A stretch of DNA of 64,000 nucleotides from Odiellus spinosus (taxonomy: Eukaryota > Arthropoda > Arachnida > Opiliones > Phalangiidae). The notes beneath the pieces were generated by a model, which was not told the origin of the DNA, made no database searches, and was given only the letters and a program-made list of their open reading frames with translations. Position numbers and translations under genes: made by a program. The stretch is from positions 23,347,728-23,411,727 of the forward strand of contig OY987229.1 in assembly GCA_963920705.1 (NCBI GenBank). The letters run 5' to 3'. Positions 1-64,000 of this stretch are shown piece after piece; position 1 is the stretch's first letter; every line of letters begins with the position of its first letter.

Positions 1-533
1 AGCCGATGACGCCTCTCGCTCTCAGACTCTCTGCAGTTGGTAATCGCGAGTTCTTCTCCCCACGGTGTTTATTTCCAGGTCACCTAATGAACGCGCGCGC
101 GCGGCCAAAACTCGGGGTCACGAACTCGGAGCCTGGATTATTAGAGAGAGGGAACCGGTGAGGCTGTAGACGGGGAAATATCCTAGATAATGAGGGCTCT
201 CCGAGTACCAACCAACCTTTAAATGGATCTCGCCTTTCGCGCAAAATTTTCCCCTTACTCTCTAGATCTTTCTAACTATACGAGCTGCTATTATTTCGGA
301 AACATCACGCCATGTAAAAACCACCGTCTGGCGTCTTTTCGAGCTATATAACCATGGCTGGCCAGAATGAAAAATCGCTCTGATGCGCGGAAAGTTTGCT
401 GATGATTATTTAGAACAATTACAATTATTTGTTTTTTTATTTACTTGTATCAGCGAAACATTATTGGGTAGTGCTAGCTAGGAATGGGATCTTCTATTAA
501 TTATTCATATATTTTCATATATTTTATTTTTTA
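1..533. other. Flank, no gene seen
   Basis: First 350 bp moderately GC-rich, then AT-rich. No supported ORF or repeat. Confidence 0.5.
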
Positions 534-537
534 TTAA

Positions 538-972
538 AGGGATGATGCAACCTAACAACAAGTGATTTTTTTATCGATTCCTTATTGTTTAAATAGGCCT
601 AATCTACTATTTAAAAAATTTACAAACAAATATTAAACTAGAAATAAATTTAAAACTTACCCTGAAAAAAGGCTTAGTGGGATTCATGGAGCTCCTGATT
701 TTCTCGCGTGTAAGGTCTAGCGACCAATCGCGCGCGACGTAAGTCTCGTGGAGATCTCGCGCGAACGACGGGTCTTTGCTCATTGGTCGCTAGACCTGAC
801 ACGGACGCGATTCAGGATCTCCATGAATCCCTCTAAGCCTATTTTCAGGGTAAGTTTTAAATTTATTTCTAGTTTAATATTTGTATTGCAAACTTTTTAT
901 CGGTGGATTAGGCCTGTTTAAACGATAAGGAATCGATAAAAAAATCACTTGTAATTAGGTTGCATTCTCCCT
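538..972. mobile_element. TTAA-flanked foldback MITE (family T), full copy
   Basis: 435 bp bounded by TTAA (534-537 and 973-976) with ends AGGGATGATGCAACC and GGTTGCATTCTCCCT. The inverted repeat runs nearly to the centre, including GGCCTAAT/ATTAGGCC and GGTCTAGCGACCAAT/ATTGGTCGCTAGACC, so a transcript would form one long hairpin with a GC-rich tip. TTAA targets suggest piggyBac or Kolobok-type mobilisation. No ORF. Confidence 0.88.
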
Positions 973-976
973 TTAA

Positions 977-3375
977 TTGTTTGTGACTAAAAATGTCAAT
1001 TTTTAAATCAGTTCAATTCAATTATATTTAATTCTCGCTCTCTCTCTTTCAAAATAAATTGAAAATTCATCTTACGAGTTACTCGTATCAAAACGCCTAA
1101 CATTAGATAATAAAATTAGACGTATTTCTTAAAATTCGTATCAAATAAAATAAATATAGACTAATTAAAATAAAATAAAAAATTATGATTTTGAATTATT
1201 ATTTTTGACGAAAATAGATTTTCAAATTTTCTTGGAATTAAAATGCAAATTATGGCGAAACTTTTGTTGAGTCAGAAGATTTTTAATTGGTTTTAAAGTA
1301 ATCAATTGCGGCTTAAGTTCGAGACACACCCGAACAAAATTCCCTCTATAAACTATAGTTATTAAAAAAGTTCACGAAAGTGGAGTTTAATTGACACGCT
1401 TAGAATAGAATAACCTATAATAAAAGTAAAATAAAAAGTTTCGCACCGGCTCGCTTAGCGCGATGAAAGACGTCATTTGTATTATCCGAGAGTGTCTCTA
1501 GCTCATATTTTTACTCTTTAATTAAATAGGAACCAGGGAAGATTTTTAAATTTGACAAAAACGCTTTAAATCATCGTATAACTGGGGCAAATTTTCGATA
1601 TCAAAGAAAATGAAGGAACGAACCGATTTGAACATTTATAACACGTTTAAGCGCGAATATACGGGTGTCAAAATGATTCTCGACCCTCGTAACTCAACCT
1701 TCGTATAAATAGTAGCCTTAATAGCTCGCCCATTAAAAGTCAGAGGCCGGCTGCCACGCTCCAACCCATAAAACACGACGATTATAAAAAGGACCACCTC
1801 TTACCAATTAGAAATCGAGCAGTTCGCGGAAAGAAAAAAAAAACACCCCGAAATAGATCGAGATAGAAATTGAACTGACCTCGATAACCAGTCTATGACC
1901 CGAAGTAAAATCCCGAATAAAATAGTAACAAAAGTATTTTCCAAATAAAATAAAAATAAAATTGATAAAAATTTGAATATTATTAGGAGATTAGGGCTAA
2001 TTTCGCTGGCGGAAAAGTCACGGCTTAAACGCAACGTATCACGTACCGATTTAAGGGTGTAAGTTGGGCGAAGGTAGACAGGTTGGGTGTCAAAGGTGGG
2101 TGGGCGGCATCTCCTTTTTTAGTGGCGTGCGTCGGAAATTGGAAATATGGCCCCGCGACAAATGGGAACCAGAAACGCTTGGCCTCACGAAACCCGATCT
2201 CGTCGCACGCGTACCGAATATATTCTAATTCCCTTCCCGTATACGGAGTCGACAATTAAAGTGGATACTTTAACGCATTCCTTCATTTAACCCAATCGTA
2301 AGTGTCGCCTCGCGACCCATTTCCGTCTTCCGCCATTGCGTTTCCGGAAGCTAGAACGAGGTAACGACCTTGAAAGAGACAGAAATTATACGGAAAATCG
2401 GTTTCCTATATAGGAAACTCTCCTCCTTTCTAAGATTGCGAGTGAAGATAGTCGTGGGGTCTTCCACTATTTCTTTCTTAAGGAAGAGATATAGTCTCAG
2501 TAAAAAAATTGGTTTTGTTTACAGATTCGAATATAAATTATAATTTTTTTTACAAAAATAATCACGTAGTAGATTATGTGGCATTGTTTGCTTGTCGTAG
2601 TCTAAATCTCGCGTAATCTTATAAAATTAGGTCAAAATCTAGGGGTAATCACGCTGTAATTACAAATCAGGCCCTGATAAATCCATTATTTATAATTTAT
2701 TAACTAGCTATTGCCCGTTAAATAATAATTAATTGTTTTTATATTAATTAGTTATTAGCTAACGTGACTTAATCATATACTTAATATAACAAAATTATTA
2801 AAATTTCCCTTCCAGTTATTTCTTTGTCGCTATATATTTTAAGGTAGAGTATCCAACTTCGCTTGTATATTCTAGCGTTCCCAACCGACAGACAGACGTA
2901 ATATATATTTTGAATGAACAGTTTTTTTCTTAACCACGATAATTAATTTCATAATAAGTTGAGACTACTCCTTTAAAATGTTAGAAGTGGGGTGTTGGTA
3001 AAGAGCGTTACTTCTAATTTAAAGCGAATCCTCCCTTTGTGGCGTCTCCCTTTAAGTTCTTCAGAATGGCCATTGCGGCCGCCGATCGTTTTGGACTAGA
3101 AAAACGATAATTTATATTGATGGTTCGAACAGAACCTCCTCCTTCGCCACGCGAATACGCGAATCATTCGTAATTTGCCAGAGACTTTACAATCTCTTTT
3201 TTTTCTCCCCATTATTCCGTCCGTCTTAACCCAGTAATGAAACGATGCAAAGAGACTTAAAATGAATAGCGTAGACGAGAAATATCAGTAGTAAAATTAT
3301 AAAATCGCTAATTAATATTTTGAAACAGTTTCTTGTTTTTTTTATTACGCATTTTTGAAATGTATAGATATATAA
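977..3375. other. Flank, no gene seen
   Basis: AT-rich with small chance ORFs. A TATAAATA word lies at 1704-1711 with no exon evidence around it. Confidence 0.5.
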
Positions 3376-3382
3376 TCTACAC

Positions 3383-3777
3383 CAGAGGTATATAATAACC
3401 CCCTTCGGGGGGAAGTATGAAAGGTAGGCAAAATCGACGAACAACGAGTGCCCGGCGTAAAATCGACACACCGCTTTACTGCCAAAAAATAGTTACACCA
3501 TTTTTCCCTACGCGCGCTTCCGGAACTCGCGAGCTGAAGTCAACCTTCGACTCCATTTTAACAGACAGCCTGACTCCCGAGACAGGAAGTTCTAAACACA
3601 AATCGAGCCGTCTTGTTTATACAAAGACCATTTACTAGAGTAGCGACACTGAGAAGTCCAGCGCGAGCTAGTGGCCTATAGATAGTCAGCAGCGGGCTCT
3701 TGTTGTTCGTGATTTTTAGCATTGGTAGTATAGGAGCTTTCATACTTCCCCCCGAAGGGGGTTATTATATACTTCTG
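3383..3777. mobile_element. Inverted-repeat MITE (family B), 7-bp duplication
   Basis: 395 bp with terminal inverted repeats of 41 bp and one mismatch, containing CCCCCTTCGGGGGGAAG. Flanked by TCTACAC at 3376-3382 and 3778-3784. Ends CAGA...TCTG. No transposase; the reading frames inside look like chance. Confidence 0.88.
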
Positions 3778-3784
3778 TCTACAC

Positions 3785-5855
3785 TTATTCACTCTCAGTG
3801 TTCGAATAGGTTTTTGCAATCCGCGCGCGACGAATGGAATATGTTTGAACGTCATATTTCATAGCTAAGTTGTCGTTGCGTGTTCAACTTTCATTTTCTT
3901 AGGCTGCGAAAAGAAAAAAATCTAGGCGACTTACGTTCGAAAGAAAGAAATAATATCTAAGAGACAGGATTTAAAGATAAATTCGAATTGCACGCCGAAC
4001 ACCCATTTACCAAATAAACTATTATAGGCGACCTCTTACACTCTAAGTTTACTAAGAATAAAATGAAATTAAAACTCGAAATTAAAATATCTGAAAATAA
4101 AATATCAGAATTACTAAAAATAAGTAAGACTAGTTAAGGTGCAAAAAAAAAAATAACATAGAATTATCTTATTTGAATCTTAATTTATTTCGTAGACCAA
4201 CAGCCGTGTTAAAGTCTTTTAGGTAAACCCATTTTTTGTGTTCAACAAACAATATGGGTTGAAGAAATTCTCAGACGGCAGATTTTATTTTTCCTACCTG
4301 TAAAATGTTTATACCGCACGCGTGTTGTGAAATATGTTAAATCATAGCGGGGACCCTTGTCGACCTATCTCTACCTATATCTCCTTTATATGGCGTTGCA
4401 TCACGCGTGCGCTTGGCCGTACCACCAGCTGCTCATTCCATCATCGTCCCCCGGGACCCTGAAAAAATTCCGGGGAAAATAATTTTAATTTCAAGAAACT
4501 TGAATTTTTTCTTCTTCTTTCGCGTATCTTTGGTTTACTCTCTATATAAATATTCAAGCACGGGCCATGATAAAATAACATCCAATTAGATAGATACCAT
4601 CTACTATTTGTCAAGGGAAAGTCTCGCGCTTAAAAAGTTATACACCTTTTTAATTTAAAAATAATTAATTTGAAAAGTTTATTTCAATTTCTATTAAAAA
4701 CTTTAACATCAGGTTATGGAAACTAGTTTTGTCGGGTTCTTTCTTGACCCCATTGAATTCGGATTGCGTTTACGCCTAGAAGTAAAGGGATAATGAAATT
4801 AGACAATCGGTAAATTAAAATACTAGGGTTTAAAGCGCTAGTAAACAAATTCCAAAAAAGGATTAAGAAGGCAAATCCTTATCTATATATTCTTTGGTTT
4901 AATACCAAGCCTTAAGCCTCGCCCTAATCCGTACCTTATTTTTAAAAAGCGGTTCGAATCAAAATTGAACTAAAGCTTTTTTATTGGCAACTGAATGGAT
5001 TAGACGTTCCCTTGAGAATTCTTTTTCGAGCTTCGCTCGTCTTTGAGATTTGTCAGCTTATTTATTTTGCCCGCTGGTATAAAGTGTATGGCTCGGATGG
5101 GCTAGACTATGGCGCGGTGGCTATTAAAGCCAGTTTTCGGCGCGGGCACGAGACTGCACCTGGCATCCTCGCACGCTCTTAATTACCTACCAATATACTT
5201 TCAATGGCTAGCTTGAAAGGAAACGAATTTTCCGCTCTAAAACCTGTTTCTCGACGGACTAAATAACGCGATTCTAGATAGTGAATGAATGTCTCGGTAT
5301 ATTTAAAAGGCCTTCCTATGACCATCCTCCCCTTCCTCTTGGTAATATTCAAGCTACGATTTAAGCGCCCGTCCCTCGAGGCAACTTAAAACATTTCGCA
5401 TTGAAGTCCGTATGAAACTAGATTTATTTTAAACAATAAAAATTATTTCGCGATTTATACTAGAGAGAGATAAAGAAACGCGTACGTGAACGTGAATCGT
5501 TTATTCGCGTTCTGAGCACAAAGGTTCAATCTAATAAACGCCAACATGGCCTCATTAATTGAACATATTAAAATAAACACGATAATGGTCAATTTTCAAG
5601 CAAATATGGTTATTGTCAAATTGAAAACACAAATTTTCCTGGACATATTGGCTTGCGTATTGGGGTTTGTTGTCACGAAACTAACTATTTCTGTCAAATC
5701 TGCGCACTGATTACGCAGCCTTATTTTTAATGTCAAGTAATCACTCTAATACAGGCTTTATACCGATTACTTTGATTAATCGACTAGGAATATATTTTAA
5801 ATTAATAAAGATGTTGTATACACGTGGACTTTAATATTGGGGGGTTCTAGTCCTC

Positions 5856-5858
<3 letters not shown>
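3785..5858. other. Flank, no gene seen
   Basis: AT-rich. A family T-like terminus (TAAAGGGATAATGAAA) occurs near 4784; its TTAA is mutated. Nothing else supported. Confidence 0.5.

Positions 5859-5933
<75 letters not shown>
5859..5933 (+). repeat. (TC)n microsatellite
   Basis: About 37 uninterrupted TC units. Confidence 0.97.
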
Positions 5934-5936
<3 letters not shown>

Positions 5937-6387
5937 TTTCCCCCTTTACGAATCTGTGTCTGATAAAATGAAGCTTATTTAGCAGCTTGCTCGAAGATCG
6001 TTTACATTTTAATCGTGGGAACCGAGATTTTTAACGAAGCGCGAGCGACCTCGAATGACTCGAACGCGAGCTTTTTATTAGCTAGGATTAAACCAAGAGG
6101 GTCGACGGAACTCCTAATTACTATGGGTAACGCGTCATCTATATTAAGACGTATCATTCCAACAAAAAAAAAAAAATGATAACCAATCGAAGGACGGAGG
6201 ATCATTAATAATACCATAATACTTACCATATATTGATATTTTTTCACACATAGTAGCTTATTTATGACGAAAATACGCGGTTCTTCTTGGATAACTAAAT
6301 TTATTATTTACCATATTGAATAGTTGAAAATACTCCTTACCGGTTATTAAACACCTGTTGCGAGTTAAGCTTAAATAAAACCACAGA
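5934..6387. other. Flank between (TC)n and MITE A copy 1
   Basis: Nothing recognised beyond a 13-A run near 6165. Confidence 0.5.
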
Positions 6388-6725
6388 CAGAAGCCAATGA
6401 AACCCTCCTTTGAAGTCTACTACTCCAATGTTCCATATAGCGCTCCTCTCTGTATGGGTAAAATTCCCAATTTTACGAGTTAGAAGGGGTCCTACTTCAT
6501 CCACCCTGTCTACGGAAAATTGGAAATTCTCTCTCTCCACAAACGACGACGTTTTTTTTGACGAACTCCGAGGCTGCTAGAGATATTCGCTCGACGAACT
6601 CCCGCTCCGAAAATATCTACCGTTAGGAGGCGTACGAATCGCGCCTTTTGAGAATAACCCATACAGAGAGGGGTAGATAAGACCCGGGAGTAATAGACTT
6701 CAAAGGAGGGTTTCATCGGCTTCTG
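6388..6725 (+). mobile_element. MITE family A, copy 1
   Basis: 338 bp with ends CAGAAGCCAATGAAACCC and GGGTTTCATCGGCTTCTG. A nested inner inverted repeat holds CCTCTCTGTATGGGT. The flanks (CCACAGA, CACATAT) do not give a clean duplication. Non-autonomous. Confidence 0.88.
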
Positions 6726-6979
6726 CACATATAATTACCAATATAAATAAATACCAAATCTCCCGGAGAGATTACATTATAGAAAAATAATTATGATTAT
6801 AATTTCAATTATCTTTTAATAAAAACAGACTTAATTAAGATATATTTTTGACGTAAGGGTTATACAACATCATTATAAATTATAAATATAGGAAGCTTCT
6901 CTATTCATTCTTATTCAAGAATCAACGCGGGCGTTCTTTTTCCCAGATAAACTTCTATACCTTTTTATCCAGCGCTCCT

Positions 6980-6986
6980 AGAGAGA

Positions 6987-7024
<38 letters not shown>
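6980..7024 (+). repeat. (AG)n microsatellite
   Basis: GA/AG dinucleotides with one ATG interruption, followed by an A run. Confidence 0.95.
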
Positions 7025-7029
<5 letters not shown>

Positions 7030-9689
7030 AAAATTGTTTTAAGGGGGTGTGGGATCACCCGCTGTCTTTTCCATTTAGTCGATGAATTTAGATAGTTCTC
7101 ATTTGTTAAAAGGTTTCCTGTCGTTTTCGCCCGCACTTTTTTTTTGCTTAGTTTTTCCCGCGAAAGAAAAAGGGAAGCCACGAAGAGAGAGGAAAAAAAA
7201 AAAAAAGAAAAAAAAATAGGAAAATATTATTCCTTCATGTAACACCTATAGATTATAATTAACGAGAAACGTATTCTCGGCCCTCGTTTCGTCCTAATCT
7301 CTATTTATTTATTAAAACAGCTACCAAGCAGGGCCCCTTTTTCCTGTTTTTCCTGTTTTTTTTATTTCGGGTAAATCGACACGAAGGGAAATTATAATCA
7401 ATACGCGACGAGAACGCGGGGTTGCGCCCCTCAAACTATTCGCGACGAATTGTTTAATTAAGGTAAAGCCAAAGAGATGTCAGAGGCGCGCCTTCTTATT
7501 GTTAGAGCGCTCTTTTAATGGTCTTACACGGGTTAATTCGTAGGCGAATATATCATAGGCGTGGAGGTTTATTTTTTGTATAAATCAGACGCTATTGAAG
7601 TTATTCTAATTACCTTTAATGGATATGAGGAAGTAGCTATCATTAAGAATCCCCCAAATCCCCCATTAAATTGTATTTCATATATGCACCCACACAGAGG
7701 TTAAAGGTTAACTGACTGAAAATAGACATTTTCTGAAATTTGGGGTACTTTGGAAGTTATCTCGGCGCTTTTTAGTTACGTCATAACACGCGGTTAACTG
7801 TTAATCGATAATTTGAAATTAAATTATATTTAATTATAATTTAATTGATCAATATATTGTTTTATTCAACAAATACTAATTATTTAAAATAAATAAAATG
7901 GTAATTTTCGTTTTGAAAATTTGTTTATTGAAACCAATATGGAGACTACGCCATTAATTATTATTTAAAATTTATTCCCCATGTTATTACTCCATGGTGG
8001 TAATAATATTTTCCCTTTCCCCTAAATGAAAGCGTGTACTTCTATCAATTAGTCCATAGTATTTGTAACCCTTTTAGCGTAAAATATAAAATTATATAAA
8101 TCGCATGTCAGTAGCCCTTGAAATACTATAAGTTATACGTATAGTCTGCCTGCCATAAATATCGACATAAATATATTTTTTCCTCGTTTGGCATTATGTA
8201 ATATTACGTGGAAACCAAACGTACCATTCTTTCTAGTTAATGAATTAAGCTTATATAGGGGAAGGTGAAATAATGGTAGCAATTGTTAAGGTTGATAAGG
8301 AACTGTACGCTTTAACTCTATTTATTCGAATAAGGGCGTTGAATTTATAAATCCCTTAATACTCGTAATATAACTGAGTGTTTTTAGAGAGCCCGACTAA
8401 CCCGTTTTTACCAGAGATTATAATAAAGTCATCCTGTCACCATTTTTGTCGAGATTAAACTTATTAATTGCAATGTTGAAGATATAATTGAAATTTAGTT
8501 TTTTTAAAAGAAAATTACATTGTTTTTATGTAAAAACTTCATTTACGACTTGAAAAGTCTCTAAATATCGTTTTTACGTAAATATCATGGCGTTTAAATT
8601 AAATTTCAATTTTTAAAAGTAAATTTTTTAGTAACATGCCTATATTTTAAGAAACTTCAATATTATTTAACTAAAACATACAAATTCAAACTTTGTTTTG
8701 ATGATGGATACGTTTTGGAAAAAAGGTAGCAATGACGTAACATTAAATATTGCACCCCTAGATGATATGGTTAATATAGGAAATTGGTAAATTTACCGGT
8801 ACTGTTAAGTACAATTTACAATTTCAAATCGTTTGTAGAAAACTTTTGGGTTTCGACAAGATAATCCGGAAATATTTGGATAATCCGGTTATTTATTAAT
8901 AATAATCTGTTAAATATTTGGATTACGTTGAATTTATGGATAATTTAATTACGATTAAAGATAATCGCAAAAATGACATCTATCATTTCTAATGGTTAAG
9001 GTTTTTTCCCGAAAATGCCACTCAAAATTCTTTCGTTTATTCGCGAGAGATTGGTGACATAGTTCCTTTGAAAAACGAAATGCCATCTCGTAATAGGAAA
9101 AGTAAATATTTGAATAAAACATTTCGCTCATTTTCGTGCCAATGAATCGTAAAATGAACGCTGAAAGAGAAAGAACTCTCTTTTAAACGACTTTCGCGTT
9201 AACAATGAACGAGCTCCGAATTATATCAGCGAAATTATTCGAACGACAAGCGTTTTATATGTTAAAAGCCGTGTTACGTTATCGGGATTACGAGGGCGCG
9301 CCATGAATAATATAAGGGTCAAGAGGCCATCGCCGCGCGCCTTCGCTAAATTATTCACCGCGTCTTTCAACTACAATGGAACTGTTATTAATTAAAAGGG
9401 GTTTTTGTCAATAATACGGCGATATTAACAAAATTATAATTGGGAAAAATACACTTAATGTTTAAGTAACACTATTTTCAAACAAATATTAAGCTATAGA
9501 AATCAATTTTTAAATTAATCGGGTAATTGGATTAAAGCTAAGGAGGATGATAAGAAAATTATGGGACTTTTTCATCAATTCTACTATTAAAAATAAGACT
9601 AATGGCTCGTGAATTGTGGAAAAATGGAAATATCCAGGAGTATTCTTTGGTAAAATCTAGAATTATTAGGGAAATTTATTTGAGAAGAA
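7025..9689. other. Flank, no gene seen
   Basis: AT-rich, with A runs near 7190. No supported ORF. Confidence 0.5.
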
Positions 9690-10146
9690 CGTGGGAATAT
9701 CAAGGAAAAGCCTTTGAAAATTAGAAATATCAAGGAAAATCATTTGAAAACTGGAAAACCTTTGAAGAACATAGTGTTATCAGGGAAAATCCATTGAAAA
9801 AACATGGTAATATCATAAAATCCTTTGAAAATTAGAAATATCAGGGAAAACCTTTGAAAACTGGAAATATCAGGGAAAATCCTTTGGAAACTGGAAATAT
9901 CAGGGAAAATCCTTTGAAAACTGGAAATATCAGGGAAAACCTTTGAAAACTAGAAATATCAGGGAAAATCCTTTGGAAACTGGAAATATCAGGGAAAACC
10001 TTTGAAAACTGGAAATATCAGGGAAAACCTTTGAAAACTGGAAATATCAGGGAAAATCCTTTGAAAACTAGAAATATCAGGGAAAATCCTTTGAAAACTA
10101 GAAATATCAGGGAAAATCCTTTGAAAACTGGAAATATCAAGGAAAA
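9690..10146 (+). repeat. 28-29-bp minisatellite
   Basis: Repeats of GAAATATCAGGGAAAA followed by CCTTTGAAAACT, alternating 28- and 29-bp units. A long reading frame on the minus strand only reflects the repeat (DISSFQRIFP) and is not a gene. Confidence 0.93.
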
Positions 10147-13100
10147 TAACTAAAAAGAAACATCTAAATATCCAGGACATAAATATCATTAAAACCCAAT
10201 GAAATAATCTGGAAATATCAAAGAAAATGTATAAATTTGCGTGAATTCTGGAGATGCAAAAATAATTTTCGTTATATCCGTTTAATTCGCTGTATATTGT
10301 TAAGCCGAGTTTAAATATTCCCTGTATTTCGCCAAACAATAGAATCTGTCATCGGATTAAAATCTAGGAGCGGCGGTCCATCTATAATACTGGGAGGTCT
10401 TCTAGATAGTTTTGGTGGTCCTCCTTTCTCAACCACCAATTTAATTTCTATTCATTTATGCGAAGGACGACGAACGGAAAATTAGCGTATAAATGGAGTG
10501 AACGCGCAGATACTGGCTCGTCGTTTGCTAACCGTATAAGCTTTATTGTTTGATCTATAGCGCCACGGGTTAGCGGATAGCTTCGGACTAAATAGTACGC
10601 GTTTAGGGGCTTATCGGGGGGGTCTATATCAACCCCCAGCCAGCTTATGACTCGTATCTAACTTCCATTATAATTAAAAAGCAACGGGGATAAAAATGAA
10701 TAATTAGAGAGATTAGTCTCCTACGCTTTTAGAAGAAAATTGCTAAGATAGGGAACCGTCCACACCGGGCCAAGAAATGAATGATGTCTCGCCAGAAATT
10801 AGTCACTTATTATATGGACTATTTCGCCTTGATTTACTAACGAGAGCCGCTTTTGCTTTATCTCTAATTTAACGGGTCCTTCCGGATAAAGAGTAGTGCC
10901 ATAAAGAATATGTATTACGAGAGGATGCTCGTGCCTTGAAAGGTGTCTCTGAGGTTTAGGTTCCTTACTTCCGGTATTGGAATATTTTTAATTTTAAAGG
11001 TTTCCCTCGTAAGTAATTTATCTATTAATGTCGCGCACTTATCTTAAGAAATATAAATTAATTACGAAACCAGAAGTTAATAATTGACGAATTTTATGTT
11101 TGAATTAATTAAGTTGTTTTATTTAATAGTGGAGTTTACTTATAATTATATCCTTCGTGTTTAATGAGTTAATTTTATATGAAAAGTTATATCTAGTCAA
11201 GGTGCCTTTCCAATTTCCATAGGTTTGACAAAACGTGAGTTCAAAGCTGATTTTTCCCCTATCTAAATGTATTATAAATTTCCATTTTTCACCTACTTAA
11301 TTTGCATATATATATACGGACAATTAATTCCTAAAATAATTCGCAACTCTGGCGAAAATTCCCGATTTCTCGTATTTATGGATATATAAAAGGCGCCTTT
11401 AGACTCGGTCTTTGTTTAGAAAACTGGTTTAGTTTTACGGCGTTGGTTTTGGGGTCAATATGGGGGAATCCTTAAGCTAATTAAGAATGCAAATAAGCGA
11501 GGGGGGTGGGCTTATCTTCCACGTCCCGCGTTACTTGATCTATGGTTCTCCCAAAAATGATTCATTTCTTGAGTTGGAGTTAATAGCGCTTCTTTCTACC
11601 ACTCGCCGGGCGGGGAAGAAAGCCCTCTTTCGCCGTTCTTATGGTAATGACAATTATCCGACCTCCAAAACACGTCCAGCTAAGGATCTATCCGTCATTT
11701 TAACAAACACATCGCGTTCTTAAGACCCAAGAATAAAGGAAGCTCGGCTCACAGTCAAACTCAATTATATTCGTTTAAAACTCCTACCACTTAATCTATA
11801 CCCCCCCCCCCCTATTTACTCTCATCAAAGGATTAATCTCGCGCTAATTTATGATTATTTAAATAAATATAATAATAAAATAACTGACTGAAATTAGACC
11901 AATTACGACAATAATTGGATCATCAAAAAACGTTAAAATGTCTGTCGCTAAATTAATCGCTATCAGTTTGCGCTGCTGTTTACAAAAAATGCTTTTAAAG
12001 AGAATATTGATGGGTAATATAGGAGACGAACAAATTAATATTTTCCCAGCATCTAAGGCGCTTTTTGATTGGCTTAATTTAAAACGTGATTGGAATTTCT
12101 CAATCCCAACTTGTTTTTGAAATAAAAACTAATAATAATTTGTAATGAAGCGTATCTAACTTTGCGTGTACATTTTGGCGTTCTCCACCGACAGACAGAC
12201 ATTATAATTTTAATATTTACTCCAACTTCTTTCAAACGAAATCGTAAAGTTTCGTGAGACAAGCCCTTTAACTAAAAGCGGAGCATAATTTTATTTTGTT
12301 CCTAAACTTGATAGACGAGAATGTTCAACCCTCTAAATGTTCTAATGGACTACTTTTTTGACTCTGAGGTGTAATATCGCGTATCACTCCGCCTCTACTT
12401 TGTCCAATATTGAAAACTCCTTTTAAAAACCTGCATTTTGTCTTCGAGTTGCGTTTACGAAGAATAAAATTGAGGAGGTTTTGGGTAGATGGCGAGACCT
12501 TACGGGGGTTTCGAAGATCTCAATTTTTCCTAGGTTGGGATTAGGGATATGAACGGCTTTGTCTGGTTTTAGGACCTATAGATTAAAGCCGCGTTCGCAT
12601 TGAACAATTTCAAACCGTTATTAAATGTTTTGGGCCAAAATATTGTAATTATTTGCTTGAAATGTCTATTCATTCGCGATGTTTGTAACAAATTATATTA
12701 GCTAGTTAATTTGAATTCTCTATGACGTACTTCTTTCGAAATAAGGTCTTTATATTCTCATAAAACGAAAATTCATCTTTACTTCATCATTTAAATTAAA
12801 AATACTTTTTAAAAAAGATGTTTTTTTTTCACCAAAATTGGCTAGCAATTATCTAGGCTCGTAACCCGTGTATAAGAATTAATATTTTTGGCACGATTTC
12901 AAGCTATATTTTTTCTTTCTTTTGTTATCTGAGTTTTAGATAGTTAATTTTATTTTTTATTCGTCTACCCAGTTTTAAACCTTTATCTGTGACTAAAATC
13001 AACGTATTTTGGAATATAATTTGGGTTAATTATTTTTTTTCGGCGTCCCCGTCACGTGTAAGGATGAGAAACATTTCGGAGAAAAACTATTAAAATTTTG

Positions 13101-13411
13101 CGTGCCATCTTCAAAAAAAAAGATTAGACCCTTTCGTATAACCTTTATCAGCTTAAAAGGCAAATAAAGATATTAATCTCTTTGTGGAAAAAAAAAACTG
13201 CTGTGGGGATAAGTTCGGAATCACGATTTAACTAGCATATTATAAGAACACTTTTTAAGCGAAGCTAAGGATGAGATTCGCTATTCTAGCCTGTAGTCGA
13301 TATTTTTTTGACCAATCAAGTGGCCGATATATTCGCGCGTGCCTCACTTTTAAACGTTTTCTATCTGATGGATGATTTGATCAAATAGGGTTAGCGTATA
13401 AATATATTTAA
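10147..13411. other. Flank, no gene seen
   Basis: Includes a C11 run near 11802 and a family D-like arm near 12589. Short ORFs are not convincing. Confidence 0.5.
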
Positions 13412-13787
13412 AGGGATAATAAAATCTAAAAATAAATTATTTTAAATCCGTTCGGATTTTTATGCCTAAAAAATATCAAATTGAACAAAAGGTTTTCTGG
13501 TAATTTGCGGTAGGACTTTCTGTATTAAGTACTTTCGCAAAAAAGACAGCGCGATTTTTCTACATGTATATATATAATTATATATATCTTGATTAGTTTA
13601 TTAACGATCTTTCGTATTAGGCTCTGATTTTACCACGATTCTCCATCATCAAGTAAAACGTGATAATTTGATATTTCTTTAAAAACCCATCAAGACAAAG
13701 GTGTAAAATATAAATTATATCAATTTACTAGCCTTAAAAAAATACAATCCATATAGATCTTGGAAAAAAAATGATTACATCATCCCT
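13412..13787. mobile_element. TTAA-flanked MITE (family T-like)
   Basis: 376 bp with AGGGATAATAAAATC at the left and, on the opposite strand at the right, AGGGATGATGTAATC. TTAA lies at 13408-13411 and 13788-13791. Interior AT-rich, no ORF. Confidence 0.7.
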
Positions 13788-14379
13788 TTAAAATATTTAA
13801 CGTGATTTGAAATATTAGATTTTGATTAAAATTATCATCTCAATTTAAAAATATTATAATACACCTAAAATATGTAATACTAAAAATTATATTCAAACAT
13901 CTGACTTAAAATTAAGCCAAAAAAAAATATATCGTGGGTTTAAGGGCCCCGGGAAAGAAGGGATTGAATTTCGTAATTGATTTCTAGCGTTTCATTCCGC
14001 GTCCCTTCGTATTACGCGTATCGTATTACAACTTATAATTTTGAAAAATATGAAACTGGTTTTTGTCGAGAATGGAATTTCTTTTTACATTTTAGTTTGC
14101 ATTGAACGTAATTTTAAAAATCATAAAGGGGTATAATTGCATTCGATGCAAACTCTCCTTGACTCTATTACGTAACGCTTTTGCTTGAATGTAATATCTC
14201 TGACGGCCTCTCCTATCTCTCTCCAGCAATCTCTTATAGCTTTTGAATATAACGACAGCTGCGGATATTTTTTGCCCGAGTAATTTGACAACGGTGGCGA
14301 TCTCTATGTCAAAGATTTGAAACTTTATAGTCAAGGAGATTAAAAAAAAATATTAATTAAAATTAAACAAAATATAGCG

Positions 14380-14485
14380 GTTATTTAAAACCCTAATTTT
14401 AAATTTTTTAACTATTGGATTAGGCCTGTTTAAATGATAAGGATTCGATCAAAAAAATCAGTTGTTGTTAGGTTTCATTCTCCCT
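14380..14485. mobile_element. Family T right-end fragment
   Basis: GGATTAGGCCTGTTTAAA, then GATAAGG and GGTTTCATTCTCCCT, followed by TTAA (14486-14489). It matches the right arm of 538-972; the left arm is missing. Confidence 0.75.
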
Positions 14486-14489
14486 TTAA

Positions 14490-16561
14490 TCCGAGTGATT
14501 ATTATAGAAAAATATTATATAATTTTCTAAAAAATATTGATTTTGCATACAGGTTTCAAATACATTGTAATTATACTGTTTTATTTCAAAATAAGTTTTA
14601 TAGACTATTCTGTTTTGTATTTCCTTTTGTGCTGAGTTTTCTGCGGAGAGAGAGAGAGAGAAAGAGATGGAAATCGGCTTAAAAAAAGGAGTTATTCATT
14701 TTAACCGTACAATGAAGTCGAAGTCTCCAATCTCCATTGATTTCTGGAAGTACGCTTTCGTTTTATTGTCCGATTTAAAAGCAATTCAATGGAAGGCAGT
14801 CCCCCCCCCCCCCAATGACGTAATTACGCGTTTTTCTATCTCCTCCTACCTTTCATTCTATTACATCCAAGTCCGCGTGTAGCGAGCGTAACCTGACGAC
14901 AATTCTGGGGTGAATAGCTGGGTTCTCTTTCTATCGCCGATATATATAAAGTTAATCCGATTAACTCGCGTCAATTCCATTGTCGAAACGGTGACAAAAA
15001 GATTAAGGTTTCGATAAGCACTTACACTCTAGCGCGCGATTGAAAATGAATTTGTAATACCCGTATGTGGAAAAAGCCGCTCGCTTAAAGCTTCGGACTC
15101 GGAGCTAAAATTGCAACTTGATCGGGGTGATATATTTGAAATTAATCGCGTTTTTGTATTTTCAAGTAGGGAAATGTTGAGATAAAAAAACTAGAGCTCT
15201 GTTTGATACGTTACTAATTCTTCCATTGAAATAATTTATTTAAATTTAAAGGGAAGATGAAGAGAATAATGAAATTATCTTTCATTTATTCTTCTATCTA
15301 ATAAAAAATCGGCAAATAAGTTTTAAATAGTGTGAAAAGACTTAAAATAAAATCAATATATATCTGTTACTGACCATTTTAACGAAATAGCTTTATCTCT
15401 GCAACTGCGCGATTAAAGCGAATTAAATTTAAGCTACAAGTGAAATATGGTCGTAAATTCGCCTAAATGCTGTAACCATAATTCATAGAGCGCAGCGTGC
15501 GGACACAAATGACCCGTGACCGAAGCTAGCCGCGCATCGCCACGGAGACGGATCGAAAAAAATATTCGAAATAGCGTTATGATGTATTCGTGGGCGGACG
15601 GAGTGCCGTGGAAGATATATGGTTCTAGACTGGTCAGTTTCGACTAAAGGAAACGTTTTTTGATGGTATAGCTTACTGAAGAAGAATCTGGTCAGGGTGC
15701 GGGGATATTTTAGTGTCAAAGGTCACCCTGATTTTTTTCTCCATTCGAGATATATAGTCCTTGGCAAAACCACGTTCTAAAATGAAATAGAAACCAGCGT
15801 CCATGCCAGGCCCAGTTTTGATAGGTGAATTGTAGCCCCCGCTTGCTTGAGACACCACCCACGAATTCGTTCCGTTCCATCTTTTTCCTACGCTTTTTTT
15901 TTTATTAGGACTCGGTCTCGGTTATGGGAAAGAGCTCAGTAATGCATTATTGCCTTCTGATTTCCCTTCCATTTCTGACTGGAACCATCCGAGTGACGTA
16001 TTATATCTAGAGCTCGCTTTCTGATCCCAACCAATGAAAGACAGATGGTTGATTTGCGGAACTGAATCACGAAAACGATATTAAATATTAGAGAGAGAAG
16101 AGCCTTATTCCATCTATAACACTCGCCCCAAACCCCATTCTATAAAAGTGTGTATCATCGACTATAAGTTTATTTTTTACTTTCGCCACTCGATGGAAGT
16201 CGAGCAAAAGTCCAAAAATGAGCCCTATGTTAAAGTGGAAATGGTCGTAACTTTTCTCCTTGACCTTCTAGGCCTAAACTGATTGCACAGTTAGAAAGTA
16301 GACATACCTTATATTATTGTAAGATCATAAAATATTGTTTCGCCACTCGAGGCTGCAAAATCTCCCGCAATAATTCAGAATGACAAAAACCTTAAACAAA
16401 CATTTTAAAAACATGGAGTCTAATTTATTTATTTTTTTCCAAAAGCTAGAACCGAGATATTTAATATTATTAAAAAAATAAGTAGATGAGAGTTTTATCC
16501 AGGGATCTCTAAAATCTTGGCCCCCCTAGGTCGTGAAATATGTTTGTCGTGTGGAAGTACA
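14490..16561. other. Flank left of the Polinton
   Basis: A C12 run near 14801 and a GC-richer patch at 15480-15860 with overlapping minus-strand ORFs of 61 and 78 codons that share no consistent splice or frame. No gene called. Confidence 0.5.
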
Positions 16562-16713
16562 ATGATAGAAGATGAAATGGGTTCCTCGCCATTGAAATTT
16601 GGTAAAAATAAGAAGGCCATTGTTAGCCTTTTCGTCAGTATTTGTCACTGGGGGGAAATTAAACGTCCCGTAAAGAGACTTGGCCATTTCTCAATGGAAC
16701 CCGAAAATGCGTC
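16562..16713 (+). pseudogene. ORF interrupted by the Polinton (left part)
   Basis: Open from ATG 16562 to the insertion point. In the inferred empty site (one TGCGTC) the frame continues from 32231 to a TGA at 32346-32348, 89 codons in all. It may be a host exon or chance. Not recognised. Confidence 0.25.
16708..16713. repeat. Target-site duplication, left copy (TGCGTC)
   Basis: TGCGTC lies immediately outside the first TIR base and is repeated exactly at 32225-32230 outside the last one. Six bases is the usual length for Polinton integrase. Confidence 0.95.
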
Positions 16714-16743
16714 AGTAGATAGATAATACCATTTCTGCGTCAA

Positions 16744-16797
16744 GTGGTGCCAAGTACCCAATGTGGTGCCAAAGTGGTGCCAGTATTTTGTGGTGCC
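16744..16797 (+). repeat. Subterminal GTGGTGCC iterons, left
   Basis: Four exact copies of GTGGTGCC start at 16744, 16763, 16774 and 16790, within 85 bp of the terminus. They may bind integrase, terminal protein or another replication factor at the end. That is inference from position only. Confidence 0.75.
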
Positions 16798-16874
16798 AAA
16801 GTGAAACCACATTTCTACGTCACTCGGATTTGAAAAAGTCCACTTTTTGATTTTAAAATTTCTATTAAATTTTT

Positions 16875-16947
16875 TATCAACCGGGAATCGAACCCGGCAC
16901 CTGTAGCTTAAGGGTATGACGCTCCAACCAACTTAGCTATTTTAGTT
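16875..16947 (-). ncRNA. tRNA-like Pol III unit in left TIR
   Basis: Minus-strand block with a perfect A-box (TAGCTAAGTTGG, 16928-16939) and perfect B-box (GGTTCGATTCC, 16884-16894). The T-arm has an intact 5-bp stem (CCGGG/CCCGG), while D-arm pairing is only 3 bp and the anticodon and acceptor stems do not close. If the loop is placed as in tRNA the anticodon would read CTT (Lys), but this is not a working tRNA. Transcription would run outward to the element end. Short T runs follow. Confidence 0.55.
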
Positions 16948-17179
16948 ACCAACGTTTCTCTTTAAAAGTCACCTCTTGCACGGTAACTCGTCCATCCACC
17001 AACTAACGGTTAATAGAAGGAAAGGCAGGGATACCCTATTTTTATAATCACATACGTGGGTGAATAAACTTCTTCCATCCTTATCTATATTCTCGGTTCT
17101 TATCTCTATGTTCAGATATCACGTGATTGAAAGTTTAAATTTTAAGACGCGAATATATTTTAATTATGGGAAAAACAGC

Positions 17180-17318
17180 AAGCTTTGGTATCACTACCAT
17201 TTACAAAATACCATATGAAGATAGGGTTAACCACGAATTTCGTCAATTATGTATGTTTAGAATGCGTATTAAATGCGTGTACGATCCAATATTAAAACCA
17301 ATACTGCAACTGAAACAA
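17180..17318 (+). repeat. Diverged inner inverted repeat, left arm
   Basis: Aligns imperfectly with the reverse complement of 31331-31470. Shared blocks include ATGAAGATAGGGTTAAC and TTAAATGCGTGTACGA. It continues the TIR symmetry beyond 17171 but has many substitutions, unlike the outer 458 bp. Confidence 0.75.
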
Positions 17319-17383
17319 ATGAAATATGAGTGATATGGTAAAACCCAACACGTCATTATATCAAAGATCGAGTATTTTCATGG

Positions 17384-17390
17384 TATAAAA
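17384..17390 (+). promoter_or_regulatory. TATA box for the ATPase gene run
   Basis: TATAAAA in the context GGTATAAAAGC, 139 nt upstream of the ATPase ATG, in the otherwise gene-free 17172-17528 leader. A start near 17415 would leave a leader of about 115 nt. Position and consensus only. Confidence 0.5.
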
Positions 17391-17528
17391 GCTAGCTCCA
17401 TCGTATAGATAAGACTATTTTACAACGTTCACGACACTCATCTAGACCTGCTCTCTTCTGGTTAGTATTTTTAAAATTCTTATGACATATATATGCAGTG
17501 ATACTCCAATTCTCTCTCATTTATCGAT

Positions 17529-18164
17529 ATGGATTTAAGTCTGCAACACCCTTTTAACGGACTGGTGGCCGGTGTAACGGGATGTGGAAAAAGCGTCTTT
17601 GTTGCGAAATTAATTGAGCACAAGGAAATTAGAATTTCCCCCACACCCAATCGGATAATATGGTGCTATACTGAATATCAAGACAAACTATTTAATTCCA
17701 TATCGAGTCATACCCCAAGCGTGGAATTTCACGAGGGTCTATTGGATGTAGCCACTTTAAACGCCAACGTTAGAAACTTTGTTATATTAGACGATCTTTT
17801 ATGCGAAATCGCTAATAATAAGGAAGTTACCAACTTATTTATTCGAGGATCCCATCATCGAAATACCTCAGTATTAATTTTAATGCAAAACCTCTACTAC
17901 CCAGGAAAGGAAATTCGAACATTGAATCTCAACGCTCACTATTTGATAATATTTAAAACACCAAGAGACCAATCTGCGATTCTACATTTGGCGAAACAGA
18001 TATCTCCTACCAACAGCAAATACATCGTAGATGCGTTCAGACAAGCTACAGCTATCAGTTACGGATATCTATTCGTAGACCTAAAAGCTACAACTCCGGA
18101 AGATAGAAGATTAAAGACCGGGATATTACCAGGAGAACAAGCCGCCATTTTTGTACCAAAATGA
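17529..18164 (+). CDS. Polinton genome-packaging ATPase (A32/FtsK-HerA type)
   Basis: 211 aa. Predicted DNA-packaging motor that pumps element DNA into a preformed capsid using ATP. Walker A (GVTGCGKS) is at residues 15-22 very near the N-terminus, Walker B (VILDD) at 85-89, and a polar sensor-like stretch (LILMQN) at 116-121. This is the compact core size typical of Polinton and virophage ATPases. The ATG at 17529 is chosen because it places Walker A at the usual short distance and follows the TATA at 17384. Its TGA overlaps the next ATG (ATGA at 18161-18164). First gene of the left plus-strand run. No introns seen. Family call is confident; the packaging role is from the family. Confidence 0.95.
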   Translation: MDLSLQHPFNGLVAGVTGCGKSVFVAKLIEHKEIRISPTPNRIIWCYTEYQDKLFNSISSHTPSVEFHEGLLDVATLNANVRNFVILDDLLCEIANNKEVTNLFIRGSHHRNTSVLILMQNLYYPGKEIRTLNLNAHYLIIFKTPRDQSAILHLAKQISPTNSKYIVDAFRQATAISYGYLFVDLKATTPEDRRLKTGILPGEQAAIFVPK

Positions 18165-18640
18165 CTGGAATCATCGAAGCAAACTTCTTCAGAGTCCAAG
18201 GTCACTGGATTGTAAAAGAAGTAGCCTTATTCGTGAAGGAGACGGGCGAACACGAGGTCTGGATCTTTAAAGCACCATTCCCTTTCACGGACTTGTCGTC
18301 TAAAGATAAAAGGCAGTGTCAATGGCTGACGAGAAACAGTTGCGACTTACGCTGGGACGAAGGAGATCATCCATTCGAAACTCAGCCGGAAATTGCTAAA
18401 AGTATTCGAGAGAAAGTTGATACCTTTATAACCAAAGGCTTAGAAAAATCTATCGTGTTATCGAGGTTTTTGAACACTGAAGTCACTAACGCCGAAGATC
18501 TTGGTTGCCCGAGTCTAGTAACTATAATCGGTGGAACACCTAGAAGTTGTACGTTTCACCGAGACGAGAACAATTGTACGCTCGTGAAAGCTGCCCGATT
18601 AGCTACATGGCTCCGCCGAAGAGAGTACACGAGCACTTAG
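18161..18640 (+). CDS. Conserved Polinton accessory protein (nuclease-like?)
   Basis: 159 aa, starting inside the ATPase stop codon. I recognise the pattern from many invertebrate Polinton-type elements: an N-terminal strand followed by IVKEVALF (about residues 18-25), an FKAPFPF motif (about 36-42), WLTRN (about 55-59), then a GLEKS segment and GCPSL (about 114-118). It ends with a possible metal site, Cys/His in CTFH followed by NNC (about 130-139). In related proteins the first strand carries an acidic residue in an RNase H/DEDD-like position. Here that place reads IIEANFF, so a nuclease role is only a guess. The C-terminus overlaps the next gene by 34 nt. Function unknown. Confidence 0.75.
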   Translation: MTGIIEANFFRVQGHWIVKEVALFVKETGEHEVWIFKAPFPFTDLSSKDKRQCQWLTRNSCDLRWDEGDHPFETQPEIAKSIREKVDTFITKGLEKSIVLSRFLNTEVTNAEDLGCPSLVTIIGGTPRSCTFHRDENNCTLVKAARLATWLRRREYTST

Positions 18641-18945
18641 ACTTTCTAAAATATCTGAGTTCGTGTAATGCGTGTCAACGAAACGCCGCCATTAAATACG
18701 CGAGTAAAGAAGAATTGAAAACCATCGCTGAATGCTGCATAAATATACTGAAGGGTAACGTTTCTCTCACAGATGACGAGAAGAAACGACTGAAGAAGCA
18801 TTGCAATTCCATACGTCGCGTGGCCAAGAAAAATACTCCGGCTAAACGAAGACAAATTTTAATTCAAAAAGGTGGTTTTCTTCCAATATTACTTCCGATA
18901 ATCAGTTCGATAGCCGGGGCTATCCTATCTAAAGTTATCAATTAA
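18607..18945 (+). CDS. Small basic conserved Polinton protein with hydrophobic tail
   Basis: 112 aa. The ATG at 18607 is preferred over an upstream one at 18547 because the conserved part begins just after it. Order: a cysteine pair near the N-terminus (SSCNACQRN), a helix ending INILKGNVSL, a Lys/Arg-rich middle, then QKGGFLPILLPII and a short hydrophobic helix. The ILKGN...KRLKKH...QKGGFLP pattern recurs in Polintons. The basic body with a membrane-seeking tail suggests a DNA-binding or membrane-active virion component. That is inference. It overlaps the previous gene and ends 2 nt before the next ATG. Confidence 0.8.
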   Translation: MAPPKRVHEHLDFLKYLSSCNACQRNAAIKYASKEELKTIAECCINILKGNVSLTDDEKKRLKKHCNSIRRVAKKNTPAKRRQILIQKGGFLPILLPIISSIAGAILSKVIN

Positions 18946-18947
18946 AG

Positions 18948-19562
18948 ATGGCGAAAAAAATGTTGTTAATCTCCGAGGAGACGTACCAAAGACTTAATTC
19001 GGAGAAAGACTTCAAAGTGGATAAAACTTTGGAATTGGAAAAGCCCGATAAAATTAAAGACATACTCGACGATCCTAATTTGAACAACACCGACAAAATT
19101 AATCGCTATAATCACGTGCTCTCGAGGGTTATTAATAAAAGATCGAAGAAAAAAGTTAAAAAACCGAAAATGCAAAATTGGAGTGCGGAGATTGCTTCCG
19201 GTGTGCCGTCATATATGTCCTCGGAGTGTTTAGATTTATACAAGTGGTTGGAGTTAACATTGAAAATTAAATGGACTGACGCCGGGGAGTTGATTTACAA
19301 CAAGCGTAGAGTCGTAGGATCGAACATCGTCGATCTCCTAGCTTATTCAGTTTCAAAATCCAAGAAAAAAATCGCCGTCACGGGCTCGAAAGAGTTCTAC
19401 GAATTGTTGTATAAAGTGAACGCACCAAGATCTCTAATAAAAATCCGCAAACGTGACGTCATCCCACCCGAGAAGAGGGAATATAAAGATGAAACGGAAG
19501 ACGAGTATTATTCTGACGAACCAATGAAGGGTCGTGGTTTCTGTAATTGGATTTCATTGTAA
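18948..19562 (+). CDS. Conserved Polinton protein, MAKKMLLI type
   Basis: 204 aa. It starts MAKKMLLISEETYQRL. A low-complexity Lys/Asp linker (about 20-75) follows, then a C-terminal module with LYKWLE, IKWTDAGELIYN and GSNIVDLLAYSV (about 98-135), and a segment ending APRSLIK. The same pair, small GGFLP protein then MAKKML protein, travels together in many Polinton-like elements, so I treat it as a genuine family of unknown role. An acidic tail (DETEDEYYSDEP) precedes the stop. It is the last gene of run 1; an AATAAA follows 10 nt after the stop. Confidence 0.8.
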   Translation: MAKKMLLISEETYQRLNSEKDFKVDKTLELEKPDKIKDILDDPNLNNTDKINRYNHVLSRVINKRSKKKVKKPKMQNWSAEIASGVPSYMSSECLDLYKWLELTLKIKWTDAGELIYNKRRVVGSNIVDLLAYSVSKSKKKIAVTGSKEFYELLYKVNAPRSLIKIRKRDVIPPEKREYKDETEDEYYSDEPMKGRGFCNWISL

Positions 19563-19572
19563 TATTTGTACC

Positions 19573-19578
19573 AATAAA
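19573..19578 (+). terminator. AATAAA poly(A) signal of run 1
   Basis: AATAAA starts 11 nt after the last base of the stop codon of the 18948-19562 gene and before the next ATG at 19627. It probably ends the ATPase-run transcript. Confidence 0.6.
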
Positions 19579-19626
19579 ATACACTTGAATATATTTTCTC
19601 GATTCATTTATTAATTAGGCTTTGAC

Positions 19627-19815
19627 ATGGAGAGTGGTAATGCCGAGGTTGTCTCTGTAGGACTTTTAGCGTCTCTATTCGAGTCATTTTTAAATTCTCC
19701 CAAGTTATTAACTGCAGTTTTAATTGTATTTATAATTATAATTATAGAAGTTAGCGATTTCGTATTCTGGCATTATAGCACTTCGAACAACTGTTCATTC
19801 AATGGAGGAACTTAA
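19627..19815 (+). CDS. Small single-pass membrane protein candidate
   Basis: 62 aa, not recognised. One strong hydrophobic helix (LLTAVLIVFIIIIIEVSDFVF, split about residues 28-48) with a short polar N-terminal part and a Ser/Asn-rich C-terminus. It sits between the run 1 poly(A) signal and the integrase, and its last 14 nt overlap the integrase start, the same tight packing as the certain genes. It could be a small viral membrane protein, or only a leader ORF in the integrase 5' region. Confidence 0.45.
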   Translation: MESGNAEVVSVGLLASLFESFLNSPKLLTAVLIVFIIIIIEVSDFVFWHYSTSNNCSFNGGT

Positions 19816-20872
19816 AAAAATTTATAATAAGGTTTCGGATCCGGGGTCTTACGGTAGTGTTGACGGCTTATACCGAGCGGCTAAAGACCGAGGATTAAAG
19901 GTTACTGTCAGAGAAATAAGCGATTTCTTGAAAACCCAAGATACTTATACCCTTCACAGGAGTGCGAGGAAACACTTCACTAGAAATAAAACTATAGTCT
20001 ACGGGATCGACGAACAGTGGCAAATCGACTTGGCTGATTTGAAAAGCATTACCAGATATAATAATGGTTTCCGTTATCTATTATGCTGTATCGACGTTTT
20101 CAGTAAGTTTGCCTTCGTGGTTGCGATCAAGGACAAGAAAGGAAAAACTATTCTCAGAGCGTTAAACGGAATTCTGGATTCCGGACGTTCGCCGAAACGA
20201 ATTCAATCGGATCACGGTAATGAGTTTGTGTGCAAGGAAGTACAAAACGAGTTAAAACGAAGAGGGATAAAGTTTTTCGCCCCTGAATCGGAACTGAAAG
20301 CGACGATAGTAGAGAGATTTAACCGGACTTTGAAGACTCGAATGTACCGATATTTTACGGAAAATAATACCTTCAAATATATCAATGTTCTAAAAGAGAT
20401 GGTGAAAGCTTATAATCATAGTTATCATCGATCTATAAAATGTAAACCCGTCGAAGTCACGCTGGCTACATCTAAACGTGTTTGGGAAAATCTATATGGT
20501 GACGTAGATTTCTCGACTCCGCTGTCTTTCCCCTTCGATGTTGGTGACGTAGTTCGTATAAGTAAACACAAGAATCTCTTCGATAAGGGATACTTACCCA
20601 CATGGTCGGAAGAACTTTTCAAAATTTCCGAGAGATTAGCTCGTAGTCCTCCTGTATATAAGATACGCGACTTGAAAGAAGAGCTCATTACCGGGATTTT
20701 CTACCGAGAGCAACTACAGAAAATTGGCAAGGACCTGAGTAACAGCGCTTTTAAAATCGAAAAAGTGTTGAAAAAACGACGCAAGGCTGACGGAAGTATC
20801 GAGAGATTCGTCCGCTGGAAAGGATACCCGCCATCATTCGACAGTTGGGTGCAGGAAATTGACCTTGCATGA
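19802..20872 (+). CDS. Retroviral-type integrase with C-terminal chromodomain
   Basis: 356 aa. Inserts the element into target DNA, giving the 6-bp duplications seen at its ends. The N-terminal helical part (about 1-65) has the typical GSYGSVDGLYRAAK and QDTYTLH patterns. The catalytic RNase H-fold core has D76 (QIDLADL), D137 (QSDHGNEF) and E171 (VERFNRT), with 33 residues between D137 and E171. An SH3-like region (about 240-310) follows, then a chromodomain in the last 42 residues (FKIEKVL...FVRWKGY...SFDSWV). The chromodomain may steer insertion toward methylated-histone chromatin. The ATG overlaps the small membrane ORF, and the stop overlaps the next start (ATGATGA). All catalytic residues are present. 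Confidence 0.97.
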   Translation: MEELKKIYNKVSDPGSYGSVDGLYRAAKDRGLKVTVREISDFLKTQDTYTLHRSARKHFTRNKTIVYGIDEQWQIDLADLKSITRYNNGFRYLLCCIDVFSKFAFVVAIKDKKGKTILRALNGILDSGRSPKRIQSDHGNEFVCKEVQNELKRRGIKFFAPESELKATIVERFNRTLKTRMYRYFTENNTFKYINVLKEMVKAYNHSYHRSIKCKPVEVTLATSKRVWENLYGDVDFSTPLSFPFDVGDVVRISKHKNLFDKGYLPTWSEELFKISERLARSPPVYKIRDLKEELITGIFYREQLQKIGKDLSNSAFKIEKVLKKRRKADGSIERFVRWKGYPPSFDSWVQEIDLA

Positions 20873-21708
20873 TGACGTTCTACATAACCCTACCGTCAGA
20901 CAGTTCTATGAGTTACTTCCCAGGGAATACAATCAGTAAATTTCGAACACATTTACCGGAATCGCTTAAATTACAAGGTCCGTACGAAGTGGCTTTGGTG
21001 GAATTCAGTTATCCTCGCACATGGAGCAATATGAGATCGTCGTGCTGGATATCGTTAACTAACCACGGGGAAAATAGAAATAGCACGAGTCATTCGAGAA
21101 TGGTAGAACTCCCCGCGGGCTACTACGGAAATATAGAAGACCTATTGGAGCAACTCAATTATGACGAAGATGATATCTCGAACGTTACTATACTGAAAAA
21201 GGAGACGCCAGTCGAGGCTGATATGTTCGAGTCGGAGACGACGACGAATGTTAAATACACGTTTAGTTATATCGCGCGATTAAGACGTGTTGAAGTTTCC
21301 GTAAAACCGGATCACTCGTTAACAATACCGGGGGAGTTGGCGGTCATGTTGGGATTTACGAAAGACCATACAAAAACTACGACGATCGTCCACGCGAGAA
21401 TAGCCAGTTATCCTGTCGATTTAGACGCGGGTCTTCATTCACTCTTCATATATTCTGATATCGTTGAAAGTAGGGCTGTAGGCGACGTTCATGTTCCGCT
21501 TCTACGAATAACGAGCGTTCAAGGGAATGACGGGGATACGGTAGACAGAGAATTTTCTCGTCCGCATTACCTCCCAGTTTCCTGCAATTCCTTTCAATCT
21601 ATCGAAATTAACGTTATGAGTGAAATGGGATTACCCGTCAAGTTCGAAAGAGGTAAAGTTCACGCGACTCTACACTTTAGACCTCGAAGAATGTGGTCGC
21701 CCTTATAA
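20869..21708 (+). CDS. Minor capsid (penton-type) protein
   Basis: 279 aa. Matches the Polinton minor capsid family by its N-terminal pattern: FYITLPSDSSMSYFPGNTIS (about 4-23), then a LPESLKL strand and YEVALVEFSYPRTW (about 39-52). The family is predicted to fold as a single jelly roll and occupy the five-fold vertices. The body is beta-rich with a PAGYYGNIEDLLEQL motif and a conserved-looking FRPRRMW end. It starts inside the integrase stop codon, so there is no room for its own promoter. 60 nt separate it from the core-protein gene. Confidence 0.9.
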   Translation: MMTFYITLPSDSSMSYFPGNTISKFRTHLPESLKLQGPYEVALVEFSYPRTWSNMRSSCWISLTNHGENRNSTSHSRMVELPAGYYGNIEDLLEQLNYDEDDISNVTILKKETPVEADMFESETTTNVKYTFSYIARLRRVEVSVKPDHSLTIPGELAVMLGFTKDHTKTTTIVHARIASYPVDLDAGLHSLFIYSDIVESRAVGDVHVPLLRITSVQGNDGDTVDREFSRPHYLPVSCNSFQSIEINVMSEMGLPVKFERGKVHATLHFRPRRMWSPL

Positions 21709-21721
21709 ATAAGTCGGTAGT

Positions 21722-21751
21722 ATGGACGCGCTCGCCATTCTTATCGAGTGA
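21722..21751 (+). CDS. Nine-codon upstream ORF before the core-protein gene
   Basis: The 60-nt gap 21709-21768 contains ATG...TGA encoding nine residues (MDALAILIE), ending 17 nt before the next ATG. It may be a regulatory mini-ORF that helps ribosomes reach 21769, or chance. Very short, so low confidence. Confidence 0.2.
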   Translation: MDALAILIE

Positions 21752-21768
21752 GCTAAACGAGACGCATC

Positions 21769-22254
21769 ATGAAACAAAAACTGTCCTCCACTCAGTCGGA
21801 CTACGATCGTCACTTCTTAAATCAAATTGGACATGGGATTAAGGTTGACTACGCAAAATATTTCCAAAGTCAAATAGGAAAGGGTTCTATACCCGTATAC
21901 CAGGGTCTTCCCGTTCAACAAGGATACGGTTTAGGGAACTTTATCGCCTCGGCCTTTCGTCGAGCCGTACCACTTTTGAAGAAGGGAGCCATGTATCTTG
22001 GGAAAAAACTGTTAAATACTGGATCTAAAATCGTTAACGACGTAGCCAGCGGAATTCCCGTAAAATCTGCGGCTAAATCTCGTGGCAAAGACGCTGCGAG
22101 AGATGTCGTAATCAGTGCCGCGGACGAAATCGCTAGAATGACTGGAAATGGGCATAAAAGAAAGTGTAAGCGACAAAGGCTAGTCAGTTCAGCGACGAAC
22201 AGGAAGAAGAGAAGACCGTTCTTAAAACCCTCCGATATATTTTCTACAATATAA
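21769..22254 (+). CDS. Basic virion core protein, adenovirus pX/pVI-like
   Basis: 161 aa, strongly basic. It carries the signature seen in Polintons and adintoviruses: PVYQGLPVQQGYGLGNF (about 42-58), a hydrophobic/basic amphipathic helix (AFRRAVPLLKKGAMYLGKKL), TGSKIVNDVASG, then KSRGKDAARDV. The C-terminus is a Lys/Arg cluster (GHKRKCKRQR, NRKKRR) that looks like a DNA-binding or nuclear-localisation tail. By analogy it packs DNA in the capsid or helps disrupt membranes on entry. Gly-rich spots such as QIGHG and QIGKG may be protease sites; that is inference. Its TAA overlaps the capsid ATG (TAATG). Confidence 0.8.
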   Translation: MKQKLSSTQSDYDRHFLNQIGHGIKVDYAKYFQSQIGKGSIPVYQGLPVQQGYGLGNFIASAFRRAVPLLKKGAMYLGKKLLNTGSKIVNDVASGIPVKSAAKSRGKDAARDVVISAADEIARMTGNGHKRKCKRQRLVSSATNRKKRRPFLKPSDIFSTI

Positions 22255-23600
22255 TGGCTCATATCCATCCCGATTCCCAAGGTTCGGTTAGTTCCGAAGT
22301 CGAACTTTTCAACGTTCCGCTCACAAACGCTAGTATTGTGAGTGGAGAATGGGTTGAGTATAGTCCCATCTCGAACATTAACGAAAATTCAACTCTAACC
22401 TTCGCCGTGGCCGGAAACTCCGATACGTACATTGATTTGTCCAAAACTTTGTTACATCTACAAGTTAGACTCGTCGACCCAGCGGACGGGAGAACAATTC
22501 CAGCGGCGGCAGTAATCGATGCGGCTGGGGTAATCACCACACCGGCGGATGTGGTAGCGCCCGTGAATCTGTTTCATTCGAGCCTTTTTAGCGAGGTACA
22601 CGTTTCCTTGGGCGATAGATCGGTAACACCATCGCCGCAGAACTATGCCTACAAGGCCATGTTTCAAACTACCGTGACTTTTGGTGGACCTGCGAAAACG
22701 AGTTTTCTAACGGCTGCCATGTACTACAAGGATACTGCCGGAAAATTCAACACCCCGTCGGACAATGAAGGTTTCAAGAAAAGAGCAAGTTTCGCTAAAC
22801 AAGGGACCATTGATATGATTGGCGCGGTTCACACGGATTTGTGTCAACAGTCACGTTTTATTCCGAACATGATTGACTTGAAATTTAAATTTATTAAAAG
22901 CTCCAACGAATTTTGTATTCAAACCTTAGCGGGTGGCGTTAGATGGAAGGTTCAATACGAACTCGCTTCCCTGTATATCAGAAAAGTAAAATTAACTCCC
23001 GAGATTACAATTGCCCACGCCAAATGTCTCGAACTAGCTACCATGAAATATCCAATAACTCGAACGGAGTGTAACTCTTTTTCCATAAATAGCGGAACTA
23101 AAATCTGTGTTAGAGATAATCTCTTTATGGGACAGTTACCCAAACGAGTCCTTTTCGCTCTGGTAGAACAGAACGCCTATTTAGGCGATTATACCCAGTC
23201 GCCCTTTAATTTCCAACACTTTGATTTAAATCATATCGCTCTCTACCTCGACGGAACTAGCGTTCCTCACAAGCCTTTAACCCCTAATTTCGAGAGACAT
23301 CAGTACATGAGATCGTACACTAATCTTTTCACTCAAACATCCCAATGGTTCATTGACGAAGGGAACTTTATCTCACGCGAAGAGTTTCCTGGTGGAAACT
23401 GTATTTTCGTATTTGATTTGAGTCCTGACCTCAGTTGTTCAGCTTCACAATTTCAGTTGATAAAGAATGGTAATTTGCGATTAGAATTAAAGTTCGCCAG
23501 GGATTTGCCGAAGACTGTTAGCGTATTATACTACGCCGAATTTCAAAATTTAATTGAAATTGACAAAAACAGGAACGTTATTTACGATTATACCAATTAG
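22254..23600 (+). CDS. Major capsid protein (double jelly-roll)
   Basis: 448 aa. Matches the Polinton major capsid family: an SEVELFNVPLTNASI start (about 15-29), the SGEWVEYSPIS strand, DLSKTLLHLQVRLVD (about 62-76), PVNLFHSSLFSEVHVSLGD (about 101-119), and PSPQNYAYKAMFQT. The C-terminal half has LYLDGTSVPHKPLTPNF and a closing strand ending NRNVIYDYTN. Family knowledge: two jelly rolls per chain and trimeric capsomers building an icosahedral shell. The start is fixed by the 1-nt overlap with the preceding stop, and length is usual. No break seen. Confidence 0.95.
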   Translation: MAHIHPDSQGSVSSEVELFNVPLTNASIVSGEWVEYSPISNINENSTLTFAVAGNSDTYIDLSKTLLHLQVRLVDPADGRTIPAAAVIDAAGVITTPADVVAPVNLFHSSLFSEVHVSLGDRSVTPSPQNYAYKAMFQTTVTFGGPAKTSFLTAAMYYKDTAGKFNTPSDNEGFKKRASFAKQGTIDMIGAVHTDLCQQSRFIPNMIDLKFKFIKSSNEFCIQTLAGGVRWKVQYELASLYIRKVKLTPEITIAHAKCLELATMKYPITRTECNSFSINSGTKICVRDNLFMGQLPKRVLFALVEQNAYLGDYTQSPFNFQHFDLNHIALYLDGTSVPHKPLTPNFERHQYMRSYTNLFTQTSQWFIDEGNFISREEFPGGNCIFVFDLSPDLSCSASQFQLIKNGNLRLELKFARDLPKTVSVLYYAEFQNLIEIDKNRNVIYDYTN

Positions 23601-23603
23601 AAA

Positions 23604-24068
23604 ATGGACTCTCAGCAGTTAGCTAAAATAATGGAAAAAGATTCGTTCACTAAAGGTCTGTTTCGAGGTATTTTCGCAGCCGATAAATTACCCAAAACTG
23701 TTAAAACCTTTCCTTCACTCTATATTGTAAATACGGGATTATCGCATACCGAAGGCGAACATTGGACGGCTGTCTATTTTTCTCGTAATAGGAATACAGA
23801 GTTCTTTGACAGTTTCGGTAACCCTCCAGACATGTTTAAATTTAACGATTTTGTGGAAAGAAACAGTATAACTGTTACATTTAACTCCAAACAATTACAA
23901 GGTAACTTTAGTATGACTTGTGGCGGATACTGTGTTTATTTTGCTTTGTATAGATGTAGAGGTGTTAAATTGTTTAATATATGTGCAAGATTTAAAAAAG
24001 ATAAAAATGTTAATGATAAAATGATTTCGGAATTTATGTACGAGAGATTTTCAATAAACTTTTTTTAA
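23604..24068 (+). CDS. Adenain-like cysteine maturation protease
   Basis: 154 aa, Ulp1/adenovirus-protease (C5) type. Catalytic residues by motif: H53 (GEHWTAVYF), D69 (EFFDSFG), Q99 (QLQGN) and C106 (MTCGGYC). The 7-residue Gln-to-Cys spacing is the same as in adenain. It is predicted to trim capsid and core proteins during maturation. It begins 3 nt after the capsid stop (TAGAAAATGG) and is the last gene of run 2. The AATAAA at 24053-24058 lies inside its final codons. Length is at the short end but complete. Confidence 0.93.
   Translation: MDSQQLAKIMEKDSFTKGLFRGIFAADKLPKTVKTFPSLYIVNTGLSHTEGEHWTAVYFSRNRNTEFFDSFGNPPDMFKFNDFVERNSITVTFNSKQLQGNFSMTCGGYCVYFALYRCRGVKLFNICARFKKDKNVNDKMISEFMYERFSINFF
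24053..24058 (+). terminator. AATAAA poly(A) signal of run 2, inside the protease end
   Basis: AATAAA in TCAATAAAC overlaps the last codons of the protease and precedes its TAA at 24066-24068. Cleavage 10-30 nt later would give an almost UTR-free transcript end. Confidence 0.55.
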
Positions 24069-24088
24069 CCAAAACACTTGAGATTTTC

Positions 24089-24169
24089 TAACCTAACCTA
24101 ACCTAAATTAATCTAACCTAACCTAACCTAATCTAATTTAAGCTGACTTAGTCTAATCTAACCTAAATT
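24089..24169 (+). repeat. CCTAA (TTAGG-like) pentamer tract
   Basis: Runs of ACCTA/CCTAA with decayed copies (ATCTA, ATTTA). Similar short runs occur on the minus sense at 24596-24606, in PolB intron 4 (26099-26115), near 31508, and in host DNA near 63582. The unit equals the arthropod telomere repeat, but it is degenerate and may be simple-sequence drift. Confidence 0.6.
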
Positions 24170-24263
24170 GACGAGAGGGTAATCCTTCGCGGTAGTCGCG
24201 GACGCGCGCGATTCAAATTTTAAAACGCGCGCGATTAATTTACCAACGCGAGGCGTTAGTCGT

Positions 24264-24265
<2 letters not shown>

Positions 24266-24298
<33 letters not shown>
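24266..24298 (+). repeat. 33-nt poly(T) run
   Basis: Uninterrupted T run on the plus strand. Read on the minus strand it is a poly(A) lying about 60 nt downstream of the small-RNA candidate at 24361-24473. It could be a retroposon tail or slippage. Confidence 0.9.
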
Positions 24299-24302
<4 letters not shown>

Positions 24303-24360
24303 CAACACACTAGTAGCATGTTTTAGTGAAAGATTGTGCATTAATTTAAATGAGTAAAAA

Positions 24361-24473
24361 CTAGGCTCGATGGCATGGTACGAATGCCAATCGGTTTTCA
24401 CCTCCACCGGGTATCGAACCCGGAACGTTGGTGAGTTAGACTAACACTCTAAGTACGACGCCACCGAGCCTAG
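24361..24473 (-). ncRNA. Candidate Pol III structured small RNA (VA-RNA-like)
   Basis: Minus-strand unit of about 113 nt. Its first 21 nt (24473-24453) pair with its last 21 (24381-24361), giving nine perfect pairs (CTAGGCTCG/CGAGCCTAG) then twelve more with one C-C mismatch and two G-U. Inside is a B-box hairpin, CCGGG-TTCGATA-CCCGG (24407-24423), with an exact B-box (GGTTCGATACC, 24410-24420). An A-box-like TGGCGTCGTACT (24452-24463) matches 6 of 9 fixed positions and lies 31 nt upstream. TTTTT (24360-24356) follows the stem directly, as a Pol III terminator would. It lies past the PolB end on the same strand. Layout recalls adenovirus VA RNA. The alternative is a tRNA-derived SINE with the 24266-24298 tail. 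Confidence 0.6.
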
Positions 24474-24705
24474 TTATCATATAGAAACATTTTACCCCTT
24501 TTCAGCATGATATTTGTTATCTATCCTAAGCTTATCTACTTTAGTATAGGATTCCTCAGAGCTAACCTAACCCTGGGTTGAAAGTACAACGGTTAGGTTA
24601 GGTTAGCTTTATGGCTATGTAAGTCTAACGTCTGTTACCCATACCCAGATTTGTAAAAAGTTGGAAATAATACGTGAATATATAGAAGCAATCAAAATAA
24701 AATAT
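24474..24705. other. Spacer between small-RNA candidate and PolB end
   Basis: Non-coding. It contains GGTTAGGTTAGGTTAG near 24594-24608 and CCTAACC near 24563-24570, short inverted TTAGG-like motifs. No ORF I can support. Confidence 0.6.
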
Positions 24706-24710
24706 TTATT
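24705..24710 (-). terminator. AATAAA poly(A) signal overlapping the PolB stop
   Basis: On the minus strand GAATAAATA contains both the TAA stop (24708-24706) and AATAAA. The same stop/signal overlap occurs in the 226-aa gene. Confidence 0.6.
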
Positions 24711-26957
24711 CAAAAATTCGAAAATGACCATGGGCAAATGTTGAAATCCCATCAACGATATACCTTTTATCGTCACATGGATTAAGGGCTAATTTTGTTT
24801 GTTTAATTGTAAATAGTTCGTGTTTGTAGCTGACAATTCGATTCATTTCTTCGGTAGTTAATGTACGATTTAATAGACATTCTTTGTATTGCGCGTGGCG
24901 TAGCTTCTTTTGTACAACTCGGCGACAAATCCCCTTGGCTGTCTTCTTCTCTCCTTTTTCCGAAAGTAGGGAATACATTTTCGGTCTTAACCCGCAGAAT
25001 TCTTGTACTGGCACTCCGTTAAGTTCATCTTTGAATTTACCTAGTGTTTTTTTGTTTACTTCACTATGAAGCGGATGGTTTTTAGGATAATCCGAAAAGT
25101 CATACGCATCGCTCTGTTCCGCAAAATCTTTATAAATGTCATCGGTCTCGATATGGTAGGTTAGACTATCAGTATCGGTAAAAAGTAATTTTGCTTTGTC
25201 CCCGTACTGTCGTCTAATAGTGTCATAATGAAATTCATACATTATGAGTTTCGATAAGTCCAGCACGGTGAAACCAGTAAAGATGGGACGATTCAGGGTT
25301 AAGGTTTTTTGGAGAAGATGAATCCCCACTAAATCCTCATTAAAGACGGTGAACCTTTCGAAAGCGGGCGAGCTAGCCTTTTTGATTGCACGTTCCGGAG
25401 ATTGGACGAGGTAGAAGGAAATGCGGTTGCGGAGATTCTCCATCGTTTTGCCTGGAATAATAGATAAATAAAAATCTAATTATTAACAAGAATGTATACA
25501 CGGTGGAATGGAATTGTATATAATAAAATACTGACCATAGACAGCGTTGTTCTGCAACTTGAAAAATTCTCGTTCAAATTGATTGGTGGCAATTTTTCTC
25601 TTATTGGTATTAAACTCAATGAAGGGTTTAAGCCATGGCCCTTGCACGAAGGATATCATCCGATGAACTTTGCTAATTTTTAGCCCCTTTGAAACGTAGT
25701 ATTTCAAGTTCCTGTAGTGTACCACGTATCTTTCTTTAGCGTACAAGGAAGGTACCAGTTTCGGTGCACTATCCATTTCCTTAAGACCTAGGAATTTTAG
25801 CTGGTCTTTAGAATACGTGGACAGTTCAGTAGTTGAAATAATACGTTTCTCGGGGGCTAAAGGATAACAATTATGGTCATCATGGAGTTCCTTTGGATAC
25901 TCCATATCCACCTCGAGAATAAAGCCCGTTTCATCATCGTCAGGGTGTTCCAGAATTTTCTCCACTTTGAAAGCAGGGCTTGGCTTTATCCATTTAAAGT
26001 CGCGAATTGGTAGGCTGTCGCACATAGCGCATCCATAAAGGTTGTTACAGTCTATAAATATAAAAGAATAGTAATAAATTAAAGAAAAATATTTAAAAAC
26101 CTAACCTAACCTAACTTATCAATCTTACCTAAATACCCAATGAAACTGTTAGGCTTAGTTTCGTCGTATGTGTTTGGCAAATAGCGGTTATTGGCCTGCG
26201 CTAATCTATGACTGATCATACTGACTCCTCCTCGAATGCCTTTCTCAATAAAGATGTACATGTCTGGATCGGTTAAAAGGTCCAATTTGACCTTCGTTTT
26301 CTTCAATGCGCTTTCCCACGCAAAGCCTGGACCAGTATAAGCGTGCGCACAATCAAGATCGTAAAAGTTAAAGCACATTTCGCGAAAACTTTGAAATACA
26401 TCTGCCAAGAGCAGTGTATCTGACTGTACGTAGAGATCATGGTAATCGCCTATAGGGAGAAATAACTTGAGTACCTATGTCTTCATTATTTAATAAAACT
26501 GCTCTTAAAATACTTACCGAGAGTTTGTATATCAAATTTCTCCCATACTTTCTGCGCGTGCGTGTAGTCTTCGTCGCTGATTTCTTCTTCCGTTAAAGAA
26601 TTGTAGAACGCTTCCTTGGGTGGTAATTGTTTTTCGGCAAACTTCTTCACGTTATCCATGTAATCATAAGGATAAACCTGTTTTCGGATCAGGAGTTCGA
26701 TGGCGTCTGTGGTGTAAACTGTCTTCATGCATGTGAATTTGTCAGTCCCGTCTTTAGCCAAGTTTTCGGCTAGAGTTTGTAGGGAAGCGGGCATGAACCG
26801 CATTGTATCCAGAAATCGTAGGGGGCCTTGAGAAAATGATATGTATTTCTCCGAGTTCGAAGGGATGCACTTAATATCTTCGTCCTTATGGAGTCCAATT
26901 TTTTGCATGATAAGATGTGCGTCATAACTGAAAAAAATAAATAAGTAAAAGTTATAG

Positions 26958-26988
<31 letters not shown>

Positions 26989-29308
26989 AATAGATAAAAA
27001 ATTAAAAAAATAAAAATATATTTACCAAGAAAGATTGTGAAAGAAAACCGGTATATGTTTGGGAGGTTTTAACTTCAGATTGCAAGAGTTATGCGCCGCG
27101 CCACGGAAGACCCCAGAAGTATGGTCATGGTCCCTGACTTTATAATCCTTTTCAGTAAAAGACCCGTCGCACACGTAACATTTTCCTGCCTTCAAAAAGC
27201 CAGTTTCTTCGACGTCTGTCAGTTTCATTGGAATGTTCACCTTGTTCAATTCCAGTAGCTTTGCCCCTTCTTCCTCTAGCTTATTCAGGAATACTTCTGT
27301 CGCATCCTCTCCCCGGTATGTCACGGGTTTAGACGGCTTTCCATCTGGTCCCACCACGACATAACTAAATCCACATGAAATGTGATGAGTGAGTTTCGTT
27401 GTTGATGATAGTGTGGGGTCAGGCATACATCTCGCAAACTTGGGCAACACCGTTTCAAAATCGGCGTAGATCACGTGCTTGATCTAAAGAGAAAGAAAAA
27501 AATTAGATATTAGTTTAAACATACTTTAAACACATTTAAATACGTTAATAAAATATACTCACTTTTTGGTGCCATTCATATTTCTTGAATTCCAGAATCG
27601 ATCCCTTTAATGGCATTTTAATTTTTTGCGGACCATGAATTGAACAATCAGTCACGTGTTCGTCTCGGTTTTTTTCGGAGTTAGTTCCCGCAAATCGATG
27701 CAGACAGTAGCGACAGTAGTGGGTGGTGTGACCGTCTTTTGAAAAATTGTTCAGCAAACGACTTAAACTTCGTATTAGACAATAATGCCATTTCGCGCCT
27801 TCAGTTATTAATAAAATATCTATTTGACGTTCTTTGCTCACTTTGTTCTTAGTAATATAACACGGAAAAACACCACCTTCGTAATAAAAAATATTAATAG
27901 AAAGGTCGTTCCTAACTTCAAATTTTTCTAATTTAGCAGCATTTAGTACTAAAGGAAATTGAATGTCCGTCGTATCGAGCTCGTTTTCAAACTCCAAGTA
28001 TTTTCGTACTCGAGTTGGGTTATCTTTACTTTCTACTGGATGGAGATGCGCCAGCACCGACCACAAAAAGCATCGATTATCATCGTTTTTGATGTTAAGA
28101 ATCGCTTTCTTATCCGCTAATTTTTTCGGCAACGCAATATAACTCCCTCCCACTAGTGGCAAGTACGTAATAATGTTAACTTGTAAAAAGAGGATTCTAT
28201 CTAAAGTCCACCCACTACCTCCTTTTAAAAACTCTTCAATCCGCTTCGCGATTTTTTGTCCACACAGGTCAATCTGGTTAGGAATTGTGTCCGCCGTAAG
28301 AGTCTGTTGAATTCCACTTCTATGGTACGCGAGAAACTCAACCTCTTCGCCCGAATCCGCTAGTTCCCGTACATATCGTGCCCGGATCGTGATATACCAT
28401 TTTATACCTTTTTTCTGTGTTAGCTTGCTTTGTAGAAAGTTTTCCATCATACCCCTATGTTTCGTCATGTATTCGTCAACGTCCGTCACATCTAACTTCG
28501 GAGTAACGCGCGCGCAAAATACAGCATGACCCAGGGCGTTCAGTTCTTCAAGTTCATCAAAAACAGGAGTGTTTTCTGGTGTGGCGATGATGGGTTCCGG
28601 TAAAGCGTCTACTTCGGCGTTCTCCACTTGATCCATAAAATCCTGCAAGGTTTTACTTTCTTGAGTGGATAGAGGGTCAAGAGAATCCTTTCCATCCGTG
28701 GGGCGGTCTTCAACAGCCTCCTGATGGTCCATAAAATCCTGCAAGGTTTTACTTTCTTGAGTGGTTAGAGGGTCAAGAGAATCCTTTGCATCCGTCGGGC
28801 GGTCTTCAACAAACTCCTGGTGGTCCATAAACTCGTGGAGAGCTTTATTTTCTGGCGTGGATAGTTCTGACATGGGGTCTTCCAACTCTTCTAAGTGGTC
28901 TCCGATTCGTACGTCATCTTGGCTTACGTGTATGTCATCCGATGTGGTCTTCCCGGTGTGAGTGGCGACTGGTGTATCTGAGAGTGATACGGATGAAGGT
29001 GCTTCGACTGGAGGCGTGGTTCCTGCGATTTTGACTTTTTTGGCTTGTTGATTCACTTCGTGAACCTCGGCTAGGTCATCGTGACCTCGTCGTCTTGAGC
29101 GGGATGGACGAGATGGCCCAGGTTGATCAAAAATGACATCATCGTCCTCGGCATGAAGGCGTATATGCCGGTTTAAGGCATCTTTCCTCGAAAATGTTTT
29201 GTCACATAAAGGACATGGGAAACTGACATTCTCATGCTTGGCACGTTGATGCCGCCAAAGACTTTTGAGCACAGAGAATTTAGCCCCACATACTTCGCAA
29301 CAAACCAT
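24706..29308 (-). CDS. Protein-primed DNA polymerase B, six exons
   Basis: 1398 aa. Exons on the minus strand: 29308-27563, 27483-27026, 26927-26518, 26449-26129, 26051-25536, 25451-24706. All five introns (79, 98, 68, 77, 84 nt) are GT-AG and keep frame. It copies element DNA from protein-primed ends. Order: two C2H2 fingers (C4/C7/H20/H25 and C32/C35/H48/H52), a basic patch, an acidic 32-aa repeat block (149-239), the Polinton N-terminal domain (YITIRARYV...WTLDRIL...NDDNRCFLWSVLA), a CRYC...H...C finger, Exo I D590/E592 (YADFE), an HNH/endonuclease VII-like CYVC...RDHDH...HNSCN motif, Exo II D737 (YDAH), Exo III Y878/D882, motif A D979 (DCNNLYG), motif B K1143 (KLQNNAVYG) and motif C D1243/D1245 (DTDS). 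All catalytic residues are present. The ATG at 29308 follows a TATA at 29431-29437. Confidence 0.95.
26928..27025 (-). other. PolB intron 2 with long poly(A/T) run
   Basis: 98-nt intron, donor GTAAAT, acceptor TTTTTTCAG. It carries a run of about 27 A on the plus strand (poly-T on the transcript) and lies between the HNLS and YDAH parts of Exo II. Confidence 0.85.
28592..28864 (-). repeat. 96-bp coding tandem repeat in PolB exon 1
   Basis: Two full and one partial copy of a 32-residue unit with core TQESKTLQDFMDHQ and EDRPTD, residues 149-239. Copies 2 and 3 are nearly identical in DNA. The unit is acidic and predicted disordered or helical. I do not know it from other PolB proteins. Confidence 0.9.
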
Positions 29309-29430
29309 TTTAAATATAACTAAGTCTAGCTTAGCGCAAACTTACTAACTAAACGGCAGGATCTTCCAGTTGATGGTGACTCGAGAGAGTAGATGATTGA
29401 ATTGATAACTTTCTAGCCTGTTCATCTTCT

Positions 29431-29437
29431 ATTTATA
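29431..29437 (-). promoter_or_regulatory. TATA box for PolB
   Basis: TATAAAT (minus strand, in CATATAAATAG) lies 123 nt upstream of the PolB ATG. A start near 29405 would give a leader of about 97 nt. Confidence 0.5.
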
Positions 29438-29479
29438 TGATTTTTTACTGTAGTATTATATTAACTACAGATAATGTGT

Positions 29480-29700
29480 TTATAAGCATAAGGAATGCTT
29501 GATAAGGATAACGACATCATTACGGGTAACTCTTACTCCCTACCTTTCATTGTATTACTTCCAGAACATTGATAAGGAATATATATTGAACCCTATGGTA
29601 TTATAACTATGCGAAAGGGTAACGACGTCATTTCGTGAATCACTCTTACCCGATATTTCAGTGAATTATCATGATAAGGACTATATTGATCTTTTGAACC
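29480..29700. repeat. Two imperfect direct repeats upstream of PolB
   Basis: Two units of about 110 bp share, in order, a GGTAAC/GATAACGAC block, ACGTCATT or CATCATTACG, TAACTCTTACTC versus ATCACTCTTACCC, ATTGATAAGGA versus ATGATAAGGA, and TTGAACCCTA. The second unit has GACGTCA, a CRE/ATF-like core (about 29621-29627). Lying between the two minus-strand genes, it may be a control region or origin. The 29309-30049 gap holds no ORF I support. Confidence 0.5.
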
Positions 29701-30049
29701 CTAGGTTAATATAGTTAAGCAAATAAAATCATATTGGAAATTTTGGTATGTTTGCTCTATTAGTGATTTTTCTTCTTTTTCCTTATCAGTATGTTTGTGT
29801 TTTTGGGTTTTTTTCCCAAAATTGGGTGGATATTAATTTAGGAAAATTTCTTATAGATGGAAAGTGCAAAGAATGAATATTTTATATTCTATCCACTGGT
29901 TTAAGTTTAATAAAGTGAAAGGCAGGGTGTATGAACAGTGTCTAAGAAAATATTACACACCTATCCCCTTCATATCTTTGAATTCTAGTACATTTAAATG
30001 AGTGGACAGAATATGAAAAAATACAACAAGTTAAAATATGATTTTTTAA

Positions 30050-30055
30050 TTTATT
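30050..30055 (-). terminator. AATAAA poly(A) signal overlapping the 226-aa gene stop
   Basis: TGAATAAA on the minus strand: the last A of the TGA stop is the first A of the signal. Confidence 0.6.
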
Positions 30056-30819
30056 CACAAATCACGCTTGGAATTAATTACATTTAGGGTGACCATTTGT
30101 TTACAGAATTCAAAACTTAAAAAAGTAGTGTTATTAAAGGCTTGAGTTATATTTTCTATATTTAAACTGCTAACAGCTTCAGAATAATTATTGTCTACAC
30201 GCTCTGCCCAGTTATGCGTAATGCATTCATGTTGAAGCTGGGAACCGTGAGATATACGACAGCCATTACAAGCTGCAGCAATATATTCGGTAAGCTTTAA
30301 AACTACGATGCCTTTAACAGCTTGAAAAACCCTATTTACCTCGTTTACGAACGTGGTAACCTGTGTGTGTTGATCCAGGAGTTTCTCCCATAGCCTTGAA
30401 CCGATGGCAAACCCATTTTTGGTCGGGTAAAGAGTGCCGTAATTACTTCCGCTACCTTGAGTCATTTCTCGGATATTTAGTATTTTATGTTCTTTATAAG
30501 TCGATAATTCAATGCGTTTATTAGGGGCTCCTTCGAAGAAAACCGTGCTAGGCTTAGCATCATCGTTGTTGAAAAAGTTCGTTACTTCTTCCCGCATTCC
30601 ATATAGTTGACCATATTCGTTTTCGCTCAAAAATATACCAGTTGATCCATCAGTATATCCTAACTTTATCCTACAGTCAGGGGTTACGGTAATTGACTTA
30701 CGCGGGGAAATCTCAAACACGTTGGTATTATCCCTATAGTAATAGAAGAGTTAGTTTAATATATCATCAAGTTCTAACTAAAAAATATAATTAAGTTCAA
30801 TAGGGTTTGGTACTTACAT
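30055..30819 (-). CDS. Two-exon 226-aa protein with Cys/His motif; split start codon
   Basis: Exon 2 (30733-30055) is open throughout and reads D-N-T-N-V-F-E from its second base, but it has no ATG near its 5' end, and a TAA lies just upstream in frame. Removing an 84-nt GT-AG intron (30817-30734, donor GTAAGTA, acceptor ACTATAG) joins AT of exon 1 (30819-30818) to G of exon 2, creating the ATG. A GTG at 30720 is the only alternative. The protein (226 aa) has a CNGCRISHGSQLQHEC motif about two-thirds along (C-x2-C-x3-H-x5-H-x-C), likely zinc binding. I have seen such C-x2-C...SQ..H.C motifs in unnamed invertebrate element proteins but cannot name it. Poly(A) signal overlaps the stop. Confidence 0.7.
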
Positions 30820-31330
30820 TTTAGAGTATTGTTCCTAGTTGTTGTCTCGAAGTTGAAAAGTTTTAAAATGATCTTATCCAAAAATGGCGGCTTTATTTCA
30901 AGCCTTCGGAGCTAAATATTGGTTTTGTGTAATCTAATCTAAAATTCCTCGTTGTTTCAATTTGGGAAAATTCTAAATTCTAATAATTCAAAATTGTTTG
31001 TCAGTAAATATTGATATTTACTATTTCGATATGTGGTTTGCCTTAAATTTCATATGATAGATTCATTATTTACCTTTACAAGTTTTATCAAAAGTACAGT
31101 TTGTGAAAATTAAAGTTAAGAATAGTCATGATGGAGAGTAACGCTTAACTTAAAGTTTCATACCACGAGTAATTTAAAAATAAGCTTAAAGAAGTATATA
31201 ACGCCTGTATGATTTTTCTTTGGATACCTAGGGTTGCGCATAAAATAGGCTTACCGAATAATAGTGTGTGTTTTTAGCCACGTGTGACCTGGTATAATAC
31301 TAATGTGTGATGACACATTCACTGTTTATG
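30820..31330. other. Right spacer and 5' leader of the 226-aa gene
   Basis: About 510 bp with no ORF I support. The first 50-100 bp likely hold the non-coding part of exon 1 and its promoter, though no clear TATA is seen. Confidence 0.5.
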
Positions 31331-31470
31331 TGTTTTAATTGTAGGATTGGTTTTAGTAATGGTTCGTACACGCATTTAATATGTATTCTAAACATTCAGG
31401 CTTGGCGAAATTGGTAGTTAACCCTATCTTCATAGGGAATAACGTTAACAGTAGAAATACCGAATCTTAC
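31331..31470 (-). repeat. Diverged inner inverted repeat, right arm
   Basis: Partner of 17180-17318. On this side about 300 bp (31471-31766) with no counterpart on the left separates it from the TIR. That extra stretch holds a GGTTAGGTT motif near 31508 and no coding signal I can support. Confidence 0.75.
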
Positions 31471-31990
31471 AGTTTTTCGACCTCCCATGATATAGGATAC
31501 TAATTAGGTGAGGTTAGGTTAAATGTATTCGAATTTAAGCGTCGTAATAAACCCAATAGATTAATTTCGTGGGACAAGGCTTAGTTATTTCGTGTATTTA
31601 AATTAACGAAGAATTGGGTTACGTCACGATTTTAAACTGGTACACTCACGTTGGTCGAACTAACACATAAAACCCTGAGTCATCATAGATAACGGATTCT
31701 TGGATTTTTCACTGATAACAAGACTACGAAAATTATAACGTAGAGATAAGACCAAGTTTTTCGAGCTCCCATAATTAAAATATATTCGCGTCTTAAAATT
31801 TAAACTTTCAATCACGTGATATCTGAACATAGAGATAAGAACCGAGAATATAGATAAGGATGGAAGAAGTTTATTCACCCACGTATGTGATTATAAAAAT
31901 AGGGTATCCCTGCCTTTCCTTCTATTAACCGTTAGTTGGTGGATGGACGAGTTACCGTGCAAGAGGTGACTTTTAAAGAGAAACGTTGGT

Positions 31991-32063
31991 AACTAAAATA
32001 GCTAAGTTGGTTGGAGCGTCATACCCTTAAGCTACAGGTGCCGGGTTCGATTCCCGGTTGATA
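31991..32063 (+). ncRNA. tRNA-like Pol III unit in right TIR
   Basis: Mirror copy of the left-TIR block: A-box 31999-32010, B-box 32044-32054, spaced 33 nt apart as in tRNA genes. It reads outward toward the right terminus. A TTTT run lies about 15-20 nt past the end. It resembles a degenerate tRNA-Lys(CTT), with only the T-arm clearly paired. It may be a Pol III promoter, an old tRNA capture or a fossil. Confidence 0.55.
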
Positions 32064-32140
32064 AAAAATTTAATAGAAATTTTAAAATCAAAAAGTGGAC
32101 TTTTTCAAATCCGAGTGACGTAGAAATGTGGTTTCACTTT

Positions 32141-32194
32141 GGCACCACAAAATACTGGCACCACTTTGGCACCACATTGGGTACTTGGCACCAC
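32141..32194 (-). repeat. Subterminal GTGGTGCC iterons, right
   Basis: Mirror copies (GGCACCAC on the plus strand) of the left iterons, carried by the right TIR. Confidence 0.75.
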
Positions 32195-32224
32195 TTGACG
32201 CAGAAATGGTATTATCTATCTACT

Positions 32225-32230
32225 TGCGTC
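32225..32230. repeat. Target-site duplication, right copy (TGCGTC)
   Basis: Exact match to 16708-16713. It fixes the right end of the Polinton at 32224. Confidence 0.95.
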
Positions 32231-32348
32231 CTCCTTCTTTGTCGTCGGACGCGACGCGTACGTCAAAAGAAGCGAGGAACCTTCTGCTCCGTCTCTATTC
32301 AAACAACCGGATGGCGCCCCGCGTTTTCAAAGAAAAATAAATATATGA
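32231..32348 (+). pseudogene. ORF interrupted by the Polinton (right part)
   Basis: Continues the frame of 16562-16713 if the element and one TGCGTC copy are removed. GC content here is higher than in most of the flank. Confidence 0.25.
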
Positions 32349-34493
32349 ACTTCAAAAGATTCATTGAAATAGTTTTTACCAAGAAAAGAGGGTCAACTAA
32401 AATAGACGCGTACGGATATTTACCAAAATCCAGACTAAATTTAACAAGATGGATAAATCCATAAAGAAGCAACACCTCCGAGGCGAAATTTGGATTTCTT
32501 TTGAATATTTTGTCGTAAATTTTGGGACCCCCAAAATTCAGTTACTATTTCATTGCGAGTTAACCTTATTTCTCCTTCTAACTTTTCCCTAGTTGTTTTA
32601 TATCCGCGCTGCAACTACAACTACTTATACGCCGACGCGACGAATAAAATAGCTACACCCCTTACTAAGGAGGGGGTGTTACTAAAAATTCCAATACAAA
32701 AAGATAGGAATAGCTGTAGCTATTTTTTGCGAGCGTATACCTGGCCAATTCACCGGGTGAATGTTCAATGTATTTTGACTGATGATACCCGATCCCTCGG
32801 AGGGGGTGAGACCACAATGAAGTTCTATTTGAATAGAATGTACGCTCGCCTTTTATCAGGATGTCGGATCGAATTTAATAGTCTGATAGCGCGGATTTGG
32901 TCCCAGTTTGCGACTTAAGTAATAGTCTGAGTTTGGGAAACGAATTTTAATCGTGATTAAATTTTAGATTGGGAGAGATATTCTGATATTTAATACAAGC
33001 CAAGTCCCTATCCCCTCTGTGAGATATTTGACTATTAGGTCCAATTCGACGGACACGTTTTCGAGTGAATCGGAATCAAAAGACTTCCCTGTACCTTTGG
33101 CTTCGCCTAATTGCGCGTGTGAAAGTATAATCGAGATATTTTGCCCCGATTCCAAGAGAGTACGCTGCCGCGCGTGTCGCTGGGATTTTATTAAAACAAA
33201 GGTATAGGGGCGTTTTTAGAAGCGGAAGACAAAGAATGACTTATTTTTCCTGTTCATCCTCTAACTGCAGAGGCTGTAATTTAAATAATTTATCTTTTGC
33301 CTGTCTTTTCCAATTTTCCATATTTCTCGCAATTTCCACCGATGTATTTCTAACGACACCGAAAAGATTTGCAATGAAATCTAAAATCTGGGCTTCTATA
33401 TCTACTCCCCGTTTTCGGAGACGTGAATTTTGCATGTACAAAAGAAAATATCAAAATGAACAACTTGGCCGAGGTTTCGGTGCGAGGCGAATTTCTTCTA
33501 TTTATTGTAGGATCGAGCGACCACCGACACAAAAGAGTCCAACGAAGAATAGCGTGGAAAAATCGCGTCTTCGTCTATGGGGCGACTATTGACCAAAAAA
33601 AAAGGGAGAACAAGATTTAGCTGGCTAATATTCGGGGTGTGGGTTCTATGGCCGCGTGTAGGGGAATCTTTTCTAAAGATTTTTACATTCTTATTTTTTT
33701 TTTATACTTCTTTTTCGGGTTTCATTCTTATATAGTTAATAGAAGGAAGGTTAGTCGGCGTTGATGTTGGGAAACGGGGGAAATTCGGAGCTACTAGCCT
33801 TTGTGCCTTATTAGCCGCATTTTCCGTCTCTTTCGTCTTGGCTTTATTTGGCCAGCCGTATCGCCTTCGATACTAGTATTAATACAGTTACGAGGTGAAC
33901 TGGATTACAACCTTTATCACGCGAGAATTTCAGCGACCAATACCACACCGCTTTCTCTATCACTCTATTTGGGTTTAAAGACGCGTTTTCACTCTCTCGT
34001 TTTTTAAATTTGTAGCTGAAAATTTTCATTTTCCACTTTTAAAGAACTGCGAATACCCACGCTTAGCCCCCTTCTTTTTTTGTGTGGAAAAATCACGTGT
34101 TATTTTCATTTGACATTAAATCAATCGCGAGAAATCGAAAGAATTTCGGAAATCAGAAACCAGGTGTATATTTTTTTAAAGGATGGTCAAAATTTAAATG
34201 ATCAACAATTTAAGTAATCAAGGATAATAAAGTCGACAGAAATCGTAAAATCAAACCGATATATCGTAACTTCATTAATATGTTGTTGAAACCGATTCGG
34301 TACGAAACTGGTTCCCGAAGCAGTTTCGAGAAATCCAATCAAATCGATTCGATAAAAGACGATTTCCCTTTCACACTACTCCAGGGAAACGTTTGCGCAC
34401 GGTTTGAATCGATTCGAAGGCCTAGTGCGGCCTCGGCTAATGAAAATTTAGGATTGGATCGCGCTCTAGTCACCGTGAAAACCCGTCTTTAGA
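32349..34493. other. Flank right of the Polinton
   Basis: Several 60-120-codon ORFs on both strands, none recognised. The minus-strand frame 33241-33441 (helical, ending LQPLQLEDEQEK) is the most protein-like but lacks splice or promoter support. Confidence 0.4.
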
Positions 34494-34553
34494 TATAAAA
34501 GCGAGTTACGCGGCTTGCTAGGCGCTGAGTTCTCGCGATAGTTGGGAAATTGA
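34494..34553 (+). promoter_or_regulatory. Candidate host TATA promoter and first exon
   Basis: TATAAAA (34494-34500), then a GC-richer 50 bp with a likely start near 34525, then GA|GTAAGTT (donor GT at 34554). A matching acceptor exists at 35349. Evidence is consensus and spacing only. Confidence 0.35.
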
Positions 34554-34894
34554 GTAAGTTTTTAAACGCCATCTTTTTAGTGACACCAGATTTATTCACC
34601 CAGCAGTGGATTTCCTTTCTTCGGCGAACGCGCGAGTCTGTTCGTCAGCGAAATATTTCTTCCCACAATAAAGTCTCTCCCTAGGGACCCCGTCTTTCTC
34701 ATTCCTCACGCCCCGAAACGAACCAAATGGAGCCTGAATTTATTTCGGGAGCTCGATTCATTCGGAACTCCCTCGGGGCCTCGAAGAATTCCTTTTTCGG
34801 GCCAGAAAAAGGCTAACGGACAACAGACTCGATGCATTGACGTTTCTCGCACCCTCGCCTCTATTCTATAGCTCTGATATACTTAATTACAACC

Positions 34895-35119
34895 TTGAAA
34901 GGAACCCAAATTCCAATGGAAAAAAAACCAATCCCTGGTGAATTTTACTACCCTACCTACACTGTTTCTGATTATAACGCGGGTATGGTGTATGTTTATT
35001 ATTTTATTAGAGCAGCAAAAATGTTGAATCATCCCGATACAGACGTGATGTTTATAAAGACGGGAATAGGTTTTAACCATATGCTAGCATTATTCTACCC
35101 AGATCCTGAAGATTCTTAA
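34895..35119 (+). CDS. Unidentified short ORF
   Basis: 74 codons with coding-like composition in the second half (KPIPGEFYYPTYTV, HPDTDVMFIKTG). Its TAA is supplied by the TTAA target of a family T fragment, so it could be a broken or terminal exon. No family recognised. Confidence 0.25.
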   Translation: MKGTQIPMEKKPIPGEFYYPTYTVSDYNAGMVYVYYFIRAAKMLNHPDTDVMFIKTGIGFNHMLALFYPDPEDS

Positions 35120-35155
35120 AGGGATAATGAAACCTAACGATTCCTTATCATTTAA
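35120..35155. mobile_element. Family T left-end fragment
   Basis: TTAA (35116-35119) then AGGGATAATGAAACCTAACG and ATTCCTTATCATTTAAA, the left terminus of family T. The rest is lost. Other bare termini of this kind start at about 4787, 53542 and 60504. Confidence 0.65.
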
Positions 35156-35349
35156 ATATTTTCATTCTCTTTAAACTGGTTGCAAAAGAATCGCAACACC
35201 TCTTTTATTTTTTGACCACAGGCGAAAATTATATTTGTGATTTTTGTTAAGAGTATAATTCAAATAGTATTAATATTATTGTAAACCTGTTTGATTTTCA
35301 TGAAATTAACAAAAGATAATAATGAATATATTTTCTTTTCTATTTGCAG

Positions 35350-35428
35350 TTGAAGATAACATTTCGCAATTACGCGTGACTGAGTTTACTTTCATTGGCT
35401 CCATAAATTGCTAGTCGAACGGAAAAAG
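35350..35428 (+). other. Candidate host internal (non-coding) exon
   Basis: TATTTGCAG before 35350 and AAAAAG|GTAAGAAG after 35428 are good splice sites. All three frames contain stops and there is no ATG, so it would be untranslated leader. Confidence 0.35.
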
Positions 35429-36399
35429 GTAAGAAGTCTATTTTGTTTTAATTTTAAATAATGGGTTGAAATTTTAAACACCGCGATTTCAAATGAAATT
35501 TGTATAAGCGTCTCTTGAAACAAACGAAATCAAAAGCTTGAAAAACGTTATCTATATAAAGCGTATTAGATAGATATATATATTTTTTTATTATAAAGAC
35601 GAGGTAAAATAGAGGGGTCAATGGTATCTGCATTCCCCGAACAACATTTTAAGCATCAAATTCCCTTTAGTTTTCCATTCATACACGAATTAACTCTTCC
35701 CCTTATTGGCTGAAATCCCAAGAGAGAAGCGCCTAGACATTTCTCCAATTCCTCTCTCTATAACAAAGCGATATCGCGAATATTTATTAGACTGATACAT
35801 CCGCGACGTATACTATTTCGATAGTAACCCATTACGCGTTACAGTTTACGAGGGGTTGGAATACTAGCGTTACATTATATAAACGTACATGCATACATGG
35901 TATAGTTTTACGGGGCGCAAAGGGGCTTATATCGAAGCTGTATCGCGGAGCGGAGAACCCTAATGGGTTTACAAATTTCCTCTCGATTCCGGAAATATTA
36001 GGGCGGTGGGTTGCCCCACTCTTTCTACTCCAATCTCTTGTCTACCCGCGCCACCCGTCCTAATGGAAGTGGTCTCGAGATTAGAAAGTGGGAGGGTCAT
36101 TTTACTCTGGTACTCGCGGTACCCTCCTCTCCTCACCCCAAAGTCCTAAAGTTTCTAATACCAACCGTATCATAAAGACCCCTTCGAACCAAAGTCCACG
36201 ATTCGAACCCAATTTTCAAGGGCTACTAACCTGTTTTTTCCAACTTAAATACTAAAATAAAAACGTCATCAGCAGATATAACGAATTTTCGTTATTTTAA
36301 GCGCGTTATTTACTTTCATTTCACACTTAATAATTACTACATTTAGAAGACTTTATTTCATCCCTAGATCGAGTGAATTTTAATTTCTTGAACCCTTAA
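35429..36399. other. Flank, no gene seen
   Basis: Would be intron if the exon at 35350-35428 is real. No repeat recognised. Confidence 0.5.
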
Positions 36400-36406
36400 A
36401 TATTAT

Positions 36407-36743
36407 CAGAAGCCGATGAAACCCTCCTTTGAAGTCTATTACTCCCGGGTCTTGTCTACCCCTCTCTGTATGGGTTAGTTTCAAAAAGCGTGATTCGTAC
36501 GCCTCCTAACGGTAGATATTTTCGGAGCGGAAGTTCGTCCAGCGAATATCTCTAGCAGCCTCGGAGTTCGTCAAAAAAACGTCGTCGTTTGTGGAGAGAG
36601 AGAATTTCCAATTTTGCGTAGACAGGGGGGTATGAAGTAGGACCCCTCCGATCTCGTAAAATTGGGAATTTTACCCATACAGAGAGGCGCGCTATATCGA
36701 ACATTAGAGTAGTAGACTTCAAAGGAGGGTTTCATCGGCTTCT
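36407..36743 (-). mobile_element. MITE family A, copy 2 (inverted)
   Basis: 337 bp, opposite orientation to the other copies, with perfect ends CAGAAGCCGATGAAACCC and its complement. ATATTAT duplication at 36400-36406 and 36744-36750. Confidence 0.92.
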
Positions 36744-36750
36744 GATATTA

Positions 36751-38061
36751 TTCATAATTGTACCCCAAATTGACGTCTTCGTCACGAAAATAACCAAAGA
36801 ATTGCGAGATAAATCATTTTCCCTCCAAAGTTAGGCTTACTATAGTAAATAAACACTTTTAAATTAAATTTAATTTCGGGAGAAATTTAACTTTATACCC
36901 AGACGTTACTAATGTCAATATTACATTTAAAATTAAATTAAATTTTTAGTGTAGATTTTTCAAATATAATACTTCGGTGTACACCGATTTCAGCGAGCGG
37001 ATTTCAGCCTTTGCCAATGTTAAGAACGTTCGAAGTTACGTAATATATTTAGTACAGTCAAAGCTACCGGCTTGTACACCGATAGCGCGTAAAATAAAAA
37101 GTTAAGTCTGTAATTCTTTAATAGCCTTATACCTAGTTGAAACGATTGGTAAGATAAAACAAAGGCGGAGACGAACACGCTAGAGATATTTCCCGAAATG
37201 GTCAATGTGGTTTTCTGGTATAGACTACGTCGATCTCTTCTTAGCCTTCCGCGTGTGGAATGAAAAACATCAGTTTTTCTATTCGACGCCATCGCCCCGC
37301 GCCGTAAAAGGGGAATAATGCTCTAGAATATAAAGGGTGGGCGATGGAGTACAGCTAGGTCTAGGGTGGGCGCCGCCACGGAAAATGGCAAAATCAATCG
37401 GTGGTTATACCGGCAGCTTTTCCTTTTTAAGGGATCACCTTGTTATCCGCCACTAAGGTCTTGTTTACTTCCCGAGGCGATCGCTTCGAAATCGCGGCTC
37501 GTCCGATATTATCCGGTAGGCTTTATTTCTAAATGAGATGATAGCTAGAATAGGTTCGTACGTGTTGCGATAGCGACCGGATTATGCCGCCTTTTTATCG
37601 CGGGCTATAAGAAGCCAAGGTAGCTGACCAATTGGCGTCGTTTACGGTTTAATACCACCGCAGATGAACCGACCCGCGTGTTCCGCGATGGGCCATTTGG
37701 AATCGCGATATACTGTACTAGAATACCACGTATTGATGGATAACAAAGACTTCAGGTTTTACAACCCACTCTTTAGCGAGATCTTTTTTTTATTTTGTGG
37801 CTCAATCCGAAATTGTCGCCATTATTTTCTAGCGCTTTTTAGATTAAACGAACACTATCGACAGTTTTATTTTGGGAATTTAAACTGTATTTTTGTAAAT
37901 TAATTTTGATGATAGTGTTAATTACACGATCGAATTAACCCGAGGAAGATGAAACCCCGTTTACCTATCGCGAAATAACTATATCATTAGAGAATTAGCG
38001 AAATCATGAAATCACAAAATCAAGGAGTGAAATTGGAAATCACGTTTATTCAAAAGTCTAA
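36751..38061. other. Flank between MITE A copies 2 and 3
   Basis: Nothing supported. GC is somewhat higher at 37200-37700. Confidence 0.5.
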
Positions 38062-38068
38062 ATAATAC

Positions 38069-38405
38069 CAGAAGCCGATGAAACCCTCCTTTGAAGTCTA
38101 CTACTCTAATGTTCCATATAGCGCCCCTCTCTGTATGGGTAAAATTCCCAATTTTACGAGTTAGAAGGGGTCCTACTTCATCCCCCCTGTCTACGGAAAA
38201 TTGGAAATTCTCTCTCTCCACAAACGACGACGTTTTTTGGACGAACTCCGAGGCTGCTAGAGATATTCGCTCGACGAACTCCCGCTCCGAAAATATCTAC
38301 CGTTAGGAGGCGTACGAATCGCGCCTTTTGAAACTAACCCATACAGAGAGGGGTAGACAAGACCCGGGAGTAATAGACTTCAAAGGAGGGTTTCATCTAC
38401 TTCTG
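38069..38405 (+). mobile_element. MITE family A, copy 3
   Basis: 337 bp. The left end has the GCCGATG form, the right end TCATCTACTTCTG. Flanks ATAATAC and ATAATAA match at 6 of 7. Confidence 0.9.
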
Positions 38406-38412
38406 ATAATAA

Positions 38413-40380
38413 TAATAATAACAGGGGCATATCCTTCACGGGGCAATTGCCAAGACAATACAAATACAATAAATTCGCAAATTAATCTAATTGAATTATG
38501 GAATTAATTTAGAGAAATTAAATTAAATTAAATTTTTAAAGAAGTCAAGAACTCATTTAAGAAATTATTAAATCTCAACATTAAAACTAAATCAACAAAT
38601 TAAAAAATAAATGCGTTACCTCGTTCAACTGAAATTTAATAATCACTAGGTTTGGTATTATTTATTTAAAAAATAACTAATATTAAAATGATTAAATGTT
38701 TTAGGTCATAGTTTTCGTTTAATCCGGCTTTGTCTTTATCTTTGAAAGCGAGATTTTTATTTGACGACATAAACAGGATAATGTCGTGGTCTTTTTACCT
38801 CCCAGTTTGTTTCGTCTCTCTACCAATTTTAAAATTGAGAGGAGCTTTCTCTTATAGGGATAGATCAGCCCCTGTAGAAGTGTTCCAACAGTACGACTTT
38901 GGTGTGATAGGCAAAGACAACATTCAGGGTTTATTTTACTATTGAGAGAAATGAAAGGTTATTTTGATTTGGGAGACAAAATACATTAGAATATTATAGG
39001 AAGTTTGCCGTACACGTACGCGTTCATCGTTCTATTATTCAAACTAAACATTAACCCGGAATAATTAAGATAAATTAGGCTTTATATTAATTTATCAATA
39101 TACCAAGATAAACTCTGCAATTTTAATTTCCAAAAATTGAAAAACATTAATATACGCTTGATCCAGGCAAACATCTAAGCGTATAATATATAAATCAATA
39201 ACCATATCCGCTTCGATAGGGACAAAACACACGCCCGTTCCACTCTTTATACATTATATAAAAAACCTCTAAAAAATCATGAGTCAATTCGATTATTTTA
39301 TAAAAAGAAAAAAGTGGGATGGTTGTTAAAAGGGAGCAAACACGTTTTTCTGTCGTGTTTCTCGAACCGTAATGCGAATGATGACGAGAATCGCTCCTAG
39401 AGTCACGCGAAACCCACGCTCCATTAAAGATTTCTCTTCTTTAATACGTACCAACTGTAAAACCAACTCCGTAAGCGACGTATCCCATTCTGATATATAG
39501 GAGTAATGTGTTGAGCGTGTGATCTGACGCTTCTTATTTAAAGTGATGATATAATACATTTCGTAGTACGATTCGATCAAATTTTTAATTTAAAATAGTC
39601 AGTTTTGATTGGTATAGGCTTCAGCTTTTGCGCAAACTGTCCAATCAGAATTGAACAATAAATGTTTAAAATTAATCAACCAGGGATTATTTAAAAATGT
39701 GGAACTAATCCGCGAAGTTTCTTTACTTTTAAAAATTAATATAAATTTTTTTAATATCTGTTAAAAGTAATTTGAATCGTCTGTACGCGTGTAATCTCCA
39801 TATTTTAACGTGGTTCAACCACGTATTTCTAGTCTAGACAGATTGGATATTATTGAAATTTCAGCCTGATTCCATAATATATACGAATACTACTGTACGA
39901 GATGTCAAAGTTCAGGGGCCGCCATTTTAATATCAACCAATTAGTTACGGCCCTTCTCTTCTCCCCGTCATCTCGCCATTATTGTATTATCCAATTTTAT
40001 ATTATTTTCATCATAATGCATTATGGCATTTTCCGATTCCCTTTTAAATATGTATTGGATCTCTGGGTTCTGGGTAGGGAGTCCTAGATTCCTACTGTTC
40101 CGTCTAGAGAAGGCCAACCCCACGACTAACCCAATTATACTCCGCGTATTTCTCCCCTCGTGGAATATGGAAAAGCTTTTTGCCTAATTTTCTAAATGGT
40201 TCGTTTCTATTCGGTTACTTTTGCGCCCCTATCTATACGACACCCAATTTTTGAGGCGATTGGAAAAGCCACGGAAAATGGAACTATATAATTAAATATT
40301 TGCTCCTAATAAATTAATTTTAAAATATTTAAAACTCGTTTAGAAATAGACCCTCATTTGCTAGCGATATATTTAAAATA
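38413..40380. other. Flank, no gene seen
   Basis: AT-rich. Minus-strand ORF 39326-39580 (84 codons) looks protein-like in its last half but has no other support. Confidence 0.4.
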
Positions 40381-40611
40381 CAAATATTAAATTAGAAATC
40401 AATTTAAAACTTAGTTTTAAGGTAGGCTTAACAAGGATCCACGGAGAGTTTGAATCTCTTCAATGATCACGCTCTTTTTCTCGTTGTCTGAATACTTTTC
40501 GTCGGAAAGGTTTCCAACTATCCGTGTATCCCTGCTAAGCCTACTTAAGACACTTCCCGAATATTTTATCTTTATAAATCTGAATCGAAAAAAAAATTCT
40601 TCCACCAACCC
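40381..40611. mobile_element. Foldback repeat sharing an arm with family T
   Basis: CAAATATTAAATTAGAAAT and AATTTAAAACTTA match 538-972 (about 624-656). GGTAGGCTTA...GGATCCACGGA pairs with TCCGTGTATCCC...TAAGCCTAC. CCCT then TTAA occurs at 40608-40615. The left terminus is not recognisable. Confidence 0.5.
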
Positions 40612-40615
40612 TTTA

Positions 40616-43600
40616 ATCTTTAAACTCGTCTTTGAATGACTAATAGCTATTTTCTGGATTCTCCGTCGCTTTTCCTTTTTGATAATACAATATTTCTCGT
40701 TAAGCCTTTGACCTACATCAACGCGCTCGCGTCGTCATTCCTCGCGACTCGAACAAAGAGCAAAATAAATAAAGATTGGAGAATGGAAGAGAAATCCCCG
40801 CGTCGTCGCTCTTACGACTCAATTTCCTAATGGGCGCGAAGATCTTTTAAAGCCCTATAGCTTTTAGGCGAGCGGCTCCCGTTACTTAAAGTTGGGTCCT
40901 CTTCTTCTTTCGAATTCAAATCCCGATGCCTTTTGATCGTTGATTCACTTTGAGATTTCCCTTTTCCCAAAAGGCGCTCGTCGTCTAAAGTGACTACATC
41001 TAGTACGGACAAAACTAAACACGCGGCTGGCGAAAGTGCGCCTCGTCTAATTAATGCGCTCTTTAATATCCTCAAATATGACGTGATTTTAGAATCAAAG
41101 TATAAGCTCTTTGAATTGAACGAGATTTATAGTCTAGATGGTTATTTATTATTTCTATCAGATTTTAAAAATAGTTTTTATTTTCGAGTTCAATTCGGTT
41201 GTTTTTAACATTAATTAAGACATTCGCCACTAGTTAAAAGGTTTCTTAATGACCTTATTATAATGTCTACAAGATATATAATATTTAAACATACTGAATA
41301 AAATAATTAAGTACAATAATAAGTATTAATGAACCTGAATATTATTGCTTTGATTTCGACTCGTAATGTCTTCGTTATACTTCTCAATATAACAGCGATG
41401 GTAAATAAATTCCCGCGTAAATATTTAACAAAACAACTTGTAGAAATCAACCTTATTCCATCCTATGTTTTTTCTTTCTACTTTTACCGAATTTCTTTTA
41501 TTTCTTTGGCAAACTTCGCGGTCGCGTTTATATTTGATCTTGGTTATTTGGTATCGTTTTGATTGGGCGATAAATCTCCTCGCTTTGCATAACCAATTAT
41601 ATATTATATCGGATGATATTACCCCCGTGTACACGTATGAAAAAATTCCGTGTTAGCTGTAAGGAAACAAAAGTAAATATAAGGAGGTGTATTGTTTTAC
41701 GTAAGATTCATTTTCATTATGCCTTTTTCGCGGCGAAAATCAAAAAATTACTCCTAGAATTTTAGAAAATCCGCGAATTCAGTAATGATCATTCTTAACA
41801 CTGTGTTGGAGACAAATTAATTTTAATTAATGAGCGATATAATTATTTATTAATAAATTTAATAAATAAACTATAGTTGACATCACTATACTAAAAATAC
41901 GGTTAATTATATATATATATATATTTTTATCCTTCAAGAATGTTTCGACCCAAAAACCGAAGCTCGGTGTCTGATCAAACACCCAGAACTGAATTCAAAC
42001 CGGCATGAGGAGAGAGAGAAAAAAAAAAAGGATGGGAAAAAATCAGACGCGAAGAAAGAATTATAACTTCTGCCCCCCCCCCCTTTTTTTTTTTTGGAGG
42101 CTGAGGATGTTGGCGATTTCCCCAAAGACTTCGTTTAGGGACTGGGACGCGGCACCGGGCTAAAAAATGAAGGTATTACTTTTAATTTATGAAATTCTGG
42201 CGTTGACGGCTTAAAGGTCTACTGAAATTCAACGAAATATTTTTTTTTAAACCAAATTTATAATATTTGAAAGATTTTTATGTCCTTGAAAAAAATTTGA
42301 GATAGCCCAAAATCTCATACACTCGCGGAATATGAAACAATTATAAGCTTAAAGTTAATTTGATAATAATTAAGAATATTAGTTGAATTAGATTTAAGTA
42401 TTCCTTTTATGGAAGATTCGCGAAAGAAGTAAGGGAACAAATATAAGAAAAAATGGGGTCTGACGACCCCTAAGTTTAATTTAAAATGAATGTACGCACG
42501 GTGAAAACCAGAACTCCAACGCGTCTTTAGCCGGGGGCTTGGGCAACTTCCCCTACTTGCAGGTTGTGTCCATTGGGCTAGGGCTCTTTTTTTTCTATCC
42601 AGTTAAGCGTAAAGCCCACATTTTAGTGCTGGATGAAGAACCCCCGAGGGTACAGCGTCTGTTCTCGGTCCAATTGTATACTAAGGAGATATAAGCTTAT
42701 CAAAAACGTCTACCCGTCCATATGGAAATGAGTAAACGCGTCTCGTCTCCAATATTCCATATTTGTAGTGGCTATATACTGGATATTATACGGGTTCCGG
42801 AAATATTTACGCGTACGTCAAGCTTTATAGTTTCGTGTACCCGTTGCCGTTCCGAACTACGTTTCTTCCTGGTTTCCTCAATCTCTTCGTTGCTCTATGA
42901 AGATTTTGTTTCCCTAGCGATGACGCAATGGGTTTCGGGGGTGTCGAAACCCTCTGAGGTTTTGTTTCGTCCATTTGCCTACGTTGAATGAAGACGACTT
43001 AAATATAACTTCGAACAGAGATGGGATTGTTTCTAGTCCATTCGTAATCATGGAGTGGATAGCTCTCGTCAAATCTCCCCATAGTCTGCAGACCCGAGAC
43101 CCGCCAGACATTTCCCCGGATCTTTTTTTCCCGACACGCTTGAACTGTTTTTGGACTGCTTCGTTATACAGCCTAGCATCGTGGCGCGATGATTTGTTTC
43201 GGAAGAAAGAGTCTACCCGCCGTTGCGCTTATTAAGGACCCCTTCTGCTATATTCGACAACCCTGAACCACGATTCCTAGGAGACCCGATCGACATCTAC
43301 CACTTCAGTAATCCTAGCGTCTGCTTGTAACCAAACAGCGTGTGAAAGGCGTTTCGTGACGTTTGTTCCTTCGCCGCTCTTACGTGATTTATTTCACGAA
43401 GATCGTGAAATAATGAGTTATCTCTCAAGTGGACCGTATAAGAGATTATAACGTGGAAAAAAATGAATCAAAGGACAATAGATTGAAGATGCTTGACTCG
43501 TTTTTCCAGCGTGATAGAACAAATAATCACGATCCTACAATCTCTTCCCCTCGGTGTTTCCCATCTTTTCACTGTCATCGTAAATTTGAAAGCTTGATTT

Positions 43601-43804
43601 TTATTAAAATGTCAATAATCTGTCTCTGGGAAATTTCGCTCGATTACCTTTATTCAAAGAAAATTTTCTCTTTTGCTTTTCAATATACTTGAAATGGTAT
43701 TTGAAACGCGTGAAGATATACCTTCTACAATACTTTAGATACGTTCCTCAATTAATTATATTTAGAAAACCCAATCTATATCTTTAACGAAAGAAACCTT
43801 GTCA
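40616..43804. other. Flank, no gene seen
   Basis: A TA run near 41912, a C run then T run near 42074, and a GC-richer patch at 42700-43250 with ORFs on both strands that I could not identify. Confidence 0.45.
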
Positions 43805-43811
43805 CTTGACT

Positions 43812-44092
43812 CAAGGAGGATTAGACAAGGAGAGGAAATGTGGGGCTGCGTTGAGTTAGAGAGAGAAGAGCCAACCTCCCACTCGGGTGGAAAGGGGGGA
43901 TGGGAAATTCTCGAGGTAAACTGTTGTCACGTGGTCGCTAGCTAGCGCGTCTCATAAAGGATTCGTTTTACCCACGCGACAACATTTTACCACGAAACGT
44001 CTCTACCCCCGTTCTCCCAGAGTGGGAGTTTAGGCCGACGCAGTAGGAACCGCGCCGTCCCCACATTTCTTCTCCTTGTCTAATCCTCCTTG
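43812..44092. mobile_element. Inverted-repeat MITE (family C), 7-bp duplication
   Basis: 281 bp with terminal repeats of about 34 bp starting CAAGGAGGATTAGACAAGG and one mismatch inside. Duplication CTTGACT at 43805-43811 and 44093-44099. CA...TG ends as in families A and B but otherwise unrelated. Confidence 0.85.
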
Positions 44093-44099
44093 CTTGACT

Positions 44100-45757
44100 C
44101 TAGAAGCTAAAAACACTAAGAATAATTAAAATATGAAATCTAATAAGACTCCTCTCAAGTAGAGACCCGTGCACATTACCCCGTTTTGAAGCGTCGCGTC
44201 GTGGTTACGTTGCGCGAGCTGATCAAGGTTCACGAGCTAATCAATGAAATTAATATCTTAACATTACGCACGCGCTAAACCAATCGGTTGCACGCGAGGC
44301 TACGCTCCAAAATAAGCTAATGAGAAGGTGCTTTACGCGCGTGCTCGTTGCCAACGGGCGGTGAAGTTTTAGATTATAGTACTACCATGAAAGTAGTGGA
44401 GAAAATTTAATTATACATCATATACAAATCTACTTAATTTAAAAATAAATTAACTATTTTTGCTAGCGAGGAATGAAAATGAAAGATTTATTCCCAGCAT
44501 GACTGCTATCTGGCGCAGGTGTTAAAATCGACCATTCTTTATTTTTTTATATCGAAGGAGATGTAGCCGCGTGTGCAGTGTTGAACTCTTCTCGCGTGGT
44601 CCCGTCGTTCTTTTGAATATAATATTTTTCCCCATCCAAGGTAATTTAGATCCATTGAGGACCCAATATAGTGACCCCCATTTTCAATACCACAATCTTG
44701 GTGTAGGAATTTTTGCTTTTTTTTTTTATTTCTCTCTCCCTTTGTGGGTCTTGGGAATGAATCCCGCTGAGTCTCGCGTGCACCGATGAAGGCAAATCCA
44801 TTCAGCCGCGAGAAGATTTGACCCCCGTGACCCCTTCGCTTAGCAATATAAACTTTATTTCGAATACCGAGAGGCTCTTCGCGACAGGGAATCTCAATTT
44901 TATTTTCTATATAAATTTAATTCCAATCTTACGAAGTTACGATCAGTCTGCGAATTTCATTAATTTAAAGTTTAATGAAAATATTAACGTTTTTTGAATT
45001 TACCAACATTTATTGGAATTGGACCAGCTTGCCCTTTTTCAAAATTTAAAAGAAATCGCTCTCTATTAGAAACCGACAGACAACATTTCCAACTTAACAA
45101 ATTTACTTAATCTAAATTAATTTAAACGAAATCATAGTTGTATTCAAATTTAGCCAAATTCTCGAAAGTGAATTGTTTTAAAACGATTTAACTCGTTTCC
45201 AAGGCCTAATATGAATGCGGCTTACCTGTACTCAGTATAGACAGCGAAATTTCCAAAACTTGTCCCATATCCTTTAATCTTTAAGTACGAATTCAAAACA
45301 CGAATTTATATTTTTATATTTGAATGAGACTTTTCCTTGGACAAAATAAAGTTATATAAGATTCTTTGAACAATATTTGGTTGGTGGGAGGGCACCGACA
45401 CTCCACCCCCACAATTTATAAAGTAAGCGAAGAGGTCAGGTCAGCCCCAGGAGGTAACCCTCCACCACCGACGGCATCTTTTCTATTCTACAAGGGCTTA
45501 TTCTTCTTCATTTTTACATCATTTTTTTTAGCGTAGCGTCTTTCTTTCGCAGTCTTTTCATTGTTTCTCCTTCTCCCTCGGGATTTGGGCGCTGTAAGAA
45601 GAGGAAAAATGCAAATGAGGATATATACGAAGAATGAAAGGGGGAAAGAATCGTAGCCTTGATGGCGCTAAAACGGATGCCACGGTTAATTTCAACACCC
45701 AACCTAATAAACTAATCAAATTGAAATTTCTATATACCTCTTAACAAAAGTCTATGC
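44100..45757. other. Flank, no gene seen
   Basis: No repeat or gene supported. Confidence 0.5.
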
Positions 45758-45764
45758 CTTTATT

Positions 45765-46101
45765 CAGAAGCCGATGAAACCCTCCTTTGAAGTCTCCTAC
45801 TCTAATGTTCGATATAGCGCTCCTCTCTGTATGGGTAAAATTCCCAATTTTACGAGTTAGAAGGGGTCCTACTTCATACTCCCTGTCTACGGAAAATTGG
45901 AAATTCTCTCTCTCCACAAACGACGACGTTTTTTTGACGAACTCCGAGGCTGCAAGAGATATTCGCTCGAGGAACTCCCGCTCCGAAAACATATACCGTT
46001 AGGAGGCGTACGAATCGCGCTTTTTGAAACTAACCCATACAGAGAGGGGTAGACAAGACCCGGGAGTAATAGACTTCAAAGGAGGGTTTCATCGGCTTCT
46101 T
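45765..46101 (+). mobile_element. MITE family A, copy 4
   Basis: 337 bp. The last base is T instead of G. Flanks CTTTATT and ATTTATT match at 6 of 7. Confidence 0.9.
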
Positions 46102-49100
46102 ATTTATTCTATAGAAGTAAACAACACCCCGTAGCGGATATATTTCTCTATAAGCTGAAGAAACATCGCCGCTATCTCCTTACCTTCTAGCGAGCTTCAA
46201 AAAAATTTATAATAATTTTGGTGTCGATGAATAGTTGTAAGGTCTCTTCGGTCGTGTATACGAGAAACCAGAAGGTATTTTTTTTCCCCAGAAATTTCAT
46301 TTTCTTTCTTATACGTTAAGGAGAAGCGACGTTGTCTGGGGATCGACGCCGCTGGAGAAGAGAATAAATTAATTCAATTAGCGCGGATAGGGGAAAAAAA
46401 ATCTCTCTTTCTCTCTCTTAGCTCCTTCGGGATCAAAGCGACGCGCGTCGTTGAGTTTCTACTCCAACAATATAAGAAAGAAGACCTCGAAAACTAAAAA
46501 AAAAAATAAGGTTTCTTCTATATATTTTTTTTATTTCAACTTAAGGCCCGTTCAGACTAGTTTGCCGTATAAATATTAACAAGGGAAGCTTTTCTAATTA
46601 TCAACTAGGTGTAATGACACAAAATACTAATCCTCGTAAAGATAACTTAACATTCTGAAAAATGATATTGAAAATATATTTTTCATATTCAATGTACTTT
46701 CAAATCTGAATTCCGTGAACTCGGAGCATTCTCGCTCCATAATATACCAAGGTTGTTAAAAATCAGGTTTTAACAGTCCTGGGAAAGGCTAAGGCATCAA
46801 CTTCCGGGTTATTTTACACTAAATTCTATAGTAATTTGTAACAAAATAAAATATAAACGTGGATTTCAATAGGAAAAATAGGTATATGGTCTTGTACACC
46901 TTTGATCTGAACAGGATCTTATTACAACAACGTAATCTGGGTTCTCTCTCTCTCTCTCTCTATCTATCTCTCTCTCTCTCTCCCTCCATCTTGTGAACCT
47001 CGATCCGCTTTTGCCTTTGTTGCTTCTTGACATAAAATAAACTTGTTCCAAATCTGCGAAGAACTCTTAAGCACCGATGCTATATGTTCTTCGCTAAAGA
47101 TGAAATGAAAAGAAAAAAAACAGGAATAATCAAACACCATCTTCTCTGTTTTATTATATTCTTCGCTCACGTAGTTCCTAATAAAAACTTCTCGAGTCGA
47201 GAATAATAACGAATTCTAGAAAAAAAAAAAAGATAAGGTTGTATTTTGGTTTAGGGACTGCGGAGTCCCTAATTTGCATGTTAAAAACATTCGCTGTCGA
47301 CGACAACGCGCGTTTTTTAGCATAATGCATCCGACAGTCGTATTTCATTAGAGATTTTTTTTTTTTTTCTTTTTTCTTTCTAAGGAAACGCGACAAACAA
47401 GCTTACTCGTAAGTTTCCACGAATGACAAATAATTATCTCTTTATTCGAGTAAAAACATTATGCAAAAATCCAAAAGACAACCTCGAATAAATGTTTCAA
47501 ATTTATTCAAACTTAATTTAAGGTTTATTTTGCCGTATATTATAATTTGGAAATAAATTAATCTCTTTAATTCAATTCGAGAGAAAATTAATGCAAAAAA
47601 TTCAAACGACAACTTCGTATGTAGATTTAAATTTTTTTAAAATTCTTAAAAGATAAATAATAATTTAAGCTAGGACTTGGATTACGAATTTTCTCGAAAG
47701 AGAACGTATTTTCTGGCAATATTTATTATAATCAATTAACCACGCCCCTATAGTGATGACGTATCTATTCAATTTCGGCTATTTTTTTCTAAGATTTGTT
47801 TTAGCGGGTACAAATTGTAATATTTTTAATTATCTGTAAATTAACGAAAGTTTAAATAACTTTTTACGAAAAATTCAACGAGCTCCTAAATTTATAAATA
47901 TATATATATACAATGACGTCACGTGATCAAAGCGTCATTGGAAATTGATTAAATTACATATTCTGGTTATTATAAGCGCTTATCCCCGAGGATGGATTCG
48001 GGTCCTCCAAATAAGTGATGGTCACTAGAAAAAACATTTATTCCTGACTTGGGAAATCTTTTATATGAACCGCGGTTTGGGAAATAGACATAGTTGGTCG
48101 AGAAAGAAATTCTTTTCATATTTTGCGCGGGTCGCCAAAGTTTTTACGAGCGTTCATTTATCAGGTAGAAAGAGAAGAAGGGCCCAACGAGACTGAGACC
48201 AGTTTTCTGGTCGTTTTTACGTCTCTAGCTATATATTTCTAATAGTAGCGTCGTACCTTTAGGCTTATCGCTCCGCAGCGAGAAATAAACCCAGTTCGGC
48301 TCTGGAAATAAGTATAAAAACGTATAAGGACGTTCGTAAGACGTTGGTGAGTAGAGAGGTATAGGATTTGGTCGCTGGATTTCTCCGATGGATCAAGATT
48401 TCTTTCTCTTCTTCGAGTGGGATTAAGAAAGCGATGGGCTTCGTACCCTTCCCTACGCTTTTTCCTTCCCGTTAAGTTACCAGGCTCTTTCCAATTTGGC
48501 GGGCTTCGATTACCGTTCGGTTTCTTCCACTTTTTTCCCCTTTTATAAAGGTCTAGTCTCGCAAAAACACACAAATATGAATGAAAAAACTCACCAGAGT
48601 CGATACAATACAATGAAAGTATCGAACTATGACCAGAAATACAAACTTCACGAGAGCCAATCCAATTTTTCATTATTAATAACAAAATAAATTGGTTCTC
48701 TGTAAGTCCACTTCGCCTTGGAAAAGAAATTTGTACCTATAGCTTTGCAGCCTTTCATAAAAGGTTGACAATTTGGTTGCTACAAAAACTGATGGTTGCT
48801 CTACAGTCGCGTTACATTTTCATTAGGGTGTAGTTTGCCCAACGAAAGCTACGGCGTCATATTGGTAAAACAAAAATGCTTTACGTATCAAGGTTTTCAT
48901 TTAATTTCAGAGTTGCCCTTTATCTTTTATTTCACGAGAGGATTTCCTTCTCCCAACTGGAGATTTTAACCCCAAAAATTTCTATCTCTCTATCTTAGGT
49001 ATAAGTTAGGCGGGATGGGGGTGAAAAACTTGGTCCCTGGTGTAAAATTTTGCTTCTCTTTTCACCATCACGTTCTTGGGTCTTAGGCTCTTAGGTACGC

Positions 49101-50866
49101 GGTTCTTTTATAGACGCGTAAGTAGAGGACCACCGCGTTTTCCCCGAAAAATATCGGGATCTAATGGATCTTACAATCCCCGAGAATCGGACAAAGTTAT
49201 ATCCGAAGAGCGAGCTTAGAAAGGATACGTTTTCTTTTAGTTCCGAAGGAAAATCAGTCCCTTTTTAGATTGTAATTGTGTATAAAGTACATTGTATTTG
49301 GGGGTGAATTGAGGGGGGGGGGGGACCGGTAAGGAACAAAATTTCATTTCTTAAATCTTTTTTCGTCAGGGGAAAATGGTCTAAGTGCCTTTCGAGTATC
49401 TCGATACGAACGATGTTCGGAGTCGCGCCGAAACTTTCGGGAGATTTTACCCAGCAATTTCGATTTTATTTTTTTTTATATTTGTTATTTAGTTTCTCCG
49501 GGGAAGCCGAATGTATAGTTGTCCTTGTTTATTTCTTATTTTTTGGTTTTCTAGAGCAAAGTCCCCCTCTTAATCTTCATTCGCTTCTTTAGGGTGTACC
49601 GAATGAATACGGGAGCTCGTGTTGACCAACCGTAAATATCCTGTCAACATTTCTTAATGGTAACCCGAGGACTTTGCGGTATAGGTTATTTTTTCTTGGC
49701 CCCGACCGTATGACGGGTTAATACTCTTTTTTGTCCGGATAAGTACTTGATGTAGTTAGTAAGTAGTTCTTTATAACTCGGTACGGAACATATGGTATAT
49801 GAATACGTACTTCAGTAAGCGAGTACTTCAGATTGGTCCTGGTTACTTTTATTGTAGATTAAATTTTTGGTTAAATCTCGTTAATACTCTGTGACCCCAA
49901 AATTTCTTGATTGAAAATATGATTTTTACAAACGAATATATATATTTATTTACGAGGCAGCCTAAATTGGTTACCTGTCCTTATCATTTAAAACCTATCG
50001 GTAAAATCTTTTTTTTAAAGAGACGAATATCAACGCCATCTAGTGCTATTTTTACAACACACGTAATCCTTTCCTTTCCCCATTTAATAAACCTAAAAAG
50101 GTTATATTTGTTTTGTCGGCGGGTTTTCCCTATTAATTCGAATACTTTACGTAATGTTTACCCAAATATAATATTTTCGAATGAAATTTTTCGAGCCCTT
50201 TATAAACTTAAGAAGAGCTCGTTATAGACGCGCTATTAATATTTCCAGTTCAAACCTCTCGTTTTTCCCCGAATATATATCGTGTTTTAGTCAATTTAGC
50301 TTGAATAAACAAGAGGTATTTACAAGATTCGCTTAATGCTCGCGGTTAAAATAAGCTCGAAACGATTAAGCTTTTCCGCGATGTGTATATTATTAAATAT
50401 TTCAAAAGTTTATTCTTTGTTTAATTTTGGCTGAAAGGGGCGAATGTTGGAGGCAACAGACCGTCTATAACGAACTCGCTACGTCGTTTGAAATATTCAG
50501 AATATGATTTCGTGTTTGTTGAAATAAACTCACTCCCCAAACTTATACGCAACAGGTCACGTTTCTCCCAAGCTTAAAATACAATAACTTCGCTTTCTAT
50601 AATACCCTCCGAAATCTCGCGTTGGATTTAAATTAGATCATTTTTATAAAACGAATTTCATCGCGATTTAAAGAATTAATTATAAAGTCTTGTAGAATTT
50701 AATTTTTTATTTTAAGCAGTATGTTTACACTCGACGATTTCTAATGACACCCATTTCTTGAAGTTTTCTCAAAAATTAGGATTGACTATTATAGACCCTC
50801 CTTTCATTTTAAACCTATATAGCGCTAATCCCGTTTTTCCCGAGGTGTTGCCTAAAAAGATTCTAT
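46102..50866. other. Flank, no gene seen
   Basis: Holds the microsatellite at 46944-46984 and a G12 run near 49313. A 148-codon minus-strand ORF (48239-48685) has low-complexity basic composition and no recognisable domain. Confidence 0.45.
46944..46984 (+). repeat. (TC)n/(TATC) microsatellite
   Basis: TC units interrupted by TATCTATC. Confidence 0.9.
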
Positions 50867-51046
50867 AAAGCTGCGTTCACACTTTGAAATCGTTTTTAAA
50901 CAATTCGAATGTTGAACTTGACTTTTCAAGCAAATAATGCCATTCTTTGACAAACGATCTTTGCAATTAACCTTAAAAATTTTCAATTGTGACCTTTCCT
51001 AAACGTTTCTCAACCGTTTCAAAGTATCTAGTGTGAACGCTGCTTT
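50867..51046. mobile_element. Short inverted-repeat element (family D)
   Basis: About 180 bp. AAGCTGCGTTCACACTTTGA at the left pairs with TCAAAGTATCTAGTGTGAACG and GCTT at the right, and ATCGTTT/AACGTTT pair further in. A related left arm (GCCGCGTTCGCATTGAA) is seen near 12589. Confidence 0.6.
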
Positions 51047-52704
51047 TATCATCAAGCAAATAAAATATAGAAACGCGTAAAGATTTGTACAAATTAAGAG
51101 TAAGTTAACTGCGGATATAAATGTGGGCGTACCAGATATTTTAGCCATAGGTTCTTCTCACTTGACCGAAAACACGCGGAAAGACAGTCTCAGGGGTTAC
51201 ATTTCATCCGGAAATTATAACTCAATAAAAAAAAAGCATTCCCACAAAGCAGATGTTGGTAGTAAAACCTATTTTTCGATTATATTTCTAGCGCCTTTTC
51301 AATGGTAGTTAATATAATGGTATATTATTTGTCGGATGGTTAGACCATGTTTAAACCTCGTAGAAAAGAAAGTAGTCTTAGCCAATGATCGAGAGTATCA
51401 CTGTAAGCCACGAATACTCAAAACCCCCTCTCAAAAAGTAATAATGTTCGCGTTACCTCGGTTGTATCTCAATTTCCGTTCAAATTAGGCAAGGTAAGTG
51501 AGTATACAAGAACCAGATTGCTAGATTTCACCGAGCCATACCAGTTCTAGCTCGATTGCCGAGAAAATCAAGAAAGATGACTCTAATATCGCTTTCTTCG
51601 CCTCGCAGAAAGAGCTTACTCTATTGTCTTTGTTTCCTTTTTCTTTATTCTTGGTTCGGTATATAAGGAAGCGTAGACGCGACTAGAAAGGCACGTGTTT
51701 TGTGTAAATAGGTATACTTTTGGCGTCTGTGAAATATAATGTAAGACTGATGTAAGAGCCAAAAAAAAAAAAAAACCCTGCAGCGAATAAACGATTGTAT
51801 TTCCTTCTAGCGAGCAATTGCCACCCCTAACTTTATGTTTTCTAGAGTCTGATGTATTCTTTAGTATAATACAACATTATTTTGGATCAAAGGGGGAATC
51901 AAGTCCCCCGATCTCTCGTATTCCAATTAGGCCCAGATATCATTTTAATTAATTTGGAATCTCGAATTTGAATTTCGTGAGAGTCCCTTTTTTTTTCTTC
52001 CACATCTACTGAAAAGGTTCCAAAATTGGATTATCCCTTAAAAACCTTTTCCCCGTTTGTTTCGGCGATGAAATTACTCTTCTACGTAATCCTCTTTTTG
52101 TCTCAACCCGACGAGACGAGAGTTTTACTTTTGATTTAAAATTAATTTAATTTTAATTAAATACTATGTCGTTTTCTCTGAAATATACATATCCTAATAA
52201 AATCTTAACTAGTCAAATTTTCCAAGCTGTTTCAAATGGTCTAATGGGAACGCGTCTTTTTTTTTCGGGCTTCATTCTCTCTTTAACATGTCGGAACAAG
52301 GATAAAATTATCCTCGGCGCGCTATTCCAGAAACTAATAACGCTACTATAAAATATAAATCTCCCGGAACTGACTCTAGACGGAACCAATAAATATTGGA
52401 GCGAGTATTGTGGCCCGAACAACGTAATAAAAACCGCGAAATAGCGAATAAAACGTTTAACGCTTTCCTCCGAAAAAGATTCCTCGTAAAGAGATGATTT
52501 GAAAAGACGCAATTTTTACCTAAATCGAATAATAATTTTATCTTTCCATTAAAGTGAGGCTGTTACTATTGATTTCGAAACTCAGTGGATTATATTTTTT
52601 GTTTATTCATAATCTTCAAAACCCATATTCAAAATTTTACATCTCTAGTTCAAAATGAAAAAGACCAAATATATAGATTTTATTTTTAGCAAATTTCTAT
52701 TTGA
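51047..52704. other. Flank, no gene seen
   Basis: TATATAAG at 51660-51667 is an isolated promoter-like word. See the rejected GPCR-like ORF at 52213-52512. Confidence 0.45.
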
Positions 52705-52711
52705 ATATTAT

Positions 52712-53048
52712 CAGAAGCCGATGAAACCCTCCTTTGAAGTCTACTACTCCAATGTTCCATATAGCACTCCTCTCTGTATGGGTAAAATTCCCAATTTTAC
52801 GAGTTAGAAGGGGTCCTACTTCATCCTCCCTGTCTACAGAAAATTGGAAATTCTCTCTCTCCACAAACGACGACGTTTTTTGGACGAACTCCGAGGCTGC
52901 TAGAGATATTCGCTCGACGAACTCCCGCTCCGAAAACATCTACCGTTAGGAGGCGTACGAATCGCGCCTTTTGAGAATAACCCATACAGAGAGGGGTAGA
53001 CAAGACCCGGGAGTAATAGACTTCAAAGGAGGGTTTCATCTACTTCTG
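52712..53048 (+). mobile_element. MITE family A, copy 5
   Basis: 337 bp with exact ATATTAT duplication (52705-52711, 53049-53055), the same target word as copy 2. Right end TCATCTACTTCTG. Confidence 0.92.
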
Positions 53049-53055
53049 ATATTAT

Positions 53056-54461
53056 TTAATTAACGATTTCAGAATCATTTCTTCATAGTGCTCCCATATG
53101 GGTCCCTTCTATGAATTTTAACGAGCTGTAGGAAGGCGAATTTAAGGAACGTAATGGGATTGGGATGTCGCCCTATTCTTTCCTCTCCTTTTAATCTTCC
53201 TCCTCTTGGTCCTCTCGACACGAGCGACTCATCACTTCACGGTGATTCCCCAATATATAACGTTGAGTTATTTCGCTCTCTAATAGGAATCATGAGTTTG
53301 TCGATACGCGGGAGGGTCGTATAATTACCGACTCCTTAAGTGGACCCCTCGATTTTACACGCTGGGGGTGGGGGGACGAACTTGTCATGGCATCCACAAA
53401 CTCCCAATATACGAGAATTGGGTTTCCGAGTCTGTACTTGTGTTCGAGAAGAGTTGGGCCAACTACTTTTTTTCTTTACGACGTTTAACATAATGTATCA
53501 AATCGCCTTAGTATTTCTCATAACGTTAACATACATTTTAAAGGGATAATGACACGTTATTTTATGAATTTTAATTAGAAGAGATTTGAGGATGAAAAAA
53601 ATGTATGAACTTTTTGATATTATTTTCATTTATTTAAAACCTTAATTAACTCTAATTATAAAATGATTTAAAATGATTGATTTACAAGTGGTAGACTTCG
53701 GTTTGGATTACCAAGACTTTCTGGCACTGTCTTACAATATCTTCAAAGTTAATTTTTAAGTTTTCCCGCGAATTGAAAGTGTTTCCCTAGCTCATTTAAA
53801 ATTCGGACAGGATACTAAAACTATCTCTTTAAAACAAGTACTATGGTTGTTTTCGCTTCGTTAACAGAGAGAGGTCGTACGTGTACGCGCGGATGGCGGT
53901 GCGAGACAGTGTCGGGGCTTTCCTGGGAAAAACACAATATAGGGAGAATAGGGAGGCTGGACGTTTTTGTAACAATGTTTTGTCGATGACCAACGTTGTA
54001 TACGGAGGTCGGAAGAGGCCAGACACTCGGGGTCAGTCTCCCCTCGCAATTCGATCCTTTTTGGGTACCCCTTACTTAAATCGTCTGATTGAACACGAGC
54101 GGAGTATACGTACACGTTGTAAGGAAATCAAAAGCCTTCGAACCGCGATAATAGAAAAGGCTGACTGCAGTCGCGAAGATAGTGGAAGAATTTGTCGGTC
54201 GCTCGTTTGACAGAAAAGAGCATTGATTCGTGAAACGATCAAAGAAAGAGATGGGGAAAGAGTGAATCTCTATCGATATAGTATAGAATGATGCTCCAAA
54301 TTTAATCGAAATGTCACCGCACCCACTGACGGAGTTGAAGAGCTCAGCGATGACTCGTCTTCTATCGTCCATTACACGTGTTTTCCGAACTAGAGAATTT
54401 TTCTCATCATTCTCCTATTTATTCGCTGGTTCGTAATCAAGCACCCTACATCAGACCCGGC
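53056..54461. other. Flank, no gene seen
   Basis: A family T-like left terminus after TTAA at 53538-53541. ORFs on both strands at 53841-54372 overlap each other and are not recognised. Confidence 0.45.
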
Positions 54462-54747
54462 TCCGCTCCTCTCTGTATGGGTAAAATTCACAATTTTACG
54501 AGATCGGAGGGGTCCTACTTCATACCCCCTGTCTACGGAAAATTGGAAATTCTCTCTCTCCACAAACGACATCGTTTTTTGGACGAACTCCGAGGCTGCA
54601 AGAGATATTCGCTCGACAAACTCCCGCTCCGAAAATATCTACCGTTAGGAGGCGTACTAATCGCGCTTTTTGAAATTAACCCATACAGAGAGGGGTAGAC
54701 AAGACCCGGGAGTAATAGACTTCAAAGGAGGGTTTCATCTACTTCTG
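54462..54747 (+). mobile_element. MITE family A, copy 6 (5' truncated)
   Basis: Starts abruptly inside the family at CTCCGCTCCTCTCTG and keeps the right terminus (CATCTACTTCTG). The outer left inverted repeat is absent. Confidence 0.85.
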
Positions 54748-57700
54748 CAAACACCAAATATAAATAAAATACGTAAAATACTATATTTAAATAGGCACGC
54801 GAAAAACTGACGTATTTTCCCCAAGTTATTTCTCATGTTTTTTCCCAAGATATTTCTCGTATTTTCATCATTTTCCCAACATCATGTATTTCTAACGTTG
54901 AAATATAATAAATGGACCATATCAGTTAGGCAATGAAGTCTAAAATTTGTTATTTCATATAGGTTATGTTTTTTTTTTTCTGAAACTTGGTTATTTATCT
55001 TCATTAGCATACCCACGCAGCTAGTACCCATCATTCTTATTCGTTATTTAATTTAATTAGTCTCATAGTCTCCATCTATCTTCATAATATTGAAACTCGG
55101 TTCCGGAGCTATGATTTAACCTTGATACCAATTGATACCGCTCTGTTTATCTTTTTAACATTCGTATTATTTTCCAAAAGAACAATGATCCTGGCGTCTG
55201 ACATCCCGAAGTCTTCGTTTAGCCCCAAGTTCCCCGAACTATAAAGTATTTTTTTATCTTAATTGAAGTTTTAATAAAATTGATTGGGGTATTGTTTGCA
55301 AGGCCGCACCGCCTCAAGGCCGGGATAAAAATGGCCTCATTTCATAAACGAATAGAGAGAAGAATGCGTTTACTTCGTAAAGAACCTTCAATTTATCCAC
55401 TCTTCCCCTAAAGTAACTTCATTCGGTTTTATTTGTTGTTCGAAGTGAATAATTTTATCCAAACACGTTCTAAGCCTAAATATTTCCCCGTCAAGCTTCT
55501 ATTGTTTTAACAGACACGCCAAATGTGATTCCATTCCAAGCCGCGAACCGTGAAGTGATTGAATTTTGAATGGACCAGGTGCGTCGTATATTTTTTTACT
55601 CTCGTTCGCTAGTAGTTAATAAAAACTACTTTAATCACTGTTAGATCTAACATTGGGTATTCATCCGCCTATATTTATTTATATTTTAAAACTTTGCCAC
55701 CGAACATACACGCAGAAAAAACAAAGTTTTTTTTTTTTGTCTTTATTTTCAACTTCCGAAACAACTTGACTGCGTAAAATCACGCTAATATTTCGAGTAA
55801 TAGCCCCGGGGAATTCCAATTATTAATGATTCGTTATAGCTTAGACCAATTTATTTCCAGAGTTCAATAAATATTTTTCTTAGTTTATCGATAAATACTG
55901 TCGATGTAATATGACCCGAAAAGTTTTGGGATACTCGCTTGTATTAAAATAACTTTTATTTTTAATTGCGGAAAGCGAAATTAATTGTGCAATTAAGAAA
56001 AGGAAACTTATTTTCAATATAATAAATATACAGCGCGTGCAAGATCATAAAATCCAAGATTGATATCCTTTGACCATTGCAAACCGTGGTAAAAAATAAA
56101 CCAAGTTCTGAATCCTTCTCTACTTGGTCTATGATTTTAGTGTAGAAAAAAGGTAGAGGGAACTGGAATACCCGGCTACTTACATTTTGTTTGTGTCATT
56201 TTGCTTCTGTTCCATTGTAGTTGTACGGGTCGAAGGTACGCGGGCCGGAACAGCGCAATTAGCTCCCTCCTAATGACCATTACGCTAGGGAAATTCGCCC
56301 TTAGGGGAGGAGAATTATTGAAATGCGTAGGAAACGCCAAACTAAGGTTTAGCGTCCTATTTTAAATAATTTTTCCATAATCGCATTTATATATTCGCGT
56401 TCGTCACGAAACCTTATAATATATAATAAAACTTACCTTTTACAGTTCGTGGCCTTGTTTTTTTCCCATTTTTTTCGTACTGCTCGAATCTAAAAGGTTC
56501 AAGAGAAGTTTTTAATGATTTTAGCCAAAGGGTATGTCGTAAATTAAGTATAATAAACATTAAGGATAAAAATACAGCTTCCCGTAACTTGGTGTCACCT
56601 GGTGACGAAATTTGTAAACACGTTTAATTACGGTTTCATATTTTTTATAATAAACTCGTGGCAACTTTGCAAATGTAAAAATAATAATAATACGCGTATA
56701 TTAGAATTAATTAATATTCTGATAAATAGAACGTTTGTTTAAGCTTCGTTCTGTCAAAAAATATTTTAAAACAATCGATTAGATTTATCAAATAATTAAA
56801 ACAAAATTTAAATTTAACTGTAGGAGATAATTTTTTTTTCCTTCGTAGAATATTTAAATTTATTTTTACAATTAAGAGACTAGGTTTGAAAATGTCTAGG
56901 AATAATTAAAGAAAATTAGTTAATTAAAAGAGAATAAATCGTGTATTTTTAATCGAATTTTGACAGTCTAGACTAATTGAAAAAGGAGACGAACTTAATT
57001 GAATAAATTGCCGATAATATATAGCCGACTCTTAACGGAGTTAATATACTTAGTTTCAGTCATAGAAAGGACAAACTTTATAATTGTAAAACTATTTTTT
57101 TTTACGAGAATACGATCCTTTTCTAAGATTGAGTATATTTCTGACGGGTCTTTGTATTACAGTTTGAGGGAAAGAAAAAAACATAATTTTATATTAGTGA
57201 ATATTTAAATAGTATAGGGTAATATTTGTGGAAATCTTCAAAGACTGCGGGGTTGAATTAAACGCGCTTGACAAGTTAGAAACCTGTTCTCTCTGTCTTT
57301 TTTTGGCCTCGGGCTACCAGGTGAAACTGTCTTAACCGTATTCTAAAGATGGAGAAGAGAACTGTAAAAGAAGAAAGAAAGAAAAAAAAAAAATTCAATC
57401 AGTTTATAGTGGCCTCTTTGAGTTATATATATATATATTTTTTTTTTGGCGGTCTTTTAATAAACTTCGGAGTATTTTTTAAGATAATGAATCGGCGTCT
57501 GCCCCTCCACCCGCTCTTAAAATAAAAGCCCCAACGCCGAGATCTTCAAAACAGATAGTTTCCACCCCACTATTCTTATACCCTCGCGGTTCTGATTAAA
57601 AACATTGGCTGAGCGCGTCAAGTCGAGTTCGCACACAAACATATTATTTTCCAATCAACCTTAGCTTTTTGATAATTTCAACTCTCTTATCTAGCTTTAA

Positions 57701-57893
57701 TAGAACTAATAGATCAATTGTAGACGATGATAATTGGAGTAGAGATGCCTAACGTTCTTCTTTATTAATTATAGTTAATTGTCGTTTAATTTCTAAAATT
57801 AAACAAAATATTTGATGATTTATTTTTTTCCTATATGTTTGATTTTATTAGTATTTGAATACAAATTTTAAATTCAAACTCATTTTTTTTTAG
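54748..57893. other. Flank, no gene seen
   Basis: AT-rich with T and TA runs near 57430. Intron if 57894-57977 is an exon. Confidence 0.5.
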
Positions 57894-57977
57894 GAATTTC
57901 ACGTACTTCAGGATCTTTAATCACGTGTTGCAAAAGCACTTCAGAAATAGGATGTCTCTGACAGAGTCAGTTATTGG
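57894..57977 (+). CDS. Candidate host coding exon (84 nt)
   Basis: A T8 tract and TAG acceptor precede it, and GG|GTAAGTG follows. One frame is open for the whole 84 nt (begins NFTYFRIF, ends MSLTESVIG). The ATG at 57947 has A at -3, so it could also hold the start of translation if joined to the leader exons near 34.5-35.4 kb. The protein is not recognised. Confidence 0.4.
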
Positions 57978-60900
57978 GTAAGTGATCTTTCAATTTATTT
58001 AAAATTTAAAAGTCGCGTGGGGTTTCGATTGCTACGACGATACGAACACGTATCTTGGTTTAAATCAAAATAGGAAAATAAAGCAATCAGAGTTAGTTGA
58101 TTTTTGCTACGCAACGACATAACATAATCCATTTCAATAAGGAAAATAACATTTCCTAATTCCGAGTAATCCTAATCCTTTACTCGCGTCCTTCCGTCTT
58201 AATAAGGTAAACTAAATTAGATTCTAACAGTAAACATCATCAGACTTAAGATCCATTTATATGGGAATATTTCTATACAAACCTTTTATCTTTAGTTGTA
58301 TGGCGTGTTATTATCATGTAGGAAGATATTTAACTTGTTGACTCGTTATATCATTATCAAAAGATTTTAAAGAAATTCTGCTCAAAATATGGACTTAAGG
58401 TTTTTAAAATTAATATTATAATTAGACTTAAGAATGAGCGCTTTCTAACTGTATTAAAACACTAAAATCAAGAACTAATTGAAATGCCCAAGAACGTGTG
58501 AATGCAGAATTTCTTTGAATCAGTCTTTAGTCTTCGTAATTTTTAGAGAAAATTGAAAGTTCCCCCGCTTTTTTTTTTCTCTCATATCTCTTAATAGTTT
58601 AGAGTTTCATTCCTCCTAAGCTAATTAACTAATCTACGTCTTTTAATTGCACCATGAAGAAAATATTACAAGGGAGCCAGATTTAGGAGACAATTTATAA
58701 TCGACAACGTGTCTCGAAACCTTTCTATTTTTTACTGTTAACCGTTTTTTAAATTTAAACTCGAGAAAGCGGAGAAGAAAATATTTTCCCACACCTTATT
58801 CGTTGCTTTTTCTGGGTTCTTGCTTAAATTGTTTATTTGGCGAGCTTAATTGCGTCTCCAAAATATTTAACTACTCATTAATGGTTGAAAGTAATACGAA
58901 ATATATTAATTATATACAACCTCAGTTAATAATTAAAATTAAGATATTAATCTGGTTTATGAAGGAAAAAAAACTACCCCAAACCAAAATGAAAACGTTA
59001 AAGTCCTATTTTATTAATAATTTTTATCAAAACTATCTGTATCCAGAAATAACTATTTCAAAATGAATTCGCGACTCATTTTAAATGCGAACGCGACTTC
59101 ATGTTCAGACCACGTAAAGCTTCTTCTTATAAGCTTCTAATTAACTGAAAAAACAGCCTTGGTTTTTCTATTTTCCCAGCTTCTTAGAATACGAAAAAAA
59201 AAAGGTAATTTTTTTTATCCCTCCCCACAAGGCTTCACTCTTCTTACTGCGTGTCAGACCTTCTCATCTATTTTCTCTTATCTCGGCGCGACCGAGGTTT
59301 AATATAGTTTTTACTAGTTAGTTACGTGACTTCGATAAATCGCGTCTGAACTAGCTTCGGAGTCTCCGCTCCATTTTTTTCTCCCTTCTTATTTCTAGTA
59401 GAATATCTAGAAAAATTAAATACGCCCAATGGGGAACAGAGGTGTCGTAGTTTTGACAGAAAAAGACCTCACGCGTGAAACGCGAATTATTAAAAATATA
59501 TAAAAAAATAATATTATAATGGCGGGAAGAAAGCCTCGCGTATCATCCTAATTATTTAAGGTTCCTTTATAAATTTAATTGTAAGAGTATTTCGTGAGTT
59601 TTAGAACTTTGAGCAGTTTTTTTTCTTATCGAGAATCTTTGGAATTTTCCTTGAACACCTTAAAAACTCTAATTTGGGCGTCCATTTTGGGCTCAAAACT
59701 GGACTATTGGGTTATAACCCCAGTGGAAAGGCACCCCTCTTTTGGATGGCACTCCCATTGATTTAATTTTGTTTTAAGGCGCGTAATTTTAATATTTACG
59801 AGGTTTTATTAGATCTTCTACTTTAGCACCCATTGTTTGCCGTTAGAGGACGTTTATGAATACCACGTTTTATCATATCTATTAAGATTAGTGTCCAATA
59901 TTAATAATTAAGCCCCCGCAAAATTGTTGCAGGCGGTCTTTAAATATAATGTAATTACAATCGTGTTTGCGCGGACCCCAAAAACCTCGATGGGAAAATG
60001 AAAATTCTAGCTCGCGTGACAATGTTATCAATGTCTTCGGGAATGGAATAATAATAATAATAATAATAGTGTATAAATCCATGCTCGTTCAGAATCTAGT
60101 TATACCCTATATACAGTACGTTAAACCTCATTAACCTAACGGAAGAATATTAGGAATTAAACGAAAACGAAGGAACGAAAAATGTTAGGAAATCGAGGCT
60201 ATACAACTTCAATCGTGTTGTCTCAAAAAACTCGAACGAATTTAAGTATCCATTGCTATATTTTCGGCTTCAGATTCTGACAGTTTTATAAAGGAAACAA
60301 AGATTTTAGATCCTATCTAACCGAGCTTGTCACGCGAGACTTGTAGCCCGAAGGGGCAATTATATTAATATTCCAAAATATATTACGTGAGAGTGTTTTT
60401 CCGCTCATTTAAATATGTAAATCAATTCCCGCGGAAAAATGACCGCCTAATTTTATATAACGGATGTTTATTTCGACTGTGTAAAGGTATATCGTATATT
60501 TAAAGGGAGAATGAAGTGGATAAATTATTTTTTTATTGATTATTTATTATAAACAAATTTTGTTCGCCTATTGAAACATTTAGGGAAATTAACTTCTCTG
60601 AATTGTGGAGAAAAAAATGGTAAATATTCAGGTTTTGGTATTAAATTAAAAGGAGAACCTCCGACCAATCAAAAGACTGGTACCTTTGGTTTCCTCGACA
60701 CACGCTTTTGTACGCGCGCGATTGAAAATAAACAATTTAAAAGCAAGAGGTTCTACGTAATTGAAAACCGAAAGGTTTTTAAATTAATGTTTAATTAATT
60801 TTTCCCACGCTCTTCGTGCCGTTAGAGGACGCTTATGAAGGCTTAAGTTCATCTTTATTTACTGTTAATAATCCTATATCGTAAATGCCTGAATGAATAT

Positions 60901-61506
60901 TTACCAAAAATTAACGTTTTCGACAATCAAAATATCAATTTTTAAGCAAAATTTTAGACGAATCTGACACGGAATTGAAATTACCCTATTTTATATTCAA
61001 TATAAGACTTAGCTAGTAGTTTTGAGCGTCAATGCTTGAAGGTGTCTTTAGGGATTACGTGTTTGAATAGACGGTTGAGGCCTATAGTCGAAACGTCTTT
61101 CCTCATTTCAATATTTGCAACCAATAAGGGGGAAGAAGACGTAAGAGAGCTTTATAGGCTTTAGTATAATACTCTCAGCTATAGAAGGAATAACTGTAAG
61201 CCACCATATCGCGACACGTCCGCCGAAACAACGAATAAAGGGAATATATCGAACTAACAACCTCCCAAAACATCTTGACCCCTTTTAGCCCATGTACCAA
61301 ACTCTCATTTTGGACAAACTTTAGCTCGCGGAGCTTATACAGGGGGGCTTAAAATTTAATTTACACATTTTCGGGACTTAAAATTCGTTCGACTTATCGC
61401 GAGCAACGACGCCAAGTCCGAGATGGTTCGAGTTTCTCACTCGAAACACCGTTAACGAATATTTCTTCCTTACGTTAACGTCATTTAGTCGTTTTAGAAT
61501 ATTATT
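57978..61506. other. Flank, no gene seen
   Basis: AT-rich, with an ATA/ATAATA run near 60050 and a family T-like terminus after TTAA at 60500-60503. No supported gene. Confidence 0.5.
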
Positions 61507-62183
61507 CGAGGGGCTAACCACTCGTGAAATCAGGTGTACATTTTTAATCACTCTGAAATCATTGCGAATCATTATGAAATTAATGTGAATCACTGTGACA
61601 TCGAGGAGAATCAAATTAAATTAGGAGAATTAAATTAAATCACAGATAATTAAATTAAATCTCGGAGAATCAAATTAAATTAGGAGAATTAAATTAAATC
61701 ACAGATAATTAAATTAAATCTCGGAGAATCAAATTAAATCTCGGAGAATCAAATTAAATCTCGGATAATTAAATTAAATCACAGATAATTAAATTAAATC
61801 TCGGAGAATTAAATTAAATCACGGATAATTAAATTAAATCACAGATAATTAAATTAAATCACAGATAATTAAATTAAATCACAGATAATTAAATTAAATC
61901 ACAGATAATTAAATTAAATCACAGATAATTAAATTAAATCACAGATAATTAAATTAAATCACAGATAATTAAATTAAATCACAGATAATTAAATTAAATC
62001 ACAGATAATTAAATTAAATCACAGATAATTAAATTAAATCACAGATAATTAAATTAAATCACAGATAATTAAATTAAATCACAGATAATTAAATTAAATC
62101 GCGGAGAATCAAATTAAATCGCGGAGAATCAAATGGAATCTGGAATGAGGTGTACAAATTGTTCAAGAGTGGTTAGCCCCTCG
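61507..62183. mobile_element. Inverted-repeat element carrying a 20-bp satellite
   Basis: 22-bp ends (CGAGGGGCTAACCACTC then a mismatch then TGAA) face each other at 61507-61528 and 62162-62183. AGGTGTACA follows or precedes in direct orientation on both sides. The interior is almost all the 20-bp tandem array. No clear duplication. Confidence 0.7.
61610..62133 (+). repeat. 20-bp tandem satellite, about 26 units
   Basis: Unit AATTAAATTAAATCACAGAT. The central block is a run of identical units; variant units with TCGGAGA or GCGGAGA lie at both edges, as expected if expansion happens in the middle. Confidence 0.95.
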
Positions 62184-64000
62184 GTATTAGTTGAAGGAAC
62201 CGAAACATAATTTTATATTCCATACGCGTAAAGTCCGTGAATTAAACTGATCTTAGAGGAAAACTACGTCAGTAATGCCTCTTATGTCGCGAACAGAACT
62301 GTAACTAAAACTGGGGGAGAAGATGGGGAACTGAGTAAGGGAGAATTATATTTTGGAATTGCTCGGGAGCTTTGTAAATAAGTGAGACAAGAGGAAATGG
62401 AGTATGTAAAATTGAATTTTAATTTCATTTTCAATCAGCCTGGTCGTCCCCTTCCCCGCCTCCTTCGTATACAAGCTTAGCTCTTTATTTTCTCGAGAGA
62501 CTATAGCCTCTCTTGTCCAGCCACGAAATTAATTGTCGAAAGGGGAAAGGAGTTGGAGCTTGGAGTGGCTGAAATTATTTTGTTTTAGATATAAGCGCCT
62601 TTGTTATATCGTGGGGTCGAGAGTCGTCGACACGAACTCCGTATAGAACATTAAGTAAAGAGGGGGTTGCGCCCCTTCTACGTACAAAGATTTATTGACG
62701 AAGAGTATTTATAATATGGCCGTTGTTTTAAATATATATGGATGGTAAATCGTAGCTAGTAAAACTGGGATCACGAAATCTCGACATTTTCGAAAAAAAA
62801 AACTTATTTTAGGGCAGCCAAGGCTTAAGTAAAGCCAAGAATATCCCCGAGATTTCGTGACATCATCGCTTTAAAGTGAATTAATTAAATTTAGCGTACG
62901 TTAAAATTAATTGACGTCATCGTAGAAGTAGTTGGCGAGTTCTAACGCGAAAGAATGCTTGGCCGTAATTCGCGGTTGAAGGTAATTGTACTTTGAGGCC
63001 GCTGCTTGGACTCTTAGCGGAATTATTTGGCGTAAACGATGGGGTGAGTGCCTTCTCCGAAATGAGTGGGACGTACCTAACAGGAACGCGCCGCGCGGAG
63101 GGACTTAAGAGAGGAGGGTCATCAGTTGGCGATCAAACACGCTAGGTTGTCCGTAATCCGTCCGTAACTGTCACGTTTAGCGGGAAAGGAAAGCACGTAC
63201 TGGGCCTAATATTATAACGGGAGATGTCGGCTTCCCCCCCCCCCCCCCGTCGCGCGATTATAACGCGCCCGGGAGAAATAATGGATGGATAGGAAACACC
63301 GCGAACGCCTAATCCCGCCCGGGCCGCCACCAGCTTCTGACCACCCCTTCCCCCTAGACGATAATAATGACACAACCACCAAGTTTTACATCTATCTACG
63401 CCAAGTAAGCAACGCCTTGTTGCTCCGGAACTCGTAGAATTTTCTAGCTAGGATTATACTTCAAACACGTATTGGTTTCTCAATTTCTCCTTTCTATCAC
63501 AAGTCCGTAAAATATTGTTCGTAAGAAGTTTTTTATTCGCGATTGACGATTTTCAATGAACTATCAGAGCCGAGCGGAGTTAGGTTAGGTTAGGCTAGGC
63601 TAAGAACTCTAAATGGAAGATGCCGAAGATACAATTGGCCCATAGTGGCGCTTTCGAAGAAGAGCCCAAATTTGAAACGAGGAACCAACTGATGGGATGT
63701 CTATTGACAATCATGATGGTTCCTATATTCCATTGGAAACAAAGTCACGTTTCAAAGTGTCATTGATTGGACGAACAAGTTAGAATATGAAGTTTCGAAC
63801 TTCTACGATCGGATGTTTATAGATTTATGATATTATTCGTTTTTGGTTTACGAGATGGAGGGCGCGAAGCAACACCGTATTAAATTGCGGTTCCTCGTCA
63901 GCTTTGTAGCTTCGGATAAAGCGAGGATTAGCGCTTAAATATGGAAAGAAAGAAAAAAACTACTTCCATATCACCGCGGGAGAGAACAACTCATCCTGGA
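62184..64000. other. Flank, no gene seen
   Basis: A C15 run near 63234, a GTTAGGTTAGGTTAG motif near 63579, and a short inverted repeat TCACGAAATCTCG (62772-62784) facing CGAGATTTCGTGA (about 62849-62861). Confidence 0.5.

Follow-up and report, generated by a model that had tools for sequence, protein, structure and literature searches.

Polintons are thought to lie near the root of several groups of eukaryotic DNA viruses and, to our knowledge, have so far been described mainly by their protein genes. Small RNAs made by RNA polymerase III (Pol III) are known from herpesviruses and retroviruses, and include the EBERs, tRNA-linked miRNA precursors and the pre-miRNAs of a bovine retrovirus. In adenoviruses, VA RNA carries box A in its terminal stem and box B in its apical stem and ends at a U-run terminator; it competes for Exportin-5 and Dicer and is itself diced from the terminal stem, as stated in part of one account (PMC7589676). 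Polinton-like viruses of protists encode tRNAs, group I introns, snRNAs, miRNAs and other Rfam RNAs, which were found with ARAGORN and Rfam according to part of another paper (PMC12220804). No Polinton small RNA of the VA-like kind appeared among the matches listed in a search of titles and the beginnings of abstracts, and no paper combined 'polinton' and 'VA RNA', in a library without bioRxiv-held preprints and most subscription papers; the sequence words of the unit described here were not found in papers either.

The window, which is the whole stretch of 64,000 nucleotides that was analyzed, contains a minus-strand unit that an initial annotation had proposed to be a Pol III small RNA encoded by a Polinton and resembling VA RNA. 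We regard it as fairly probable, from sequence and predicted fold, that this unit is a Polinton-borne Pol III gene for a VA-RNA-like hairpin RNA, which would probably serve as a Dicer substrate or RNAi decoy.

The Carrier Polinton and Its Gene Gap

The element that carries the unit spans positions 16714–32224 (15.5 kb). It is assigned to the Polintons because it has identical terminal inverted repeats (TIRs) of 458 bp, a 6-bp target-site duplication (TSD), TGCGTC, and an integrase, which bears a chromodomain according to Pfam. Protease, ATPase and capsid genes are also present, as judged from weak Pfam matches and capsid relatives.

16714–17171, plus strand: left TIR, from the 458-bp TIR comparison, with TSD TGCGTC outside
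31767–32224, minus strand: right TIR, identical to the left TIR
23604–24068, plus strand: adenovirus-type protease gene, Pfam Peptidase_C5 with E 6.9e-4 and 19.8 bits against a cut-off of 21.3
24706–25443, minus strand: last open piece of the presumed PolB region, from its open frame, DTDS motif and position

The names protease, ATPase and capsid are drawn from sub-threshold Pfam matches (Peptidase_C5, 6.9e-4; Adeno_IVa2, 7.7e-4; DJR-like, 0.025; all below cut-off), from gene order and from capsid relatives. The capsid protein has 387 relatives at E ≤1e-3; among the matches listed (120 of 387), the name given by the source, where there is one, is mostly 'uncharacterized' or 'F54H12.2-like'. 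Some named relatives come from butterflies, a mealybug and a spider, others from a starfish and a coral; together with the TTAGG-type repeats of the window they point to an arthropod host. The piece at 24706–25443 is taken by us to be PolB from its DTDS motif and its position. The presumed PolB is seen as separate open pieces, two of which, this piece among them, were run against Pfam and gave no polymerase match.

The stop of the presumed protease (24068) and the PolB-side stop (24706) face each other across a gap of 637 bp that contains the unit. TTAGG-type repeats and a T33 run lie in the same gap, as does a GC-rich inverted repeat (24202–24298), which is next to the T33 run and close to the unit. 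Family A′, introduced below, has a stretch related to 24153–24265 (L055, 2248–2361).

The presumed PolB region as a whole (24706–29341, minus strand) comprises about six open pieces parted by short AT-rich stretches, one of them with A28, and these breaks may be short introns or decay. Within it, an open reading frame on the minus strand (27545–29308) encodes N-terminal C2H2 zinc fingers and contains a 96-bp tandem repeat (28632–28864). The window also contains six copies of a probable MITE, a repeat about 350 bp long whose ends are inverted (CAGAAGCCGATGAAACCC...), at 6380–6739, 36396–36758, 38058–38419, 45754–46115, 52701–53062 and 54403–54761.

Structure of the Hairpin Unit

24356–24475, minus strand: whole small RNA unit, with its 5′ end at 24475 and the T run as its 3′ end, from the fold and the genome copies
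24453–24475, minus strand: 5′ arm of the terminal stem (predicted fold)
24359–24381, minus strand: 3′ arm of the terminal stem (predicted fold)
24453–24463, minus strand: A-box-like motif TGGCGTCGTAC within the terminal stem, from sequence, with a degenerate 3′ end
24410–24420, minus strand: exact B box GGTTCGATACC in the apical hairpin, from a motif scan
24382–24449, minus strand: helix 2 (24439–24449 with 24382–24392) and the inner helix with the apical hairpin (predicted fold)
24356–24360, minus strand: TTTTT, a Pol III-type terminator as far as its sequence tells

In the predicted fold of the minus strand, positions 1–18 of the unit pair with 100–117, C19 and C99 are mismatched, and positions 20–23 pair with 95–98. 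The terminal stem of 21 positions with one mismatch in the initial annotation is thus real and slightly longer, with 22 pairs in 23 positions, two G-U pairs among them. It is followed by helix 2 of 11 pairs and then by an inner helix leading to the hairpin of the exact B box, which had also been recognized earlier and which is closed by GGGT/ACCC.

The first half of TGGCGTCGTAC agrees with the tRNA A box and its final bases disagree, when scored by the tRNA consensus; the corresponding copy in family B, TGGCGTAGTAC, is a better fit. Judged by its letters, the A box is imperfect, and this counts against a Pol III gene. The distance from A box to B box is 32 nt, which lies inside the range of 30–40 bp between the boxes of type-2 promoters given in part of a published account (PMC7279448). 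The TTTTT is present at the end of the stem, where it overlaps the final two pairs instead of following directly after them as had been described. As predicted signals, the A-box-like motif, the B box and the TTTTT have the layout of a type-2 Pol III gene.

The unit reaches a minimum free energy (MFE) of −66.9 kcal/mol, whereas its shuffles average −32.3 (sd 3.9), which gives z −8.8. None of 200 shuffles folded as well, and when 120-nt windows were taken at steps of 20 on both strands of the 64 kb, the unit was the most stable of all 6388 folds. The folding check proposed in the initial annotation accordingly came out in its favor. The complementary strand folds at about −50 to −52 kcal/mol, and in all four distinct full copies the RNA strand folds 9–16 kcal/mol better than its complement. 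Stem length alone is unremarkable, the longest uninterrupted run being 18 pairs against a mean of 14 and a maximum of 20 in simulations with G-U allowed, and so is the number of B-box-like sites with at most one mismatch: the whole window has 12 where 9.3 are expected, and 28 of 100 shuffles have as many or more.

Copies in the Host Genome

A search of the host genome with the unit gave 13 matches in 443 Mb; this search skips very common words, and a very abundant repeat could be under-counted. All 13 lie within 5.2 kb of Polinton genes, 10 of them within 1.5 kb and three at 2.5–5.2 kb from degraded ones, and 10 have Polinton genes inside their own 3.1-kb stretch. The matches comprise three identical copies in family A, three full units in family B and seven partial copies. 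A covariance model run over 25 sequence sources gave 24 matches at E ≤1, which were the known copies, their complementary strands and partial copies, and one further weak match (L046, 2303–2369, E 0.0035).

Family A consists of the window copy (C5), C12 and C249, in which the unit is identical and the surrounding 3.1 kb are 99.9–100% identical. TSDs were read for two of the three, TGCGTC in the window and CTTCGC in C249, and the near identity of three Polintons whose TSDs, where read, differ suggests that they moved recently.

In family B (L044, L045 and L046), full units that are 83–84% identical to that of the window lie just upstream of the ATPase gene and read toward the end of the element. 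This end is AGTAGATA, as in family A, and the C107 copy has the TSD CCTGGC. The TIR of family B, roughly 900 bp long, begins inside the hairpin unit, and consequently the B box and the 3′ half are repeated at the other end of the element, beside the p30055 homologue. Such repeats are L050 on C107, L051 on C17 (34 kb from L045) and L052 on C8, for which no partner was found. In the protease-to-PolB interval of family B there is no B box where the protease is present (L061), and the C107 copy is without that stretch (L060). The position of the unit therefore differs between families A and B within one genome, and their strong similarity is limited to 131–156 bp around it. TTTTT is present in L044 and L045 and absent in L046, and L045 has two changes in the B box; every signal is kept in one of the three full family-B copies.

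Family A′ (L047, L048 and L049) consists of near-identical loci with only the 3′ half of the unit, and protease and capsid genes with broken frames lie at 5.1, 2.5 and 5.2 kb from them, respectively. Family C (L053) has the last part of the 3′ half, adjoining an ATPase whose first 73 residues are without match. The partial copies of families A′ and C are without the 5′ half.

Conservation of the Unit between Families

The alignment used for counting pairs contained four of the 13 matches, L042 and L043 (identical to L041) and the seven partial matches being left out; for substitutions, L044 alone was tested against family A, and L045 and L046 were counted separately. Between A and L044 the synonymous sites of the ATPase gene are near saturation (pS 0.744, Jukes-Cantor dS 3.7), as are those of the p30055 gene between A and L050 (pS 0.754), and the p18547 gene is much less diverged (dS 0.81). 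The unit itself differs at 19 of 120 sites between A and L044. None of these differences falls among the 44 sites of the terminal stem, against 6 of 22 in helix 2, 6 of 26 in the inner helix and 7 of 28 at unpaired sites; were changes spread evenly over the unit, a terminal stem free of all 19 would have P 6.6e-5. L045 and L046 differ from A at 20 and 22 sites, with one and two in the terminal stem, respectively. Conservation of the stem among related Polintons, which the initial annotation had called for, is hence found in one sister family, B.

Eight of the 11 variable pairs of L044 are still paired, one through a double change (simulation P about 0.02, or 0.05 when changes are confined to helices 2–3, the inner helices), and controls with slid alignments gave 0–3 further pair types against 10; a column-shuffle control was uninformative (243 of 500). 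The covariation is thin, with two diverged full-length families and one double change. Per 10 nt, the differences number 2, 5 and 6 before the gene, 0–5 inside it, 0, 0 and 0 over its last 30 nt, and then 4 and 8. Divergence of the flanks is expected because those of A and B are different parts of the element, and it marks the edges of a module. Since the unit has changed place, a later exchange between the families than the split of their ATPases is possible, which softens the argument from saturation; such an exchange would leave the uneven distribution of changes within the unit unaffected. Read against the predicted fold, the unit appears to be conserved as a structure.

The conserved terminal stem also bears on the possible product. 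Its 22 pairs have the length of a Dicer substrate and are unchanged between A and L044, as would suit a Pol III precursor of specific viral microRNAs, or of piRNA or siRNA guides, in place of a decoy; tRNA-linked precursors in a mouse gammaherpesvirus and Pol III microRNAs in a bovine retrovirus are precedents. Conservation of the whole hairpin, however, fits decoy and precursor equally. A guide precursor is unlikely in our estimate, the microRNA form being the next choice after a Dicer decoy or substrate.

The same arms, perfectly conserved in L044, could be the 23-bp inverted ends of a MITE that lives on Polintons, the stem then being a transposase site and not an RNA structure, and a self-contained module whose place differs between two families would agree with this. 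There is no TSD, however, and copies are few; the inner helices tend toward kept pairing, L044 retains both the B box and the T run, and folding is much more stable for the RNA strand than for its complement, all of which makes a MITE quite unlikely.

A tRNA-derived SINE, or another non-autonomous element of the host that landed in a Polinton by chance, would bring tRNA-like boxes and could differ in place between families A and B; in the window copy the strand of the unit carries 33 consecutive A, beginning 57 nt downstream of it, and three partial matches were found 2.5–5.2 kb from the nearest Polinton gene. The terminator, however, precedes the A run, and family-B copies are without a long one (at most five A in 400 nt). 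No target-site duplication borders the window copy, the longest words shared by its flanks being 5 and 6 nt, and the 3′ end of the unit is complementary to its 5′ end, which is unusual for a SINE. Dispersal as a host SINE had been named in advance as the observation that would overturn an element-borne unit; the 443 Mb yielded 13 matches, and none of them was shown to lie away from Polinton genes, in a search that skips very common words. An origin as a host repeat is thus improbable.

Outward-Facing Units in the TIRs

31999–32083, plus strand: tRNA-like Pol III-type unit in the right TIR, reading outward, with A box TAGCTAAGTTGG (31999–32010), B box GGTTCGATTCC (32044–32054) and TTTT (32080–32083)
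16855–16939, minus strand: mirror unit in the left TIR, reading outward

The A box of the TIR unit, TAGCTAAGTTGG, matches the consensus used and is followed after 33 nt by an exact B box; a pair of this type occurred in none of 400 simulated elements. The TIR unit is unlike the hairpin unit outside the B-box region, and neither ARAGORN nor Rfam, at its gathering score, recognized it. It may represent the relic of a tRNA, a gene for a small RNA or a site for TFIIIC. The family-B hairpin unit sits in an outward-facing position comparable to that of the TIR unit. The Polinton accordingly holds two independent stemmed B boxes, in the hairpin unit and in the TIR unit, and at least one was present in none of the simulated elements (first-order, n = 400); two per 15.5-kb element is far from chance. 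It is highly improbable that the hairpin unit is a TFIIIC-binding or replication or packaging signal in the DNA (insulator, nuclear position or replication stop) without a functional RNA, because this reading, although both TIRs also carry stemmed B boxes and the family-B element on C107 has a B box at both ends, leaves the conserved terminal stem, the strand asymmetry and the terminator unexplained.

A Model for the Hairpin RNA

Transcription by Pol III and a decoy role are what we infer from the sequence, the predicted fold, the association with Polintons and the pattern of conservation. TFIIIC and TFIIIB of the host would bind the internal A and B boxes of the unit, and Pol III would transcribe the minus strand into an RNA of 113–120 nt, stopping in the TTTTT. 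The product would fold into a long hairpin with imperfect pairing and end in a short 3′ overhang of U, and replication of the element may yield many copies of it. This RNA would act as both decoy and substrate of Dicer, occupying the dicing or export machinery, and the conserved terminal stem may possibly also be a source of small RNAs. Because arthropods rely largely on RNAi against viruses, a VA-RNA-like role toward Dicer is the most likely one.

A conserved hairpin gene of the Pol III type would give Polintons a non-coding weapon akin to that of adenoviruses; it predicts that Polintons meet antiviral RNAi and hence behave as viruses, and an RNA with a 3′ U end would be a simple marker of active elements. 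A broader proposal, which is no more than tentative, is that animal Polintons encode a Pol III small RNA apparatus of their own, with a VA-like hairpin that would block or feed Dicer to counter RNAi, together with the outward TIR units. On this view, adenoviruses would not be alone in using Pol III small RNAs, which would recur as a tool across the branch formed by Polintons and adenoviruses.

Relatives of the unit or its element were also sought among viral sequences. Phage records gave no DNA match, and no relatives were confirmed in IMG/VR by capsid, by one PolB piece or by capsid alignment. A generic 16-mer B-box pattern matched 37 stretches of IMG/VR; two matches to a pattern of the 3′ arm are taken to be due to chance, with no GGTTCGA in the surrounding 138 nt, and two other patterns had no match.

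Comparison with Known Systems

The unit is not a tRNA gene: ARAGORN (bacterial code) found none in the window, and the MFE fold is one hairpin. It has the A and B boxes of tRNA-derived SINEs at tRNA spacing, but differs from them in its complementary ends, in the terminator at the stem, and in that neither Polinton-free copies nor a TSD was seen. The Pol III RNAs of herpesviruses and retroviruses likewise are compact viral genes with internal boxes and hairpin products (predicted here), although these viruses are unrelated and the unit is without a cloverleaf. With the polinton-like viruses of protists it shares the presence of non-coding RNA genes within Polinton-related elements; those RNAs, as far as part of that paper describes them (PMC12220804), are detectable by ARAGORN and Rfam, whereas the hairpin unit is missed by both.

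The likeness to VA RNA drawn by the initial annotation is supported for architecture and unsupported for kinship. No Rfam family matched at gathering score, and VA is absent among the four weak matches at E ≤10. Three contigs of more distant Polintons (L038–L040), with capsid proteins 28–29% identical, have no exact B box, and the unit has no fixed position. L039 and L040 each have the full set of protease, ATPase and capsid genes, and the shorter L038 has this set minus the ATPase. These three belong to a Limnohabitans MAG and carry Polinton gene sets; they are probably misbinned eukaryotic DNA.

VA RNA is roughly 160 nt long and the unit about 117 nt, and the GGGU-ACCC of the central domain of VA RNA is found in the predicted fold only as the B-box hairpin, with no separate central domain. 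In both, so far as the features of VA RNA are set out in part of its cited account, box A lies in the terminal stem, where TGGCGTCGTAC is a partial match to the consensus, box B lies in the apical stem (24410–24420 in the unit), and a long hairpin ends at a Pol III U-run terminator, the TTTTT of the unit being known from its sequence. Each also belongs to a DNA virus, and the proteases of the two are related, as seen here from the weak match to Peptidase_C5.
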